Positions 1 through 64,000 of a stretch of 64,000 nucleotides of DNA are shown here, in pieces. A program made the position numbers and the translations under genes. The stretch is from Kitasatospora phosalacinea. Its GTDB lineage: Bacteria; Actinomycetota; Actinomycetes; Streptomycetales; Streptomycetaceae. The stretch spans positions 1 to 64,000 of the forward strand of contig NZ_JNYE01000006.1 of NCBI RefSeq assembly GCF_000717185.1. Reading direction: 5' to 3'. Each line of letters opens with the position of its first letter. Position 1 is the first letter of the stretch. Under the pieces are notes generated by a model. It was not told where the DNA came from. It saw only the letters and a list, made by a program, of their open reading frames with translations, and did no database searches.

Positions 1-110
1 AGTTCCCGGGCCCCTGACGTGCATGCCCGTGTGCCCGACAGTTCCCGGGCCCCTGACGTGCATGCCCGTGTGCCCGACAGTTCCCGGGCCCCTGATGTGC
101 GCACCCCTTA
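1..110. repeat. 39-bp tandem repeat, about 2.5 copies, running off the left edge
   Basis: A 39-bp unit beginning AGTTCCCGGGCCCCTGACGT is present at 1-39 and 40-78, with a decaying partial copy from 79 to about 100. It lies just downstream of the stop of the flavoprotein gene, so it probably belongs to an intergenic repeat cluster that continues outside the window. The reverse complement closely matches the repeat at 8977-9026. It resembles the short GC-rich intergenic repeats scattered through Streptomyces genomes. There are no unique spacers, so it is not a CRISPR array. Confidence 0.8.
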
Positions 111-2795
111 CGCGCCCTGCAGCGCCAGCCGCGCGTACGCCCGCACGTCCGCGTCCCCGTCCGCCAGCCGCTCCCGCAGCGCCGCGGTGACGCCCGCCTC
201 CGCGATCCCCGCCGCCATCGCCCGGACCGCGGCCTTGCGGACGTCCGCGTTCCCGTCCGCCGCCAGCGGGACGAGCGCGTCCCAGCGTCCGGCCGCGCCC
301 AGCACGCCCGCGGCGGCCTTCCGGACCTGCCAGGCCGCGTCCGGGCGCTCCGCGAGTTCCGCGAGCGCTCCGCCCAGCCCCGCCGCCGCGGTGAACGCCC
401 CCGCCCGCACCAGCGGGTCCGGGTCCCCGGCCAGGGCCGCCAGCACCTGCGCCGAGGCGGCGTCGCCGATCACCCCCAGCCCTTCGCCGACGGCGACCCG
501 CACCTCCCGGGCGGTGTCCGCCGCCCCGGCGGCCAGCGCGTCCGCCGCGTCCAGCGAGACCAGCCCGCGGACGGCCTGCAGCCGCACCGGGACCTCCCGG
601 TCCCGCAGGGCGGCCGCGAACAGCGGTACCGACCCGCCGCGCAGCACCCGGGCGAGTTCCAGGGCGCCCGCCCGCACCACCGGGTCGGCGGAGTCGGCCG
701 CGCCGGCCAGGGCGGGCCCCAGCGCGGGGTCGAGCACCTCCACGAGTTCGCGCAGGCCCGCGACGGCCGCGCCGCGGACCCGCCCGTCCGGGTCGCCGAG
801 CGCGGCGACCAGCGCGCGGCCGGTGCCGTCGGGGGTGTGTTCGGTGAGCGCGGCGACGGCGGCCAGGCGGACGTCCGGGTCGCGGTCGGTCAGGTAGTCG
901 ATGACCTCCGCTCCCTCCGCCCGCAGCACCTCCAGTACCCGTCCCTGCTCGCCTTCCTGCTCGCTCTCCTGCTCGCCTTCCTGCGGCTTCGCGACGCCCG
1001 CCGTCCCCGTCCCGCCCGCTGCGCCCGGGGCCGTCCCGGTGCGTCCGACGGCCATCGCCTCGACGGTGCCGAGCAGTTCGACCTCCCCGGCGGGGGGCTC
1101 CAGGCCGTCGACCGGGACGAGGTAGGGCGCGACCGGCCGGGTCAGGAACTCCATCGCGCCGTCGGCCCGCTTGCGCAGGTTGAGGTGCCGGAACCAGCGG
1201 GTGTCGTCCTGCGCGGGCCGGTCCAGGCGCTGGTGGTAGAGGCCCCAGCGGGACTCCTCCCGGGCGAGCGAGGCGCGCGCCGCCATCTCGGCGCAGTCCC
1301 GGATGAAGTCGACCTCGACCGCGCGCATGAGCTCGTGCGGGGTGCGGGCGCCGATCGCGGCGACCTCGCCGCGCATCCGCTCGAAGTGGTCGAGCGCGAC
1401 GGAGAGCCGGGCGCCGGTCTTCGGCGGGGCGACGTAGTCGTTGACGAAGCGCCGCAGCTTGTACTCGACCTGCTGCTGCGGCGGCCCGTCGGGGCGCTCC
1501 AGCGCCCGGTAGACCAGCCGGTGCGCCTCGGCGACCTGCTCCTTCGGCAACTGCGCCCGCTCGGACGGGAGTTGCGAGGCCGCGTGGGTCCCGGCCAGCT
1601 CGCCGAAGACGAACGCCCCGATCATGTAGTTGTGCGGGACGCAGGCCAGGTCACCGGCCGCGTACAGCCCGGGCACCGTGGTCGCGGCGTTCTCGTCCAC
1701 CCAGACGCCGCTGGCGCTGTGGCCGCCGCACAGGCCGATCTCGGAGATGTGCATCTCGACGTCGTGGGTGCGGTAGTCGTGGCCGCGCCCGGCGTGGAAG
1801 GTGCCCCGGCTGGGGCGTTCGGTGGTGTGCAGGATCGACTCCAGGGCCTGCACGGTCTCCTCCGGCAGGTGGGTGGTCCGCAGGTACACCGGGCCGCGCT
1901 CGGAGGCGAGTTCGACCGCGAACTCGGCCATCATCTGCCCCGACCAGTAGTCGGAGTCGACGAAGCGCTCGCCGTGCCGGTTGACCTGGTAGCCGCCGAA
2001 CGGGTTGGCGACGTACGCGCAGGCGGGGCCGTTGTAGTCCTTGATCAGCGGGTTGACCTGGAAGCACTCGATGCCGGAGAGCTCCGCGCCCGCGTGGTAC
2101 GCCATCGCGTAGCCGTCCCCGGCGTTGGTCGGGTTCTCGTAGGTGCCGTACAGGTAGCCGCTGGCGGGCAGCCCGAGCCGTCCGCACGGCCCGGTGGCCA
2201 GCACCACGGCCCCGGCCGAGACCAGCACGAACTCGCCGCTGCGGGTGTCGAACCCGGCCGCGCCGACCGCCCGCCCGCCCTCGGTGAGCACCCGCACCGG
2301 CATCACCCGGTTCTCGATGGTGACCCTCTCGCGCATCCGGCGCTCGCGCAGGACGCGGTACAGCACCTTCTTGACGTCCTTGCCCTCGGGCATCGGCAGC
2401 ACGTACGAGCCGGAGCGGTGCACCTGCCGGACCGCGTACTCGCCGTGCTCGTCCTTCTCGAACTTGACGCCGTAGCGCTCCAGCCGCTGCACCATGGCGA
2501 AGCCGCGCCGGGCGGTCTGCCGGACGGTGGCCTGGTTGACGATGCCGTCGTTGGCGCGGGTGATCTCGGCGACGTACGCGTCCGGGTCGGCCCGGCCGGG
2601 GACGATCGCGTTGTTGACGCCGTCCATGCCCATCGCGAGCGCCCCGGAGTGCCGCACGTGCGCCTTCTCCAGCAGCAGGACGCGCGCTCCGGCCTCGGCG
2701 GCGGCGATCGCGGCCATCGACCCGGCGGTGCCGCCGCCGACCACCAGGACGTCGCACTCCAGTCGGCGCGCCTCGCTGATCTCGGGTGTGCGCAT
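108..2795 (-). CDS. FAD-dependent oxidoreductase (fumarate/adenylylsulfate reductase flavoprotein type) fused to HEAT repeats
   Basis: The 895-residue product starts with a Rossmann FAD-binding motif (GGGTAG, residues 20-25) and continues as a flavoprotein of the fumarate reductase/succinate dehydrogenase/AprA superfamily (ATGPCGRLG, and a capping region up to about residue 600). A Glu/Gln/Gly-rich linker follows. Residues 620-895 then consist of repeated DPDVRxxAV-type helical units, i.e. HEAT or PBS-lyase-like repeats. It is the last gene of an operon with an ABC transporter and a two-cluster ferredoxin, so it probably oxidises or reduces the imported compound with electrons carried by that ferredoxin. 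The substrate is unknown; an organosulfur compound is the likeliest from the transporter type. The HEAT fusion is unusual for this flavoprotein family. Confidence 0.8.
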   Translation of the reverse strand: MRTPEISEARRLECDVLVVGGGTAGSMAAIAAAEAGARVLLLEKAHVRHSGALAMGMDGVNNAIVPGRADPDAYVAEITRANDGIVNQATVRQTARRGFAMVQRLERYGVKFEKDEHGEYAVRQVHRSGSYVLPMPEGKDVKKVLYRVLRERRMRERVTIENRVMPVRVLTEGGRAVGAAGFDTRSGEFVLVSAGAVVLATGPCGRLGLPASGYLYGTYENPTNAGDGYAMAYHAGAELSGIECFQVNPLIKDYNGPACAYVANPFGGYQVNRHGERFVDSDYWSGQMMAEFAVELASERGPVYLRTTHLPEETVQALESILHTTERPSRGTFHAGRGHDYRTHDVEMHISEIGLCGGHSASGVWVDENAATTVPGLYAAGDLACVPHNYMIGAFVFGELAGTHAASQLPSERAQLPKEQVAEAHRLVYRALERPDGPPQQQVEYKLRRFVNDYVAPPKTGARLSVALDHFERMRGEVAAIGARTPHELMRAVEVDFIRDCAEMAARASLAREESRWGLYHQRLDRPAQDDTRWFRHLNLRKRADGAMEFLTRPVAPYLVPVDGLEPPAGEVELLGTVEAMAVGRTGTAPGAAGGTGTAGVAKPQEGEQESEQEGEQGRVLEVLRAEGAEVIDYLTDRDPDVRLAAVAALTEHTPDGTGRALVAALGDPDGRVRGAAVAGLRELVEVLDPALGPALAGAADSADPVVRAGALELARVLRGGSVPLFAAALRDREVPVRLQAVRGLVSLDAADALAAGAADTAREVRVAVGEGLGVIGDAASAQVLAALAGDPDPLVRAGAFTAAAGLGGALAELAERPDAAWQVRKAAAGVLGAAGRWDALVPLAADGNADVRKAAVRAMAAGIAEAGVTAALRERLADGDADVRAYARLALQGA

Positions 2796-2827
2796 CTGCG
2801 GTGCCTCTCAAGTGTGTTCAGGTGCGT

Positions 2828-3544
2828 TCAGGTGTACTGGGCGAGCAGCAGCGCGCGCAGCGCGCTCCGGTCGGCCGAGGGGTCGCGCGGCGCGGGCACC
2901 TCGTGCAGGGCGGCCAGCGTGCCGCCGGACAGCACGGCGACCCGGTCGCCGAGCAGCAGCGCCTCGTCCACGTCGTGGGTGACGAAGACGACCGTGCAGC
3001 GCTCCTTCTGCCAGACGGCGAGCAGGAGTTGCTGCATCGCGGCGCGGGTCTGCGGGTCGAGCGCGCCGAACGGCTCGTCCATCAGCACGGCCCGCGGCGC
3101 ACCGGCCAACGCCCTCGCCAGCTGGACGCGTTGGCGCTGCCCGCCGGACAACTCCCTCGGCAGCCGCTCGCCGTGGTCGTCCAGGCCGACCCGGCCCAGC
3201 CAGTCGGCGACCGGGGCGCGCCGCTCGGCGCGCTTCAACCCGGCGATGGCCAGCGGAAGTTCGACGTTGCGGCGGACGGTGCGCCAGGGCAGCAGCCCGT
3301 CCTCCTGGAAGACCAGCGCCCGGTCGGCGCCGGGTCCGGTCAACGGCCGTCCGTCGGCCAGCAGTTCGCCGCCGGTGGGCCGCAGCAGCCCGGCCAGCGC
3401 CCGCAGCAGGGTCGACTTGCCGCAGCCGGACGGGCCGAGCACCGTCAGCACCTCGCCCGGCGCGACGTCCAACTCGACGCCCCGCAGGACCGGTTGCCCC
3501 GGGTGGCCGACGCTCAGGCCGCGCGCGGTCAGTCGCAGGCTCAT
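2828..3544 (-). CDS. ABC transporter ATP-binding protein, sulfonate/taurine/nitrate type
   Basis: This 238-residue ATPase has Walker A GPSGCGKS, a Q-loop (VFQEDGLLPW), the signature LSGGQ and Walker B VLMDEP followed by an H-loop (VFVTHD). The pattern fits the SsuB/TauB/NrtD family. The ATG at 3544 overlaps the permease stop by an ATGA tetranucleotide, which fixes this start over longer upstream reading. It powers the permease encoded directly upstream. Substrate class is inferred from family resemblance only. Confidence 0.9.
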   Translation of the reverse strand: MSLRLTARGLSVGHPGQPVLRGVELDVAPGEVLTVLGPSGCGKSTLLRALAGLLRPTGGELLADGRPLTGPGADRALVFQEDGLLPWRTVRRNVELPLAIAGLKRAERRAPVADWLGRVGLDDHGERLPRELSGGQRQRVQLARALAGAPRAVLMDEPFGALDPQTRAAMQQLLLAVWQKERCTVVFVTHDVDEALLLGDRVAVLSGGTLAALHEVPAPRDPSADRSALRALLLAQYT

Positions 3545-4326
3545 GCCCGCACCCCCGCAGGAGCCGGCGCGGGCAGCCAGCGGGTGAGCCGCCGCCCGAG
3601 CAGTTCGACCGCGCCGGAGGTGGCCCAGCCGAGCAGCCCGATGGTGGCCATCCCGACGAACACCCCCGGGTAGTCGAGCACGGTGTACGCGGACCAGGTG
3701 CGGTAGCCGACGCCGTACTGGCCGGAGACCATCTCGGCGGAGATCACGCAGATCCAGGAGACGCCCAGGCCGACCGACAGCCCGCCGACCACCCCGGGCA
3801 GCGCGCCCGGCAGCACCACGCCGAACAGCACCCGGCCCGTTCCGCCGCCCATCGTGCGCACCGCCTCCTCCCAGCGCGGCGGCACCGCCCGCACCGCGTG
3901 CCGGGTGGCCACCGTGACCGGGAAGAACGCGGCGGCGCAGGTGATGAACACGATGCCCTGCTCGTTCTCCGGGAACAGCATGATCGCGACCGGGACGAGC
4001 GCGATCGCCGGGATCGGCCGGACCAGCTCCAGCACCGGGCCGATCAGGTCGGCGGCGGTGCGCGAGCGGGCGGTCAGCACCCCGGCGGTGACGCCGAGCA
4101 GCGCGGCCAGCGCGAAGCCGGTGGAGATCCGCCGCAGGCTGTCGGCCAGGTCCTGCCAGTACACGGCGGTGCCGAGCTGCACCTTCAGCGCGTCGGCGAC
4201 CTCCAGCACGGTCGGCAGGTGGTCGAAGCGCACCCAGGCCTGCACCTTCCAGGCGGTGAGCGCCTGCCACAGCCCCAGGAAGCCGAGCAGCGCCGCCGCC
4301 CGCAGCAGCCTGCGCCGCGCGGTCAC
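3541..4326 (-). CDS. ABC transporter permease, SsuC/TauC type
   Basis: The 261-residue membrane protein has about six hydrophobic segments and a cytoplasmic EAA-type loop (EEAVRTMGGGTGR...LPGALPG) that couples to the ATPase. The GTG start at 4326 overlaps the stop of the substrate-binding-protein gene (GTGA), and its own stop overlaps the ATPase start (ATGA), so all three are translationally coupled. The family transports aliphatic sulfonates, taurine, nitrate or related small anions. Confidence 0.9.
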   Translation of the reverse strand: MTARRRLLRAAALLGFLGLWQALTAWKVQAWVRFDHLPTVLEVADALKVQLGTAVYWQDLADSLRRISTGFALAALLGVTAGVLTARSRTAADLIGPVLELVRPIPAIALVPVAIMLFPENEQGIVFITCAAAFFPVTVATRHAVRAVPPRWEEAVRTMGGGTGRVLFGVVLPGALPGVVGGLSVGLGVSWICVISAEMVSGQYGVGYRTWSAYTVLDYPGVFVGMATIGLLGWATSGAVELLGRRLTRWLPAPAPAGVRA

Positions 4327-5714
4327 GAGGCGTCCAGCGCTTGCTGGTAGGTCAGCCGGACGGCGGACGGGTGGGCGGCCAGGTAGGCCCCGGCGCCGTC
4401 CTCGGTGGTGAAGGGCTTGAACGCGTCGCCGTCCCGGACCCACCAGTCCTGGTCGGCGAACCAGCGGGTGCCGGTGGCCGCGTCGGGCACGTAGGCGGCC
4501 CGCAGCTTGCCGGTGCCCGAAGCCGCACCGGCCTTCACGGCCCTGAGCAGGCAGGTCGGGTCGGCGGCCGGACGGGTGGACTGCTCGCCCTCGTACCAGA
4601 GCTCCCCGGCCAGCGCGGGGTCGGTGACGGGCCGGTCGCAGACCGCGTCGGTGCCGGTGATCCGGGCGGGTTCGCCGTCGGTGACGCCGGAGTCCCTCAG
4701 GTAGGACGGGTCGGTGAAGCGGTCCAGGTCGAGCGCCTTGAGCACGCCGACCGAGGCCAGGAACGGGACGTCCGCGCGCATCGCGTCCAGCAGCCGCGGG
4801 TCGAGGGCGGTGGCGAAGGTGGCGACGCCGTTGGGCCCGTTGTACAGGTACACCACCTCGGGCGGCAGGCCGGTGGCCTCGGCGACGGCCTGCGCGGCGG
4901 CCAGCGGGTGCTGGTTGAGGTCGCGGGTGGCGGCGTCCTGGGCGCGCAGGAAGGCCCGGACGACGTCGGGGTGCGCGGTGCCGAACTTCTGCCGCACCAC
5001 CACGCCGTGCAGGGTAGGCCGGCCGAGCGCCGCGCCGTCGTACAGCAGCCGCCCGTCCCCGGCGAACACCACCGCGGCCGGCCAGGCCACGAACTGGGCC
5101 AGCGCGTCCACGCCGTGCGCCTTCAGGGCGGAGGCGCCGACGGCCGGCTGCTGGTTCTGCTTCTGGATGTCGGACTCGGCGACCCCGGCCTTCGCCAGGG
5201 CCTGCACCAGGGTGCCGTCGGAGGCCGAACCGACCGAGCTGGAGACCTTCTTGCCCTTCAGGTCGGCCAGCGTGTGCGCGGGCGAGTCCTTCGGCACCAC
5301 CACGGAGTTGAGCGCGCCGAGCAGGTTGTAGCCGGTCACCGAGACCAGCCGGGTGCCGGGCCCGCCGGCCGCCTGGGCCCGGGAGCCGTTGATCAGCAGC
5401 GGGTAGTCGCCCATCGAACCGATGTCGATCTTGTCGGCGAGCATCTGCGCGGTGATCGGCGCGCCCGCGTCGTAGTCCTGCCAGACCACCTCGTAGTGCC
5501 GGCCGTCCTGCCTCCCCAGCTCGGCGAGCTGCTGCTCGAAGTAGCCGCGGGCCCGCAGCAGCGTCCCGGCGGTGACGGTGTTGATGGTCTTCGACTGGTA
5601 GCCGACCACCACCTCGACGGTCTTCGGGTCGCCCCCCGAGGAGTACCCGGCGGCCCCCGCGAGCAGCGCCGAGACCGCCGCCAGCACACCCAACTTCCTT
5701 ACTGCACGAGACAT
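4323..5714 (-). CDS. ABC transporter substrate-binding protein (SsuA/TauA/NrtA-like)
   Basis: The product has 463 residues. An Arg/Lys-containing N-terminus and hydrophobic stretch (MSRAVRKLGVLAAVSALLAG) form an export signal, and the mature part has periplasmic-binding features (VVVGYQSKTINT near the start, DLKGKKV). The ATG at 5714 is preceded by GAGG at suitable distance, favouring it over the ATG at 5723. Where a lipobox Cys would be expected (AGAAG-Y-SSGG) there is a Tyr codon TAC, one base from TGC, so lipid anchoring may be lost. The C-terminal extension is longer than in SsuA. It is the receptor of the transporter that follows. Confidence 0.88.
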   Translation of the reverse strand: MSRAVRKLGVLAAVSALLAGAAGYSSGGDPKTVEVVVGYQSKTINTVTAGTLLRARGYFEQQLAELGRQDGRHYEVVWQDYDAGAPITAQMLADKIDIGSMGDYPLLINGSRAQAAGGPGTRLVSVTGYNLLGALNSVVVPKDSPAHTLADLKGKKVSSSVGSASDGTLVQALAKAGVAESDIQKQNQQPAVGASALKAHGVDALAQFVAWPAAVVFAGDGRLLYDGAALGRPTLHGVVVRQKFGTAHPDVVRAFLRAQDAATRDLNQHPLAAAQAVAEATGLPPEVVYLYNGPNGVATFATALDPRLLDAMRADVPFLASVGVLKALDLDRFTDPSYLRDSGVTDGEPARITGTDAVCDRPVTDPALAGELWYEGEQSTRPAADPTCLLRAVKAGAASGTGKLRAAYVPDAATGTRWFADQDWWVRDGDAFKPFTTEDGAGAYLAAHPSAVRLTYQQALDAS

Positions 5715-5725
5715 GTGACGCATCC

Positions 5726-5953
5726 TCAACGAATCAGGTAGGGCATGTTGACGGTGACCGCCCCGGTGGGGCAGCGGGCGGCACAGGGGCCGCAGTACCA
5801 GCACTCGTCCACGTGCATGTACGCGGTGCCGTCCTGCTCGTCGATCGCCAGCGAGTCCAGCGGGCACATGTCGACGCACAGGGTGCAGCCGGCGATGCAC
5901 AGCGAGGCGTCGATGGTCACGGGCACGTCGGTGCGGTGGTCGGCGAGCGCCAT
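5726..5953 (-). CDS. 2x[4Fe-4S] ferredoxin (AprB-like)
   Basis: This 75-residue protein has two cysteine sets for [4Fe-4S] clusters, CIAGCTLCVDMCP near residues 19-31 and CWYCGPCAARCP near 51-62. Such small ferredoxins pair with flavoproteins of the AprA type, and the flavoprotein is the last gene of this operon. It is the first gene after the GntR regulator and ends 11 bp before the binding-protein start. Its likely role is electron transfer to or from the flavoprotein. Confidence 0.9.
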   Translation of the reverse strand: MALADHRTDVPVTIDASLCIAGCTLCVDMCPLDSLAIDEQDGTAYMHVDECWYCGPCAARCPTGAVTVNMPYLIR

Positions 5954-5998
5954 CGGTCCAACTCCAGGGTGAGGAAGGCGATTTCGGGGTGAGAAAGG

Positions 5999-6763
5999 TC
6001 AGGACAGGTCGCGCAGCAGGCGGCCGCGCATGGCCAGCCGGTCGCCGCGGAAGCGCACGTACTCCAGGTCCACCGGCCGTCCGTCGGCCAGCGTGGTGAG
6101 CCGCTCCAGCATCAACAGGGCCGCACCGCGCGGAACTTCGAGCACGGCGGCGGAGTGCGCGTCGGCGTTGACGGCCTCCAGGGTGATGTCCGCGGAGCCC
6201 AGCGGCTGCCCGGCGGCCTCCTCGATCAGCCGGAACACGTCCCGGTGGGCGAGGTCGGCGGGCGCCAGCAGCGCGCCGATGTCCGGCGCCAGGTAGGTCA
6301 GGTCCAGCGACAGCGGCAGCCCGTTCAGACGGCGCAGCCGCTCCACGTACACCACGTCCGCCCCGTCCGGCAGGCCGAACCGGCGGGCCACCGCCCCCGG
6401 CGCCCGGACCGGGCCGAACGAGCGGACCTCGTTGACCACCTCGCCGTGCTCGTGCAGGGTCTCGGCCAGGCCCTCCAGCCGGTTCAGCCCGTGCGGCACC
6501 TTCTCGGCCGCCACCAGCGTCCCCGACCCCGGCACCCGGCGCACCAGGCCCTCCCCGCGCAGCAGGTCCAGCGCCTGCCGCACGGTGTTCCGGGAGGCCC
6601 CGAACTCCTGCGCCAGTGCGTCCTCGTGCGGCAGCGGCCCCGTCCCGAACGCCTCGCTCAGCACCTGCTGCCGCAGCACGTCCGCGACCTGCCGGGCCCG
6701 GTCGGCCCGCGGCCGCCTGGCCGCGCCACTGCTCCGGCTGCGAACGGTGTTCTCGCTGGTCAT
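5999..6763 (-). CDS. GntR family (HutC/UTRA) transcriptional regulator
   Basis: The product has 254 residues. The N-terminal winged helix contains ALAQEFGASRNTVRQALDLLRGEG, the GntR signature, and the C-terminal half is a UTRA-type ligand-binding domain (ERLRRLNGLPLSLDLTYL). The ATG at 6763 is preceded by GGAG eight bases upstream. It lies 45 bp upstream of the ferredoxin gene on the same strand and probably controls the transporter/oxidoreductase operon in response to its substrate. Confidence 0.9.
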   Translation of the reverse strand: MTSENTVRSRSSGAARRPRADRARQVADVLRQQVLSEAFGTGPLPHEDALAQEFGASRNTVRQALDLLRGEGLVRRVPGSGTLVAAEKVPHGLNRLEGLAETLHEHGEVVNEVRSFGPVRAPGAVARRFGLPDGADVVYVERLRRLNGLPLSLDLTYLAPDIGALLAPADLAHRDVFRLIEEAAGQPLGSADITLEAVNADAHSAAVLEVPRGAALLMLERLTTLADGRPVDLEYVRFRGDRLAMRGRLLRDLS

Positions 6764-6987
6764 CGGGTCTGCTCCGGCCCTCGGCTGCGCTGTCGGCGGC
6801 AACCCTAGGGCCGGGGCGCCCCGGTTTTCGTTGCCGCACCATTACGCCACCTGACGGCCCGTCGGAACCGCCCCCCACCTGCGCGGACGCCCTCCCCGCC
6901 GGATGAACCGCCACCCGCCGCGCCGATGCGCGATCCTGGAGGGGAGGAGCCACGAGAAGAGCCACCACGAGCGGAACGGGGAACACG

Positions 6988-7365
6988 ATGATCGGCACAC
7001 TGCAGTGCGTGGTGCTGGACTGCCACTACCCGGCGGGCCTGGCCCAGTTCTACGCGGCCCTGCTCGGCGGCGAGGTGGACCGCCCCGACCCGCGCTGGAC
7101 GCTGGACGAGGACTGGTCCACCGTCCACCTGCCCGACGGCCGGGTGCTCGGCTTCCAGCGGGCCGAGGACTACCGCCCGCCGATCTGGCCCGACCCGGCC
7201 CACCCGCAGCAGTTCCACCTGGACGTCGAGGTCGAGGACTACGCCGCCGCCGAGGCCGCGGTGGTCGCCCTCGGCGCCGAGCCCAGGGCCCGCCACGACA
7301 GGTGGGGGGTCTTCACCGACCCGGCCGGCCACCCGTTCTGCCTGGTCCCGCGGCACTCCGCCTGA
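6988..7365 (+). CDS. VOC superfamily (glyoxalase-like) protein
   Basis: This 125-residue protein matches the short glyoxalase/bleomycin-resistance-like family common in actinomycetes: an N-terminal beta-alpha unit with CHYPAGLAQFYAALLGGEV, a central QQFHLDVEVEDYAAAE and a C-terminal FTDPAGHPFCLVP. The first half supplies metal-ligand candidates (H in DCHYP, H in FHLDVEV). It stands alone and converges with the MOSC gene, whose stop abuts its own. The substrate is unknown. Confidence 0.85.
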   Translation: MIGTLQCVVLDCHYPAGLAQFYAALLGGEVDRPDPRWTLDEDWSTVHLPDGRVLGFQRAEDYRPPIWPDPAHPQQFHLDVEVEDYAAAEAAVVALGAEPRARHDRWGVFTDPAGHPFCLVPRHSA

Positions 7366-8076
7366 TCACGCCAGCGACAGCGCGTCCCCGACCCGCAGCA
7401 GGCCCGGCCGGGCCACCGTGGCCAGCGCGGCCAGCTCGGTGCTCCGCTCGTGCGCGATCGTCTTCAGGATCTCCGGCGCGTGCGGCAGCCCGGGCTGCGC
7501 CGCCCCCACCATCGCGCACCGCACGCTGGCCCGGACGAACGCCAGCCGCACCCCGCCCTTCACCCGGCCCTCCCGGCCGGACCAGCCGTCCTCGGCGAAC
7601 GGCGGCGTCCCCGGCGGGGTGCGCAGCAGCACGTTCGGCCGGAACCGGCGCTCGTCCACCACCGTCGTGGGCACCGCCCGCGCCATCCAGTCCAGGGTGG
7701 CGGTGGTCAGCACGCTGACCGGCAGCTCGTCGAAGTGCGAGACGGCGTCCTCGCGGGCCAGGCCGACGTCCTCCTGCTCCAGGTAGGCGCGCAGGAAGGC
7801 GTCCGGGTCCGGCACCGGCATGCCCAGCGGGTCGAACAGCTCGGGGCCGTCGATCCGGGTGCCCAGCCGGGCGCTCAGCCGCAGCAGGCCGTCCATCCGG
7901 CGGAAGCGCCGGGTGTTCTTCCCCGACCCCAGCTTCCCGGCCCCGTCGCGCACCGCGTACAGGCGGTCGCCGACCAGGCCGCGCTCCTCGACCGCGACGG
8001 AGTCGAGCAACTCGCCGCCCGTGGACTTCACGGGGTAGCGCCACAAGCGCTCGACCACACCGACGATCTCAGGCAT
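7366..8076 (-). CDS. MOSC domain protein
   Basis: The product has 236 residues. Its N-terminal MOSC beta-barrel part (LWRYPVKSTGGE, GDRLYAV) is followed by the MOSC domain with the conserved cysteine in VRASVRCAMVG. MOSC proteins bind molybdenum cofactor or transfer sulfur, and stand-alone forms include enzymes that reduce N-hydroxylated compounds. There is no molybdoenzyme next to it, so its partner cannot be inferred from context. Confidence 0.87.
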   Translation of the reverse strand: MPEIVGVVERLWRYPVKSTGGELLDSVAVEERGLVGDRLYAVRDGAGKLGSGKNTRRFRRMDGLLRLSARLGTRIDGPELFDPLGMPVPDPDAFLRAYLEQEDVGLAREDAVSHFDELPVSVLTTATLDWMARAVPTTVVDERRFRPNVLLRTPPGTPPFAEDGWSGREGRVKGGVRLAFVRASVRCAMVGAAQPGLPHAPEILKTIAHERSTELAALATVARPGLLRVGDALSLA

Positions 8077-8194
8077 GGCGGGAGCCTAGCGGTGCGCTCC
8101 CGGGATGGTCTAGACCAAGTCGTGGAGCCGACCCGCCCGTTGGCGCCCCGCCGGCCCTCGCCGCGCTCGGCCGCCCGCGCTCGGCGTCCCGCGC

Positions 8195-8935
8195 TCAGCC
8201 GATCCGCGCCACCGCCCGCACCGGCGCCCCGTCCGCCGCCGTCAGCCGCAGCGGGAACAGCGACACCTCCACCGGCACCCCCGCCGCCTGCGCCGCCAGC
8301 AGCGCCGACAGGTCCGTCAGGTTCTCCGCGATCACCCCGCCGCCCTCCGGCCCCAGCAGCACCCGGTGCGCGGCCAGCGTCGCCTGCTCCGGCTCGGGGT
8401 CGTGCTCGTCCGCCAACTCGGCCAGCAGACTGGCCACTTCGGGATCGGACGGCCCCGGGTCCGGGGTCGGGTCCACCGAGAGCGCGTCGATGCCCACCGT
8501 CCGGACCCCGGCCGCGACGACGGCCGCCGCCGCCTCCGCGGTCAGGTAGGGGTGCGCGAAGTAGCGGTCCGTCCCCCAGTACCGCGGCCACCCCGTCGCC
8601 AGCAGCAGCACCGTCCCGGGCCCGGAGAGCGCCAGCGCGTCCGCCAGGTGCGCCGCCGTGATCTCCCCGCGGGCCGGCAGCCCCCGCAGGTCCACCACCA
8701 CCGCGGGCCCGGTGAACAGCTCCAGCGGCAGCCCGTCCAGGGTCGGCCACCGCACGTCCAGGTGGTAGGGGGCGTCCACGTGCGTCCCGGTCTGCGACCC
8801 CAGGTGCACCGCCAGCACGTTCACCCCCTCGCCCTCCACCGTCAGCGCCGCCCGCAACTCCACGCCCGGGTCCCCCGGGTACACCGGCATCCCGGACACC
8901 ACCGGATGCGTCAGGTCCACCAACTCCGCTGCCAT
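8195..8935 (-). CDS. Cyclase family protein (kynurenine-formamidase-like hydrolase)
   Basis: This 246-residue protein has the metal-binding signature of the cyclase/KynB family (HLGSQTGTHVDAPYH) and an initial DLTHPVVSGMPVYPGDP. The family hydrolyses amide or ester bonds using divalent metals. The start at 8935 follows a short purine-rich stretch; a GTG 81 bases upstream is also possible but would run through the dispersed repeat. It is monocistronic and divergent from ubiX. The substrate is undetermined. Confidence 0.85.
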   Translation of the reverse strand: MAAELVDLTHPVVSGMPVYPGDPGVELRAALTVEGEGVNVLAVHLGSQTGTHVDAPYHLDVRWPTLDGLPLELFTGPAVVVDLRGLPARGEITAAHLADALALSGPGTVLLLATGWPRYWGTDRYFAHPYLTAEAAAAVVAAGVRTVGIDALSVDPTPDPGPSDPEVASLLAELADEHDPEPEQATLAAHRVLLGPEGGGVIAENLTDLSALLAAQAAGVPVEVSLFPLRLTAADGAPVRAVARIG

Positions 8936-8976
8936 GCCCCCATTCTGTCCCCGAGGGGAAGAGGAGGGCGCGTATT

Positions 8977-9026
8977 CAGGGGCCCGGGGAACTGTCGGCA
9001 GACGAGCATGCACCACCAGGGGCCCG
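8977..9026. repeat. Dispersed intergenic repeat related to the 39-bp repeat at position 1
   Basis: This stretch begins CAGGGGCCCGGGGAACTGTC, contains GAGCATGCAC and ends with a second CAGGGGCCCG. It aligns, with about ten differences, to the reverse complement of the tandem unit at 1-78. Lying in the gap between divergent genes, it is probably a member of a genome-wide intergenic repeat family. Confidence 0.7.
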
Positions 9027-9075
9027 CCGTTCCCCGAGCCCCTGGACGCGCCCCCTCCTCCCCGACAATGGACCC

Positions 9076-9753
9076 ATGAGCCCCACCCGCACCCCCTGGG
9101 TCGTCGGCGTCTCCGGCGCCAGCGGCACCCCCTACGCCGCCTCCGTGATCCGCGCGCTGCTGGACGCCGGGGAGGCCGTCGACCTGATCGTCAGCCGGGC
9201 GGCGCGGCTGACCGTCCTGGACGAGACCGGCATCTCCTTCCGCGACGCGCACTGGCGCACCGACCTGGCCGCCTGGCTCGGCACCGGCGAGGACGCGCTG
9301 CACGACGTCCGGTACTGGCCCGCGGGCGACTTCGCCGCGGGCCCGTCCTCCGGCTCGTACCCGGCCAAGGGCATGCTGGTCGTCCCGGCGACCACCGGCG
9401 CCGCGGCCGGCATCGCGCTCGGCCTGTCCAAGGACCTGCTGCAGCGCACCGCCTCGGTCACCCTCAAGGAGCGCCGCCCGCTGGTCCTGTGCCTGCGCGA
9501 GACCCCGCTGACCGGCACCACGCTGCGCCACCTGGTGGCCCTCGACGAGCAGGGCGCGGTCGTCCTCCCGGCGTCCCCGGGCTTCTACGCGGGCGGCTCG
9601 ACCGCCCGCGAACTGGTCGACTTCGTGGCGGGCCGGGTGCTGGACGCCGTCGCCGTCCCGCACGCGCTGTACCGCCGCTGGTCGGGCACCCTCGGCGAGG
9701 CCGCGAGCACCCCGGAACGAAGTCCGGAAACCGCCCCGCGCCGGGGTGAGTGA
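9076..9753 (+). CDS. ubiX: UbiX family flavin prenyltransferase
   Basis: The 225-residue protein has the UbiX N-terminal motif VVGVSGASGTPYA, the central VVPATTGAAAGIALGLSKDLL and the basic PLVLCLRETPLT segment. UbiX makes prenylated FMN, the cofactor of UbiD-type decarboxylases. In the futalosine menaquinone pathway of streptomycetes a UbiX/UbiD pair acts late, and the mqnE gene is three genes downstream. No ubiD or prenyltransferase gene lies in this window. The tail beyond about residue 200 is poorly conserved. Confidence 0.92.
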   Translation: MSPTRTPWVVGVSGASGTPYAASVIRALLDAGEAVDLIVSRAARLTVLDETGISFRDAHWRTDLAAWLGTGEDALHDVRYWPAGDFAAGPSSGSYPAKGMLVVPATTGAAAGIALGLSKDLLQRTASVTLKERRPLVLCLRETPLTGTTLRHLVALDEQGAVVLPASPGFYAGGSTARELVDFVAGRVLDAVAVPHALYRRWSGTLGEAASTPERSPETAPRRGE

Positions 9754-9871
9754 GCGGGCACGCTACGGGAGAGTATGTTCTCTGGGATACCCGGGTTGAT
9801 CGGCGCGCAGCGCCTTGGATTCCGGATAACGATCTGTGGTTCTGGTGAGGTTCGGAAGGACGCGGCAGGCA

Positions 9872-10333
9872 ATGGACTCTGTGGACAGACAGCTCATCCA
9901 GGCACTCCGGGAGAACGGCCGCGCCTCGTACGCCGAGCTGGGCCGCCTGGTGGGCCTGTCCGGGCCGAGCGTGACGGACCGGATCAACCGCCTGGAGCAG
10001 GCGGGCGTGATCACCGGCTACCGGGCGACGGTCAACCCGGCGACGCTCGGCTACGGCGTGACGGCGCTGATCGGCCTCCAGCTCACCGACGCGGCCGACC
10101 ACGACGACGTCTCGCACCGGCTGAAGGACCTCCCGGAGGTGGAGGACTGCTGGTTCATCGCGGGCGACGACTCGTACATGCTGAAGGTCCGGGTGCCGGA
10201 CGTGGAGGGCCTGGAGTCGGTGGTCAAGCGGCTCTCCGGTACCAAGGGGGTGGCCCGCACCCGCACCACGGTGGTGCTGTCCACCAAGTGGGAGAACCGG
10301 GTCAGCGAACTCCCGCTCCACCCCGCCGAGTAG
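9872..10333 (+). CDS. Lrp/AsnC family transcriptional regulator
   Basis: The 153-residue protein has an N-terminal AsnC-type helix-turn-helix (DRQLIQALRENGRASYAELG, then SGPSVTDRINRLEQAGVITGY) and a RAM/AsnC effector-binding domain with DVEGLESVVKRLSGTKGV. The ATG at 9872 follows GGAAGGA about 11 bases upstream. It is followed after 29 bp by threonine ammonia-lyase, so an amino acid is a plausible effector. Confidence 0.92.
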   Translation: MDSVDRQLIQALRENGRASYAELGRLVGLSGPSVTDRINRLEQAGVITGYRATVNPATLGYGVTALIGLQLTDAADHDDVSHRLKDLPEVEDCWFIAGDDSYMLKVRVPDVEGLESVVKRLSGTKGVARTRTTVVLSTKWENRVSELPLHPAE

Positions 10334-10362
10334 GCCCCGCCACCCCACGGAGGAACCCCGTC

Positions 10363-11325
10363 ATGTCCCTGGTCGACCTGGAGGACCTGCGCGCCGCCCA
10401 GCGCCGGATCGCCGGCACCGCGGTGCGCACCCCGCTGCTGCCCTGCCCGTGGGCGGCGGACGGCGGGCGGCGGCTCTGGCTGAAGCCGGAGAGCCTCCAG
10501 CCGACCGGGGCGTTCAAGATCCGCGGGGCGATGAACCGGCTGGCCGCGCTCACCGACGAGGAGCGGGCCAGGGGAGTGGTGGCCCAGTCCAGCGGCAACC
10601 ACGCCCAGGCGGTGGCGTACGCGGCGCAGCGGCTCGGCATCAAGGCGGTGATCGTGATGCCCGACACCTCGCCCGCCGTGAAGGTCGAGAACACCCGCGC
10701 GTTCGGCGCCGAGGTGGTGATCGTGACCGCCGAGGAGCGCGACACCGTCCCGGCCGAGCTGGCCGCCGCGCACGGCTACGTCTGGGTGCCGCCGTACGAC
10801 GACCCGTACGTCGTGGCGGGCCAGGGCACCGTCGGCCTGGAGATCGCCGAGGACGCCCCGGACGAGCTGGACACCGTGCTGGTACCGGTCTCCGGCGGCG
10901 GCCTGATCTCCGGGACGGCCGCGGCGCTCAAGCTGGCCTGCCCGGGCGTCCGGGTGGTCGGCGTGGAGCCGGAACTCGCGGCGGACGCCCAGCAGAGCCT
11001 GCGCTCGGGCGTGCGCACCGCCTGGCCGGTCGCCGACACCTACCGGACGATCGCGGACGGCCTGCGCACCCCGTCGGTGGGCGTGCTGCCGTTCGAGCAC
11101 ATCACCGCCTACGTGGACGACATCGTCACCGTCTCCGAGGACGAGATCCGGGCCACCGTCGCCCTGCTGGCCCGCCGCGGCCGCCTGGTCGCCGAGCCCT
11201 CCGGCGCGGTCGCCCCGGCCGCGTACTTCCACCGGGCCGGGGAGCTGGGCGGAAGGGTGTTCGCGGCGGTCGTCAGCGGCGGCAACCTCGACCCCGCCCT
11301 GCTGGCCGGTCTGCTGGCTACCTAG
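10363..11325 (+). CDS. Threonine ammonia-lyase / serine dehydratase-like PLP enzyme
   Basis: The 320-residue fold-type II PLP enzyme has the lysine motif PTGAFKIRGA, the SSGNHAQAVA phosphate/substrate loop and a glycine-rich PVSGGGLISG cofactor-binding segment. It lacks the C-terminal ACT-like domain of biosynthetic IlvA, which points to a catabolic (TdcB-like) threonine/serine deaminase or a serine racemase-like enzyme. AGGAGG-type RBS (GGAGGAA) precedes the ATG. It follows the Lrp/AsnC gene directly, suggesting co-regulation. Confidence 0.88.
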   Translation: MSLVDLEDLRAAQRRIAGTAVRTPLLPCPWAADGGRRLWLKPESLQPTGAFKIRGAMNRLAALTDEERARGVVAQSSGNHAQAVAYAAQRLGIKAVIVMPDTSPAVKVENTRAFGAEVVIVTAEERDTVPAELAAAHGYVWVPPYDDPYVVAGQGTVGLEIAEDAPDELDTVLVPVSGGGLISGTAAALKLACPGVRVVGVEPELAADAQQSLRSGVRTAWPVADTYRTIADGLRTPSVGVLPFEHITAYVDDIVTVSEDEIRATVALLARRGRLVAEPSGAVAPAAYFHRAGELGGRVFAAVVSGGNLDPALLAGLLAT

Positions 11326-11378
11326 GCGTAGTCTCGGTCCCGGCAACGAATCGAAGTCGCAAGGAGGCGGAGCGCCGC

Positions 11379-12542
11379 ATGGACGCAGGGCTCAAGCGCG
11401 AGCTGGAGGCGAAGGTCTACGCCGGTGAGCGGCTGACCCGCGAGGACGGGATCGCGCTCTACGCGAGCGACGACCTGGCCTGGCTGGGCGGGCTGGCGCA
11501 CCACGTGCGGACGCAGAAGAACGGCGACGTCGTCCACTTCAACGTCAACCGCCACCTGAACATGACCAACGTCTGCAGCGCCTCCTGCGCGTACTGCTCG
11601 TTCCAGCGCAAGCCGGGCGAGAAGGACGCGTACACGATGCGGATCGAGGAGGCCGTCCGGCTCGCCAAGGCGATGGAGTCGGAGTCGCTGACCGAGCTGC
11701 ACATCGTCAACGGCCTGCACCCGACCCTGCCGTGGCGCTACTACCCGCGCTCCCTCAGGGAGCTGAAGGCCGCGCTGCCGAACGTCTCGCTGAAGGCGTT
11801 CACCGCCACCGAGATCCACTGGTTCGAGCGGATCAGCGGCCTGAGCGCGAGCGAGATCCTGGACGAGCTGATCGACGCCGGCCTGGAGTCGCTGACCGGC
11901 GGCGGCGCGGAGATCTTCGACTGGGAGGTCCGCCAGCACATCGTCGACCACGACACCCACTGGGAGGACTGGTCGCGGATCCACCGCCTGGCGCACGAGA
12001 AGGGCCTCAGGACCCCGGCCACCATGCTGTACGGCCACATCGAGGAGCCCCGCCACCGGGTCGACCACGTGCTGCGGCTGCGCGAGCTGCAGGACGAGAC
12101 CGGCGGCTTCCAGGTCTTCATCCCGCTGCGCTACCAGCACGACTTCCACGACTCCAAGGACGGCAAGGTCCGCAACCGCCTGATGGCGCGCACCGAGATG
12201 GCCACCGGCGCCGAGGCGCTGAAGACCTTCGCGGTGTCCCGCCTGCTGTTCGACAACGTCCCGCACGTCAAGGTGTTCTGGGTGATGCACGGCGTCACCA
12301 CCGCCCAGCTGGCCCTCAGCCACGGCGCGGACGACATGGACGGCTCGGTGGTCGAGTACAAGATCACCCACGACGCGGACAACTTCGGCACCCCCAACAA
12401 GCTGGGCCGCGACGACCTGCTCGGCCTGATCCGGGACGCGGGCTTCCGCCCGGTCGAGCGCAACACCCGCTACGAGGTCATCCGCGAGTACGACGGCCCG
12501 GACCTCGCGCGCCGGGAGACCCCGCAGGCGATGCGCCTCTGA
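11379..12542 (+). CDS. mqnE: Aminofutalosine synthase MqnE (radical SAM)
   Basis: The product has 387 residues. The radical-SAM cluster motif CSASCAYC follows HLNMTNV, and the sequence contains VNGLHPTLPW, the futalosine-pathway GGGAEIFD segment, and a C-terminal GYRFARE-like region. MqnE joins 3-[(1-carboxyvinyl)oxy]benzoate to SAM-derived adenosine to give aminofutalosine, the second step of menaquinone synthesis without chorismate-to-isochorismate chemistry. A perfect AAGGAGG lies 12 bp before the ATG, and a strong hairpin follows the stop. Its presence supports a Streptomyces-like host. Confidence 0.95.
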   Translation: MDAGLKRELEAKVYAGERLTREDGIALYASDDLAWLGGLAHHVRTQKNGDVVHFNVNRHLNMTNVCSASCAYCSFQRKPGEKDAYTMRIEEAVRLAKAMESESLTELHIVNGLHPTLPWRYYPRSLRELKAALPNVSLKAFTATEIHWFERISGLSASEILDELIDAGLESLTGGGAEIFDWEVRQHIVDHDTHWEDWSRIHRLAHEKGLRTPATMLYGHIEEPRHRVDHVLRLRELQDETGGFQVFIPLRYQHDFHDSKDGKVRNRLMARTEMATGAEALKTFAVSRLLFDNVPHVKVFWVMHGVTTAQLALSHGADDMDGSVVEYKITHDADNFGTPNKLGRDDLLGLIRDAGFRPVERNTRYEVIREYDGPDLARRETPQAMRL

Positions 12543-12557
12543 CGTCCCGCCACGTCG

Positions 12558-12605
12558 CGCAGCGCGCCCGGTGACCGGTTTCCGGCCACCGGGCGCGCTG
12601 CGTTT
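12558..12605 (+). terminator. Rho-independent-type terminator after mqnE
   Basis: A perfect 16-bp stem (CGCAGCGCGCCCGGTG at 12558-12573 with its complement at 12587-12602) encloses a 13-base loop and is followed by TTT. It lies 16 bp after the mqnE stop. Confidence 0.85.
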
Positions 12606-12744
12606 CCCCGGGGGCGCACGGGGTGAAGACGCACTACCGGGGCAGTCGACAGCGGGAAGAAACGTTTCCTGAGCGCGTATGCTCACAGGCTCATCACACG
12701 GCCCGGGTTCCGTCGCGTCCCCGAGGTCTGGGAGGATCGTTCGC

Positions 12745-13662
12745 ATGTCCGGTTCCCATCGCGCCGCCTCGCCCCGCCGCCCGGCCTCCGCGCCGACCGA
12801 CCGGAGCGAGGCCGAGCAGTCCCAGGGCCGAGCCGCCACCCGCCGCAGCCGCCGCAAGGCGAGGCCGCGCCGCGTCCGCAAGCTCACCGTCGGCACCGCC
12901 ACCCTGCTGGCCCTCGCGGCCGGCTGGTTCGCCGTCGGGCCGGGCCGGGACTTCCAGGCGAGCACCGCCAGCGCGGCCCCCGACCACGAGCCCGAGGTCG
13001 TGCCGATGCAGGCCGCCGACGCCGGACAGCACACCGAGGCCCCCGCCGCGGACCGCTCCGACCGGGAGCGGATCACCAGCATCCCGGGCATCGGCGCCTC
13101 CTGGATGGCCCGGGTGCCCGCCGACACCCGCCAGCTGCTGGTCGCCAGCGGCCAGGGCAAGGACTCCTCGGACAACACCGTCACGCTGTGGACCCGCGAC
13201 GCCGACGGCAGCTGGCAGGCCGGCCAGGCCTGGCCCGCCCACAACGCCTACAAGGGCTGGACCGCCGACCACCGCTCCGGCGACCTGCGCAGCCCGATCG
13301 GCCTGTTCTCGCTCACCGACGCGGGCGGCCGCAAGGCCGACCCCGGCTCCAAGCTGCCGTACGACGAGAGCAAGAGCTTCGTGATGTCCGGGCGCGGCTT
13401 CAACAACGAACCGCTGGCCGGCTCCTTCGACTACGTGATCGCGATCAACTACAACCGGGTCGAGGGCAGGTCCCCGCTCGACACCGCCTACCCGCAGGGC
13501 GCGGCCAAGGGCGGCGGCATCTGGCTGCACCTGGACCACGGCGGCCCCACCCACGGCTGCATCTCGCTGACCGAGGACCACATGGTCGAACTGGTCAAGA
13601 CCCTGGACCCGGCGCTGCACCCGATGATCATGATGGGTGACGCCCAGTCGCTGGCCGCCTGA
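12745..13662 (+). CDS. L,D-transpeptidase (YkuD-type) with N-terminal membrane anchor
   Basis: The 305-residue protein has a strongly basic N-terminus (residues 1-55), one hydrophobic segment (LTVGTATLLALAAGWFAVG) acting as signal or anchor, and a C-terminal catalytic domain. The active-site motif is HGGPTHGCISL, with the nucleophile Cys of the SHGC-type motif. Such enzymes cross-link peptidoglycan or hydrolyse stems outside the membrane. GGGAGGA precedes the ATG at 12745, favouring it over an upstream ATG at 12679. It is monocistronic. Confidence 0.82.
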   Translation: MSGSHRAASPRRPASAPTDRSEAEQSQGRAATRRSRRKARPRRVRKLTVGTATLLALAAGWFAVGPGRDFQASTASAAPDHEPEVVPMQAADAGQHTEAPAADRSDRERITSIPGIGASWMARVPADTRQLLVASGQGKDSSDNTVTLWTRDADGSWQAGQAWPAHNAYKGWTADHRSGDLRSPIGLFSLTDAGGRKADPGSKLPYDESKSFVMSGRGFNNEPLAGSFDYVIAINYNRVEGRSPLDTAYPQGAAKGGGIWLHLDHGGPTHGCISLTEDHMVELVKTLDPALHPMIMMGDAQSLAA

Positions 13663-13759
13663 CCAGGCCCCGGTTGTGAGGGACCTACAGCATCCGGCAC
13701 CCGATCCTGTGTCGGGCCGTCACCTCCTGACTCGTCGGTAACCCGGTTGAGTGGGTGGT

Positions 13760-14704
13760 ATGACCGCCTCCCGCATCGTGGCGCTGGGCCACCACCAGCC
13801 GCCGAAGATCCTGAGCAACGACGATCTCTCGGCGATGGTCGACACCGACGACGAGTGGATCCGCTCCCGGGTCGGCATCCGCACCCGCCACATCGCGGAG
13901 GACGAGACCCTGGTCGACCTCGCGGTGGGCGCCGCCCAGAAGGCCCTCGCCCACGCGGGCACCACGCCCGACCAGATCGACCTGGTCGCCGTCGCGACCT
14001 GCACCGCCGTCGAGCGCAGCCCCAACACCGCCGCCGCCGTCGCCGCCCGCCTGGGCATCCCGACCCCCGCCGCGTACGAGCTGAACACCGCCTGCTCGGG
14101 CTTCTCGTACGCGCTGGCCACCGCCGACCACGCGATCCGGGCCGGGGCCGCGACCCGGGCGCTGGTGGTCGGCGTGGAGCGGATGTCCGACATCATCGAC
14201 TGGACCGACCGCACCACCTGCGTGATCTTCGGCGACGGCGCGGGCGCCGCCGTCCTGGAGGCGGTCCCCGACGAGCAGGCCGGGATCGGCCCGGTGGTGT
14301 GGGGCTCCGAGCCGGAGAAGGGCGAGGCGGTCGCGATCAGCGGCTGGAAGCCGGTCATCAGCCAGCAGGGCCAGACCGTCTTCCGCTGGGCCACCACCCA
14401 GGTCGCCCCGCTGGCCCGCAAGGCCTGCGAGAAGGCCGGGATCGACCCGTCCGAGCTGCGCGGCTTCGTCGCCCACCAGGCCAACCTGCGGATCATCGAC
14501 GCCATCGCGGGCAAGCTCGGCCTGGCCGAGGACGCGGTGGTCGCCCGCGACGTGGTCGACTCCGGCAACACCTCCGCCGCCTCCATCCCGCTCGCCCTGT
14601 CCAAGCTGGTCGAGCGCGGCGAGCTGCACAGCGGCGACCCGGTGCTGCTGTTCGGCTTCGGCGGCGGCCTGGCCTACGCCGGGCAGGTCGTGCGCTGCCC
14701 CTGA
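13760..14704 (+). CDS. 3-oxoacyl-ACP synthase III (FabH-like ketosynthase)
   Basis: The 314-residue condensing enzyme shows the catalytic triad of FabH: Cys in NTACSGFSYAL, His in AHQANLRIID and Asn in DSGNTSAASIPLAL. It stands alone, away from fabD/acpP/fabF, so it is probably a secondary KASIII that starts a particular acyl chain. The ATG at 13760 is the better start; an alternative GTG lies nine bases upstream. A strong terminator follows. Confidence 0.92.
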   Translation: MTASRIVALGHHQPPKILSNDDLSAMVDTDDEWIRSRVGIRTRHIAEDETLVDLAVGAAQKALAHAGTTPDQIDLVAVATCTAVERSPNTAAAVAARLGIPTPAAYELNTACSGFSYALATADHAIRAGAATRALVVGVERMSDIIDWTDRTTCVIFGDGAGAAVLEAVPDEQAGIGPVVWGSEPEKGEAVAISGWKPVISQQGQTVFRWATTQVAPLARKACEKAGIDPSELRGFVAHQANLRIIDAIAGKLGLAEDAVVARDVVDSGNTSAASIPLALSKLVERGELHSGDPVLLFGFGGGLAYAGQVVRCP

Positions 14705-14747
14705 GCGGGGCCCCGGGCGGTGCTCCGGGCTGTGTTCCGGCAGCACG

Positions 14748-14789
14748 AAGGGGCGGCCGGGAGGAGAAGGACCCTCCCGGCCGCCCCTT
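14748..14789 (+). terminator. Terminator after the FabH-like gene
   Basis: A perfect 17-bp stem, AAGGGGCGGCCGGGAGG paired with its complement ending in CCCCTT, encloses a short purine-rich loop about 45 bp after the stop. Confidence 0.85.
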
Positions 14790-14901
14790 GCGTCCGTTGA
14801 AGGACGGCGCTCCGCGGTACGTCGGCGAACCTCCCCCGAGGCACGGCCGCATCCGACTCACCCGGACAGGAACCGGGGCCGAGCGCCAGTGGGCTGCTGT
14901 C

Positions 14902-15543
14902 TTACTTCGGCGGCTTCTTTCCGGTGACTCCCAGGTACACCTGGAGCGCCAGGTTGGGCTTGAGGTCCTTGACCTTCACGCCCCACGAGGTGAACGCCTT
15001 GCCGTGCTCGGCCGCCGCGGCGAGCAACGAGACCAGGGCGCCGGCGACCGCCGACGCTTCGACCGTCTTGTCGGTCTTGCCCTGGTTGTTGCGGACCGCT
15101 TCGGCGAGCGGGGCCGCCACCGAGTTGAGGACCTTCATGCGGATCTTGAAGAACCGCTTGTCCCCTTCGGCGGCACCGAGCGTGACCACTCGGAGAATGG
15201 CGTCATTCTTGCGCCAGAAGGCGAGGAATCCGTCCACCAGTTCTTCGGAAGTGGTGAAGCCGGTCTTTCCCGCCCAGGACTTTCCATCGACGAGCTCTTT
15301 GAGCCCGCCGCTGTCCTCGGCCATTTCCTCGGCGATCTCAAGGACTGCGCCCTCGACATCCGGGAAGTACTGGTAGAAGGTCGCGGGGGAGGTTCCCGCC
15401 ATACGGGCGACGTCGATGACCTTGACGTCCCGGTACGGCGACGTGCTGAGCATCTCGCGGAGGCAGTCGAGCAGCTTCTGCCGCGTCTCCTGTCCGCGCC
15501 GCCCGGCGACGCGACCGTCGACGGTGCGAACTTGTCCTGTCAT
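14902..15543 (-). CDS. TetR family transcriptional regulator
   Basis: The 213-residue protein has an N-terminal TetR helix-turn-helix (VIDVARMAGTSPATFYQYFPD) and an all-helical ligand domain. It is transcribed away from the Ser/Thr kinase gene, with 316 bp between them that hold an imperfect palindrome at 15575-15597. Codon use is slightly less GC-extreme than in neighbours. The target is unknown; autoregulation or control of the divergent kinase gene are the simplest options. Confidence 0.92.
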   Translation of the reverse strand: MTGQVRTVDGRVAGRRGQETRQKLLDCLREMLSTSPYRDVKVIDVARMAGTSPATFYQYFPDVEGAVLEIAEEMAEDSGGLKELVDGKSWAGKTGFTTSEELVDGFLAFWRKNDAILRVVTLGAAEGDKRFFKIRMKVLNSVAAPLAEAVRNNQGKTDKTVEASAVAGALVSLLAAAAEHGKAFTSWGVKVKDLKPNLALQVYLGVTGKKPPK

Positions 15544-15859
15544 GCCGTCAGCTTACAGCGGCAAGATCTTGGCGCTAATCGGTAGTGCGACTATTAGTCC
15601 GGGTGAGGGGGGAAACCGTGCCATTTCCGCTTGAGTTGTTGCCCCCCCGTGTGCTGATGACCCCACAGCGTGACGACAAGTCAGCTGAGGGGGGTCGGGA
15701 CCCCACCGCGGACCGGTCCGGACGGGGCGCCGGAGGGGGCGGCTCCGGTACCCGGGGGCGTGTCCCGGGCGGGGGAGATTGGCTCCCGGGCGGCGGGCAT
15801 TGGAGAATCGGGGGGCGCCGCCGCCAGGGGGCGCTGGTGGAAGGGGAGGTGGCTGCGGA
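15544..15859. promoter_or_regulatory. Divergent intergenic region with candidate TetR operator
   Basis: This 316-bp gap separates the TetR gene from the kinase gene. An imperfect inverted repeat, CTAAT...ATTAG, lies at 15575-15597, some 30 bp upstream of the TetR start, where an autoregulatory operator is common. The rest is GC-rich and I see no convincing gene in it; a GGGGAGG ribosome-binding site lies near its right end. Confidence 0.4.
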
Positions 15860-18193
15860 GTGGACCAGCTGACGGCGCACGATCCGAGGCGGATCGGGCC
15901 CTTCGAAGTGCTGGCCCGGCTCGGCGCGGGCGGCATGGGCCTGGTGTACCTGGCCCGGTCGGCCTCGGGGCGCCGGGTGGCCATCAAGACCGTCCGCAGC
16001 GAGCTGGCCGAGGACAACCTGTTCCGGGTCCGCTTCGCCCGCGAGATCGCCGCGGCCAAGACGGTCGGCGGCTTCTACACCGCCGCCGTGGTCGACGCCG
16101 ACGCCGACGCGGCCGTCCCGTGGCTGGCCACCGCCTACGTCCCCGCGCCCTCGCTGGAGGACCTGGTCAACGACTGCGGCCCGCTGCCCGCCGACGCGGT
16201 GCGCTGGCTCACCGCGGGGATCGCCGAGGCGCTGCAGTCCATCCACGCCGCCGGGCTGGTGCACCGCGACCTCAAGCCGTCCAACGTGCTGGTGGTCGAG
16301 GACGGCCCGCGGGTGATCGACTTCGGCATCGCGGCCGGCGTCTCCAGCACCCGGCTCACCATGACCAACGTCGCGGTCGGCACGCCCGCCTACATGTCGC
16401 CCGAGCAGGCCCGCGACAGCCGCAGCGTCACCGGCGCCAGCGACGTGTTCTCGCTCGGCTCGCTGGTGGTGTTCTGCGCCACCGGCCACCCGCCGTACCG
16501 CGGCTCCAACCCGGTCGAGACGGTGTTCCAGCTGCTGCGCGACCAGCCCGACCTGTCCGGGCTGCCGGTCGAGCTGTTCGACCTGGTCCGGGCCTGCATG
16601 CGGCCCACCCCCGAGCACCGGCCCACGCCCGCCCAGATCCAGGCCGAGCTGGCCCCGCACCTGTTCTCCCGGGCCGACGCCTCCGGCGAGGCCGGGGACT
16701 GGCTGCCGCCCGCCGCGCTCGACCTGATCGAGGCCAAGCGCAGCAGCAGACGTCCCCCCAGCGCCCAGCAGCAGCCCCCGGCCCGGCCGCAGCAGCAGGT
16801 GGCGCTGCCCGCCCAGCCGGCCGGCCCGCCGCCGCTGCCGCCCGCCCCGGCCCCGGTCGGGGCGCTCGGGCCGGTGGGGCAGGCCGGGCCGGTCTCCGAG
16901 GCCGAGGTGGTCACCGAGCGGGTGCGCCCGGCGCTGCGTCCGGTGGTCGGCGGCCCGGGCGAGGCCGAGGTCCGGCTGCCCGGCGCGCACGTGCCGATAG
17001 GGCCCGGGCCGCGGGCCGAACCGGCCGCGCCCACGCCCGCCCCGGTCGGTACCGACTGGGTGCGCCGCAGCTCCGCGCCGTCCGCCGCCCCGCCGCTGCC
17101 CGCGGCGCGCTGGCGGCCCTGGCGGTTCCGGATGTCGAACGACGTGTGGGGCACCCCGGTGGTCGCCGACGGCACGCTGTTCGCCTCCAGCTTCGAGGTG
17201 CACGCCCTGGACATCGGCTCCGGCGAGCGCCGCTGGAAGACCCGGGACGTCGCCTGGGCGCTGGCCGTGGACGGCGGCCGGGTGCACGCCGCCGACGGCC
17301 CGCACCTGTACACGGTGGACGCCGCCGACGGCACCGAGCGCTGGCGGCACTCGCTGGACGGCTGGGTGTACTCGCTGGACGCCGCCGACGGCGTGCTGTG
17401 CTGCGGCGTCCGCGGCGGCGGCGTGCAGCTGCGCGCCGCGGCCACCGGCGCCGAGCTGTGGCGGGCCGACGACGCCCAGCAGGAGTACGAGAACCCGCAG
17501 GCCGGCCCGGCGCTGATCGCCGGTGCGGCCTACTACCAGGGCGGCGGCCGCCTGCACTGCGTGGACCCGCTGGGCTCCGGGGTGCGCTGGTCGGTCCCGG
17601 TGGGCGGCGAGGTGCCGTCCCGCCCGGTCGAGCGCGGCGGGGTGCTGTACGTGACCTCCGGCCAGCGGGTGCACGCGCTGGACGCCGCCACCGGCGCCGA
17701 GCGCTGGCGCTTCGACGCGCCCGTGGTGCTGTTCACCCCGCCCGCGGTGGACGGCCGGGCGGTGTACGTCGCCGACTACCTCGGCACCCTGTACGCGCTG
17801 GACGCCGCCACCGGCCACGGCCTGTGGCGGGCCGCCAGCGCCTCCCGGCAGAGCGCCGAACCGGCCGTGGTCGCCGACGGGACGGTGCTGCTGGGCTCCG
17901 GCGACACCCTGTTCGCCTTCGAGGCGGCCGACGGCCGGGAGCGCTGGCGCTACACCACCCGGGGCGACCTGGTGGGCTCCCCGGCGGTCTCCGAGGGCCT
18001 GGTCCACCTCGGCAGCCGCGACCACTCGCTGCACACCCTGGAACTGGCCAGCGGCCGGCTGCGCTGGGAGCTGGGCACCAAGGGCGAGCTGACCGGCTCC
18101 CCGGTGGCGGTCGGCGGCCGGGTCTTCGTCGGCTCCAAGGACCGCTGCGTGTACGCGCTGGACTCCTTCTACGGCACCGCCGTCCCGCAGTAG
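15860..18193 (+). CDS. Ser/Thr protein kinase with C-terminal PQQ-type beta-propeller
   Basis: The product has 777 residues. The kinase domain (1-270) has the glycine-rich loop GAGGMG, the VAIK lysine (Lys43), HRDLKPSN (Asp137) and DFG (154-156), so it should be active. A Pro/Ala-rich linker (about 290-430) leads to repeated [21 protein letters not shown] units characteristic of PQQ/BamB-type propellers. No clear transmembrane helix is visible. The GTG at 15860 is chosen because GGGGAGG lies upstream and the Met option at 15779 encodes only low-complexity sequence. The propeller probably senses a ligand or scaffolds substrates. Confidence 0.88.
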
Positions 18194-18205
18194 GCCCGCA
18201 GGAAC

Positions 18206-18250
18206 GGTACGGCCCCGGACACCGCCTCCCGGCGGGCCCGGGGCCGCACC
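18206..18250. terminator. Convergent-gene terminator between the kinase and galE
   Basis: A stem of 13 positions (GGTACGGCCCCGG with CCGGGGCCGCACC, one mismatch) lies between two converging stops and could serve both genes. Confidence 0.7.
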
Positions 18251-18259
18251 GCGGGCGCC

Positions 18260-19234
18260 CTACGGGTGGCGGTGCCGCCAGCCCGCCCAGGCCGAGACGA
18301 CCATCGAGCGGACGTCGTGCTCCGCGCTCCAGCCGAGCTCGCGGCGGATCAGCTCGGCGGAGGCCACCACCCGGGCCGGGTCGCCGGGGCGGCGGGCGGT
18401 CACCTCCGGGGCGATCCGGAGGCCGGTGACCTCGGCGACCTCGGCGATCATCTCGCGCACCGAGACGCCGCGGCCGGTGCCGATGTTCAGGGTCAGCCCG
18501 ACCCGCTCGCCGGGCCCGGCCGCCTCCAGCCGGCGGACGGCGGCGACGTGCGCGGCCGCGACGTCCGAGACGTGGATGTAGTCGCGGACGCAGGTGCCGT
18601 CCGGGGTCGGGTAGTCGTCGCCGAACACCAGCGGCGGCAGCCCGGCGGTCAGCCGCTGGAGCACCAGCGGCACCAGGTTGGCCGCGCCCGGGTCGGACAG
18701 CTCGGGGGTGGCGGCGCCCGCCACGTTGAAGTACCGCAGCGAGACCGCGGAGAGGCCGTGCGCGGCGGCGCAGGCGTTCAGCAGCCACTCGCCGGCCAGC
18801 TTGGTCTCGCCGTACGGGTTCATCGGCCGGCAGGGGGTGGACTCGTCGACCAGGTCGACGTCCGGCATGCCGTAGACGGCGGCGGAGGAGGAGAGCACCA
18901 CCCGGCGCACGCCCGCGTCGACCGCGGCGGCCAGCACGGCGCGCAGGCCCTCCACGTTCTCGTGGTAGTAGAACAGCGGCCGCTCGACGGACTCGCCGAC
19001 CTGCTTGCGGGCGGCCAGGTGCAGCACGCCGGTGACGCCGTGCTCGGCGAGGGCGCGGTCCAGCAGCGGGCGGTCCAGCGTGGAGCCGGTCACCAGCGGG
19101 ACGCCGGGCGGCAGGTTGGCGGCCGTCCCGCTGCTCAGGTCGTCCAGGACGACGGTGGGGACGCCGGCCGCGGCCAGCTCCCGGACGACGTGGCCGCCGA
19201 TGTAGCCGGCCCCTCCCGTGATCAACCAGGTCAT
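18260..19234 (-). CDS. galE: UDP-glucose 4-epimerase
   Basis: The 324-residue extended short-chain dehydrogenase has the NAD-binding GGAGYIGGH at residues 6-14, a Ser-rich SSSAAVYG catalytic strand and YGETK with the catalytic Tyr and Lys. Length and motifs fit GalE, which interconverts UDP-glucose and UDP-galactose for cell-surface sugars. No galT or galK is adjacent. It is divergent from the HtrA-like protease gene. Confidence 0.9.
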   Translation of the reverse strand: MTWLITGGAGYIGGHVVRELAAAGVPTVVLDDLSSGTAANLPPGVPLVTGSTLDRPLLDRALAEHGVTGVLHLAARKQVGESVERPLFYYHENVEGLRAVLAAAVDAGVRRVVLSSSAAVYGMPDVDLVDESTPCRPMNPYGETKLAGEWLLNACAAAHGLSAVSLRYFNVAGAATPELSDPGAANLVPLVLQRLTAGLPPLVFGDDYPTPDGTCVRDYIHVSDVAAAHVAAVRRLEAAGPGERVGLTLNIGTGRGVSVREMIAEVAEVTGLRIAPEVTARRPGDPARVVASAELIRRELGWSAEHDVRSMVVSAWAGWRHRHP

Positions 19235-19347
19235 GGCCCGATCCTAGAGGGCGCCTTTCGGCGGGCTCCCCGGGTGTGTTGCCCGAACATTCGGACAAAT
19301 CGGTGAAATGCTGACAAAGCTCTGTCCAGCGACCGGAGGTGGCCGCC

Positions 19348-20463
19348 GTGCGCCCGAAGAAGGAACCGACCCGTCCGCTCCCGGCCGGCCCCCGGCCCAC
19401 CGGGCCCAAGCTCTGGGTGGGGCCCGCGGCGCTGATCGCGGCGGCGGCGCTGCTGGCCAGCGGTTGTTCCAGCTCCGACACCGGGTCCAGCTCCACGGCG
19501 GCGGCCAGCAGCTCCTCGTCCGCGCCCGCCCCGGCCAGCAGCAACCAGTTGGAGCAGGACTACCAGCACGTGATCTCCCAGGTGCTGCCCTCGGTGGTGC
19601 AGATCACCGCGGGGGACGGCCTCGGCTCCGGGATCGTCTTCGACGACAAGGGCGACATCGTCACCAACGCGCACGTGGTCGGCAGCGCCTCCACCTTCAC
19701 CGTGACGCTGGCCAACAGCACCAAGCCGCTGGACGCCACCCTGGTCGGCAGCTACCCGGAGTCCGACCTCGCGGTGATCAAGCTCAGCAGCACGCCCAGC
19801 GGCCTCAAGCCCGCCACCTTCGCGGACAGCTCCAAGGTCGCGGTCGGGCAGATCACGCTGGCGATGGGCAGCCCGCTCGGCCTCTCCAGCAGCGTCACCC
19901 AGGGCATCGTCTCGGCGGTCGGGCGGACCGTCAGCGAACCGCAGTCGGCCGGGTCGCCCGGCGCCACCATCGGCAACATGGTGCAGACCTCGGCCGCGAT
20001 CAACCCCGGCAACAGCGGCGGCGCGCTGGTCAACCTCTCCAGCCAGGTGATCGGGATCAACACGCTGACCGCCGTCGACCCCGAGCTGAACGGCTCGGCC
20101 GCGCCCGGCATCGGCTTCGCCATCCCCGCGGTCACCGTGACCAGCATCGCCAACCAGCTGATCAAGGACGGCAAGGTCACCAACTCCGGCCGGGCCGGGC
20201 TCGGGGTGACCGTCCGCCCGTACTTCGACGCGAACTTCCAGCCGGCCGGCGCCGCGGTGGTCTCGGTGGTCGACGGCGGCCCGGCCGCCGCCGCCGGGCT
20301 GCAGGCCGGAGACGTGATCACCAAGGTCAACGACACCGCGATCACCAGCCCCGCCGCGCTGACCACCGCCCTGGCCGCCCTCAGCCCCGGCGACAAGGTC
20401 ACCGTCGGCTACCAGCGGGACGGGCAGGGCAAGAGCGCGGAGGTCACCCTCGGGACGCTGTAG
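19348..20463 (+). CDS. HtrA-like trypsin-type serine protease, lipoprotein, with PDZ domain
   Basis: The 371-residue protein begins with a signal ending in the lipobox ALLASGC (Cys about 40), then a Ser-rich linker. The protease domain shows His in VTNAHVV, Asp in SDLAVIK and Ser in NPGNSGGAL, and a C-terminal PDZ domain contains GLQAGDVITKVND. It should act outside the membrane in protein quality control. GGAGG eight bases upstream favours the GTG at 19348 over that at 19339. A terminator follows. Confidence 0.92.
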   Translation: MRPKKEPTRPLPAGPRPTGPKLWVGPAALIAAAALLASGCSSSDTGSSSTAAASSSSSAPAPASSNQLEQDYQHVISQVLPSVVQITAGDGLGSGIVFDDKGDIVTNAHVVGSASTFTVTLANSTKPLDATLVGSYPESDLAVIKLSSTPSGLKPATFADSSKVAVGQITLAMGSPLGLSSSVTQGIVSAVGRTVSEPQSAGSPGATIGNMVQTSAAINPGNSGGALVNLSSQVIGINTLTAVDPELNGSAAPGIGFAIPAVTVTSIANQLIKDGKVTNSGRAGLGVTVRPYFDANFQPAGAAVVSVVDGGPAAAAGLQAGDVITKVNDTAITSPAALTTALAALSPGDKVTVGYQRDGQGKSAEVTLGTL

Positions 20464-20477
20464 CGCCCCGCAGACCC

Positions 20478-20523
20478 GGGCCCGGAGTGCCGTACCGCGC
20501 AAGGGAGGCGGCACTCCGGGCCC
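20478..20523. terminator. Terminator between the HtrA-like gene and the histidine kinase
   Basis: A perfect 15-bp stem, GGGCCCGGAGTGCCG with its complement, encloses a 16-base loop between two convergent genes. Confidence 0.85.
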
Positions 20524-20559
20524 GTCCACGTCCGTGGCCGGGCCCGGGGGAGGGGGCGG

Positions 20560-21714
20560 TCAGCTCTTGTGGCCGGCCCGGGTGTGCCAGGGCAGCTCGA
20601 CCGTCACCGAGGTCGGGCCCTGCTCCGGACTGTCGACCACGAAGACGCCGTCCACCGACTCGGCCCGCTCGGCCAGGCCGGCCAGCCCGCCGCCCGGGTG
20701 CACCAGGGCGCCGCCGCGGCCGTCGTCCCGCACCGTCAGCATCAGCCGGTTCTCCTGGCGCCAGACCTCCACCGTGGCGGTGCGGGCGCCGGAGTGCTTG
20801 GAGGCGTTGGTCAGCAGTTCGCTGACGGTGAAGTAGGCGATGCCCTCGACCGCGGAGTCCGGCCGCTCGCCGCCCAGCTCGACGTGCACCCGGACGCCGC
20901 CGGGCAGCGTGCAGCGGGCCGCGACCGAGGAGAGCGCCGCGTCCAGCCCGCGGTCGGTGAGCACCGCGGGGTGGATGCCGCGGGCCAGGTCGCGCAGCTC
21001 CTGCAGGGCGAGCTTGACCTCGCCGTGCGCCGCGTCGACCATCTTCTGCGCGGCCACCGGGTCCTCCGTCAGCTTCTCCTTGGCCAGGCCCAGGTCCATC
21101 GCCAGGGCGACCAGCCGGGCCTGCGCGCCGTCGTGCAGGTCGCGCTCGATGCGGCGCAGGTCGGCCGCGGCGGTGTCGACCACCACGCCCCGGTCGTCCT
21201 CCAGCTCGCGGACCCGCTCGGCCAGCGCGCCCGGCCACAGCAGCGACTCCACCAGCAGCCGGGAGACCCAGCTGATCGACGCCATCGCCCAGGGCAGCAC
21301 CGGCCAGCCGACCACCAGCAGCACCAGCGTCAGCACGAAGCTCAGGACGCCCCAGACCAGCAGCGCCACGCAGTACAGCGCGGAGCGCCAGTTCAGCCCG
21401 TCGCCCAGCGCGGCCACCACCCGGCCGGCCAGCCCGGCCCGGACCGGACGCAGCGGCTCCGGCTCGGTGACCCTGCTGCCCAGCTCGGCCCGCGCCCGGG
21501 CCCGGGCCACCCGGCCGAACCAGCGGCAGCAGCCCAGCCCGAAGGCCAGCAGCGGCAGCCCGACCAGCGTCACCGCCAGGCCGAGCCCCGTCGTCAGCAG
21601 CACGGCCGCCACGACGAACCCGGCCACCCCGATCGGGAAGTTCAGCAGGGCGTTGCGCACCTGCCGCCACAGCTGCGGCCCGTACAACGACGGGCGCTTC
21701 GCCTCGTTCTCCAT
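20560..21714 (-). CDS. Sensor histidine kinase (HisKA_3 / NarL-type system)
   Basis: The 384-residue protein has two hydrophobic regions at about residues 27-62 and 110-145, a HisKA_3 box with the phosphoacceptor His194 in [12 protein letters not shown], and an ATPase domain with the N-box LLTNASKHS and DDGRGG. The N-terminal part resembles the integral-membrane sensor found in many Streptomyces kinases. No response regulator gene is adjacent in the window, so it is an orphan or its partner has moved. The start follows AGGAGAGG. Confidence 0.9.
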
Positions 21715-22002
21715 GGTCGGCGCCCTCTCCTGGTGGTCTCGCCGGTGCTTTGTCGATCACCAGCATCCCGGTCGGCGACCGCCCCCCGCCATGGTGCTGC
21801 ACTCCCTCTTCTTCCGGGGGTTATCCCCACCCCCGGCGGTGTGCTCCGGGCCCGGACCGTCCGCAAGCGGAATTCCCGCGGTGTCCGGCGGAAGTCCGTC
21901 GGCCGTCTTGCAGGACGGGCAGGTGGAGGAGTAAACGAGCGGTGCACATAGACTCCCGCGATAGCGATGGTTATGGACGGGCAAAGAAGAAGGGCGTGAC
22001 CC

Positions 22003-22410
22003 ATGGAGTGGCAGCCGCTCGCTGCCGACCCCGCCGCCGGCAGCGGTTACTTCGACGCCTACGCGGCGGTCGGACTGCTGGCGGTCATCGGTGTCCTCTT
22101 CGTCGTGGTGTCGTTCACCGCGAACCGCCTGCTGCGACCGGTGGTCGACACCCCCGAGAAGCTGCTCGCCTACGAGTGCGGGGTCGACCCGGTCGGCGAG
22201 GGCTGGGCGCACACCCAGATCCGGTACTACGTCTACGCCTTCCTGTACGTGATCTTCGCGGTCGACGCGATCTACCTGTTCCCGTGGGCCACGGTGTTCG
22301 CCGCCGCCGGCTTCGGGGCGGCCACGCTGGTGGAGATGTTCGTCTTCATCGGCTTCCTCGCGGTCGGACTGCTCTACGCCTGGAAGAAGGGCGTCCTGGA
22401 ATGGACGTGA
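22003..22410 (+). CDS. nuoA: NADH-quinone oxidoreductase subunit A
   Basis: The 135-residue membrane protein has three hydrophobic segments and the NuoA motif [12 protein letters not shown]. It opens a ten-gene operon for a partial complex I. Its last 10 bp overlap the nuoB start, so the two are translationally coupled. Streptomyces species are known to carry a second, incomplete nuo cluster besides the full 14-gene operon, and this one fits that pattern. Confidence 0.95.
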
Positions 22411-23039
22411 CGCACTCGCACGGGACGCCCGGCAACGGCCCCGTCCCGCTCGGCATCCCCGACCCGGCCCGCCCCGGCGCCGCCGTCGAGCAGCGCCGCC
22501 TCGGCCCGCTGGCCCGGCTCGCGCCGGACCCGGTCAAGGTGGTGCTCAACTGGGGCCGCCGCTACAGCCTCTGGTGCTTCAACTTCGGACTCGCCTGCTG
22601 CGCGATCGAGTTCATCGCCGCGTCGATGGCCAAGCACGACTTCATCCGGATGGGTGTCATCCCGTTCGCGCCCGGCCCCCGCCAGGCCGACCTGATGATC
22701 GTCTCGGGCACCGTCACCGACAAGATGGCCCCCGCGGTCAAGCGCCTGTACGAGCAGATGCCCGAACCGAAGTACGTCATCTCCTTCGGGGCCTGCGCCA
22801 ACTCCGGCGGCCCGTACTGGGACTCGTACTCCGTCACCAAGGGCGTCGACCAGATCATCCCGGTCGACGTCTACGTGCCCGGCTGCCCGCCCCGGCCCGA
22901 GGCGCTGCTCCAGGGCATCCTGAAGCTGCAGGAGAAGATCGCCGCCGAGGACGTCCCGCAGCGCTACGCCGCGCCCGCCGACGCGCTGCGCCGCCCGCTG
23001 CGGCCCGCGCCGGACGCCACCGGGGAGGGGACGAAGTGA
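22401..23039 (+). CDS. nuoB: NADH-quinone oxidoreductase subunit B
   Basis: The 212-residue subunit holds the N2 [4Fe-4S] cluster: adjacent cysteines in FGLACCAIE, a third in [10 protein letters not shown] and a fourth in [16 protein letters not shown]. The N-terminal 40 residues are longer than in short NuoB forms. It overlaps nuoA upstream and nuoC downstream (GTGA). In full complex I cluster N2 passes electrons to quinone at the NuoB/NuoD interface, but no nuoD is present here. Confidence 0.95.
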
Positions 23040-24064
23040 GCGACGCCGCCGAGCCCGCCGAGTCGGCCGGAACCCCGGAGACCCCGGGGCCCGCGCCCGA
23101 GCCGACGCCCGCCGAGCGGACCGCCGCCGCGGTCGGCCCCTGGGCGACCGCCGTCGAGGCGTACGACCTGCTCACCGTCGACGTGCCCGCCGAGCACTGG
23201 ACCGAGGCGCTCACCGCCGCCCGCGACACCCTCGGCCTGGCCTTCCTGGACTGGCTGAGCGCCGTCGACGACCTCGACCGGGGCTTCGCCGTCTGCGCGC
23301 ACCTGGCCGCCGTCGGCGGGCCCGGCGGCGTGCGCAGGCTGCTGCTGCGCACCCGGGTGCCGCGCGAGAAGGCCGTGCTGCCGAGCGCCGTCGGGGTGTA
23401 CGCCGGTGCCGCCTGGCACGAGCGGGAGACCCTGGAGATGTTCGGCATCGAGTTCCCGGGCCACCCGTACCCCGCCACGCTGCTGCTGCCGGACGGCTTC
23501 GAGGGCCACCCGCTGCGCAAGGACTTCGTGCTGGCCGCCCGGGTCGCCAAGGACTGGCCCGGCGCCAAGGAACCCGGCGAGGCCGCCGACCACGGCGGCC
23601 CGGCCCGGCGCAAGATGCAGCCCGCCGGCGTCCCCGACCCGAACGAGTGGGGGCCGCTCAAGGGCACCCTGCCGCCGGTCGCCGAACGCCCCGCCCGCGG
23701 CGCCGCCCGGGCCGGTGCGGCCGCCGGGGCCGAGCGCCCGCGCCGCACCCGCAGCGCGGAGGCGGGCCCCGCCGGCCAGGCCGACGCCCCGCCCGTCCGC
23801 GCCGACCGGCCGCGCCGCACCCGCAGCGTCGGCGAGGGGTCGGTCAGCCAGGCCGCGGAACCCGCCGAACCGGCGGAGGCACCGCGCCGCGCGGCCCGCA
23901 CCCGGTCCGCCGACGCCCCGTGGCACGCGCCCGTCCCGGCGCACGACGAGCAACCGGCGCCCGGACGACCCGGACCGGAACAGCCCGGGCGACCCGAGCC
24001 GGAACAGCCCACCGAACAGCCCGCCGAACAGCCCGCCGAGCAGCAGGACGGAGACAGCGCGTGA
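23036..24064 (+). CDS. nuoC: NADH-quinone oxidoreductase subunit C with long low-complexity tail
   Basis: The 342-residue protein has a NuoC core (to about residue 205) with the 30-kDa-subunit signature [16 protein letters not shown] and [12 protein letters not shown]. The remaining 135 residues are low complexity: three RRTRS/ARTRS blocks and an [15 protein letters not shown] repeat. The tail is not part of normal NuoC and nuoD, which should follow, is absent. The GTG start overlaps the nuoB stop and its stop overlaps the nuoH start (GTGA). Confidence 0.9.
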
Positions 24065-25020
24065 ACCTCCTCGACACGCTGCTGCGCTGCGTCGGCACGC
24101 TGGTGGCGTTCCTGGTGCTGCCGCTGGTGGTCGGCCAGACCGAGCACAAGGTGATGGCGCACATGCAGGGCCGGCTCGGCCCGATGTACGCGGGCGGCTT
24201 CCACGGCTGGGCGCAACTGGTCGCCGACGGCGTGAAGTTCGTCCAGAAGGAGAACGTCGTCCCGGCCGGTGCGGACCGCAGGGTCTTCCAACTGGCCCCG
24301 GCCGTCGCACTGCTGCCGTACCTGCTGGTGCTGCTAGTGATCCCGGTCGGGCCGGACGGGATGGTCGGCCAGGTGGTCGACGCGGGCATCTTCTTCGTGC
24401 TGGCCGTGATGGGCATCGGCGTGCTGGGCTCGCTGATGGCGGGCTGGGCGTCGGCCAACAAGTTCTCGCTGCTGGGCGCGCTGCGCACGGCCGCGCAGCT
24501 GATGTCGTACGAGCTGCCGATGCTGCTGGCCGCGGCCTCGGTGGCGATGGCGGCGGGCACCGTCTCGCTGCCGGGCATCGTGGACGCCTTCCACTGGTGG
24601 TGGGTGCCGTGGCAGCTGATCGGCGCGTTCGTGTTCTTCACGGCCGGCCTGGCCGAGCTGCAGCGCCCGCCGTTCGACATGCCGGTGGCCGACTCGGAGA
24701 TCATCTTCGGTGCGTTCACCGAGTACACCGGCCTGCGCTTCGCCCTGTTCCTGCTCTCCGAGTACGCGGGCATCGTGGTGCTCTGCGGGCTGACCACCGT
24801 GCTGTTCCTGGGCGGCTGGCACGGCCCGTTCGAAGACGACCTCGGCTGGCTCTGGACGCTGGTGAAGACCTTCGCGCTGGCCTTCGTGGTGCTCTGGCTG
24901 CGCGTCACCTACCCGCGCCTGCGCGAGGACCAGCTGATGCGCTTCGCGTGGACGGTGCTGATCCCGCTGGCGCTGGCCCAGCTCGCCCTGACCGGCATCA
25001 TCAAGGTGGCGATCTCGTAA
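24061..25020 (+). CDS. nuoH: NADH-quinone oxidoreductase subunit H
   Basis: The 319-residue subunit has about eight membrane segments and conserved NuoH loops ([43 protein letters not shown]). NuoH forms the quinone-channel floor in the membrane arm of complex I. GTG start overlaps the nuoC stop, and the TAA stop shares a base with the nuoI ATG (TAATG). Confidence 0.95.
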
Positions 25021-25601
25021 TGGGAATTCCCGGCTCCGGCCTGGCCAAGGGCCTGGCCGTCACCATGCGCACGATGATGCGGAAGACCGTCACCGCGCAG
25101 TACCCCGACGTGCAGCCCGACCTGCCGCCGCGCACCCGCGGGGTGATCGCGCTGCTGGAGGAGAACTGCACGGTCTGCATGCTGTGCGCCCGCGAGTGCC
25201 CGGACTGGTGCATCTACATCGACTCCCACAAGGAGACGCTGCCCGCCGCCGACCCGAACGCCCGCGCCCGCACCCGCAACGTGCTGGACCGCTTCGCGAT
25301 CGACTTCTCGCTCTGCATGTACTGCGGGATCTGCGTCGAGGTGTGCCCGTTCGACGCGCTGTTCTGGTCCCCGGAGTTCGAGTACGCCGAGACCGACATC
25401 CGCGAGCTCACCCACGAGCGCGAGCGGCTGCGCGAGTGGATGTGGACCGTCCCGCCGCCGCCCGCGCACGACCCCGCGGCGGAGGAGCCCAAGGAGATCG
25501 CCATGGCCCGCAAGGCCGCCGACAAGCTGGCCGCCGCCGCCGCCGCCGCTGCCGCGGCAGCGGCCGAGGCCGCCACCGCCGAGGAGGGTGGGGAGAGTTG
25601 A
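25020..25601 (+). CDS. nuoI: NADH-quinone oxidoreductase subunit I (2x[4Fe-4S])
   Basis: The 193-residue protein has two ferredoxin-type cluster motifs, [15 protein letters not shown] and [12 protein letters not shown], for clusters N6a and N6b. The last 40 residues are an Ala-rich tail, including a run of more than ten Ala, that normal NuoI lacks. It follows nuoH with a one-base overlap and is coupled to nuoJ. Confidence 0.95.
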
Positions 25602-26236
25602 GCACCCTGCTGGCCGCGGCGGGCTCGCTGGAGCCCGCCGCGCGCTCGTACCTCTCGCCGACCGGGCAGGAGATCGTCTTCCTGCTGGTCGGTGTGCTCG
25701 TGCTCGGCGCGGCCGTCGTCTCGGTGACGACCCGGCAGCTGGTGCACGCCGCGCTGTGGCTGGTGGTCGCGCTGGGCGGGCTCGCGGTCGAGTTCCTGCT
25801 GCTGACGGCCGAGTTCGTGGCCTGGGTGCAGGTGCTGGTGTACCTGGGCTCGGTGGTCGTGCTGGTGCTGTTCGGCCTGATGCTGACCCGCGCCCCGATC
25901 GGCCGCTCCCCGGAGGCCGACTCCGGCAACCGCCCGGCCGCGCTCGCGGTCGGCGCCGCCTCCGCCGCGACCCTGGTCACCCTGGTCGTCGACGCGTTCC
26001 GCTCGTCCTGGATCGACCTGTCCGGCGCGGCCGGCACCACCCGGCTGACCGGCGAGTACCTGTTCTCGCACTGGGTGCTGCCGTTCGAGGCGCTGTCGGT
26101 GCTGCTGCTCGCCGCCCTGGTCGGCGCGATCGTGCTGTCCCGCAGCAAGGACGGGGGCACGGACGCCAGGCCGCGCGCGGGCAAGCTGCGCACCGGCAGG
26201 CCGTCCGCCGCCCCGACGAAGCCGAAGGAGCGCTGA
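25598..26236 (+). CDS. nuoJ: NADH-quinone oxidoreductase subunit J
   Basis: The 212-residue membrane protein has five hydrophobic segments and the NuoJ core [15 protein letters not shown]...[19 protein letters not shown] start at 25598 overlaps the nuoI stop (TTGA) and has GAGGGTGGGGAG upstream, which decides the start. The C-terminal basic tail is longer than usual. Confidence 0.93.
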
Positions 26237-26237
26237 C

Positions 26238-26588
26238 GTGCACCTCGCCTACCCCGCCGTCCTCGCCGTGCTGCTGTTCAGCGTCGGCGTGTACGGCGTG
26301 CTCGCCCGGCGCAACGTCATCCTGGTGCTGATGTCGGTCGAGCTGATGCTCAACGCCGTCAACCTCAACCTGGTCGCCTTCGACGTCTGGCTGCGCGACG
26401 CCCTGCACGCCGGACAGGCGCTCACCCTGTTCACCATCACCATCGCCGCCGCCGAGATCGGCCTCGGCCTGGCCATCGTGCTGCTGGTCTACCGCACCCG
26501 CCGCACCGCCGCCGTCGACGAGGTCACCGCGCTCGGCGACCGTCACGAGGCGGCCGACGACCACGCGAAGGAGCAGGCCGCCGCATGA
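26238..26588 (+). CDS. nuoK: NADH-quinone oxidoreductase subunit K
   Basis: The 116-residue protein has three membrane segments with the conserved Glu in [14 protein letters not shown] and a second in [12 protein letters not shown], both needed for proton transfer in this family. It begins two bases after the nuoJ stop and overlaps nuoL by ATGA. Confidence 0.95.
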
Positions 26589-28537
26589 ACCTCGCGCTGC
26601 CGATCCTCGTCCCCGTGCTGCCCGCGCTCGGTGCCGCCGCGGGCCTCGCCACCGGCCGCCGGTACCCCGGCCTGGCCCGCCCGCTGGCGGTGCTGCCGGT
26701 CGCGGTCTCCGCCGTGCTGGCCCTGGTCACCGCCCTCCAGCTGGGCACCGGCACCACCCTGGACGCCGCCACCCGGCTCGCCCCCACCGGCGGCCCCGAG
26801 ATCTCGCTCGCCCTGCACCTGGACGGCTTCTCCTCGCTGATCTCGGTGCTGGTCGGCCTGGTCGCCACCTGCGTGCAGGTCTACTCGACCGCGTACCTGA
26901 AGGACGACCCGCGCTACCCCTCGTACGCGGCCCTGGTCTCGCTGTTCACCGCCGCGATGTTCCTGGTCGTCTACTCCGGCGACCTGATCGTGCTGCTGGT
27001 CGGCTGGGAGGTGATGGGCATCTGCTCGTACTTCCTGATCGGCCACCACTGGGAGGGCGCCGACGCCCGCGCCGCCTCGCTGAAGGCCTTCCTGGTCACC
27101 AAGCTCGGTGACGTGCCGTTCCTGTTCGGCCTGTTCCTGCTCGGCGCGGACGCGGGCAGCTTCCGGATCACCGAGGTGCTGCACACCGCCGCCACCGGCG
27201 GCCTCCAGCACCCCACCCTGATCGCCCTGCTGCTGCTCGCGGGCGTCGCGGGCAAGAGCGCCCAGTTCCCGCTGCACACCTGGCTCCCGGACGCGATGGC
27301 CGGCCCGACCCCGGTCTCCGCGCTGATCCACGCCGCCACCATGGTCGCCGCGGGCATCTACCTGGTCGCCCGGCTGCTGCCGGTCTTCCTGCTCTCCTCC
27401 GCCGCCCTGCTGGTGCTGGCCGTGATGGCCGCCGTCACCATGGTCGGCTCCGCGCTGTGCGCGCTCGCCCAGGACGACCTCAAGCGCGTCCTCGCCTACT
27501 CGACGGTCGGCCAGCTCGGCTACATGGCCGGGGCGCTGGCCTCCGGCGACCGGCAGGCCGCGGTGTTCCACCTGGTCGCGCACGGCGCGTTCAAGGCCCT
27601 GCTGTTCCTCACCGCGGGCGTGGTCATCCACGCCGCGCACACCAACTCGATCAGCGCCATGTCCCGGATCGACGGCCTGCGCCGCCGCGTCCCCGACGCC
27701 TACTGGACGATGGGCATCGGCCTGGTCGCCCTGGTCGGCCTGCCGCCGTTCGCGGGCTTCTTCTCCAAGGAGTCCGTGCTCACCGCCGCCGAGCACGCCG
27801 CCCACGGCGAGGCCCTCACCGGCCACCTCGGCCCCGCCTCGGCCGTCCCCGCCGCGGCGGGCTGGACCGTCCTGGTCGCCGGGCTGGTCACCGCGCTGCT
27901 CACCGCCGCGTACGCCACCCGGCTCTGGCTGGTCGCCTTCCACGCGAAGCCGGTCGCCCCCGCCGACGCCGACGCCCCGTACTCCCCGGAGGTCGACGAG
28001 GCCGACCCGGCCCACGACGAACCCGCCGCGATGCGCTGGACGCTGTGGGTGCTGGCCGTGCCCAGCATGGGCTTCGGCCTGCTCGGGCTGCGCTCCGAGT
28101 GGCTGCCCCGCCTGCTCGACGGCGCACCGCTGCGCCCCGGCCTCGAGACCGTGGTCCTGGGCACCGGCGCCGCCCTGGCCGGCATCGTGATCGCCTACGC
28201 CGCCTGGCGCGCGGCCAGCGCCCGGGCCGCCGACGGGCAGCCCGCCACCGACCCCGGCCGCCTGCTGCTCGGCCCGCTGCACGGGCCCGCCCAGCACGGC
28301 TTCGGCGTCGACCGGCTCTACAGCGCCCTGTTCGTCCGGCCCACCGCGGCCGCCGCGAAGCTGGTCCGCTTCCTGGACCGCGCCGTGGTCGAGACGTACG
28401 TCCGCGGCGCCGGCGCCGCGCCCGGCTGGATCGGCCGCGCCGTGCGCTTCGCCCAGACCGGCAACGCCCAGGGCTACCTGAGCGCGCTGCTGGCCGGGGC
28501 CGTCCTGCTCGCCGTCCTGGTGGCGGTCGGTTCATGA
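26585..28537 (+). CDS. nuoL: NADH-quinone oxidoreductase subunit L
   Basis: The 650-residue antiporter-like subunit has the conserved [39 protein letters not shown] and [14 protein letters not shown] segments with the channel Lys and Glu residues, and the long C-terminal lateral part beyond residue 510. It is the distal proton pump of the membrane arm. It overlaps nuoK and is followed after 43 bp by nuoM. Confidence 0.95.
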
Positions 28538-28580
28538 ACCATCCTCACCTCCCCGTCCCGGCACGCCCTTGGAGCCCCCG

Positions 28581-30107
28581 ATGAACGCGGTCCTCATCGC
28601 CCTCCTGGCCCTGCCGCTGCTCGGCGCCGCCCTGATGCTCGCCCCGATCGGCGACCGGCAGGCGCTGCGCCTCGGCACCACCGTCACCGGCGGCACCCTG
28701 CTGCTGTCGGTCGTCCTCGCCGCGGGCTTCGACCACGACGACCCCGGCCGGATGCAGGCCGTCACCGACGTCTCCTGGATCCCCGCGCTGGACGTCCGCC
28801 TGCACCTCGGCGTCGACGGCATCTCGCTGCCGCTGCTCGTCCTCACCGCGCTGCTCACCTTCCTGTGCGCGCTCTACTCGGTGCGGAAACTCCCCGCGGG
28901 CCCCGGCGGCCGCGCCTTCACCGGCCTGCTGCTCCTGCTGCAGACCGGCATGCTGGCCACCTTCGCGGTGCTCGACCTGGTGCTGTTCTTCCTGGCCTTC
29001 GAGATCGTGCTGATCCCGATGTACTTCCTGATCGCGCGCTGGGGCAGCGGGCAGAAGGTCGCGGCCGCGAACCGGTTCATCCTGTACACCCTGCTCGGCT
29101 CCGCCGTGATGCTGCTCGGCTTCCTGCTGATCGGCGTCCAGGCCGGGACGTTCGACATGGTGGCGCTCGCCGACGCGCACGGCTCCGGCCTGTCGCACAC
29201 CACCCAGCTGGTCGCCGCGCTGGCGGTCCTGGTCGGCCTCGCCGTGAAGGCCCCCGCCTGGCCGCTGCACTCCTGGCTGCCCGACGCGCACACCGCCGCC
29301 CCCACCGCGGGCTCGGTGCTGCTGGCCGGCGTGATGCTCAAGATGGGCACCTACGGCCTGGTCCGCGTCCTGCTGCCGATCGTCCCCGACGGCACCGCGA
29401 CCTTCGCCCCCTACCTGGGCGCGTTCGCCGCCGTCGGCATCGTCTACGGCTCGCTCGCCTGCCTCGCCCTCGCGCGCAAGGGCGCCAAGGGCGACCTGAA
29501 GCGGCTGATCGCGTACTCCTCGGTCGGCCACATGGGCTTCGTGCTGCTCGGCATCGCCTCGCTCACCCCGACCGGCCTGAACGGCGCGCTGTTCGCCAAC
29601 GTCGCGCACGGCCTGATCACCGGCCTGCTGTTCTTCGTGGTCGGCGCCGTCAAGGACCGCTACGGCACCGCCGACCTCGACACCCTCGCCGGGGCCACCG
29701 GCGCCGCCCTCTACGGCCGCGCCCCGCGGATCGGCGCCCTGCTCGCCTTCGCCGCCGTCGCCAGCCTCGGCCTGCCCGGCCTGGCCGGGTTCTGGGGCGA
29801 ACTGCTCGCCATGTACGGCGCGTTCGACCCGGCCGCCGGGCTCTCCCGGCCCGCGTTCGTCACCTACATGGTGCTGGCCGGCCTCGGCACCCTGCTCACC
29901 GCCGCCTACCTGCTGATCGTGGTCAAGCGGGTCTGCATGGGCGACCCGGCGCAGCCCGCCCCGGTCGCCGACCTGCCCGACCTCAAGGGCTACGAGGCCG
30001 CCAGCTGGACGCCGCTCGCCGCGCTCACCCTGCTCGCGGGCCTGTGGCCGGCCCTGCTCCTCGGCCTCTCCGACCCGGCCGTCAAGCACCTCCTCGGAGG
30101 CGGCTGA
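28581..30107 (+). CDS. nuoM: NADH-quinone oxidoreductase subunit M
   Basis: The 508-residue antiporter-like subunit has LAFEIVLIPMYFLI, KAPAWPLHSWLPDAHTAAPTAGSVLLAG and KRLIAYSSVGHMGF, all typical of NuoM. The ATG at 28581 has GGAG at proper spacing; the ATG at 28569 does not. The nuoN start follows its stop by one base. Confidence 0.95.
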   Translation: MNAVLIALLALPLLGAALMLAPIGDRQALRLGTTVTGGTLLLSVVLAAGFDHDDPGRMQAVTDVSWIPALDVRLHLGVDGISLPLLVLTALLTFLCALYSVRKLPAGPGGRAFTGLLLLLQTGMLATFAVLDLVLFFLAFEIVLIPMYFLIARWGSGQKVAAANRFILYTLLGSAVMLLGFLLIGVQAGTFDMVALADAHGSGLSHTTQLVAALAVLVGLAVKAPAWPLHSWLPDAHTAAPTAGSVLLAGVMLKMGTYGLVRVLLPIVPDGTATFAPYLGAFAAVGIVYGSLACLALARKGAKGDLKRLIAYSSVGHMGFVLLGIASLTPTGLNGALFANVAHGLITGLLFFVVGAVKDRYGTADLDTLAGATGAALYGRAPRIGALLAFAAVASLGLPGLAGFWGELLAMYGAFDPAAGLSRPAFVTYMVLAGLGTLLTAAYLLIVVKRVCMGDPAQPAPVADLPDLKGYEAASWTPLAALTLLAGLWPALLLGLSDPAVKHLLGGG

Positions 30108-30108
30108 C

Positions 30109-31695
30109 ATGGCCACCGCTCACGACCTGGGGCAGCCCCTCATGACTCCGCTGACGCCGCTCGCCGTCGCCGACCCGGGCGGCCTGATCCAGTCCGTCGA
30201 CTGGGTGGCCGTCGCCCCGCCGCTGATCGCCGCGCTCGCCGCCCTCGCCGTCCTGGTCACCGACCTGTTCCTGCCCGAGGCCCGCAAGCGCCTGCTGGGC
30301 TGGCTGAGCGCCGCCGGGCTGCTCGCCGCGCTGGCCGCGCTGCTGCCCCTGGCGCTGGGCGACACCCGCTCGACCTTCTGCTTCCAGAGCCCCGGCGGCG
30401 GCTGCTCCTACACCGCGGACCACTTCGCGCTCGCCTTCCAGCTGCTGGCCCTCGGCGGCGCGCTGCTGACCGTGCTGCTCTCCCTGCACACCGTCGAGAC
30501 GGAGGAGCTCCCCGGCGGCGAGTACTGGTTCCTGCTGCTCTCCTCCGCCTGCGGCGCCGCCCTGCTGCCCGCCGCCCGCGACCTCGCCACCCTGGTGATC
30601 GCCCTGGAGGTCGCCACCCTGCCCGCGTTCGCCCTGGTCGGCCTGCGCCGGGACGGCCGCGGTGCGGAGAGCGCCCTCAAGTTCTTCCTCTCCTCGGTCA
30701 CCGCGACCGCCGTGATGCTGCTCGGCGTCAGCTTCGTCTACGCCGCCGCCGGAACGATCCAGCTCCAGGGCATCGCCGACGGACTGGCCCACGCCCCCGG
30801 CCAGCTGAAGCCGCTCGCCGAGGCGGGCGCGGTGCTCACCCTGGTCGGCTTCGCGTTCAAGACCGCCGCCGTCCCGTTCCACTTCTGGGTCCCCGACACG
30901 TACGTCGGCGCCCCGCTGCCGGTGGCCGGCTACCTCTCGGTGGTCGGCAAGGCGGCCGGCCTGTCCGGCCTCGCGCTGGTCACCACGCTCGCCTTCCGCC
31001 CGTACGGCCACACCTGGGGCCTGGTGCTGGCGGTGCTCGCCGCGCTCACCATGACGTTCGGCAACGCGGCCGCGCTGCGCCAGCGCACCGACACCCCGCA
31101 CGGGGCGGTCCGGCTGCTGGCGTGGTCCTCGGTCGGCCAGGCGGGCTACCTGCTGGTGCCGCTGGCCGCCGCCGGGTACGCGGGCACGGCCGAGCCGCTG
31201 GGCGCGACCGTGGCGTACGCGCTGATCTACGGCCTGGTGAACCTGGGCGCGTTCGGCGCGGTCGCGCTGGTCGGCGGCTCCGGGCGGCTGGACGGCTTCC
31301 GCGGCCTGGCCGGGCGCAACCGCTGGGCGGCGTTCGGGCTGGCGTTCTTCCTGCTCTGCCTGGCGGGCCTGCCGCCGGGCGTGGTCGGCCTGTTCGGCAA
31401 GGTCGTGGTGTTCCGCTCGGCCGTGGACGCGGGCCTGGGCTGGCTGGCCGTGGTGATGGCGGTGAACGTGGTGGTCGCGCTCGCCTACTACCTGAAGTGG
31501 ACCGCCCTGCTGTTCGCCCCGGCCGCCGGAGAGGGTGCGGGGGAGGCCACCGGGGAGGCCCCCGGGGAGGCCGTCGCCCCGCGCCGGACCCCGGCTCCGC
31601 TGGGCGCCGCGCTGGGCCTGGCCGCGGTCGGCGCGGTGGTGCTCTCGGTGGCCCCGCAACTGGTGCTGCAGGTGGTGTCGGGCAGCCTGTTCTGA
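30109..31695 (+). CDS. nuoN: NADH-quinone oxidoreductase subunit N
   Basis: The 528-residue antiporter-like subunit shows LEVATLPAFALVGL, FKTAAVPFHFWVPDTYVGAPLPVAGYL and LAWSSVGQAGYLL. It is the last nuo gene. A GGAGGCGG box precedes the ATG at 30109; a second ATG at 30142 would drop a non-conserved leader. After the stop comes a 106-bp gap and htpX. Confidence 0.94.
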   Translation: MATAHDLGQPLMTPLTPLAVADPGGLIQSVDWVAVAPPLIAALAALAVLVTDLFLPEARKRLLGWLSAAGLLAALAALLPLALGDTRSTFCFQSPGGGCSYTADHFALAFQLLALGGALLTVLLSLHTVETEELPGGEYWFLLLSSACGAALLPAARDLATLVIALEVATLPAFALVGLRRDGRGAESALKFFLSSVTATAVMLLGVSFVYAAAGTIQLQGIADGLAHAPGQLKPLAEAGAVLTLVGFAFKTAAVPFHFWVPDTYVGAPLPVAGYLSVVGKAAGLSGLALVTTLAFRPYGHTWGLVLAVLAALTMTFGNAAALRQRTDTPHGAVRLLAWSSVGQAGYLLVPLAAAGYAGTAEPLGATVAYALIYGLVNLGAFGAVALVGGSGRLDGFRGLAGRNRWAAFGLAFFLLCLAGLPPGVVGLFGKVVVFRSAVDAGLGWLAVVMAVNVVVALAYYLKWTALLFAPAAGEGAGEATGEAPGEAVAPRRTPAPLGAALGLAAVGAVVLSVAPQLVLQVVSGSLF

Positions 31696-31801
31696 ACCGT
31701 GGTCGAATGCCGGGGGGAACGAACCGCGCGGTTCGGCGCGTTGATCCCGGCAGAGGGAAGCGGCTCCACGGCTTCCACCGGCACCACAGGAGGGCCCCGC
31801 A

Positions 31802-32659
31802 GTGCACAGCCACCACAACGGATTGCGGACGGCCGTCCTGCTGGGCGGCCTGTCCGCGCTGATCCTGGTGATCGGCAGCTTCTTCGGCCGCACCGGCCTG
31901 CTGGTGGCCCTGCTGGTCGCGGTCGGCACCAACGCGTACGCCTACTGGAACAGCGACAAGCTGGCGCTGCGCGCGATGCGGGCCCGCCCGGTCAGCGAGA
32001 TCGAGGCCCCGCAGCTGTACCGGATCGTCCGCGAGCTCTCCACCGCGGCCCGCCAGCCGATGCCCCGGCTCTACATCTCGCCCACCCCCGCGCCGAACGC
32101 CTTCGCCACCGGCCGCAACCCGCGCAACGCGGCGGTCTGCTGCACCGACGGCATCCTGCAGCTGCTGGACGAGCGCGAGCTGCGCGGCGTCCTCGGCCAC
32201 GAGCTCAGCCACGTCTACAACCGGGACATCCTGATCTCCTCGGTCGCCGGGGCGCTCGCCTCGGTGGTGATGTTCCTGGTCAACTTCGCCTGGCTGATCC
32301 CGGTCGGGCGCTCGGACGACGACGACGGCCCGGGCCTGGTCGGCATGCTGGCGATCATGATCCTGGGGCCGGTCGCCGCCGGGCTGATCCAGCTGGCCGT
32401 CAGCCGCTCCCGCGAGTACCAGGCGGACGCCGACGGGGCCCGGATCACCGGCGACCCGCTCGCCCTGGCCAGCGCCCTGCGCAAGCTCGACGCGGGCACC
32501 CAGCGGCTGCCGCTGCCGCCCGAGCCGAAGTTGCAGACCGCCAGCCACATGATGATCGCCAACCCGTTCCGCCCCGGCGAGCGCGGCGCGAAGCTGTTCT
32601 CCACCCACCCGCCGATGCGCGAGCGGATCGCCCGCCTGGAGCGGATGGCCGGGCGCTGA
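31802..32659 (+). CDS. htpX: Membrane zinc metalloprotease HtpX (M48)
   Basis: The 285-residue protein has two N-terminal membrane segments, the zinc site HELSH ([11 protein letters not shown]), a further pair of hydrophobic segments and the third ligand in [10 protein letters not shown]. HtpX degrades damaged membrane proteins with its active site facing the cytoplasm. CAGGAGG precedes the GTG start. It follows the nuo cluster as in other streptomycetes. Confidence 0.93.
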
Positions 32660-32792
32660 CCGGCCCGACCGCCTGTCGGCCCTTCGGGCGCTGACCCCTT
32701 CGGGCGACCGCCCGGCGAGCGTCCGCCGACCGCACCCGCCCCGCTGGTAGGGCTGAACGCACTGACCAGTCCGAGGCCGGAGGTGCGGTGCG

Positions 32793-34523
32793 GTGACCAT
32801 GCTGCCCAGCGATGCCGAACTGGGCCCGTCCGGCCCGCCCGTCCCGCAGCCGCCCCCGCGCCGCCGCTTCGGCCGGGCCTCCCGCCCGCGCCGGGGCCGG
32901 GCGCTGGTGGTGTGGCTGACCACCACCGACCACAAGCAGATCGGCACCCTCTACCTGGTCACCTCGTTCGCGTTCTTCCTGGTCGGCGGCGTGCTCGCCC
33001 TGGCCATGCGGGCCGAGCTGGCCCGCCCGGGGACGCAGATCCTGTCGAACGAGCAGTTCAACCAGGCGTTCACCATGCACGGCACGATCATGCTGCTGAT
33101 GTTCGCCACCCCGCTGTTCGCGGGCTTCGCGAACTGGTTCATGCCGCTGCACATCGGTGCCCCCGACGTCGCCTTCCCCCGGCTGAACGCCTTCGCGTAC
33201 TGGCTGTACCTGTTCGGCTCGCTGATCGCGGTGGGCGGCTTCCTCACCCCGCAGGGCGCGGCCGACTTCGGCTGGTTCGCCTACGCGCCGCTGAACGACG
33301 CGGTGCACTCGCCGGGCGTCGGCGCCGACATGTGGATCATGGGCCTGGCGTTCTCCGGCTTCGGCACCATCCTCGGCTCGGTCAACTTCGTCACCACGAT
33401 CGTCTGCCTGCGGGCACCCGGCATGACGATGTTCCGGATGTCGATCTTCACCTGGAACGTGCTGCTGACCTCGATCCTGGTGCTGATGGCCTTCCCGGTG
33501 CTGGCCGGGGCGCTGCTCTGCCTGGAGGCGGACCGCAAGTTCGGCGCGCACGTCTTCGACCCGGCCAACGGCGGGCCGATCCTGTGGCAGCACCTGTTCT
33601 GGTTCTTCGGCCATCCGGAGGTGTACATCATCGCGCTGCCGTTCTTCGGCATCGTCACCGAGATCCTCCCGGTGTTCTCCCGCAAGCCGGTGTTCGGCTA
33701 CTCCGGCCTGATCGCCGCGACCATCGCCATCGCCGGCCTGTCCGTCACCGTCTGGGCGCACCACATGTTCGTGACCGGGCAGGTGCTGCTGCCCTTCTTC
33801 TCGTTCATGACCTTCCTGATCGCGGTGCCGACGGGCGTGAAGTTCTTCAACTGGGTCGGCACCATGTGGCGCGGCTCGCTGAGCTTCGAGACGCCGATGC
33901 TCTGGTCGATCGGCTTCCTGGTGACCTTCCTGTTCGGCGGCCTGACCGGCGTGCTGCTGGCCTCGCCGCCGATCGACTTCCACGTCTCCGACTCGTACTT
34001 CGTCGTCGCGCACTTCCACTACGTGGTGTTCGGGACGGTGGTCTTCGCGATGTTCGCCGGCTTCTACTTCTGGTGGCCGAAGATGACCGGGCGGATGCTG
34101 GACGAGCGCCTCGGCCGGATCCACTTCTGGACGCTGTTCGTCGGCTTCCACACCACCTTCCTGGTCCAGCACTGGCTGGGCGCCGAGGGCATGCCGCGCC
34201 GCTACGCCGACTACCTGGCCTCGGACGGGTTCACCGCCCTCAACACCGTCTCCACCATCGGCTCGTTCCTGCTCGGCCTGTCCACCCTGCCGTTCCTCTA
34301 CAACGTCTGGAAGACCGCCAAGTACGCACCGAAGGTCGACGTCGACGACCCCTGGGGCTACGGCCGCTCGCTGGAGTGGGCGACCTCCTGCCCGCCGCCG
34401 CGGCACAACTTCACCACCCTGCCGCGGATCCGCTCCGAGTCGCCCGCCTTCGACCTGCACCACCCCGACATCGCCGAGTTCGACCGGCTGCAGAACGACC
34501 GGCCGCTGTCCGACCCGCACTGA
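32793..34523 (+). CDS. ctaD: Cytochrome c oxidase subunit I
   Basis: The 576-residue aa3-type subunit I has the heme a ligand His in [11 protein letters not shown], the CuB site in FFGHPEVY (His-Tyr pair) and WAHHMFVTG, and the heme a3/a histidines in [11 protein letters not shown]. About twelve membrane segments are evident. It stands alone without ctaC, ctaE or ctaF, so it is probably a second copy that uses partners elsewhere. GGAGGT precedes the GTG start; an ATG six bases on is an alternative. Confidence 0.94.
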
Positions 34524-34674
34524 CCCAGCAGCGCCGCAGTAGCGCCGCAGCGAGGTCGCACCGGCGCCGCGCTCGACGTGCGGTGTCCGTTTTGCAGTGA
34601 TAGGAATCGTTTCGTCCCTACGCCGTTAGAGGCGCGGGGACGTTCCGTCTGACTGCGTGCGGGATCGGAGCGTC

Positions 34675-35091
34675 ATGGACAACTATCCGCTGCTCGACAT
34701 CTTCTGGACGATGCTGGAGCTGTTCCTCTGGATCCTCTGGTTCTTCCTGCTGTTCAAGATCATCACCGACATCTTCCGCAGCGACGACATGGGCGGCTGG
34801 GGCAAGGCCGGGTGGACGATCTTCGTGATCCTGCTGCCGTTCCTGGGCGTGCTGGTCTACCTGATCGCCCGCGGCGGCTCGATGCAGCAGCGGGACGCCG
34901 ACCAGGCCAGGAGGGCCGACGCGGCGTTCCAGGACTACGTCCGCAAGGCGGCGGGCAGCGGCGGCGGCTCCTCGGGCGGCGGCGCCTCCGGCAGCCACGT
35001 GGAGGACCTGGCGAGGCTGGCCGAGCTCAAGAACAGCGGCGCGCTCTCCGCGGAGGAGTACCAGCGGGCCAAGGACAAGCTGCTCGCCTGA
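34675..35091 (+). CDS. SHOCT and PLDc_N domain small membrane protein
   Basis: The 138-residue protein has two membrane segments (LDIFWTMLELFLWILWFFL and TIFVILLPFLGVLVYLIARGG), which form a PLDc_N-type module, then a Gly/Ser linker and a C-terminal SHOCT motif (LARLAELKNSGALSAEEYQRAKDKLL). Such proteins are common in actinomycetes and of unknown function. GGAG precedes the ATG at 34675. Confidence 0.85.
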   Translation: MDNYPLLDIFWTMLELFLWILWFFLLFKIITDIFRSDDMGGWGKAGWTIFVILLPFLGVLVYLIARGGSMQQRDADQARRADAAFQDYVRKAAGSGGGSSGGGASGSHVEDLARLAELKNSGALSAEEYQRAKDKLLA

Positions 35092-35093
35092 CA

Positions 35094-35158
35094 CCCGCCC
35101 GCCACGACGACGGGAGGCCCGCCACCGCGGTGGGCCTCCCGTCGTCGTGGCGGGCGGG
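35094..35158. terminator. Very long hairpin terminator
   Basis: Arms of 27 bp (CCCGCCCGCCACGACGACGG plus GAGGCCC, with the complement at 35132-35158) flank a short self-complementary loop. It begins three bases after the SHOCT gene stop. The stem is longer than usual and could stop transcription from both sides. Confidence 0.85.
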
Positions 35159-35288
35159 CCCGGACCTGACCGCCCCTCAGTCACTCCCGCCCCGTCCGCC
35201 CCGCCCCGGCCCCGCCCGCGTCACACCCCTGCCACAAGGGGGCGCCGCCACCTGACCCTTCCGCCGCCGGTGTGCGAGCCTGGAAGGC

Positions 35289-35690
35289 ATGAAGCTGGTC
35301 AACTTCCTGCTCAACGTCATCTGGCTGCTGTTCTGCGGCCTGTGGATGGCGATCGGCTACGCGGTCGCCGGGATCGTCTGCTTCGTCCTGATCGTCACGA
35401 TCCCGTTCGGCATCGCGTCCTTCCGCCTCGCGGGCTTCATGCTCTGGCCCTTCGGCCGCACCACCGTCGTCCGGGACGACGCGGGCGCGCCGTCCTGCGT
35501 CGGCAACGTGCTCTGGCTGGTGCTCGCGGGCTGGTGGCTGGCGCTCGGGCACATCGTCACCAGCATCCCGCTGTTCCTGTCGATCATCGGCATCCCGTTC
35601 GGCTGGGCCAACCTCAAGATGGTCCCGATCTCGCTGACCCCGCTCGGCCGCGACGTGGTCTCCACCGACCAGGGCTTCGGCAGCCGCTGA
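35289..35690 (+). CDS. YccF domain inner-membrane protein
   Basis: The 133-residue protein has two YccF repeats (NVIWLLFCGLWMAIGYAVAG and NVLWLVLAGWWLALGH), each followed by IPFG-type loops, typical of the YccF family of small membrane proteins with unknown role. It stands alone. Confidence 0.88.
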   Translation: MKLVNFLLNVIWLLFCGLWMAIGYAVAGIVCFVLIVTIPFGIASFRLAGFMLWPFGRTTVVRDDAGAPSCVGNVLWLVLAGWWLALGHIVTSIPLFLSIIGIPFGWANLKMVPISLTPLGRDVVSTDQGFGSR

Positions 35691-35789
35691 CCGGGGGAGG
35701 GCCGACCGGGGGCGGGGAAAACGGCTCGCCCCCCGGCGCCGTCCGGGGTAGAACCGTCCGGGTCGGGTCCGGACGTCGAGGAGCGGTGC

Positions 35790-36560
35790 GTGGTGGACGG
35801 CGAGATCATGGCCGGCGGGGTCAACCGGGTGGAGCGCCGCGGCGACCGGGTGCTGCGGCCGACCGGGCCGTGGTCTCCGGCCGTGCACGGGCTGCTGGCG
35901 CACGTGCGGGCGGCCGGGTTCACGGCGGGGCCGCGGTTCCACGGCCTGGCCGCGGACGGGCGGGAGGTGCTGGACTTCCTGCCCGGCGAGGTCTCCGACT
36001 ACCCGCCCGGCCCGGCGGCCGCCTCCCGCACGGCCCTGCTCGGCGCGGCCCGCCTGCTGCGGGCCTACCACGACGCCACGGCGGGCTACACCGCCGAGGG
36101 CTGGATGCTGCCCGCCCGCGAGCCCGCCGAGGTGGTCTGCCACGGCGACTACGCCCCGCACAACTGCGTGCTGGACGGCGAACGCGTGGTCGGCGTCCTC
36201 GACTTCGACACCGCCCACCCCGGCCCCCGGCTGTGGGACGTCGCCTACGCCGCCTACCGCTGGGCGCCCACCACCGCCCCCGGCAACGCCGACGGCTTCG
36301 GCACCCCCGACGAACAGGCCGTCCGCGTACGGGAGTTCTGCGACGCGTACGGCCTCGGCCGGGCCGACCGGGCGGGCCTGGTCGACGCGATCGGGGTCCG
36401 GCTGCACGCCCTGGTCGCGCGCATGCGGGCCGAGGCCGCCGCCGGGAGCGCCGCGTTCGCCTCGCACCTGGCCGACGGGCACCACCTGATGTACCTCTCC
36501 GACGCCGCGTACGTGCTGCGCGAGCGCGCCCGGTTCGAGGCTCAACTCCTGGCGGAGTGA
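35790..36560 (+). CDS. Phosphotransferase, aminoglycoside-phosphotransferase (APH) superfamily
   Basis: The 256-residue protein has the APH catalytic loop VCHGDYAPHNCVLDG (HGDxxxxN) and the metal-binding VLDFDTAHPGPRLWDVA. Members phosphorylate small molecules such as antibiotics, homoserine or sugars; the substrate here is unknown. GTG start with GAGG upstream. Its last 19 bp overlap the end of the convergent glycosidase gene. Confidence 0.85.
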   Translation: MVDGEIMAGGVNRVERRGDRVLRPTGPWSPAVHGLLAHVRAAGFTAGPRFHGLAADGREVLDFLPGEVSDYPPGPAAASRTALLGAARLLRAYHDATAGYTAEGWMLPAREPAEVVCHGDYAPHNCVLDGERVVGVLDFDTAHPGPRLWDVAYAAYRWAPTTAPGNADGFGTPDEQAVRVREFCDAYGLGRADRAGLVDAIGVRLHALVARMRAEAAAGSAAFASHLADGHHLMYLSDAAYVLRERARFEAQLLAE

Positions 36561-37918
36561 CGGGAGATCAGCTCGCGGTACCAGTGGTACGAGTCCTTCG
36601 GGGTGCGCCGCTGGGTGGCGTAGTCCACGTGCACCACCCCGAAGCGCTTGCCGTAGCCGTACGTCCACTCGAAGTTGTCCAGCAGCGACCAGACGTAGTA
36701 GCCGCGCACGTCCACCCCCGCCGCCAGCGCCCCGGCCACCGCCCGCAGGTGGCCGTCCAGGTAGGCGGTCCGGTCGGCGTCGTGCACCACGCCGTCCGGG
36801 CCCGGGGCGTCGTCCTCGGCGGAGCCGTTCTCGGTGACGAACAGCGGCGGCAGCGCCGGGCCGTACTCCTCGTGCAGGTCGACCAGCAGGGCGCGCAGGG
36901 TGTCCGGGGCGACCGCCCAGTCCATCGCGGTGTGCCGGGCGTGCGGGTCGCGGACGTGCGCGAAGCGGTTGTCGGTGGCGTCCCGCCGGGCCGAGTCGGG
37001 CTCCCGGTGCGGGGCGGTGCGGACGGTCGCCGGGGTGTAGTAGTTCACGCCCAGGAAGTCCAGCGGGGCCGCGATCAGCGGCAGGTCGCCGTCGCGCCGG
37101 AAGTCCTGGCGCTCGATCAGCTCGCCCCAGGTGTCCGCCTCCGAGGCCGGGTAGCGGCCGCGCAGCAGCGGCTCCGTCCACACCAGGTTGCGCTGGGTGC
37201 GGGCGCGCAGCGCGGCGGGGGCGTCGGCCGGGGTGGCGGGGGTGACGTGGTCCAGGTTGAGGGTGATCCCGGCCTCCCGGACCCCGGCCGCGCGCAGCGC
37301 GCCCATCGCCAGGCCGTGCCCGAGCAGCAGGTGGTGGGCGGCGGCCAGGGCGGGCGTCCCCGAGCGCACCCCCGGGGCGTGCACGCCGTTGCCGTAGCCG
37401 AGGAAGGCGCTGCACCAGGGCTCGTTGAGGGTGGTCCAGCGCGGCACCCGGTCCGCCAGCGCCCCCGCCACCACCGCCGCGTACTCCGCGAAGCGGTGCG
37501 CCGTCTCCCGGGCCCGCCAGCCGCCGCCGTCCTCCAGCGGCTGCGGCAGGTCCCAGTGGTAGAGCGTCACCGCGGGCTCGATCCCGGCCGCCAGCAGCCC
37601 GTCCACCAGCCGCGAGTAGAAGTCCAGCCCCGCCCGGTTCACCGCCCCGCCGCCCGCGGGCAGCACCCGCGGCCAGGACACCGAGAAGCGGTACGAGCCG
37701 ACGCCGAGCCGCCGCAGCAGCTCGACGTCCTGCGGCCAGCGCCGGTAGTGCTCGCAGGCGGGCTCCCCGGTGTCGCCGCCCGCGACCCGGCCCGGTTCGG
37801 CGCAGAAGGCGTCCCAGATCGACGGGCCGCGGCCGTCGGCGCGGGTGGCGCCCTCGACCTGGAAGGCGGCGGTGCCGGCGCCGAAGACGAAACCGGGCGG
37901 GAAGGAGAGTTCGGCCAT
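36542..37918 (-). CDS. Beta-glucosidase, glycoside hydrolase family 1
   Basis: The 458-residue GH1 enzyme has the N-terminal FVFGAGTAAFQVEGA, the acid/base Glu in TTLNEPWCSAFLG and the nucleophile in LFVTENGSAEDD. It has no signal peptide, so it hydrolyses imported beta-glucosides inside the cell. No sugar transporter is adjacent. The start at 37918 is chosen from GH1 alignment; an ATG nine codons upstream is possible. Confidence 0.92.
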   Translation of the reverse strand: MAELSFPPGFVFGAGTAAFQVEGATRADGRGPSIWDAFCAEPGRVAGGDTGEPACEHYRRWPQDVELLRRLGVGSYRFSVSWPRVLPAGGGAVNRAGLDFYSRLVDGLLAAGIEPAVTLYHWDLPQPLEDGGGWRARETAHRFAEYAAVVAGALADRVPRWTTLNEPWCSAFLGYGNGVHAPGVRSGTPALAAAHHLLLGHGLAMGALRAAGVREAGITLNLDHVTPATPADAPAALRARTQRNLVWTEPLLRGRYPASEADTWGELIERQDFRRDGDLPLIAAPLDFLGVNYYTPATVRTAPHREPDSARRDATDNRFAHVRDPHARHTAMDWAVAPDTLRALLVDLHEEYGPALPPLFVTENGSAEDDAPGPDGVVHDADRTAYLDGHLRAVAGALAAGVDVRGYYVWSLLDNFEWTYGYGKRFGVVHVDYATQRRTPKDSYHWYRELISRHSARS

Positions 37919-37997
37919 GGAGTGATTCTCAACCGTAGAAAGCACTCACGAACAGCCCGTACTCACCTCCTGAACGACATTTGACTAAACGATTGCT

Positions 37998-38594
37998 TTA
38001 TTCTTCCTCGCGCTCCAGGTGCTCGCGCAGGGCCCGGAACTCGGCCGCGAGCCCGTCCAGCGTGTAGTGCGCGTTCAGCCCGCTCGGGTTCGGCAGCAGC
38101 CACACCTCGGTGCCGCCGATCGGCTCCGGCTGCGGTCCGACCGCCGCCCGCGGCCGACCGAACGCCGCCCGGTACGCCCCGATCCCCAGCACCGCCAGTA
38201 CCCGCGGCCGCAGCCGCCGCACTCGCGCCGCCAGCGCCAGCCCGCCCTCCCGGTACTCCTCGGCGGTCAGCTCGGCCGCCTTCGCGGTGGTCCGCGCCAC
38301 CACGTTGGTGATGCCCAGTCCGAAGTCGAGCAGCTCCCGCTGCTCGGCCGGCCGCAGCTGCCGGGGGGTGAACCCCGAGCGGTGCAGGGCGGGCCAGAAC
38401 CGGTTGCCCGGACGGGCGAAGTGCTGCCCGGTGGCGCCCGACCACAGGCCCGGATTGATCCCGCAGAACAGCACCCGGAGGCCGGGCGCGGCCACGTCCT
38501 CGATGGTGGCGTCCTGGGCGGCGGCGAGCTGTTCGGGCGTGGGCCTGGCGCCGGTGGCCGGGCGCTGCGGCGGGGTGCGGGTCACCCCGCCCAC
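37998..38594 (-). CDS. mug: G/U mismatch-specific DNA glycosylase (Mug family)
   Basis: The 198-residue protein has the Mug motifs FCGINPGLWSG and LPNPSGLNAHY, and GNRFW substrate-pocket residues. It excises uracil or ethenocytosine from double-stranded DNA. The start is uncertain by a few codons; a GTG (VTRTPP) is three codons inside. Confidence 0.9.
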   Translation of the reverse strand: MGGVTRTPPQRPATGARPTPEQLAAAQDATIEDVAAPGLRVLFCGINPGLWSGATGQHFARPGNRFWPALHRSGFTPRQLRPAEQRELLDFGLGITNVVARTTAKAAELTAEEYREGGLALAARVRRLRPRVLAVLGIGAYRAAFGRPRAAVGPQPEPIGGTEVWLLPNPSGLNAHYTLDGLAAEFRALREHLEREEE

Positions 38595-38775
38595 TCTGCC
38601 GTACCCGGCGGGCGCGCGAACGCCACCGGGCGCCTGCGAACCGATTTCGAGTTCACTGCTCCGAAAGGCCGTTCCGGCAGCTCGGAGGCGGTGCGGCCGA
38701 TGTCCGGCATATCGGTTGGATAGTCAGTTCGATTGTTTTCCTGACCTGATGACTTCCCGGGCGGAGAATGGGGCG

Positions 38776-39231
38776 GTGCCATACGAACTGAACGCGCTGA
38801 TCGCAGCCGAGGAACTGATCGCCGTGGTGACGGCCGAGGTCCCGCTCGCGCGCTCCGCACTCCTGCCGCACGGCCTGGCGCTCGTCCCGATGACCGACGA
38901 GCTCCACGACGCGCTCCAACACCCCTCCAACACGCCAGACTTCGGCTTCAAGCGGTTCCCCTCCGGATTCGCCCTGCGCATCGCGGGCTGGTCCAAGGCC
39001 ACCCCCATCGCCTACACCGAGTCCGACGACGAGCACCCCGGCGGACGGCGCGCCGCCCTCTGGTACGACGGCCGGATCGTCCTCGGCCCGCTCACCCCCG
39101 CCGACGGCGCCCCGATCGACCGCGTCCTGCGCACCCTCGGCGCCACCGACGCCACCGCCCCGGCGATCGCCGCCGCCGTCGACGCGCACCGCCGCCGCTC
39201 CACCGGGCCCGCCGGGTCCGCCGAGGACTGA
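38776..39231 (+). CDS. Small conserved protein of unknown function
   Basis: The 151-residue soluble protein (VPYELNALIAAEEL start) has no motif I can name. GGAG precedes the GTG at 38776; an ATG at 38749 is an alternative. A terminator follows, and it is the last clearly chromosomal gene before base composition changes and the integrated element begins. Confidence 0.7.
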   Translation: MPYELNALIAAEELIAVVTAEVPLARSALLPHGLALVPMTDELHDALQHPSNTPDFGFKRFPSGFALRIAGWSKATPIAYTESDDEHPGGRRAALWYDGRIVLGPLTPADGAPIDRVLRTLGATDATAPAIAAAVDAHRRRSTGPAGSAED

Positions 39232-39271
39232 CCGGGCGCCGGGCCGCGCACCGCCCGGGCCCGGACACGCC

Positions 39272-39301
39272 GGAGGGCGCACCGCTCCCGGTGCGCCCTC
39301 C
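39272..39301 (+). terminator. Terminator of the last core gene
   Basis: A perfect 13-bp stem (GGAGGGCGCACCG and complement) with a 4-base loop lies 40 bp after the stop at 39231. Confidence 0.85.
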
Positions 39302-39321
39302 CGCGCGGAACCCGCCGGCCC

Positions 39322-39545
39322 CTGGGCTCAGCGGTAGTTGACGTACTGCACGAGCGCTGCGCTGACCTGCGGTTTTGCGGCGATCATGGCGCTGACCTGG
39401 GAAAACTCTTGTCGCGAGTTTTCACTGATCAGCGCGGTTTTCCGCCCCCATGTGCCCTGGATGTGCCCTTGGTGGCCCGTACCGACACTTCTGAAGGTGG
39501 CGCCGCAGGCGCCTCGGTTGATGCTGTTCCCAAGGCGCACCGGGG
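39322..39545. other. Candidate left attachment region of the element
   Basis: In this gene-free stretch of mixed composition, GCGCTGACCTG occurs twice with a 30-bp period (39359 and 39389), an inverted repeat AAAACTC/GAGTTTT lies at 39402-39422, and ATGTGCCC occurs twice at about 39450 and 39461. A short minus-strand reading frame ends here (...LVQYVNYR, stop near 39328) and might be the displaced 3' end of a target gene. Such clustered short repeats are usual for tyrosine-recombinase att sites. The other end of the element is outside the window, so the core cannot be defined. Confidence 0.4.
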
Positions 39546-39694
39546 GTGACTTATGCGAGGTTCTGGCTGGCCGCCTCCGGCCCGAACTAGGAAGGTGGCT
39601 AGCCCGGAAGATGTCGGTCTGCGCGGCTATTCTGAACGGGCAGCTGGTCGAGCGGGCGAGCTGCGGCGTAGGTCGGTGGCGAGGGGGAGTTCGA

Positions 39695-42600
39695 TTGGGA
39701 CTGCGTCCAACACATCTCGGCTATGCGTATCAAGACCTGCTGACAGCGATCCGCCTCGTCGATGTTGTGCTGGGCCGAGCCACCTCAGTGATCGTCGACA
39801 CGAAGCTGTTCGATGACGACCGATTCGACGATGTGACGTGCGAGTGGCGGACGGGAACCCGCGAGCGGCTTCAGATCAAGCACACGGACCGCGATCGCGA
39901 GTTGGAAGCGAAGAGCTTCACAAATGATCGCCGGGGACTGCGCCTGGACCTGCTCGTCACGGCCGTCGACCAGGATGTCCGTCGGCACCCCGACACCTCC
40001 TACCGGGTCGTGCTGCGCGATACGGAGCCGCACGACCCGACCCTGGCCGCAGTCCTCAAGCCTATGGACGCGAGCATTGACCCGGGGCCCGCAGTGCCTG
40101 GCCTGGGCAGCACTCGCTTCCGCTTCGATGCCAGCGCGCTCCGGGCCGAGAACCCATGGCAATCGATGGTCGCAGACATTGACGATGACGTACTTGGCCG
40201 CGTCTGCGAAGTGCTTGTTGTTGACGTTGGCCTCCCCGGTTGCTCGCTCGACATCCGTGATCCGGGGCCGGCTGAGCGTGTTCTGCTACGCCGACTGGCA
40301 GATGAACTGGGTGCGGGGCGGCCGCCGAACCGTCACCGGACACCGGAGGACGTGGCGCTGGCGCTCATCGAGGCCGCGAAGGCGGCCCGGGGCCTTGATG
40401 GACGAGTGACCGCGCCCAGTCTGATTCCCCGGCTCGATCTGGCGGTTGACTTCGGGGCGGTCCGCGAAGGACACCCGGTCGATCCTGCTGTTGCAGTGGC
40501 GCGACTGCAGGTACTGACGACCCTGGCAAGCGCTGTGGAGGAGGCGGCGGAGCAGGGCGCAACCGTCGTCGTGACCGGTGGTCCGGGCAGCGGTAAGTCG
40601 TGGCTGTGCGAGCAACTTGCCGACCGGCTGCGCGAGGAGTGGATAGTCGCCCGGCACCACTGCTGGCTTGGTGCCGCCGACACTCATCGTGACCGTCGCG
40701 TTCTCAGCGATGTGGTAATCGGAAGTTTGCTTCGGCAACTTGAGGCAATGGCACCGGCGTCCCTCGCTGAGATCCGCCCTCGTTATGCCGCTACCCGGGA
40801 GACACTCGCGGCTGCCGTGTGCGGGATTCGACGAGACATTCCGGACCGTCCAATCGCGCTCATCGTTGATGGGCTGGACCACATCAGCCGCGTCCGTGGA
40901 AGAAATGTTGGGGCGGCATTCCACGGCTCGGTGGACCCTGCCCATCTGCTCATCGAGGAACTCTCCCACCTCGAACTTCCCCCCGGCGCAGTTCTGCTTC
41001 TGGCCAGCCAGCCTGGGGATCATCTTGCTGCGGCCGATAGTCATGGTGTTGTTGCCGTGACCGTTCCGCCGCTCAGTCGGCCTGAGACCTATGACCTGGC
41101 TCGGCGATTCGGTGTTCTGGCCGCAGTGGACTCGCCGGCCGCAAACTCGCGCGTTGACGACCGGGCTCGCGCTGCCGTCGACCTCATCCAGTCTCGATCC
41201 CGGGGCAACGCGCTGTACGCAACCTACCTTTGCCGCCAAGCTCTCGGGCCGGACCCAAGCCTCCACGAAGCGGCGGAACGGCGGGACACGGCGCTCGACC
41301 CACTGGACCGACTCCGTGACGTTCCGGAGTCCGCACATGACCTCGACGAGTACTACGCCTACCTGCTCGCTGGGCTCACTCCTGAGCAGCGCCAAGCGGT
41401 CAGTTTGCTTGCCGTTTGTGACTTCGCGGTCACCGCTGACGAGCTCCAGGAGATCTTTCCGCTCATCGCACCAACACTCACGGCCGCGCTCGCTGCCGTC
41501 GCCCCGATCGTCGCGCAGCAGCCGGGGATCGGTGGCTTGAAGATCCACCATGAGAGCTTCAGCCGATTCGCGCGCCGTGAAGCCGGCAGTGAGAGGTGGC
41601 TCACGCTGGTTCGGACGGCGGCTGCGGAGTGGCTCGCAAAGCGCGGATTCTTCACCGACACCCGCGCGTTCCGCCACCTCCCCGAACTGCTTGCCGACCT
41701 GGACCGCCATGACGACCTCGTCGCTCTGGTCGGGCCTGACTTCCTCTGCCGTGCGATCGCAGGACTCCAACCCCCCGCTGCGATCGCCCACACGCTGGCC
41801 TTCATTGCTCGGCGTAGTGCCGCCAGCGGGGACTGGCCGGTACTTGTTCGCTGTGTTGAGCTGCGCCGCGCCTTCGACACCTATGAGAACGAGAACCTCT
41901 CCGGAAGTCTCGTCGCCCACGCAGACGTGCTCATTGCCCTCCTCGGGGCAGATGTCGTCGCTGCCAGCCTCCTGTACGACGGTGGCCCCACTGTAAGCGC
42001 GCGGTGGGGACTGCAGCTCTGCGCTGCAGTTGACCAGGCAGGTGCCGCAGCACCATGGGAGGCATACCTGGCGGCGTGGGAGGACAGCCGCAGCTCCGAC
42101 AACGTCCACTACGGCGCCGACAGCGACAACGACGTGTTCCTCGCCGAGCTTCGAGGGCAACTGCGGCTGCCTCGTCGACGTGACCGCGGGCGTGAGCAAG
42201 GCGCCGCTGACGAGGACATTTCCGCTACCGCTGAACGCGTCGCCGTATTCCTCGACCAGGACGACCTACCCGAGCTCCCGCGCGTTCTGGATGTCCTGCT
42301 CGACTGCCTGGGACCAAGCTCGGTCCTTGCCAGCGTGCCGCTTATCGAGCGCCCGGCTACGCGTGCAGCGGTTTTGCTCCGTCTCGCCGACGTGGCGGCT
42401 AGCGCCGGGCAGGGACTGCCATCGCCCCGCACCCTGGCTGTCGCGGCCTGGGCGAGTTTCGATGCCGAGGACCCGCGGCGCTTTCTGCGGCACGGCATAT
42501 CCATCACAGAGATCGCTGACGACATTCTCGGCGCAGACATCGGCGGCTGCCTGCGCGCCGCGACCGAGGAAGCGCTGCGCTATTCCACTCCTGGCTGGTC

Positions 42601-44980
42601 CGGGGCGGTTCGCCGATGGCTGACTCTTCTCGCGGTTGCCCAGCAGTGTGACCCACATGCCCCGCACCGTTTGCTTCCGCTGTTGGACGGCCCTGGATTC
42701 TTCCGTGCGTGGCTGAGGTTTGCCGTTGCCGTCGTTGGGCTGGGCCGGGAAGTAGACGAAGCGACGCTCACGCCGCAGGACGCGTCCGCTGCAGTCCGTG
42801 TTGCGCTCGATCACCTCGCCCAGTCAGCTCAACCGTTTACGGGGAAGCCCCGTGCTTGCGACCTCTGGGGCATCCATGCCGACGTGCATGGAGTGGTTCA
42901 CGACGCCGTCGCACTACTCATCGATGCTGACCTCGAACCCGCGCTCGCCTCGCTCACCAGGATCAGCGATGGCACCACTACCTCACTGGCGGGCATGGGA
43001 GGGTCCGGTCCGCTTGTCACCACTGATCTGCTTGCGATACTCAGCCGTGCTGTTGACCACACCCGTGCCACCGTCGTCCACCAGCTCATGGGTCAACTGC
43101 GCGACGAGCACGAGAGCCGGCGCACTCTCTACCCAGAGAGCGCGGATTTCGAGCTGGCGATGGCCCGGGTCAGCCTCATTGCCGGGGACGCTGCAGAAGC
43201 TCGTGAATGCTGGGAACGGGCTGCCCACTACATGGCCGCATATGGTAGCCACAAGGACATCACCATCCACGAACTGCTCGGCCCGCTGCCTAACCTCGTG
43301 GCACTCGATCCTACTGAGGCGCGGACCAGGCTCGCGGAAGCCCAGCCGCTGACCTATCTCGTAGCCCATCACACAGACGGGCGCAGCACTTCCAGCACCC
43401 CACATGACTGGTGGCGACTCCTCGCTGACATCGACCCCTATGCCGCCGCGACCCTGGCTGCAGAGGTGCTGCTCACCGAGCCTGGACTCCCGGATGCACT
43501 CGCCGAGGCCGCGCACCATCGGCTCCTCGACAGTCAAGCCACCACAGCTGATCCCGTCATCCTGGCGGCGTTGAGGGTCACAGCCGGGTCCGGAGAACGT
43601 GATCTTGATCGAGATACTGCGCTGCTCGGCCGACTCGCCGAGTTGCCATCGGACGATCAGGCACGCGTTGCTGGCCTTCTGTCTATCCTTGCGAACGCGA
43701 TCACGGCCACGTACGACGATCAGTTCCTCACCTATGCCTCGGAGGAGGCTGGCTCTGATTCGGCTGGCGCGCTCCGCCAGGCCGCACACCTTCTCGCCGG
43801 TGACGGTGCACCCCCTCTTGCCGCCAGGCCTGGCAACGATGGACGGCCAAGGCGTGATAGGCGCACCTTGGACACTGCTGATCTCTTGGATTCCTTGCAA
43901 CGCCCGATGCTGCCGCCAGGGGCTGCAGGCGCGATTGCCGCCGTCCGTGACTACGGTGATAAGTCGCACAAGGCCGATGAGGCTGCGCCCAGATGGTCAA
44001 TCGATGCGCTGATTGATGCGGTTGGATGGCGGCTCATGGAGGTTGCTGCCGAGAGCGGCGCCGATTCGGCTGCCCAACTACTGCAGCGTGTCGCTGACGA
44101 ACCGGACCTCTTCAGTAGTGGCGAGCTCCTGACGGGCCTCGCAGACGGGCTTGAGTTGCGTTGTGGCGGAGAACCTGGAGTTCCTGAGCGCTTGGCCGCA
44201 ATTGCGCTCACTCTCGCCTTCGCCAAGATTCGAGGCGGCGGGGGCTACCTCAACTTCGCCGGACGCGACCGGCTGGACCTCTGGCAGCGCGCCCACGCTC
44301 TGGATGCGGTTGCCGCGGCTGATTGTCTTGCCGACCAGGTCGCCGAAACCGTCGCTGGCACACGGTACGGCACGATAGGCGTCACTCAGGCCGTCGTAGC
44401 TGCGTTCGCCGCCCAGCCCCCGAGGACATCACCGCCTTCTGCTGACAGTGTGCTCGTTCCGAACGATCACGCGTTCGTCTGCTGGGATGAGGCGTTCTCT
44501 GTCATCGCGCACCGGCTTCCGGGCAAAATCGATCTCGGAGCTGGCGTATACCAGCCGCCGCAGAAACCGACCGAGCAGCACGACATCGACGCAGCTCTGA
44601 GCCGTCTCAGCCTCGCTACGTTTGCCACACCTGAGCGCCCAGACCGACGCCGCGGACTACTGGCTGCTAGCGTGTTGCTGACCGCCCGTCCGACTGCGGC
44701 ACAGGCCGCCATCGCTCGCGTCCTTGCTGCCGACATCGGTGCTGGCCCGCTCGGCTGGCTGCTTACTGTGTTGCACGATGGCCTGCCAGAGAGCGAGCTA
44801 GACACTGACCTCGTCGGTCAGGTTACGGCCCTCGCGCGCAGCACCATGCTTTCCGTCCGAGCGGAGGCCGCCCGTGTTCTAGCTGCTGCGGGCTGCCCAG
44901 TGCCCGATCCGCCCGCGACGCCCGCGCACCCGTTCCTGATTCACGCCCTCGCCGCCGACGGGGATGAGAAGAGGCCATGA
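39695..44980 (+). CDS. Large STAND/NACHT-type ATPase with N-terminal DUF4297/Cap4-like nuclease domain
   Basis: The product has 1761 residues. Residues 9-65 (GYAYQD..., FDDV, QIKH at 60-63) match the PD-(D/E)xK-like dsDNA nuclease domain of the DUF4297/Cap4 type, with Asp46, Gln60 and Lys62 as likely active-site residues. A P-loop follows (GGPGSGKS, 295-302) with Walker B ALIVDGLDHIS (388-398), a STAND-type Asp-rich box. From about residue 620 to the end come helical repeats of a sensor. This architecture is that of Avs-like antiphage proteins, which detect a phage protein, oligomerise and cut DNA. TTG at 39695 is the start: GAGGGGGAG lies five bases before it. GC content is lower than in the flanks. 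It is coupled to the next gene by ATGA. Confidence 0.82.
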   Translation: MGLRPTHLGYAYQDLLTAIRLVDVVLGRATSVIVDTKLFDDDRFDDVTCEWRTGTRERLQIKHTDRDRELEAKSFTNDRRGLRLDLLVTAVDQDVRRHPDTSYRVVLRDTEPHDPTLAAVLKPMDASIDPGPAVPGLGSTRFRFDASALRAENPWQSMVADIDDDVLGRVCEVLVVDVGLPGCSLDIRDPGPAERVLLRRLADELGAGRPPNRHRTPEDVALALIEAAKAARGLDGRVTAPSLIPRLDLAVDFGAVREGHPVDPAVAVARLQVLTTLASAVEEAAEQGATVVVTGGPGSGKSWLCEQLADRLREEWIVARHHCWLGAADTHRDRRVLSDVVIGSLLRQLEAMAPASLAEIRPRYAATRETLAAAVCGIRRDIPDRPIALIVDGLDHISRVRGRNVGAAFHGSVDPAHLLIEELSHLELPPGAVLLLASQPGDHLAAADSHGVVAVTVPPLSRPETYDLARRFGVLAAVDSPAANSRVDDRARAAVDLIQSRSRGNALYATYLCRQALGPDPSLHEAAERRDTALDPLDRLRDVPESAHDLDEYYAYLLAGLTPEQRQAVSLLAVCDFAVTADELQEIFPLIAPTLTAALAAVAPIVAQQPGIGGLKIHHESFSRFARREAGSERWLTLVRTAAAEWLAKRGFFTDTRAFRHLPELLADLDRHDDLVALVGPDFLCRAIAGLQPPAAIAHTLAFIARRSAASGDWPVLVRCVELRRAFDTYENENLSGSLVAHADVLIALLGADVVAASLLYDGGPTVSARWGLQLCAAVDQAGAAAPWEAYLAAWEDSRSSDNVHYGADSDNDVFLAELRGQLRLPRRRDRGREQGAADEDISATAERVAVFLDQDDLPELPRVLDVLLDCLGPSSVLASVPLIERPATRAAVLLRLADVAASAGQGLPSPRTLAVAAWASFDAEDPRRFLRHGISITEIADDILGADIGGCLRAATEEALRYSTPGWSGAVRRWLTLLAVAQQCDPHAPHRLLPLLDGPGFFRAWLRFAVAVVGLGREVDEATLTPQDASAAVRVALDHLAQSAQPFTGKPRACDLWGIHADVHGVVHDAVALLIDADLEPALASLTRISDGTTTSLAGMGGSGPLVTTDLLAILSRAVDHTRATVVHQLMGQLRDEHESRRTLYPESADFELAMARVSLIAGDAAEARECWERAAHYMAAYGSHKDITIHELLGPLPNLVALDPTEARTRLAEAQPLTYLVAHHTDGRSTSSTPHDWWRLLADIDPYAAATLAAEVLLTEPGLPDALAEAAHHRLLDSQATTADPVILAALRVTAGSGERDLDRDTALLGRLAELPSDDQARVAGLLSILANAITATYDDQFLTYASEEAGSDSAGALRQAAHLLAGDGAPPLAARPGNDGRPRRDRRTLDTADLLDSLQRPMLPPGAAGAIAAVRDYGDKSHKADEAAPRWSIDALIDAVGWRLMEVAAESGADSAAQLLQRVADEPDLFSSGELLTGLADGLELRCGGEPGVPERLAAIALTLAFAKIRGGGGYLNFAGRDRLDLWQRAHALDAVAAADCLADQVAETVAGTRYGTIGVTQAVVAAFAAQPPRTSPPSADSVLVPNDHAFVCWDEAFSVIAHRLPGKIDLGAGVYQPPQKPTEQHDIDAALSRLSLATFATPERPDRRRGLLAASVLLTARPTAAQAAIARVLAADIGAGPLGWLLTVLHDGLPESELDTDLVGQVTALARSTMLSVRAEAARVLAAAGCPVPDPPATPAHPFLIHALAADGDEKRP

Positions 44981-46146
44981 GCTCAGACAATCGCGCGTTC
45001 GCTGTAGCGATCGTTGATGAGTACCTCGAGTCACGGCTAGACCAGATCGACGAGATACCCGGACTGCGCGAGGCGGTGATCGACCTCGTGGCCGCCGCGT
45101 TCTCAGGTGATTCGGAACAGCTCATGCGCGATCAACTCAGGCTCTTGAACAGGCCCGGGAGCAGAGACTTCCCCGATGCGTACCTGGCAGACGAGGCAGC
45201 GACAGAAGACGCACTCCAGCATGCTGCCGCCGGCCTGCGTGTGGCTCTTGCGCAGACCGGAAGACTAGTCGAAGCACGTCGCTTCGAACGCATGATCGAC
45301 AATCGGCTGCGCGACGACCCTCGACTCGCCGTTCGCGCTGAACGTGCCCGGGTGCCTAGGCCACTGACTCGTCCGGTTCCGCTTGCGTGGTCGATCGAGC
45401 CCGCGCCGTGGTTCAAGGACAGCGGCGGGGAGGAAGGGTCCTGGCCCCCGCGCGGTGCTGAGGAGGTGGAGGTGCTGAGGTGTCTGCCGGGTGGGATATC
45501 GGCTCTGGCTCAAGTTGACGGTGGCCCTTACGCGGGGTGGACGCAGATCGGGATGATTGAGCGGCACCGAACGCCCGCACGACGCTATCCGCGGCAGCCC
45601 GCTCGCCAAGTCCTGGTTGCAGTAGGGCTGGAGGCAACTTCGGGCGACCCGCCGCCCCGGTCGTTTCCGTTCACGCGAGCTCCGTGGCAGGTGTGGACTG
45701 CGCCATGGCAGCAGTTGGACCCGATGGCAGACCCCGCCGAGGTTGTGGAGTACGTTTCAACCGGGAACTGGCCGGTGGCTGCGCTCACCGACGGCGGCCA
45801 TACCGATCCAGATCACCCGCGTACCGGCCTTGGGGCTCCGCCGTATGTGCTCGCGCCAACCCTGGCGGCGGTCGCGGTACTTGGACTTGAGCCGACAAGC
45901 GGCATTTGCGGCTTCAGCCTCAGCGACAAGGACGGACCGGCGATCGTCGGCCGCCAGTGGCACGGACATCTCGTCCACGATGGCAACTATCAGCCGCTGA
46001 AGCCGGCTGTCGAAGGCGCCGATCTCTTGATCCGCCCCGACCTGTTCGGCCGACTGCGTGACGCTATCGGTGTTACGCGCATCCGCACTGGCATCTCGGT
46101 TAGCTATCGGAGCGGGGGCGATGCCGTCGCGGATGAAGACGATTGA
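44977..46146 (+). CDS. Unrecognised 389-residue partner of the STAND nuclease
   Basis: I recognise no domain. The N-terminal 110 residues are helical (EYLESRLDQIDEIPGLREAV) and rich in charged residues. The middle (PPRGAEEVEVLRCLPGGISALAQVDG) and the C-terminal half (GICGFSLSDKDGPAIVGRQWHG) look like mixed alpha/beta sequence with many Trp. No membrane segment or signal is evident. The ATG overlaps the stop of the STAND gene by ATGA, and GAGAAGAGG lies upstream, so the two are made together. It may be an accessory, inhibitor or second effector. Confidence 0.75.
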   Translation: MSSDNRAFAVAIVDEYLESRLDQIDEIPGLREAVIDLVAAAFSGDSEQLMRDQLRLLNRPGSRDFPDAYLADEAATEDALQHAAAGLRVALAQTGRLVEARRFERMIDNRLRDDPRLAVRAERARVPRPLTRPVPLAWSIEPAPWFKDSGGEEGSWPPRGAEEVEVLRCLPGGISALAQVDGGPYAGWTQIGMIERHRTPARRYPRQPARQVLVAVGLEATSGDPPPRSFPFTRAPWQVWTAPWQQLDPMADPAEVVEYVSTGNWPVAALTDGGHTDPDHPRTGLGAPPYVLAPTLAAVAVLGLEPTSGICGFSLSDKDGPAIVGRQWHGHLVHDGNYQPLKPAVEGADLLIRPDLFGRLRDAIGVTRIRTGISVSYRSGGDAVADEDD

Positions 46147-46224
46147 CGGGTCGGCTCTCCTGGATCGACACCCTGCTGGCGGTCGGCACGCCGGAGGAGC
46201 GATGCTGAGTGCTGCCCCGTGGAC

Positions 46225-46377
46225 CTACGAGCGGGTCGCCCCGTGCTCCAGGTAGACGGTCTCGGACTGCGTCCTGGCGGTGTAGGCGGCGTGGACGCGG
46301 TCGTCCTCGTCGATGAAGAGCACCCCGGCGGCGGTGCGGGGCTGGGCTACGACCTCGTGGGGCTGGGAGTCGCTCAT
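46225..46377 (-). pseudogene. Truncated Nudix-hydrolase-like N-terminus
   Basis: Fifty codons from ATG 46377 read MSDSQPHEVV, then RTAAGVLFIDEDDRV, which resembles the first strand of actinomycete Nudix hydrolases. The similarity stops there, and the Nudix box is missing; the last 20 codons are unrelated. It lies outside the terminator of the neighbouring operon and looks like a remnant left by recombination at the junction of the two cargo blocks. Confidence 0.45.
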
Positions 46378-46440
46378 GGTGACGACTGTAGCCAGCGGAC
46401 CGAGGTGGTCGCCGTGTGCCGACGGTTTCTCGGCGGGCAT

Positions 46441-46486
46441 GGCTGGGTGGGCTCGTCGAGAAACCCCTCGACGAGCCCACCCAGCC
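46441..46486 (-). terminator. Terminator of the minus-strand nucleotide-modification operon
   Basis: A perfect 20-bp stem (GGCTGGGTGGGCTCGTCGAG and complement) with loop AAACCC lies just after the Nudix gene stop on the minus strand, closing the operon that begins at 53939. Confidence 0.85.
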
Positions 46487-46492
46487 GTGTCG

Positions 46493-46969
46493 TCACGCCG
46501 CTGTCGGCACCCAGCCGTAGCGCGAGAATGCGGGACCGCCGGCGCGGTAGGCGGTGAGCGCCTGGGCGGCCGTGGGGAAGGCCGGTTCGGGGAGGTGGCC
46601 GGCGGGAACCCAGCGGGCGGCGAGGTGTTTGTCGGGTTCGGTGTTGGTGAGTTCGCCGGTCCACTTGTCGGTGGCGAAGACGAAGAGGACGAACTGACCG
46701 GCCTGGTCCCAGCCCTGTTCGACGTGGATGACGTGGACGAGTTCGAGGTCCGCCGGGTCGACGAGCAGGCCGGTCTCCTCCTTGAGTTCGCGGGCGGCGG
46801 CCTCGTCGAGGGCTTCGCCCGGCTCGGCCTTGCCGCCGGGGACGGTCCAGGCGGGGTGTGGGGACCAGTTGCGGGCGGCGTAGTGCACGGCGGCGATCGT
46901 GTCGGTGCTCTTGTCGTGGACGATCACGCAGACCGAGTTCCGGCTGTTCATCACGCTGTTGTGCGTCAC
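46493..46969 (-). CDS. Nudix hydrolase
   Basis: The 158-residue protein has a full Nudix box, GGKAEPGE, then a seven-residue spacer, then RELKEETGLL, and the conserved preceding TVPGG. Nudix enzymes hydrolyse nucleoside diphosphates linked to another group, e.g. modified (d)NTPs or NDP-sugars. The GTG at 46969 overlaps the stop of the phosphotransferase gene (GTGA), which sets the start; a longer reading frame upstream is not supported. It is the last gene of the operon and may trim or sanitise a modified nucleotide. Confidence 0.9.
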   Translation of the reverse strand: MTHNSVMNSRNSVCVIVHDKSTDTIAAVHYAARNWSPHPAWTVPGGKAEPGEALDEAAARELKEETGLLVDPADLELVHVIHVEQGWDQAGQFVLFVFATDKWTGELTNTEPDKHLAARWVPAGHLPEPAFPTAAQALTAYRAGGPAFSRYGWVPTAA

Positions 46970-47745
46970 GGTGCGGACTCCTTGTCGAGGTGCCGGAGGA
47001 CGTCGGTGGTCCAGGACGGCCTGGTGGTGTGCCAGCTGAACTGGTAACCGTTGGTGCCGAGGTAGGGCGTGGTGAGGATGTGGTGGAACTCGCACCATGC
47101 GGCGAACTCGCGCCAGGAGCATCCGGGCAGGCCGCGTCGGCGGGGGTGGTGGTTGTAGGTGTCCACGGCCTGGCGGATGGTGTCCTCGGGCAGCGGGCCG
47201 GTGGTCATGGCGGTGCTGACGACAAGCTTGGCGAGGTCGTAGCCGAATGGCGCGAGGGTGAGGGAGTCGAAGTCGATGACGGCCACATCGGCGTCGGCGA
47301 TGAGGAAGTTGCGCGGGTTGGCGTCCTTGTAGAAGGCGGCCGGCATGGTTGCGGCCTGCTTCAGCCAGTCGTCGGCGGCCTCGGGCGTCAGGGCCGGCTT
47401 CGGCACGGTGCCGGAGGCCAGGAGTCGGTGGAGGCGTTCGCGGCGGCCGTCGGCGAAGCCAGTGATGGTGATGGTGTCGTGGGTGTGCGGCGTGTCGAGG
47501 CGGGCTGCGTGCAGCTCGCGGGTGTGAGCGGCGGTGTGCTGGTGTCCGAGGAGGTTGGCCAGGGCCACCAGGTCGTCGGGACCGCCGTGTCGTCCTTCGA
47601 GGTGTTCGAAGTCGATCTCAGTGGGGCGGACTTGGACGATCCGGGGGATGAGCACGTCGGGGTTGGCACGGGCGATCCACCGGTAGTGGGCCAGGGATTG
47701 CTGCTGGGCCTGGGCGCTCATGTACGTCTTGGTGAAGGTTTTCAT
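46966..47745 (-). CDS. Phosphotransferase, APH superfamily
   Basis: The 259-residue kinase-fold protein has the catalytic loop FYKDANPRNFLI (Asp and Asn of the APH motif; the usual His is a Lys/Tyr position) and VIDFDSLTLAPFGYDLAK as metal-binding DFD. It is coupled at both ends (ATGA to the methyltransferase gene, GTGA to the Nudix gene). It may phosphorylate an intermediate or the finished product, as self-resistance or as a biosynthetic step. Confidence 0.85.
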   Translation of the reverse strand: MKTFTKTYMSAQAQQQSLAHYRWIARANPDVLIPRIVQVRPTEIDFEHLEGRHGGPDDLVALANLLGHQHTAAHTRELHAARLDTPHTHDTITITGFADGRRERLHRLLASGTVPKPALTPEAADDWLKQAATMPAAFYKDANPRNFLIADADVAVIDFDSLTLAPFGYDLAKLVVSTAMTTGPLPEDTIRQAVDTYNHHPRRRGLPGCSWREFAAWCEFHHILTTPYLGTNGYQFSWHTTRPSWTTDVLRHLDKESAP

Positions 47746-48542
47746 CGGCGGGCGGCCACGACGTAGGTGACGGTAGAGGTGGTCTCCAGCGGGCCGTCGC
47801 CGACGGTCTCCCGAAGTCGCCGGGCGATCTCCTCGACGCCACCACCGAGTTGGTACTTCGGGTTGGTGGCTGCGTACTCCGCGATGTGGTCGGCGTTGGT
47901 GAAGCGGAAGCGGTGTTCGTGGTGGACGACCTGCTGCACGTCGAGGCAGGCGGCGACGATGTCGGCCTGGTTGTGGCTGTGGAAGGTCTCGTACAGGCTC
48001 GGCCGGCTGGTGGCCTCGGGGTCGAGGCCGCTGGCGGCGATCACCTCGTCCAGCGTGCGGTAGCTGTCGGGCGACTTGGTGACCGTGATCGACAGTCCGC
48101 CGGGCGCCAGGCAGCGGGCGATCTCGGCGATCACTGTCGCTGGCCGGGGTGAGTGGTAGAGACAGAACGCGGCCACCGCGACGGCCACGGAGGCGTTGGG
48201 CAGGTCGATGGCGTGGAAGTCGCCGCGCAGGAACTCCACGCCCAGGCGGCCGGTGAGCCGGCTCCGGGTCTCGGCGAGGAGGGCGGTGGACTGGTCGAAG
48301 GCGATGAGCCTCGGCGGGTCGAGCCGCTCGGCCAGGGCGAGCGTGGTCGTGCCGCGTCCGCAGCCGATGTCGAGGACGGTGCCGCGCAGCCCGGTGGCGG
48401 CGAGGTCGGCGATGACGGTGGCGGGGTGGGGACCGGCGGTCTTGGCGCGGGACAGCGCGCCGGTGCGCTGGGCGATGCGGCCCGCGTCGGCGTACAGGTC
48501 GTGGCGGACGCGGTCGGTGTCGAGGAACGGGTTGGCGGTCAT
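47742..48542 (-). CDS. Class I SAM-dependent methyltransferase
   Basis: The 266-residue protein has SAM-binding motif I VLDIGCGRGTTTLALAERL, acidic motif II LIAFDQS, and the FCLYHSPRP/ CLAPGGLSITVTKS motifs typical of small-molecule methyltransferases. Its stop overlaps the phosphotransferase start (ATGA). The target is unknown; an O- or N-methyl group on the sugar or base is plausible from context. Confidence 0.9.
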   Translation of the reverse strand: MTANPFLDTDRVRHDLYADAGRIAQRTGALSRAKTAGPHPATVIADLAATGLRGTVLDIGCGRGTTTLALAERLDPPRLIAFDQSTALLAETRSRLTGRLGVEFLRGDFHAIDLPNASVAVAVAAFCLYHSPRPATVIAEIARCLAPGGLSITVTKSPDSYRTLDEVIAASGLDPEATSRPSLYETFHSHNQADIVAACLDVQQVVHHEHRFRFTNADHIAEYAATNPKYQLGGGVEEIARRLRETVGDGPLETTSTVTYVVAARR

Positions 48543-48579
48543 GGACAGGTGGAGCCTTCCCGGTGCGAAGTGGGTCAGA

Positions 48580-49089
48580 TCATGTCTGTGGAGGGACGGC
48601 GGCGACGAAGTGGCGGGCGGCCCGGCGGCTGGTGAGGGTGACGACGCGGGCGTGGCCGGCGTGCTCGGCGATCAGTGCGCGGACCTTGGGCCGCATCTGG
48701 CGCCGGTAGCCGAGGATGTAGCGGATGAAGCCCCAGGTGATGCGGTCGAAGACGCCCTGGGAGGTGTGTTGGCCGCCGCGGTAGCGCCGGCGCCGCTGCA
48801 GGATGCCGAGCAGGCAGATGACCGGGGGGATGTCGAGGAAGATCACGGTGTCGGCCCGCTTGAGGCGGATCGGGAGGGTGGAGGCGTAGTTCCCGTCGAT
48901 CACCCAGCGGGGCCGGGCGACGAGCTCCTCCTGGAGAGCAGCGAACTTCTCCTGCGGCAGCGGGTTCCAGTCGGCGTCGTAGTAGACGCCGTCGAGGTGG
49001 GTCAGAGGGGCATCGATCAGTTCGGCGAGCTGGCGTCCGACGACGGTCTTGCCGCTGCCGCCGCAGCCCATGATGGCGATCCTGTCCAT
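48580..49089 (-). CDS. P-loop nucleotide kinase (adenylate-kinase/FlaR-like)
   Basis: The 169-residue protein has a P-loop in [19 protein letters not shown], the FlaR-type [13 protein letters not shown] segment, an [11 protein letters not shown] strand and a basic lid (QRRRRYRGG). It matches the small kinases annotated as topology-modulation proteins but really of the adenylate-kinase type. Here it may phosphorylate a modified nucleotide. It begins five bases after the stop of the 25-codon ORF. Confidence 0.85.
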
Positions 49090-49093
49090 GCCG

Positions 49094-49171
49094 CTACAGG
49101 CTACCGAGCCGTGCGACGGGCCGGACCTCGACTTGGTCGGGCCACTCGGGCGAGATCTCCAGCGTGGTCAT
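49094..49171 (-). CDS. 25-residue ORF, translationally coupled
   Basis: A 25-codon reading frame, [14 protein letters not shown] and so on to VARLGSL, starts with an ATG overlapping the stop of the glycosyltransferase-like gene (ATGA) and ends five bases before the kinase ATG. No signal or domain is visible. It could be a genuine small peptide or a coupling spacer that keeps ribosomes on the mRNA. It is too short for the sequence alone to decide. Confidence 0.4.
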
Positions 49172-50223
49172 GCGCGGTCTCCTTCGAGCAGCAGGGGCGG
49201 GATGGCTGTGCCGGTCAGCGCGGCGGTGAGGGTGCGGAGCTGGCGGCTGAGGCGGAACGGGTCGAGCCGGTCGATGCAACGGGCGATCAGGTCGGCGTGG
49301 GCCTGGCTGCCCGCGATCCGGGCGAGCGCGGTGACGGTGGCCACGACGTCGGCCGCGCTCGTGACGACCAGCTCGCGCGGGACGACCGTCTCGGCGGCCC
49401 GCAGGGCGCGCGGGGCCAGCGGCAGGCAGCCGGTGAGGACGGCCTCGAAGAGTCGCTGGGTGAACTGGCCGGTCCTTGCGTACCGGTCCGGGGCGAGGAG
49501 CACGGTGGCCACCGCGGAGCGGTAGGCGGAGGTGACCTCGTCGAAGGGGATACGGCCGGTGAAGTTCACCTCCGGCCAGCGGGCGGTGTTGTTCCACTTC
49601 CCGGCCACCCGGTGCGGCAGCTGGGCGGCGGCCGGGGCGAAGAACTCCTCGAAGGCCATGTCACGGTCGTACTGGTTGCCGATGTAGATCAGGGGCAGTT
49701 CCCGCTTCTCGGCCGCGAGGGCGGCCGGGTAGGCCCGGTCGAGGGCGTCGTCGGCGACCGGGAAGAGCAGGCTGGCCGCTCCCGGCGACGGGTACAGGGC
49801 CGGCTCGCACACCTGCAGGTGCCGAACAGTCCGCAATGGGTCGTCGGTGGGCAACTGCTGGTCCTTGTCCCACAGCACCGTGCGGACGGCGAGCCGGTGG
49901 GTGTAGTGGTCGAGGAGTTCCTGCTGCCGGTGCAGGTCGCAGGTGTGCCCCTCGGCGTCGCAGGCGGTGGTGTTGCGGCCGGGGATCGGCCAGCGCCACT
50001 CCAGGAACAGGGCGTCGATCTCGGGCAGGCCGCCGTCCCATCGGTAGGTGGCGGTGAGATCGGTGCCGGCCTCGGCGAGATCGCGGTTGGCCTGGAGGAA
50101 GACGATCTCGTGGCCGGCGGCGATCAGGCCGTCCACCAGGGTGCGGCGGTGGCTTCGCCCGCCGTCGGGGGTGTCGGTGATCCCGGAGCCGAGGAAGCCC
50201 CAGTGGCTGTAGCCGATCCTCAT
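49168..50223 (-). CDS. Putative glycosyltransferase (GT-B-like)
   Basis: The 351-residue protein starts MRIGYSHWGF and has an N-terminal Rossmann-like half (DGLIAAGHEIVFLQANRD), and a C-terminal half with the donor-site-like RLFEAVLTGCLPLAPRALRAAETV pattern of GT-B glycosyltransferases. The ATG at 50223 overlaps the carbamoyltransferase stop (ATGA). It probably moves a sugar from the nucleotide made by the epimerase onto the modified intermediate. The family is not certain. Confidence 0.7.
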   Translation of the reverse strand: MRIGYSHWGFLGSGITDTPDGGRSHRRTLVDGLIAAGHEIVFLQANRDLAEAGTDLTATYRWDGGLPEIDALFLEWRWPIPGRNTTACDAEGHTCDLHRQQELLDHYTHRLAVRTVLWDKDQQLPTDDPLRTVRHLQVCEPALYPSPGAASLLFPVADDALDRAYPAALAAEKRELPLIYIGNQYDRDMAFEEFFAPAAAQLPHRVAGKWNNTARWPEVNFTGRIPFDEVTSAYRSAVATVLLAPDRYARTGQFTQRLFEAVLTGCLPLAPRALRAAETVVPRELVVTSAADVVATVTALARIAGSQAHADLIARCIDRLDPFRLSRQLRTLTAALTGTAIPPLLLEGDRA

Positions 50224-51938
50224 GCCTTGGTCACCCACCAGTCCTCGATGAGGAGCGCGTCCAGCCCGGACTCGGCCAGGCAGTCCAGCGCCATCTCCGG
50301 GGTGCCGCAGATCGGCTTGCCCTTCACGTTCAGGGAGGTGTTGATCAGGACCGGCACGTCGGTGATCTCGGCGAAGGCGGTCAGGACGTCGGCCAGGAGC
50401 GGGTTGTCCCTGGGCGAGAGAGTCTGCACCCGGGCAGTGCCGTTGGCGTGGACGATGGCCGGGATCGCCTGGCGGGCCAGGTCGGTGACCGGGGAGGCCA
50501 TGGACATGAACGGGGCCTCTTGGCCGAGGGTGAAGTAGTCCGCCGCCTTGTCGGCCAGGACCACGGGGGCGAACGGCCGGAACGGCTCGCGGAACTTCAC
50601 CGTGGCGTTGAGCCGGTCGGCGACGCCGGGCCGCAGCGGCGAGGCGAGGATCGAACGGTGCCCGAGAGCACGCGGGCCTGCCTCCAGCTCACCCTGGAAC
50701 AGGCCGATGATCGTGCCCTTGGCCAGCTCGCGGGCCGCGAAGCCGACCGGGTCGTCCAGGCGCCGGGCGGTCATCCCCGGCCGTGGTTCGGCCGGCAGCT
50801 CCAGGCCGGGGAAGGACGGGCCGAGGTAGCAGGCCCGCGCCAGCCCGGTCGGGAGGTCCCCGTGCCGGTCGAGGTGGACCGCAGCGGCGGCGCCGATCGC
50901 GGTGCCGGAGTCACCGGGCGCGGGCGGCACGGCGACCTCGTCGAACAGCCCGGAGGCGATGATCTTCCCGATGCTGACGCAGTTCATCGCCACCCCGCCG
51001 CCCACGCACAGCAGCCGGGCACTCGTGCGTTCGCGGGCGATCCGCGCCAGGTGCAGCATCACCTGCTCGGTGCGTTCCTGGAGAGCGGCGGCGAGGTCGG
51101 CGTGTACCGGGACGACTTCCTCCTTCGGTCGGCGGGGCGGGCAGGTGAGTGCGGTGAAGGCTGCGGTCAGCCGCGGGTAGCGGCGGTCCATGACCCGCAG
51201 GCCGATCAGGCGGTGATCGAGAGCGAAGCCGTCGGTGGTGAGCCGGACGGCCTTGGCGAACAGCGAGCGGAACCGCTTCGGGTCGCCGAGGGCGGCCAGC
51301 GCCATGACGGTGCCCTCCTCGTCCCCGCGCCGCCAGCCGAGATGCTCGGTGACGGCGCCATACAGGTAGCCGAGGGAAGTGGGGTCGTCGAGGGTGTGGA
51401 CGATCCGGTACGAGCAGCCGGCCGCGCTCTGCCGCGCGTGGCCGATGGTGGTGGTCTGGGTCTCGCCGAGGCTGTCCACCACCAGGACGGCGGCCTCCTC
51501 GTAGCCGGAGGCGGCGAAGGCGTACAGCCCGTGGGCGCGGTGGTGCAGGACGGGCTGCACCTCGGCGTTCGGGAAGATGTCGGCCAGGCGGGCAAGGCGC
51601 CGGCGGGTGTTGCCGGCGACCTGGGCGAACGAGCGGACCCGGGGCAGAGCCCGGGCGGCCGTCGCCGGTCGCAGGGTGTGAACGAGGGCGGAGGGGATCG
51701 CCCGGAGGTAGTGCTGCGGGGTGAAGTTGTACGCGACGGTGCCGATGTCGGCGAAGGTCAGGCCCGCTTCGTCGAGGAGCCACTCCACGGCCATGGCCGG
51801 GTAGCTCTTGTCGTGCTTGATGGCGCTGAGCCTCTCCTCCTCGACGAAGCCGACGAGTCGGCCGTCGACGAGCAGGGCGGCGGCTGAGTCGTGGGTGTAG
51901 GAGCACAGGCCCAGCACGATGTTGCGGTTCGCGGCCAC
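50220..51938 (-). CDS. O-carbamoyltransferase (TobZ/NodU/CmcH family)
   Basis: The 572-residue protein has the family architecture: an N-terminal Kae1-like ATPase domain with HDSAAALLVDG and GFVEEERLSAIKHDK, the metal site region (HHRAHGLYAF), LLCVGGGVAMNC, and a YrdC-like C-terminal half with GPRALGHRSILASP and KFREPFRPFAPVV. These enzymes make carbamoyl-AMP from carbamoyl phosphate and pass the carbamoyl group to a hydroxyl. The GTG at 51938 has GAGGTGA upstream, five bases after the previous stop. Next to a hydroxymethylase-like enzyme it could carbamoylate a hydroxymethyl group. Confidence 0.92.
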   Translation of the reverse strand: MAANRNIVLGLCSYTHDSAAALLVDGRLVGFVEEERLSAIKHDKSYPAMAVEWLLDEAGLTFADIGTVAYNFTPQHYLRAIPSALVHTLRPATAARALPRVRSFAQVAGNTRRRLARLADIFPNAEVQPVLHHRAHGLYAFAASGYEEAAVLVVDSLGETQTTTIGHARQSAAGCSYRIVHTLDDPTSLGYLYGAVTEHLGWRRGDEEGTVMALAALGDPKRFRSLFAKAVRLTTDGFALDHRLIGLRVMDRRYPRLTAAFTALTCPPRRPKEEVVPVHADLAAALQERTEQVMLHLARIARERTSARLLCVGGGVAMNCVSIGKIIASGLFDEVAVPPAPGDSGTAIGAAAAVHLDRHGDLPTGLARACYLGPSFPGLELPAEPRPGMTARRLDDPVGFAARELAKGTIIGLFQGELEAGPRALGHRSILASPLRPGVADRLNATVKFREPFRPFAPVVLADKAADYFTLGQEAPFMSMASPVTDLARQAIPAIVHANGTARVQTLSPRDNPLLADVLTAFAEITDVPVLINTSLNVKGKPICGTPEMALDCLAESGLDALLIEDWWVTKA

Positions 51939-51943
51939 GTCGG

Positions 51944-52912
51944 TCACCTCTTCGCCGGGATCGCCGGGATGGGCATCTTGGCGAGCGGGATCTTCTGCTC
52001 GCGCTGGTCGTACCAGAGCGCCAGGGTCTCGGGCAGCGGCCCGGTCGCCTCGGCAGCCCTGGCACGGGCCTCGTCGCGGTGACCGGCCTTCCACAGCCGG
52101 TAGCTGGCCAGGACAGCGGCGAAGCCGTCCCAGACCGGGTGGCCGACGGCCTCGCCCACGATGACCTGCTTCAACACCAGGTCGAAGTCCTCCCAGGGGA
52201 TGCCGAGCGGCTGCCACGCGGGCGAGGCGGGCGCGTCGGCGGCGAGGCTCCAGGCCGTGTCCTGGTGCTGGGCGTACAGGTGCAGGGAGTCGACGTGGTG
52301 GTGGTAGTCGCCGACCTCGGCGCCGAGCCATCCGGCCATCAGCTCGTGCAGGACGGTGGTGGTGATCAGGTCGTACGGCAGGCCGAGCCACACGTCCTGG
52401 CTCCGCATGCTGGTGTGCATCTCCAGGCGGCCCTCGCGCAGGTAGAAGCGGTACCCGAGGGTGCAGGGAACGTCCTTGTGGCCGGCGGTGTCGCGGCCAG
52501 GGTCGAAGATCTGGACGACGGCGCGGCGGCTCTCGCCGTCCCGGGTCAGCTGGCGGCGTACATAGTCGAGTTGGTCAAGCTGACCGTGCCAGCGTCGCAG
52601 GCGCGGACCGTAGGCGCCCTGGAGGGCGCCGTGGTCGGTGAGGCCGGCCAGACGGCTGTTGAAGTCGTGGATCCAGTCGGCGCTGGAGCCGGAGAGGATC
52701 CACACGGTCTCGGCGGCGGCGAACGCGGGGTTCAGCACCCGGTACGGGTCGAGGTGGACCATCCGGGCGGCCGGGTTGGTCAGCTTGAGGTAGGCACCCA
52801 TGAGCTCGGCGGTGGCCATGCCGCGCGGTGCGACGCTGCGGCCCTGGCTCAGGATGGCCTTGCCGGCACGGGTGAACAGCGCGTTCGCGCTGTCCGCGGT
52901 GGTGACGAACAC
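51944..52912 (-). CDS. Thymidylate-synthase-like enzyme, predicted cytosine-nucleotide hydroxymethylase
   Basis: The 322-residue protein (GTG at 52912, GGAGGA upstream) has the ThyA C-terminal core: catalytic Cys150 in DVPCTLGYRF, the phosphate-binding MRSQDVWLGLPYD (169-181), and HHHVDSLHLYAQH (205-215). Position 181, Asn in thymidylate synthases (GLPxN), is Asp here. In T4 dCMP hydroxymethylase and in CMP hydroxymethylase MilA that Asp recognises cytosine. The protein is therefore predicted to transfer a one-carbon unit from methylene-THF to C5 of a cytosine nucleotide. It lies between an epimerase and a carbamoyltransferase. Confidence 0.85.
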   Translation of the reverse strand: MFVTTADSANALFTRAGKAILSQGRSVAPRGMATAELMGAYLKLTNPAARMVHLDPYRVLNPAFAAAETVWILSGSSADWIHDFNSRLAGLTDHGALQGAYGPRLRRWHGQLDQLDYVRRQLTRDGESRRAVVQIFDPGRDTAGHKDVPCTLGYRFYLREGRLEMHTSMRSQDVWLGLPYDLITTTVLHELMAGWLGAEVGDYHHHVDSLHLYAQHQDTAWSLAADAPASPAWQPLGIPWEDFDLVLKQVIVGEAVGHPVWDGFAAVLASYRLWKAGHRDEARARAAEATGPLPETLALWYDQREQKIPLAKMPIPAIPAKR

Positions 52913-52946
52913 GATTCCTCCGGTGGGAACGACGGGGCAGGATCGT

Positions 52947-53939
52947 TCAGGCGCCCACGGGCTGCGGGGAGTTGGCGTTGAGGTGGGCGAGCTGGCGCGA
53001 GACGCCCTGGGCGAGGGCGGTGCGGGGCTTCCAGCCCAGGAGGTCCGCCGCCCGGGAGTTGTCGGCGAGGGTGGCCTCGACGTCACCGGCCTGGGCGGGC
53101 AGCCGGTTGACCGATACGGGGCGGCCGGTCAGCTCCTCGACGGCGGCCAGCACGTTCAGCACGGTGGTGGTGACGCCGGTACCGATGTTGAGGACCGTCG
53201 TGCCGATCGGGGCGGTCGCGGCGGCGATGGCGGCTCGGACCACGTCGCCGACATAGGTGAAGTCCCGGCGCTGGCTGCCCTCGCCATAGAGGTTCAGGGC
53301 GGGTCCGCCGAGCGCCGCCGTGAGTGCGCGGCCGATCAGCATGTCATCGCGCTGGCGAGGGCCGTAGACCGTGAACAGGCGAAGTGCCACCGCGGTGACG
53401 GTGGAGGTGGCCTTGCCCGCATGGGCCAGGCAGAGCTGTTCGCCGGCGAGCTTGCTGATCGCGTACGGCGACTCGGGGTTCGGCACGATCTCCTCGCCGG
53501 TCGCGCCGCCGCTCGTGGTCCCGTAGACGCTGGAGGAGGACGCGTAGACCAGCCGGGGAACGCGGACGTCCTCGCAGGCGGCCAGCACGCGCTCGGTGGC
53601 GAAGACGTTGCAAGCGGTGTACTCGGCAAACCGATCGCCCCAGGAGCTGCGGACGCCCGGCAGTGCCGCGAGGTGGAAAACCGCGTCGGCCTGCAGGAAC
53701 AGTGCCGTGAGCGGGCAGGTCCTCAAGTCGGCGGCGACGAAGGTGAAGCCGGGGTGGTCGAGGGCTCCTGCCAAGTTCGCCGCCGCACCGGGGTCGGTGC
53801 GAGGGTCGCGGCGGTCCACGCCGATGACGGCGGCACCCTCGCCAAGGAGAGCGTCGACCAGGTGCGAGCCGATGAAGCCTGCGGCTCCGGTGACGACCGC
53901 CCGGGACGGGGCGCGTCCTGGTGTTGCCTTGTGCTGCAT
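52947..53939 (-). CDS. NAD-dependent epimerase/dehydratase (extended SDR)
   Basis: The 330-residue protein has the NAD-binding VVTGAAGFIGSHLV, VYASSSSVYGTT and the catalytic YAISK, plus RRDFTYVGDVV, typical of UDP/GDP-sugar epimerases and dehydratases. It opens the minus-strand operon and probably supplies the sugar nucleotide for the glycosyltransferase-like protein. Purine-rich GGGGGGACTTCA precedes the ATG. Confidence 0.88.
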   Translation of the reverse strand: MQHKATPGRAPSRAVVTGAAGFIGSHLVDALLGEGAAVIGVDRRDPRTDPGAAANLAGALDHPGFTFVAADLRTCPLTALFLQADAVFHLAALPGVRSSWGDRFAEYTACNVFATERVLAACEDVRVPRLVYASSSSVYGTTSGGATGEEIVPNPESPYAISKLAGEQLCLAHAGKATSTVTAVALRLFTVYGPRQRDDMLIGRALTAALGGPALNLYGEGSQRRDFTYVGDVVRAAIAAATAPIGTTVLNIGTGVTTTVLNVLAAVEELTGRPVSVNRLPAQAGDVEATLADNSRAADLLGWKPRTALAQGVSRQLAHLNANSPQPVGA

Positions 53940-53993
53940 TGAAGTCCCCCCAGGGGTCTTGTCGTTGCTGTCTGGATCGACGGCGCCGGACGG

Positions 53994-54206
53994 TCAGGAC
54001 GTGTGCGGCGTGCGCGGGTGGGTGCCGTCGAGCGCCGTGGTGTGGCTGAGGGCCGATGTGGCGAGATGGTGCTGGACGGCCGTCCCGAGCAGGGCGAGGC
54101 ACAGGACATGGCCGAGGGCCCACAGGCCAGTGAGAACCGAGCCGATCGGGTCACGGGCCGCACTGCGGCGTCGTCGGCCCCGCGTTCCGCCCAAGATGTG
54201 GATCAT
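53994..54206 (-). CDS. Small membrane protein, 70 residues
   Basis: From ATG 54206 (preceded by GAGGAGAAGG) the frame encodes a basic N-terminus, [14 protein letters not shown], followed by one hydrophobic segment (VLTGLWALGHVLCLALLG) and a short polar tail. It lies 54 bp before the epimerase start on the same strand and may be the first gene of the operon. No homologue is recognised. Confidence 0.5.
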   Translation of the reverse strand: MIHILGGTRGRRRRSAARDPIGSVLTGLWALGHVLCLALLGTAVQHHLATSALSHTTALDGTHPRTPHTS

Positions 54207-54392
54207 CACCTTCTCCTCGAAGTTCCGTGCGCGGACCCGAAGAGCCACGGCGGTCGAGTGCGAACGACATGAGATGCGCGCAGATCAAGGCGCGCTGCCC
54301 AACGGTCGGCCGGTGGCGAGGCTCGTTGCCTTGGCGGCCGGGCGTGTCGAAACCATCACGCACCGCAACCCCGGCCGGGAAGGGCTGGTGAT

Positions 54393-54427
54393 GGTCAGTC
54401 AGGTCAGGTGTTGGTCAGAATGGTCAG
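54393..54427. promoter_or_regulatory. Array of four GGTCAG repeats between divergent genes
   Basis: GGTCAG occurs four times, starting at 54393, 54402, 54413 and 54422, i.e. with spacings of 9, 11 and 9 bp, so copies 1 and 3 and copies 2 and 4 are each 20 bp (two helical turns) apart. The array lies upstream of the regulator gene (54513) and opposite the biosynthetic operon, a natural place for a binding site of that regulator. Confidence 0.55.
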
Positions 54428-54512
54428 ATTCACCCAATGACGGAGGGCGGCTCCGAGGGCTGCTGTACGTTGGCGTCGAACCTGTCAGCCGCATCGGACT
54501 TCGAGGTCACCT

Positions 54513-55844
54513 GTGGACGAAGGGTCTGTTCTCGGCGACTGCCTCAAGCGACTCGGCTGGTCGCCCGACAAACTGGCACGCGAGATCAACCGCGTGCGCC
54601 CGAACAGCATCAGCCCGAAAGCGCCCTACGGCTGGCTCAAGGGCTCCACGCCGCGCGGCTCGCTTCCGCAGATCGTCGCGTCGATCCTCTCGCACCATCT
54701 GAGGGAGACGATCACCGCCGAGGCCCTGTGGCCGGCGAAAGCCACCGCGCCCGGTGCCGACGGCTGGCTACAGCAGCCGTGGTCGCAGGGCGGTACCTGG
54801 GAGGGGCTCGGAGCGTTCACGGCGGGCCCCCTCCGTCCCGGCCTCGGTGTGTCGCCGCCCTTGTCCGGTCAGGGACTCATCGGCCCGGCCGTTGACTGGC
54901 TGACGACACCGGACGAGCCGGTAGCAGGGCGGCCCAGCGGGGAGGCGATCAGCCCCCAGGCCATCGACGTTCTCGCCGATCGCGTCGCCCAGCTCCGCCG
55001 ACTCGATGACGCGCAGGGCGGCCCGCTCGTGCTGGACTGGATCACCCAAGACCTGAACTGGGCCGCACACTTGGCCCGCAACGGCACCTACGATCCCGCC
55101 ATAGGGCAACGACTCCACAGCGTGCTCGCCGAACTCGCGCAGCTGGCCGGCTGGCTCGCCTGCGACCTCGGTCGCAACGCCCTCGGCCAGCGCTACCTAC
55201 TCTTCGGACTCCGCGCCGCGCACACGGCCAACAACCGCGCGCTTGGGGCGAACATCGTCTCCTGCCTCAGCTACCAAGCCACTTGGCGCAGTGCGCACGA
55301 CGAGGCGCTTCGCTTGATCAAGATCGCCCGTCAGGGCGTCGGAGGCGCACCCGGCGGCGCGGTCCACGCCCTCCTCGCCACCAGGCAGGCCCGTGCCCAT
55401 GCCCAACTGGGCCACCTGGACGACTGCGCTCGGACCCTCGACGAGGCGGCTGCCCTGGTCGAGTCCGCAGCAGACAGCAGCACACCCTCGTGGGCCTACT
55501 GGGTGACACCGGCTGTCCTGGCCGCCGACGCCGGCCGCGCATGGCTCGAGCTCGGCCGTCCCGAGGTCGCCGAACGCCATCTGTTGCGTGGCCTGCAGCT
55601 GTTCGGTGACGAGCAGCCCCGGAACCGGCTGCTGCACACGATGTCCCTGGCAGAAGCCCGGCTGCGGCGGCACGACCTCGACGGCGCTGCCGAGGCCACC
55701 CGCCAGGCCCTCGATCTCCGCTCGTACCTCGACTCCGGCCGCGCCAGACAGCGGCTGGCCGGCCTACGCGACGAGTTCGAGCACTCCGACAGCCCACTGG
55801 CGCACGACGTCACAGACGAGATCGGCGCCGTCTTGGCCGCGTAG
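54513..55844 (+). CDS. Transcriptional regulator with N-terminal HTH and TPR-like repeats
   Basis: The 443-residue protein begins VDEGSVLGDCLKRLGWS with an XRE-like region (KLAREINRVRP...WLKGSTPRGS), and the C-terminal 300 residues are helical repeats resembling TPRs (LLATRQARAHAQLGHLDDCARTLDEAAAL, RHLLRGLQLFG). Proteins of this layout in Streptomyces regulate development or clusters. The GTG start lies 86 bp after the GGTCAG array. It is followed by the murB-like gene on the same strand. Confidence 0.8.
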   Translation: MDEGSVLGDCLKRLGWSPDKLAREINRVRPNSISPKAPYGWLKGSTPRGSLPQIVASILSHHLRETITAEALWPAKATAPGADGWLQQPWSQGGTWEGLGAFTAGPLRPGLGVSPPLSGQGLIGPAVDWLTTPDEPVAGRPSGEAISPQAIDVLADRVAQLRRLDDAQGGPLVLDWITQDLNWAAHLARNGTYDPAIGQRLHSVLAELAQLAGWLACDLGRNALGQRYLLFGLRAAHTANNRALGANIVSCLSYQATWRSAHDEALRLIKIARQGVGGAPGGAVHALLATRQARAHAQLGHLDDCARTLDEAAALVESAADSSTPSWAYWVTPAVLAADAGRAWLELGRPEVAERHLLRGLQLFGDEQPRNRLLHTMSLAEARLRRHDLDGAAEATRQALDLRSYLDSGRARQRLAGLRDEFEHSDSPLAHDVTDEIGAVLAA

Positions 55845-55875
55845 CCTGGACTTCCGCACGCACCCGAGGAACCGA

Positions 55876-56961
55876 ATGTACGTCCGCACACAGGTCCCGC
55901 TGGCTCCGCTCACCACGCTCGGCATCGGCGGCAACGCCGTAGTCCTCGCCGAGCTGACCGATCCCGCCGACTTCCCCGACGTCGTTGGCCTGGCCCGTCG
56001 GGAGGGCGCCCGGCCCTTGGTCCTCGGAGGCGGCAGCAACATCCTCGTGGCCGACGCCGGGTGCGGCGTGCCCGTCGTACGCATGGCCACCCAGGGCGTG
56101 GCGTTCGAGCGCGATGACGACAGCGAGGCGGTCACCGTCACCGTCCAGGCCGGCCACATGCTCCAGGACCTCGTCGAGGAGACCATCTCCAACGGCCTGA
56201 CCGGCATGGAGACGCTGATCGGCATCCCCGGCACGGTGGGAGCCACGCCGGTCCAGAACGTCGGCGCCTACGGGCAGGAAGTCGCGGACGTCCTCATGCG
56301 CGTCACGGCCTGGGACTGGGTCACCGGCCGCGAAGTCACTCTCTCGGCCGAGGACTGCCGGCTTGGCCACCGCACGAGCATCTTCAAGCACTCCACCCGC
56401 TGGACGCTCCTCACGGTGACGTTCCGGCTGCGGCCGTCCGAGCTGAGCAGCCCGATCACGTACGGGATGGTCGCCAGGGTCCTCGACGTCCCCAAGGGCA
56501 CGCCGGTCCTCCTTGCCGACGCGGCTGCCGCCGTGCTGACCGTGCGCCGCAGCAAGGGCATGGTCCTCGACCCCGGAGACAGCGACAACCGCAACGTCGG
56601 CAGCGTCTTCCTCAGCCCTGTCGTCGACGAGAAGCAGGCCGAGAAGCTCCGGGCCGAACAGGCGCCCGTGAACGCCTTCCCCGACGGCCTGACCAGAGTC
56701 AGTGCCAGCTGGCTGATCAAGGCCGCCGGGTTCGCTCTCGGCCAGCCGATCGCCCCTGGCATCCGGATGTCGACCAAGCACTTCACGCTCGTCGCCGAGG
56801 GCCACGCCACCGCCGGCGCGTTCGCCGAGGCATCCAGGACGGTCGCCGAGAGCGTGCAGGAGGTCACGGGAATCCAGCTGACCCCCGAGCCCGACCTCTT
56901 CGGCGACGAACCCGCGTACCTCCGCCTCAAGCAGAACGCGCTCGCTTCAGCAACACACTGA
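55876..56961 (+). CDS. MurB-like UDP-N-acetylmuramate dehydrogenase homologue
   Basis: The 361-residue FAD enzyme has the MurB FAD-binding segments VLGGGSNILVAD and GIPGTVGATPVQNVGAYGQEV, the catalytic Ser in RNVGSVFLSP and the final Glu in LTPEPDLFGD. It has GAGGA six bases before the ATG and follows the regulator by 31 bp. A streptomycete normally has its own murB in the cell-wall gene set, so this cluster-borne copy may be a resistant duplicate or may have been recruited to reduce a sugar nucleotide. Confidence 0.88.
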   Translation: MYVRTQVPLAPLTTLGIGGNAVVLAELTDPADFPDVVGLARREGARPLVLGGGSNILVADAGCGVPVVRMATQGVAFERDDDSEAVTVTVQAGHMLQDLVEETISNGLTGMETLIGIPGTVGATPVQNVGAYGQEVADVLMRVTAWDWVTGREVTLSAEDCRLGHRTSIFKHSTRWTLLTVTFRLRPSELSSPITYGMVARVLDVPKGTPVLLADAAAAVLTVRRSKGMVLDPGDSDNRNVGSVFLSPVVDEKQAEKLRAEQAPVNAFPDGLTRVSASWLIKAAGFALGQPIAPGIRMSTKHFTLVAEGHATAGAFAEASRTVAESVQEVTGIQLTPEPDLFGDEPAYLRLKQNALASATH

Positions 56962-57030
56962 CGGGGCTGGCCAACCCGGACGGTCGCTTCGCAGACCTGG
57001 CCTGGCACTCCTCCCCGGTGAAGATGCTCC

Positions 57031-57978
57031 CTACCCGGCGGTGGCCAGGTTCAGGCCGACCGTCTTCGCTGTACGCAGTGCCGCTCGGGCGCGTGCGGCA
57101 CCGTTGTGGGTCACCGCTTCGCCTCCGCCGACGGTGAGCATGCGGGTTGCGAGGCTCGCACAGGGGCGGCAAATGCCCGGCTGGGGCACGGGGTCGTGGC
57201 ACTTGGCGCACTCGGCGTACCGGGCCGCTACCGGGCGCACAGGGGCCGGTACGGGTGGCATCTTGCGCTCCAAGCGGTTGCGCAGCACCGCCACCGGCGA
57301 GTGGACCGGGATGGGCAGGCCGAGCAGGAGGGCAGCGGCAAGGTCGGCGTGGGTCGCGCCGCGCTCCAGCCACTGGACGACCAGCGGCGCAAGCGTGCGC
57401 GCTTCGGGCTCGCCGAGGTGCAGGCGCGGCTCGGGCCGGATCACTCGGAACAGCGTGGCGACCGCCTCGCTGACCTGCTCGTCCGGCACTGCCGGAGCGT
57501 TGTTGGCGTCCTGGTGCTCCTCCTCCCTCCCTCCCGGCTCCTCGCCCGCCTGGTCGGCGGTCGCCTGGTCGTTCGCGGGGCTGGTGGGGAGGGAGGGTTC
57601 TTTGTGCCGGGTACTTTCAATTAGGGCGTCAGCATCACCGGTGGTCGCCTCACCGGAGACCGGACGGGTGGCACCCGGCAGTGCGAGCTGCGGGGTGTCA
57701 TAGACGTGGGTCTCGGTGCGGATGGTGCCGTCGGGCATGCGGATCTTCTCGACGCGGTAGAAGCCGGCGTCGGTGAGCTCCTTCAGGGCCTTGCGGATCG
57801 CGCCGCGTCCCTGGGGGCTGGTGTCGGCCATGTGCCGGCCGTCCTCGCGCCAGCCGTCGGGGCGGGAGAGGAGGTCCGCGAGCAGGCCGCGGGCGGTGTA
57901 GGACAGATGCCGGTACTGCAGCATGGCGTTGGGCAGCACGGTGAAGTTGCGCACGTGGGCGCTACGATGGACACGCAT
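57031..57978 (-). CDS. Helix-turn-helix protein with C-terminal Cys4 zinc ribbon, element core
   Basis: The 315-residue protein has an N-terminal winged-helix part (LPNAMLQYRHLSYTARGLLADLLS and DTSPQGRGAIRKALKELTDAGF), a disordered acidic middle (residues 100-170), and a C-terminal CAKCHDPVPQPGICRPC zinc ribbon. Proteins of this kind recur in Streptomyces integrative elements and may act in replication or gene control. It is transcribed toward the murB-like gene from the 325-bp gap to its right. Confidence 0.75.
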   Translation of the reverse strand: MRVHRSAHVRNFTVLPNAMLQYRHLSYTARGLLADLLSRPDGWREDGRHMADTSPQGRGAIRKALKELTDAGFYRVEKIRMPDGTIRTETHVYDTPQLALPGATRPVSGEATTGDADALIESTRHKEPSLPTSPANDQATADQAGEEPGGREEEHQDANNAPAVPDEQVSEAVATLFRVIRPEPRLHLGEPEARTLAPLVVQWLERGATHADLAAALLLGLPIPVHSPVAVLRNRLERKMPPVPAPVRPVAARYAECAKCHDPVPQPGICRPCASLATRMLTVGGGEAVTHNGAARARAALRTAKTVGLNLATAG

Positions 57979-58303
57979 CGGGAGTTACCGCTCCTGGTGC
58001 CGGACCCCGGGGTGTTGGAGCACCGCCGGGGTCGCCTATTTTCGGTTGGATTACGGAACGTAGCACACGCTCCGATCGAAGATCGATGCAATCGGCGAGC
58101 GATCAGCATCACGCCTCAAGCGGTCAGACTTGGCCGCCGAAGGCCCCCAAGTGGCAGTTATGGAAGGCCACTTGGATGCATCCCCGCCGCTCGACGGGTG
58201 GGCCGAGTGCAGCCAGCCTTCGATTCGAGGTTGGCGGTCGTGGTCAGGTCCCCGCAGAGCCCGGCTGACCTGCGCGTCAGCCGGGGGCGCGGCGAGCGTC
58301 CCG
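57979..58303. promoter_or_regulatory. Gene-free stretch with a perfect inverted repeat
   Basis: This 325-bp gap holds a perfect inverted repeat, CCAAGTGGC at 58147-58155 and GCCACTTGG at 58167-58175 with an 11-base spacer, and clustered GATCG words at about 58074-58104 (GATCGaaGATCG...GCGATC). It lies upstream of the HTH gene. The features would suit an operator or replication origin; no gene is seen here. Confidence 0.45.
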
Positions 58304-58600
58304 TTAATTCCACATCACTCCGGCGAGAAGGCCGTCGAATGCGAGCGCCCGCATGGCGGTGTTGAAGTCGTCCCACTCGTTTTCAGGGTCGGTGAAGTGC
58401 TGATCGAAGTAGTCGCGGGTGAGGTCGGGCTCGTGCCATTCGTGGGCACAGCGGCATCGAACGAACACGTGGGCGCGGATGTTCAGGAGGAGCCAGTCGC
58501 GGGCGGCGTCGCACAGTGGGCAGGCGATGGTGATGCCGAGCGGGTTGAGCGGGTCGGGGTGGGGGACGGCGCGGATCACGGGACGGGCGGGGTTGGGCAC
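58304..58600 (-). CDS. Small putative zinc-binding protein, 98 residues
   Basis: From GTG 58600 (GGAGG five bases upstream) the frame encodes cysteine pairs in IACPLCDAARDWLL and RCRCAHEWHEPDL, suggesting a zinc knuckle, and an acidic C-terminal half. No family is recognised. It sits among the element's core genes. Confidence 0.6.
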   Translation of the reverse strand: MPNPARPVIRAVPHPDPLNPLGITIACPLCDAARDWLLLNIRAHVFVRCRCAHEWHEPDLTRDYFDQHFTDPENEWDDFNTAMRALAFDGLLAGVMWN

Positions 58601-58762
58601 GGGCGCCTCCAGGGGGCTGGTCGGTGGGAACCGACACAAGACACCCCTGCGCGGGAATGTTCCCAATCACCGAGATCGACATCAAATCGACATCAACTGC
58701 TTTAGCTGCCAGAGGGGTTACGTTGCGCGGTGGCGGTGCTCTCGACGTTTGCCTCCCGGCTC

Positions 58763-59524
58763 CTATCGCCCCACGAGTTCGCCAGCGGTGGTGTCGACCT
58801 GGGAGACAGCTCGCCGGATGAGGCCCAGGGTCGCGTCGAGTTCGGCGGGGCGGAGGAAGCCGTTGGCGTTGAGGGCGAAGGCGATCTGGTTCAGGTTGTT
58901 GCCGACCCGGGCCAGTTGAGCGCGGCTGGCGGCCAGTTCGTCGACAGTGCGGTCGAGGCGGTCTTGCGGGTCGCCGGCACTCAGGCCTCGGGCGTCGTTG
59001 AGGGTGCTGGTGGCGCAGAAGCGGGCGATGGTCTGGCTGCGGTCAGCGGCGGCTCGGCGGATCTCTTCGAATTCGGCGGCGTTGTATCGGACGGTCACTC
59101 GGTGCGGGCGCTGCTGCGGGTCACGGTGGCGGCGACGCGGCTGGCGAGTGGGGTGGCTCGGGGCGATGTTCTCAAGGCGGTCGCTCTCTTCCCCTACCTC
59201 GCTCGGCACCCCCTGGTGCCGAGCTGCCGGTGACGAGTCGAGCGCCCCCGCTCGACTCGCCGCCGGCTGTCCCTCGCCGGCTGGCGAGGGACCTGCGTGG
59301 GACTGCCCCTGGGGCGGTCCCACGCAATAGCTTGCTGCGCCAGCGGCGGTCAGCTCGGACGCCAGTTGCGGATCACCGTTGGGAGTAGGCGAGTTGAGGA
59401 GCGTTTCCAGGTCGCCGTCGGGGCTGTCGGTGTGCCCGGGGTCGGGCTGGTGGAGCGTCAGAGGGGACTCCTGGGGGTGTGTGGGGACGGTGGGCGGGAC
59501 CGGACCAGGCCTGGTCTGGATCAC
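58763..59524 (-). CDS. MobC-like mobilisation/relaxosome protein
   Basis: The 253-residue protein has a disordered N-terminal half and a C-terminal MobC part: RVTVRYNAAEFEEIRRAAADRS, a ribbon-helix-helix-like segment, and ARVGNNLNQIAFALNANG, the MobC hallmark. MobC helps a relaxase open oriT. The relaxase it would need is not in the window. The start is uncertain and may be about 20 codons further in. Confidence 0.82.
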   Translation of the reverse strand: MIQTRPGPVPPTVPTHPQESPLTLHQPDPGHTDSPDGDLETLLNSPTPNGDPQLASELTAAGAASYCVGPPQGQSHAGPSPAGEGQPAASRAGALDSSPAARHQGVPSEVGEESDRLENIAPSHPTRQPRRRHRDPQQRPHRVTVRYNAAEFEEIRRAAADRSQTIARFCATSTLNDARGLSAGDPQDRLDRTVDELAASRAQLARVGNNLNQIAFALNANGFLRPAELDATLGLIRRAVSQVDTTAGELVGR

Positions 59525-59594
59525 AGAGAGGGGATCCGGGTGCCTCGCGGGACGGTGCCGAGCGAGGCACCCGGGGTGAGCGGAAGTACCGGGA

Positions 59595-60626
59595 TCAGAT
59601 GCCGGCGGCGGGACCGTCGTCGTCCGGTTCGTCCGGACGGACCATCTTCATGACCGCGGTGAGGCGTTCGTCGGACAACGTGAGTCCCTGGGCGCGTACC
59701 GCGTTGCGGACGACGGACCGGCTCAGCCTCCCGGTGTCCGTCCACGCCCGGACGGCGATGCCGGCCAGATCCTCCAACGGCGCGCCCGCCGGCCGGCCGA
59801 CGGGCCGAGGCTCCGGGGACTGTCCGGCAATTCCGCTCGCCCCCTGGCCTGCGGCTTCTTGGGCCACGGTGTCGTCGGTCCGGGCGTGCTCCGCGCGGTC
59901 TGGGTCTGTCCATGGGAGGTCCTCGCCTGCGGACGGACGGTCTGAGCGGAATTGCCCGTCCGGTTCCGGGTCCGGTCCCGGACAGCGGTCCCTGTCCGGT
60001 CCGTCCGCAGGCCGCAGCGGTCCGACGGTCCGGTTCGCGGTCCGGTTCGGTCCGGTCTTGTGGACCTCCACGGTCCGGTCCGGTCCGGCGGACCGTCCGT
60101 CGCCCGGGGACCGTCCGGTCCCGGAGGAGGGGACAGGGGTCGAGTCGCGGACCACTGGCTCGCCGTTCGACTGGACGACGGGCCGGATGTAGCGGGTGGT
60201 GTGGATGCCGAGGTGGACGGCTCCAGCGAGGGCGAGCGGGGAGATGGCGGACAGAACGCCGACCGTCGTGTCGCTCAGCTGCAGGTGTCCAGCGCTGGCC
60301 AGGGCCTGCTGGTTGAGTCGGACGGCGTGGAGGGTGTTGGCCCAGATGCTGGCGGCGGTGGAGGTGCCGAACAGCAGCCACACGTACGCGCGGGCGGTGA
60401 GCGGGGCGGTCCGCAGGAGCAGAAGGGCGCGGACGCTGTAGGCGACGAACCCGTCGACGATGAGCGGGAACAGGTAGGCGAGCTGGTCGCGGATGTGGAT
60501 GGCGAGGGCCATCTGGCGCAGGGCGTCGTAGGAGAGGGCGAAGCCGGCGGCAGCGAGCAGGCCGATCGCGGCGAAGTCCCAGACGGTCACACGGCTGGTG
60601 CGGGCGGCGCGGTCCGTGGTGGGCAT
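59595..60626 (-). CDS. DUF2637 membrane protein
   Basis: The 343-residue protein has four membrane segments in the first 150 residues (FAAIGLLAAAGFALSYDALR, YLFPLIVDGFVAYSVRALLLL, YVWLLFGTSTAASIWANTLHA, LSAISPLALAGAVHLG), the DUF2637 layout known from Streptomyces plasmids and integrative elements. The rest is a long disordered tail encoded by repeated CGGTCCG words. AAGGAGG precedes the ATG at 60626. Role unknown, perhaps in spread or replication control. Confidence 0.82.
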   Translation of the reverse strand: MPTTDRAARTSRVTVWDFAAIGLLAAAGFALSYDALRQMALAIHIRDQLAYLFPLIVDGFVAYSVRALLLLRTAPLTARAYVWLLFGTSTAASIWANTLHAVRLNQQALASAGHLQLSDTTVGVLSAISPLALAGAVHLGIHTTRYIRPVVQSNGEPVVRDSTPVPSSGTGRSPGDGRSAGPDRTVEVHKTGPNRTANRTVGPLRPADGPDRDRCPGPDPEPDGQFRSDRPSAGEDLPWTDPDRAEHARTDDTVAQEAAGQGASGIAGQSPEPRPVGRPAGAPLEDLAGIAVRAWTDTGRLSRSVVRNAVRAQGLTLSDERLTAVMKMVRPDEPDDDGPAAGI

Positions 60627-60896
60627 GTGGGTGGTGGTCCTCCTTGGGGGCGGTCGAGGTGTTGGTGGCGGTGGGCCGTTGCATCCGTATTGGGCGTCCA
60701 TGGCCCTTGTCCCGCTTGGCCGGTCGAGCCGGCAGTGACGTCCCGCCCGCCGTCCTAGCGGTGTACGCCGAGCCCTGCGGCAAGCGGGGGCGATACGGAC
60801 GGCGTGACGGCGGGAGGGGAATGCCGTCCCAGCTGTGGCCTTTGGGACATGGGATGCAACGGCGGGGACGGGGCCTACCGCTTCTGGCGGGTGGGG

Positions 60897-62111
60897 TCAG
60901 GCATCGGTCGCGGGCGCGCGGGGCGGGAGCGGGTGGACCTTGGGGCAGTAGCGGCGCCAGGAGTCGGCGAATTTGTTGAAGGTGTAGCCCTTTCGCTGGC
61001 TGCCGTCAGGCAGGCGGATGTTGGCGGAGGAGATCTGGTAGTCCTTCAGCAGTCCGGAGAGCGCTCGGGCGGTGAGGCCGCCGCGTCCGTGCTCGGCCCA
61101 TGGAGCCTCTGGGTCGTCGTTCAGCGACGCGAGGAGGGCGGTGGTGGGCAGGGTCTCCGGGTCGCCGTGGGCGAAGAAGATGCGGCGGATGTCGGCGAGG
61201 ATCCTCGCTCCGCCGCAGCTGTCCTCTTCGATCACCTCCTCCGCCGCGACCATGCGCACGCACGCCTGGCGGGCCCGGCGCGGCCAGGAGCCGCCGGCAA
61301 GGTCGGCGACCGCGATCAGGGGCTCCCAGGTGTCGGCGGCCCGGTCCTCGACCGGCATGTCCGGCTCCAGCACCTGAGCCTGCTCGGCCACCTGGCCTGC
61401 CCACAGGGAGAGTTTCGCGCGGGTCTCCCGAAGGAGGACACCGTCTCGGCGGTCGCGCAGCGGCGCGACGACCTCGCCGTCGGCACGGCGGCGCATGCGG
61501 ATCACGATCGACCGATCCATGATCGTGTCCGGCAGATCGCCGATCCCGGCCAGGGCGGCCATGGCGAAGGTCTCGAACTCCCGGGCCTGGTGGTCGTTGC
61601 CAACCGCCCGGGTGACCGGGCGGTTGCGTTGGTGCCCGGCGTTCAACAGGCCACGGATGTCCTCGTACTTCTCGGCGGTCCTGGGGTTGCCGAAGATGGT
61701 GTCGACCTCGTCGACCAGCAAGGTGCGGGGCCGGTCGCTGATCGTGCGGTAGATGGCCGCCGCGCTGGTGTTGACCGTGATCAGCGGGTCGTGGACGGTC
61801 TCGACCAGGACGTCGAGCAGGCGGGACTTGCCGCACCGGCGGGCGGGAGCCACGATCGCCAGGCGCGGCGCGTGGTGCCACACCGCCTGCAGGTGCGTCG
61901 CGGCAGCCCACAGCGTGACCGCGTCCAGGGCCTCCGCTGACGGCAGGACCGCGTACCGGCGGATGTGGGTGTGCAACTCAGTCAGCAGCACGGCACCCGG
62001 CGACTCCGGCATGTCCGGAACCGCGGTGGAGCTCGGCAGGCTGCTGGTCTCGCTGCCGACGGTGACCGGCTCTTCACCAGCGATGGACTCCGACAGCGGC
62101 TGGTCGGACAC
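60897..62111 (-). CDS. DUF3631 domain P-loop ATPase
   Basis: From the tentative GTG 62111 the 404-residue protein has a P-loop (VAPARRCGKSRLLDVL, with the usual glycines partly replaced), Walker B LLVDEVDTIFG, NAGHQR and IMDRSIVIRMRRR, matching DUF3631 ATPases found in actinomycete elements next to primase or replication genes. The C-terminal part (LNDDPEAPWAEHGRGGLTARALSGLL) is the conserved DUF3631 tail. The true start is unclear; ATG 62012 is an alternative, since neither has a good RBS. Confidence 0.78.
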   Translation of the reverse strand: MSDQPLSESIAGEEPVTVGSETSSLPSSTAVPDMPESPGAVLLTELHTHIRRYAVLPSAEALDAVTLWAAATHLQAVWHHAPRLAIVAPARRCGKSRLLDVLVETVHDPLITVNTSAAAIYRTISDRPRTLLVDEVDTIFGNPRTAEKYEDIRGLLNAGHQRNRPVTRAVGNDHQAREFETFAMAALAGIGDLPDTIMDRSIVIRMRRRADGEVVAPLRDRRDGVLLRETRAKLSLWAGQVAEQAQVLEPDMPVEDRAADTWEPLIAVADLAGGSWPRRARQACVRMVAAEEVIEEDSCGGARILADIRRIFFAHGDPETLPTTALLASLNDDPEAPWAEHGRGGLTARALSGLLKDYQISSANIRLPDGSQRKGYTFNKFADSWRRYCPKVHPLPPRAPATDA

Positions 62112-62403
62112 GTGAACGCCGGGGTGGCCCGGCTGGGCAACCGGCGGCCACGAGGCCGCCGGAACAGGCAGGTTGGGCAGGTTGGACGTGGGGGTGATGG
62201 GGGACTCCAGACTGCGGTGCGGCGGCGAACCGCCGCACCGCTCAGGGGGCAAGGAAGGAGTGCCGCCTCGCCATTCGAGATGCGAACCGGGGCTGCGGCG
62301 AGGACGGTACGACTGCGCGGAGCCAAGATCCACCGCACGGCGGCAAGCCAGCCGGCGGCAGACAGCAGCGCTCCTCGGCTCAGATGCGGTGAGGCGGGTG
62401 CGA

Positions 62404-62616
62404 TCAGGCGGCCTGGTCGGCGCTCTGGCTGTCGAGCCAGGCTTCCACCTCCGTCCAGCGGTAGCGCAGGTGCCGGCCGACCTTGATCGCCGTCGGGCCC
62501 TGGCCGCGGTGGCGCCAGGCGTAGACGGTCCCCAGCGGGACACCGAGGTACGCGGCGAGCTCCTCGGCACTGGCCAGCGGACGGCGATCGGCGGTGGCAC
62601 GGGAAATCTTGGACAA
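62404..62616 (-). CDS. xis: Excisionase (AlpA/Xis-type)
   Basis: From TTG 62616 (GGAGA upstream) the 70-residue protein is a winged-helix excisionase: LASAEELAAYLGVPLGTVYAW, then the wing KVGRHLRYRWTEVEAWL. A longer frame upstream would add only low-complexity sequence. Together with the integrase on its right it controls excision of the element. The gene is divergent from int, with 600 bp between. Confidence 0.88.
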   Translation of the reverse strand: MSKISRATADRRPLASAEELAAYLGVPLGTVYAWRHRGQGPTAIKVGRHLRYRWTEVEAWLDSQSADQAA

Positions 62617-62712
62617 GAGGTCTCCGGAGGGTAGGGGATAAGGGGAATTCGGGCAGGTCGGCGAAGGCCCGCGAGGGGCAGGTGCGTTTCCGTGCAGAGA
62701 GAAGTCTGCGCG

Positions 62713-62845
62713 CGGCCCGGCCGGAAACCTAAAAAGGACCCCAGCCCGCCTTCCTGCGACCCCGGGCGGAGTCGTGGCCTGCCCGGCGGGGCGACGTGCG
62801 AAGCATTCTCCATGCGACCCGGCTCGCAACCTAAAACGGCCCCGG
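62713..62845. repeat. Two imperfect direct repeats between xis and int
   Basis: GGAAACCTAAAAAGGACCCC (62722 on) and GCAACCTAAAACGGCCCCGG (62826 on), each after CCCGGC, lie about 100 bp apart. They could be integrase arm-type or regulator sites in the recombination control region. The remaining part of the xis-int gap (to 63215) holds the int promoter candidate and a GATC-rich run near 62975-63010. Confidence 0.5.
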
Positions 62846-63049
62846 ATCGGCTCACCGACCGCCTCCGAGGGCAGAGGTCCGCCCAGCCTTCACGGCTCTA
62901 CAGCAGGCCATGTGCAAGCTCGACCGCGTCTTGCTGCGGATCAGCGCCACGATCGCGCCCGCCACGCGAACGCGCTGCTGAATACCTGGGACGATCCGGC
63001 ACGATCGGACACTATCGGGCACGGAAATCGCCGTACGGGAAACTCGCAC

Positions 63050-63078
63050 TTGACAATCGGCTGCCACTCGATCAATAT
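63050..63078 (+). promoter_or_regulatory. Candidate promoter of the integrase gene
   Basis: TTGACA at 63050-63055 and CAATAT at 63073-63078 are separated by 17 bp, close to the housekeeping sigma-factor consensus. They lie about 140 bp upstream of the integrase start. Confidence 0.55.
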
Positions 63079-63215
63079 CCATCACCCCGCCAAGAGCAGG
63101 TGCTGAGAGCGCTTCTGCCTGCGCGGTCCATTCGGCGGCCAGGCCTTCCCGCCGCCACCTCATCCGACTGCCGGCCAAAGGCCGTAATTCCCCTTACCCC
63201 GACCCAAGGAGCCGA

Positions 63216-64000
63216 ATGGCGACCGTTTACGACACCTGGCACAAGACCCACCCCCGCCCCACCGACAAGCCCTGCCGTGAGCACAAGGGCAAGTACCCCA
63301 CCGCCGACCACGGCAAGGGCAAGCGCTGGCAGGTCCGCTACCGCGACCCCAGCGGCGAGCAGCGCAAGCTCAACTTCGCCCGGCGGGCCGACGCCGACGC
63401 GGAGGCTTCGCGCCTCGACAACGACCTCAACCGCGGGGCCTACATCGACCCCACCCTCGGCAAGGAGACGTTCCGCGAGGTCGGCGAGCGGTGGCGCGCG
63501 AGCGCCGTCCACGGGTCGAGCACCGTAGAGCGCGTCGATCGGGCGCTTCGCCTGCACATCTACCCGATCCTCGGCGACGGGGCCATCGCGGGCTTCAAGA
63601 CCTCGGAGATCCAGGCGTGGGTCAAGGACCGCTCGAAGATCCTGGCGCCGTCGACCCTGCGGGTGCACTACAGCTACGTGACCGCGATCTTTCGCGTAGC
63701 GGAGCTCGACCGCCAGATCCCGTTCAACCCGACGAAGGGGGTGAAGCTGCCACCCCCGCCGCGCAAGGAGATCGTCCCGCTCGCCGTCGAGGTCGTGGCT
63801 GCCCTGGTCGACGCTGCTCCCGGCTGGTACCGGGTGCTGCTGCTACTGGCGGCGGCCTCGGGACTGCGTCAGGGCGAGCTGTTCGGACTCGAGCTGGAGC
63901 ACATCGACTTCAAGCGCGGCACGGTCCAGGTGAAGCAACAAGTGGTCGGCCCTGATCGGGGCGAGCCGTACCTTGCGCCGCCCAAGACCCACGAGAGCTA
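63216..64000 (+). CDS. int: Tyrosine site-specific integrase (3' end outside the window)
   Basis: From ATG 63216 (AAGGAG upstream) the frame runs open to the window edge, 261 codons. It begins MATVYDTWHKTHP and has a GKGKRWQVRYRDPSGEQRK arm-binding domain, a core-binding domain (TVERVDRALRLHIYPILGD) and the start of the catalytic domain with box I Arg in ASGLRQGELFGL. The remaining catalytic residues (H-x-x-R, Tyr) are not visible. It is typical of streptomycete integrative elements and probably sits near the right attachment site. Confidence 0.9.
   Translation, partial: MATVYDTWHKTHPRPTDKPCREHKGKYPTADHGKGKRWQVRYRDPSGEQRKLNFARRADADAEASRLDNDLNRGAYIDPTLGKETFREVGERWRASAVHGSSTVERVDRALRLHIYPILGDGAIAGFKTSEIQAWVKDRSKILAPSTLRVHYSYVTAIFRVAELDRQIPFNPTKGVKLPPPPRKEIVPLAVEVVAALVDAAPGWYRVLLLLAAASGLRQGELFGLELEHIDFKRGTVQVKQQVVGPDRGEPYLAPPKTHES

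Follow-up and report, generated by a model that had tools for sequence, protein, structure and literature searches.

The beta-glucosyltransferase of bacteriophage T4 has 5-hydroxymethylcytosine as its acceptor, and with T4 gp42 it provides the same pair of activities as is predicted for a gene cluster in a 64,000-nucleotide stretch (the window) of the genome of Kitasatospora phosalacinea. The hydroxymethylases share diagnostic letters and the T4 glycosyltransferase is the top fold match, but the window cluster has no recognised DNA replication gene, and a carbamoyltransferase and sugar-tailoring genes are extra. The O-carbamoyltransferases of novobiocin biosynthesis, GdmN and TobZ have long homology to the window carbamoyltransferase; we know of no hydroxymethylase partner for any of them, and the solved antibiotic O-carbamoyltransferases act on sugar or macrolide substrates. 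MilA, the CMP 5-hydroxymethylase of mildiomycin biosynthesis (PDB 5b6d, 5jnh), has the thymidylate synthase (ThyA) fold, catalytic Cys and cytosine-type Asp that are also found in the window enzyme, but has Ala/Lys at the sugar site and its own clade, whereas the window enzyme has Ser/Arg and a separate clade; a MilB-type nucleosidase, part of the mildiomycin system, was not found in the window cluster. A locus on a plasmid of S. microflavus (L106), which we read as bacimethrin-like, resembles the window in combining a ThyA-like enzyme with a methyltransferase; it differs in its nucleoside 2-deoxyribosyltransferase gene and Ala/Lys enzyme and, unlike the window, has no glycosyltransferase or carbamoyltransferase annotated within 9 kb (in an incomplete annotation table).

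A phage-metagenome carbamoyltransferase found by MetaGPA adjoins a thymidylate synthase homologue, as in the window, and converts 5hmdC to 5cmdC, with 5hmdCTP and 5hmCTP also serving as substrates and RNA at lower yield (PMC8670742, in the part available to us). The 4'-thiothymidine cluster of Photorhabdus is a precedent for a deoxynucleoside antibiotic made by a radical-SAM cluster that also includes a kinase homologue; in the portion of its text available to us (PMC12691670), the words carbamoyl and Nudix are absent, while both gene types occur in the window. A literature search found no description of a cluster like that of the window.

The mobile element and its cargo

The cluster had been taken, from the sequence alone, for the cargo of a mobile element, and this was borne out. 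An integrase, att repeats, a mobilisation protein and occupation of the same site in a relative identify an integrative element of approximately 27.6 kb, of the tyrosine-recombinase type, whose insertion site is the 3' end of a gene recognised by eye as yajQ-like. Copies of the att repeat in genomes G021, G083 and FH025 have 0-2 mismatches. The features of the element are:

39330..39348, strand not given, left att repeat, a 19-bp direct repeat (repeat match)
58763..59524, minus strand, NikA/MobC-like mobilisation protein (PF21983, PF05713)
63216..64000, plus strand, tyrosine recombinase, continuing past the window end to C6 64535 (PF00589, 3.1e-20 on L137:217-1536)
C6 66949-66967, strand not given, right att repeat, lying beyond the window end, within the yajQ-like gene at its 3' end (repeat match)

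Those of the cargo cluster are:

52947..53939, minus strand, SDR-type NAD-dependent sugar-nucleotide epimerase/dehydratase (PF01370, 1e-52)
51944..52912, minus strand, predicted ThyA-fold pyrimidine 5-hydroxymethylase (best PDB match MilA, 1.7e-32; phrog_5131, 4.4e-53)
50220..51947, minus strand, O-carbamoyltransferase of the NodU/TobZ superfamily (PF02543 and PF16861)
49168..50223, minus strand, GT-B glycosyltransferase (GT) with a T4 BGT-like fold (predicted structure)
49094..49171, minus strand, 25-codon ORF, remnant of a deleted radical-SAM gene (DNA alignment)
48580..49089, minus strand, small P-loop kinase, FlaR/topology-modulation-like (NF005994, 3.8e-44, below cut-off)
47742..48542, minus strand, class I SAM methyltransferase (PF13649, 8.6e-19)
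46966..47745, minus strand, APH-family phosphotransferase (PF01636, 1.1e-9)
46493..46951, minus strand, first Nudix hydrolase (PF00293, 3.4e-23)
46440..46490 (approximate), strand not given, stem-loop of 21 pairs, possible terminator (fold)
46225..46440, minus strand, 71-codon ORF, remnant left by a deletion in a second Nudix gene (L033, L034 and L031/L035 have longer homologues)
54513..55844, plus strand, NsdA-family regulator (NF053720, 292.8 bits, cut-off 75)
55876..56961, plus strand, second murB, encoding a MurB homologue (NF010478, 327 bits, cut-off 231)

All genes named by the sequence-only reading are present with open frames and are supported by family matches, those of the P-loop kinase being confined in profile searches to NCBIfam matches below cut-off, with none in Pfam; the epimerase scores under the cut-off for all NCBIfam matches listed, of which GalE is the best. 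Stop/start overlaps join the ThyA-like gene to the carbamoyltransferase gene, which had been described as neighbours, the carbamoyltransferase gene to the GT gene, the GT gene to the 25-codon ORF, and the methyltransferase gene to the APH gene. The regulator and MurB genes diverge from the operon, as had been described. The other murB copy on this contig, recognised by eye, lies approximately 17 kb off (C6 73656-74696). The stem-loop 3' of the first Nudix gene, previously called a terminator with a 20-bp stem, is indeed strong (71 nt folded, dG -56.4 kcal/mol, z -8.2), but because it has no T run and is absent from the terminator-scan output, its role as a terminator is plausible at most.

Predicted base and sugar preference of the ThyA-like enzyme

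In alignment, the ThyA-like enzyme has Asp, Ser, Arg and Thr at thymidylate synthase (TS) positions 177, 167, 126 and 147, respectively. Asp177, within the motif GLPYD, is the cytosine-type residue reported earlier; its presence at the base-recognition site makes a cytosine nucleotide the likely substrate, and the protein has both the catalytic Cys and the Asp at TS 177 that mark enzymes of the MilA type. In MilA, Ala176 and Lys133 accompany the preference for CMP, which is reversed by A176S/K133R (PMC5175136, in the part available to us). These residues are not matched in the window enzyme, where Ser/Arg at the two sites make the deoxynucleotide, dCMP, more likely than the ribonucleotide CMP of the MilA type, a sharp prediction from the diagnostic residues. 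The modified-cytosine product proposed earlier is supported with respect to the base, but a route from ribo CMP is disfavoured. Cys146, Asp177, Arg126 and Thr147 are found in 29 of 29 ThyA rows from carbamoyl clusters, and Ser167 in 14 of the 29, the window included; these rows form their own clade (support 100/98), separate from that of MilA (100/99), in a tree where MilA is represented by a fragment, long branches are flagged and T4 gp42 is a very long branch. A separate ThyX is encoded by genome G000.

A ribonucleoside antibiotic made from CMP, of the mildiomycin or bacimethrin type, would agree with MilA being the best solved relative, and with the radical-SAM enzyme of two relatives of the cluster, which has cytosylglucuronate decarboxylase as its second-best PDB match (2.8e-8) after SkfB (1.7e-11). 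Such a product is nevertheless very unlikely given the Ser/Arg pair, the clade apart from MilA, and the lack of a PF05014 (MilB/BcmB-type) nucleosidase among the ten cluster proteins scanned; the only PF05014 match of the genome itself is marginal (28.9 bits, cut-off 28.8) and on another contig (C2).

Proposed glycosylation and site of carbamoylation

The predicted structure of the GT has T4 beta-glucosyltransferase as its top PDB match, by a small margin over other GT-B enzymes (hhalign of the two sequences: prob 9, E 0.0037). Among 36 bacterial GT loci, a ThyA-like gene is present at 35, the carbamoyltransferase, kinase and epimerase genes at 31 each, the APH gene at 30 and the methyltransferase gene at 28, so the genes are conserved together in other genomes, which the sequence-only reading had itself set as a test. 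The kinase is fused to the GT in two predicted proteins (P0154 and P0168).

The carbamoyltransferase, in whose family the HDS and HHRAH motifs are invariant, has decarbamoylnovobiocin carbamoyltransferase (1.4e-83) and TobZ (6e-65) among its PDB matches, and its nearest solved relatives are the novobiocin enzyme, GdmN, 7xb6 and TobZ. It was proposed earlier that hydroxymethylation is followed by O-carbamoylation of the same group to form 5-carbamoyloxymethylcytosine as a nucleotide or nucleoside, the GT acting elsewhere. The gene adjacency and the cytosine-type Asp are as that proposal has them, the ThyA-like gene is present at all 31 GT loci with a carbamoyltransferase, and the phage-metagenome enzyme is a precedent; but direct carbamoylation of the base is unlikely. 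The window protein is closer to the antibiotic enzymes than to the phage-collection matches listed (40 of 139), with which it has 26-31% identity; two short patterns scanned against viral_contigs gave no confirmed relative; and GT and ThyA-like genes occur without a carbamoyltransferase gene in the stretch at L045, L047, L131, L132 and viral L148. Because of these affinities, and because the GT accompanies the ThyA-like gene so constantly, five times without a carbamoyltransferase, carbamoylation of an attached sugar is no less likely than carbamoylation of the base.

Asp177, Ser167 and Arg126 are shared with T4 gp42 and AXL3, and the viral contig L148 has consecutive kinase, GT, ThyA-like and polymerase genes. 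Together with the T4-like GT fold and the mobile context, these features might suggest that hydroxymethyl-dCMP is phosphorylated, incorporated into element or host DNA, and there glycosylated and carbamoylated, as in T4-like phages. This is improbable in our estimation: the ten proteins scanned include no polymerase or restriction family, PADLOC gives only generic-looking matches, to the methyltransferase and Nudix proteins, and accessory genes in relatives (KdsB-like, SAHH-like, HAD and sulfotransferase) suit small-molecule chemistry. A small-molecule product is favoured over DNA modification.

Proposed pathway, gene loss and occurrence

In the pathway that we propose, the ThyA-fold enzyme would place a hydroxymethyl group on C5 of cytidylate (dCMP more likely than CMP, from the active-site letters); the GT would transfer a sugar to it, as suggested by its fold and near-constant pairing with the ThyA-like enzyme, from an NDP-sugar supplied by the epimerase; the carbamoyltransferase would add a carbamoyl ester, more probably to this sugar than to the base; and the P-loop kinase, APH, Nudix and methyltransferase proteins would adjust phosphates and methylate, perhaps under control of the NsdA-family regulator. 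The pathway would yield a decorated 5-hydroxymethyl-(deoxy)cytidine, as nucleotide or nucleoside. That the element carries a biosynthetic operon for such a hydroxymethylated, glycosylated and carbamoylated compound has, on sequence and structural modelling, a slightly better than even chance of being correct.

By sequence comparison, the window copy belongs to a wider family and has partly decayed. The 25-codon ORF, counted earlier among nine genes, is rejected as a gene of its own, as it aligns to the stretch that holds an intact radical-SAM gene in two relatives (L034 and L031); the second Nudix gene, present in three relatives, has suffered a 321-nt internal deletion compared with L033. These losses could mean that the cluster is a decaying remnant without an active product in this strain, which we consider highly improbable, with the core ORFs intact and, across the eight genes that run from epimerase through Nudix, dN/dS of 0.16-0.39 against G021, which has likewise lost the radical-SAM gene (up to 0.50 for APH against G083). 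The recurrence of the block elsewhere and the dN/dS values against G021 suggest that the cluster is more than chance, and the core seems able to manage without the radical-SAM gene, which is absent at 28 of the 31 carbamoyltransferase-bearing loci.

A GT match occurs in 35 of 394 genomes sampled from the family of the host, below 1e-50 in 32 of the 35, so the trait is not rare. A broader and doubtful proposal is that Actinobacteria possess, both chromosomally and on mobile elements, a cellular version of the phage hydroxymethylcytosine module (dCMP hydroxymethylase, T4-BGT-like GT and nucleotide kinase) with carbamoyltransferase and sugar tailoring added, the glycosylated, carbamoylated 5-hydroxymethyldeoxycytidine serving either as an antibiotic of the deoxynucleotide type or to mark the DNA of the bacterium or the element. 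If so, the chemistry by which phages disguise their DNA would be in use by cells too, and the combination of GT and ThyA-like hydroxymethylase would offer a way to search for modified-cytosine products as a family.

Gene content and deletion scars

Nine co-directional ORFs run from 53939 down to 46493 on the reverse strand and two divergent genes span 54513-56961, so that sequence and family scans bear out the arrangement described in the sequence-only reading. Pfam and NCBIfam matches cover the epimerase, the ThyA-like enzyme, the carbamoyltransferase (N and C domains), the methyltransferase, the APH phosphotransferase, the Nudix protein, the NsdA-family regulator and MurB; the glycosyltransferase (GT) has a weak Glyco_trans_1_2 match, and the P-loop protein, a putative kinase, is FlaR-like in NCBIfam alone, below the cut-off. 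Stop and start codons overlap at 51944-51947, 50220-50223, 49168-49171 and 47742-47745. A strong stem-loop (fold computation) lacking a T run lies 3' of the Nudix gene, and is not among the terminators predicted in a scan of the window. The second murB (55876-56961) adjoins the regulator gene in three of four closely related elements, and may be a target duplication.

Two close relatives of the cluster (L034 in genome G083; L031 in genome FH025) have a radical-SAM gene (~280 codons, PF04055) between the GT and kinase genes. DNA alignment indicates that the 25-codon ORF of the window retains the start codon region of this gene, 20 nt of its interior and the stretch from its stop to the kinase gene, with two gaps (711 and 139 nt) relative to L034; the third close relative, genome G021, bears the same scar. 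The radical-SAM gene occupies the same slot in L128, from another family, and thus is an old optional part. The 71-codon ORF at 46225 is likewise a remnant: it derives from a second Nudix gene, which relative to locus L033 has lost 321 nt from its interior. Across the epimerase-to-Nudix run of eight genes, dN/dS (Nei-Gojobori, own script) is 0.16-0.39 when the window is compared with G021, and reaches 0.50 when the comparison is with G083 or FH025.

Damaged loci also occur elsewhere. L036 (12535-14415; G068/FH025) is a second, degraded locus in which a 45-residue ThyA-like piece is joined to a gapped carbamoyltransferase; the genes of a large-type cluster, L101 (G147), match in pieces only, probably through independent decay; and a Thermobifida halotolerans protein (P0020), with a radical-SAM start fused to a methyltransferase end and the intervening kinase missing, is likely a deletion product.

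A mobile element with variable cargo

The features of the element on the contig are:

39330-39348: 19-bp repeat, first copy
39468-46218: left part
39338-46146: NACHT/STAND NTPase and 389-aa ORF, by the left att site
63216-64535: tyrosine recombinase, between the repeats
between the repeats: NikA/MobC-like protein
66949-66967: 19-bp repeat, second copy, within the 3' end of yajQ (gene named by eye)

In G021 the repeat lies on either side of the element (one copy exact, the other with 1 mismatch); one copy was found in G083 at up to 2 mismatches, and one in FH025, with 1 mismatch, near a contig end. Both outer flanks of the window element match those of G021, indicating that an element of ~27.6 kb occupies the same site in both. 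The G021 stretch matches the cluster itself but not the left part (39468-46218); G021 carries other genes in place of the NTPase and the 389-aa ORF, as variable cargo.

Distribution of the family

A ThyA-like protein of >90% identity is present in 4 of 70 genomes of the genus, the window included. The range of the GT is much wider: with a cut-off of E 1e-3 it matches in 35 of 394 family genomes, and in 32 of these the match is below 1e-50; with a cut-off of 1e-20 it matches in 11 of 394 class genomes, three of which the family list also includes. The 36 GT loci examined, in stretches no longer than 20 kb, come from 28 of the 32 strong family genomes (all except G171, G318, G377 and G409) and the 8 new class genomes, and have genes for the ThyA-like enzyme (35), carbamoyltransferase (31), kinase (31), epimerase (31), APH (30), methyltransferase (28) and radical SAM protein (3: L034, L035, L128). 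The sole locus without a ThyA-like gene, L136, has a half-length GT. Four loci (L045, L047, L131, L132) combine the GT with a MilA-like enzyme (33-36% identical to the window ThyA-like protein), and carbamoyltransferase is absent from these stretches. Accessory genes of the large cluster type, called by a simple GC-frame script, encode a HAD phosphatase, a second APH, SAHH-like, Nudix and KdsB-like cytidylyltransferase proteins, a protein weakly like surface-polysaccharide proteins and a histidine-phosphatase-like protein (by eye); a smaller type includes a sulfotransferase.

Two stretches with radical-SAM matches (40%; L133, L134) contain no other cluster gene. L047 (G042) and L147 (IMG/VR) have consecutive genes for MilA-like, NDK-like, photoproduct-lyase-like radical SAM, exonuclease-like, aldo/keto reductase and GT proteins, adjoining apparent phage structural genes (names by eye). 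Plasmid operons of Geobacillus (pGeo12a, L104) and S. salivarius (pSaLI10, L105), with ThyA-like, QueA-like, PqqD, AAA, phosphotransferase, CYTH and ABC genes, possibly represent another nucleotide pathway.

Probable substrate and product of the pathway

The closest solved relative of the ThyA-like enzyme is the CMP 5-hydroxymethylase MilA (1.7e-32, PDB sequence search). Asp177, Arg126 and Thr147, in thymidylate synthase (TS) numbering, are invariant among the 29 carbamoyl-cluster enzymes of a 60-row alignment; position 167 is Ser (14), Gly (14) or Ala (1). The Ser rows are the four close relatives including the window, L083, L084 and L095 (sulfotransferase type), six class-wide rows and L100. 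At 167 and 126, Ala and Lys are found in MilA, the S. microflavus row and eight MilA-like rows (L037-L039, L043-L047), and Gly and Lys in L131 and L132. Phage enzymes of T4 (gp42), AXL3, PW916, G and ctIq share Ser, Arg and Asp; those of Goe26 and Mont have Asn at 177. The tree has long branches, and was therefore used solely for separating two bacterial clades. By the residue rule of PMC5175136, the window enzyme, with Ser167 and Arg126, should favour dCMP.

In a PDB sequence search the carbamoyltransferase finds the novobiocin enzyme, GdmN, 7xb6 and TobZ, but among the best 40 of 139 phage records identity is only 26-31%. The carbamoyltransferase of PMC8670742 is described as accepting 5hmdC DNA, 5hmdCTP and 5hmCTP, and RNA at lower yield. 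Because the GT and ThyA-like enzymes occur together in stretches without carbamoyltransferase, the inferred order has the GT act on the hydroxymethyl group before any other enzyme, the carbamoyl group more likely being placed on the sugar. The chemistry first proposed is right in part: hydroxymethylation of cytosine remains likely, given Asp at TS 177, and carbamoylation is more probable on the sugar than directly on the hydroxymethyl group. No description of the operon appeared among the papers that the literature searches listed. We lean slightly towards a small molecule as the product, namely a decorated 5-hydroxymethyl-(deoxy)cytidine. A DNA mark is a less likely product than such a small molecule, and on the whole improbable, but would, if true, be the more striking result.
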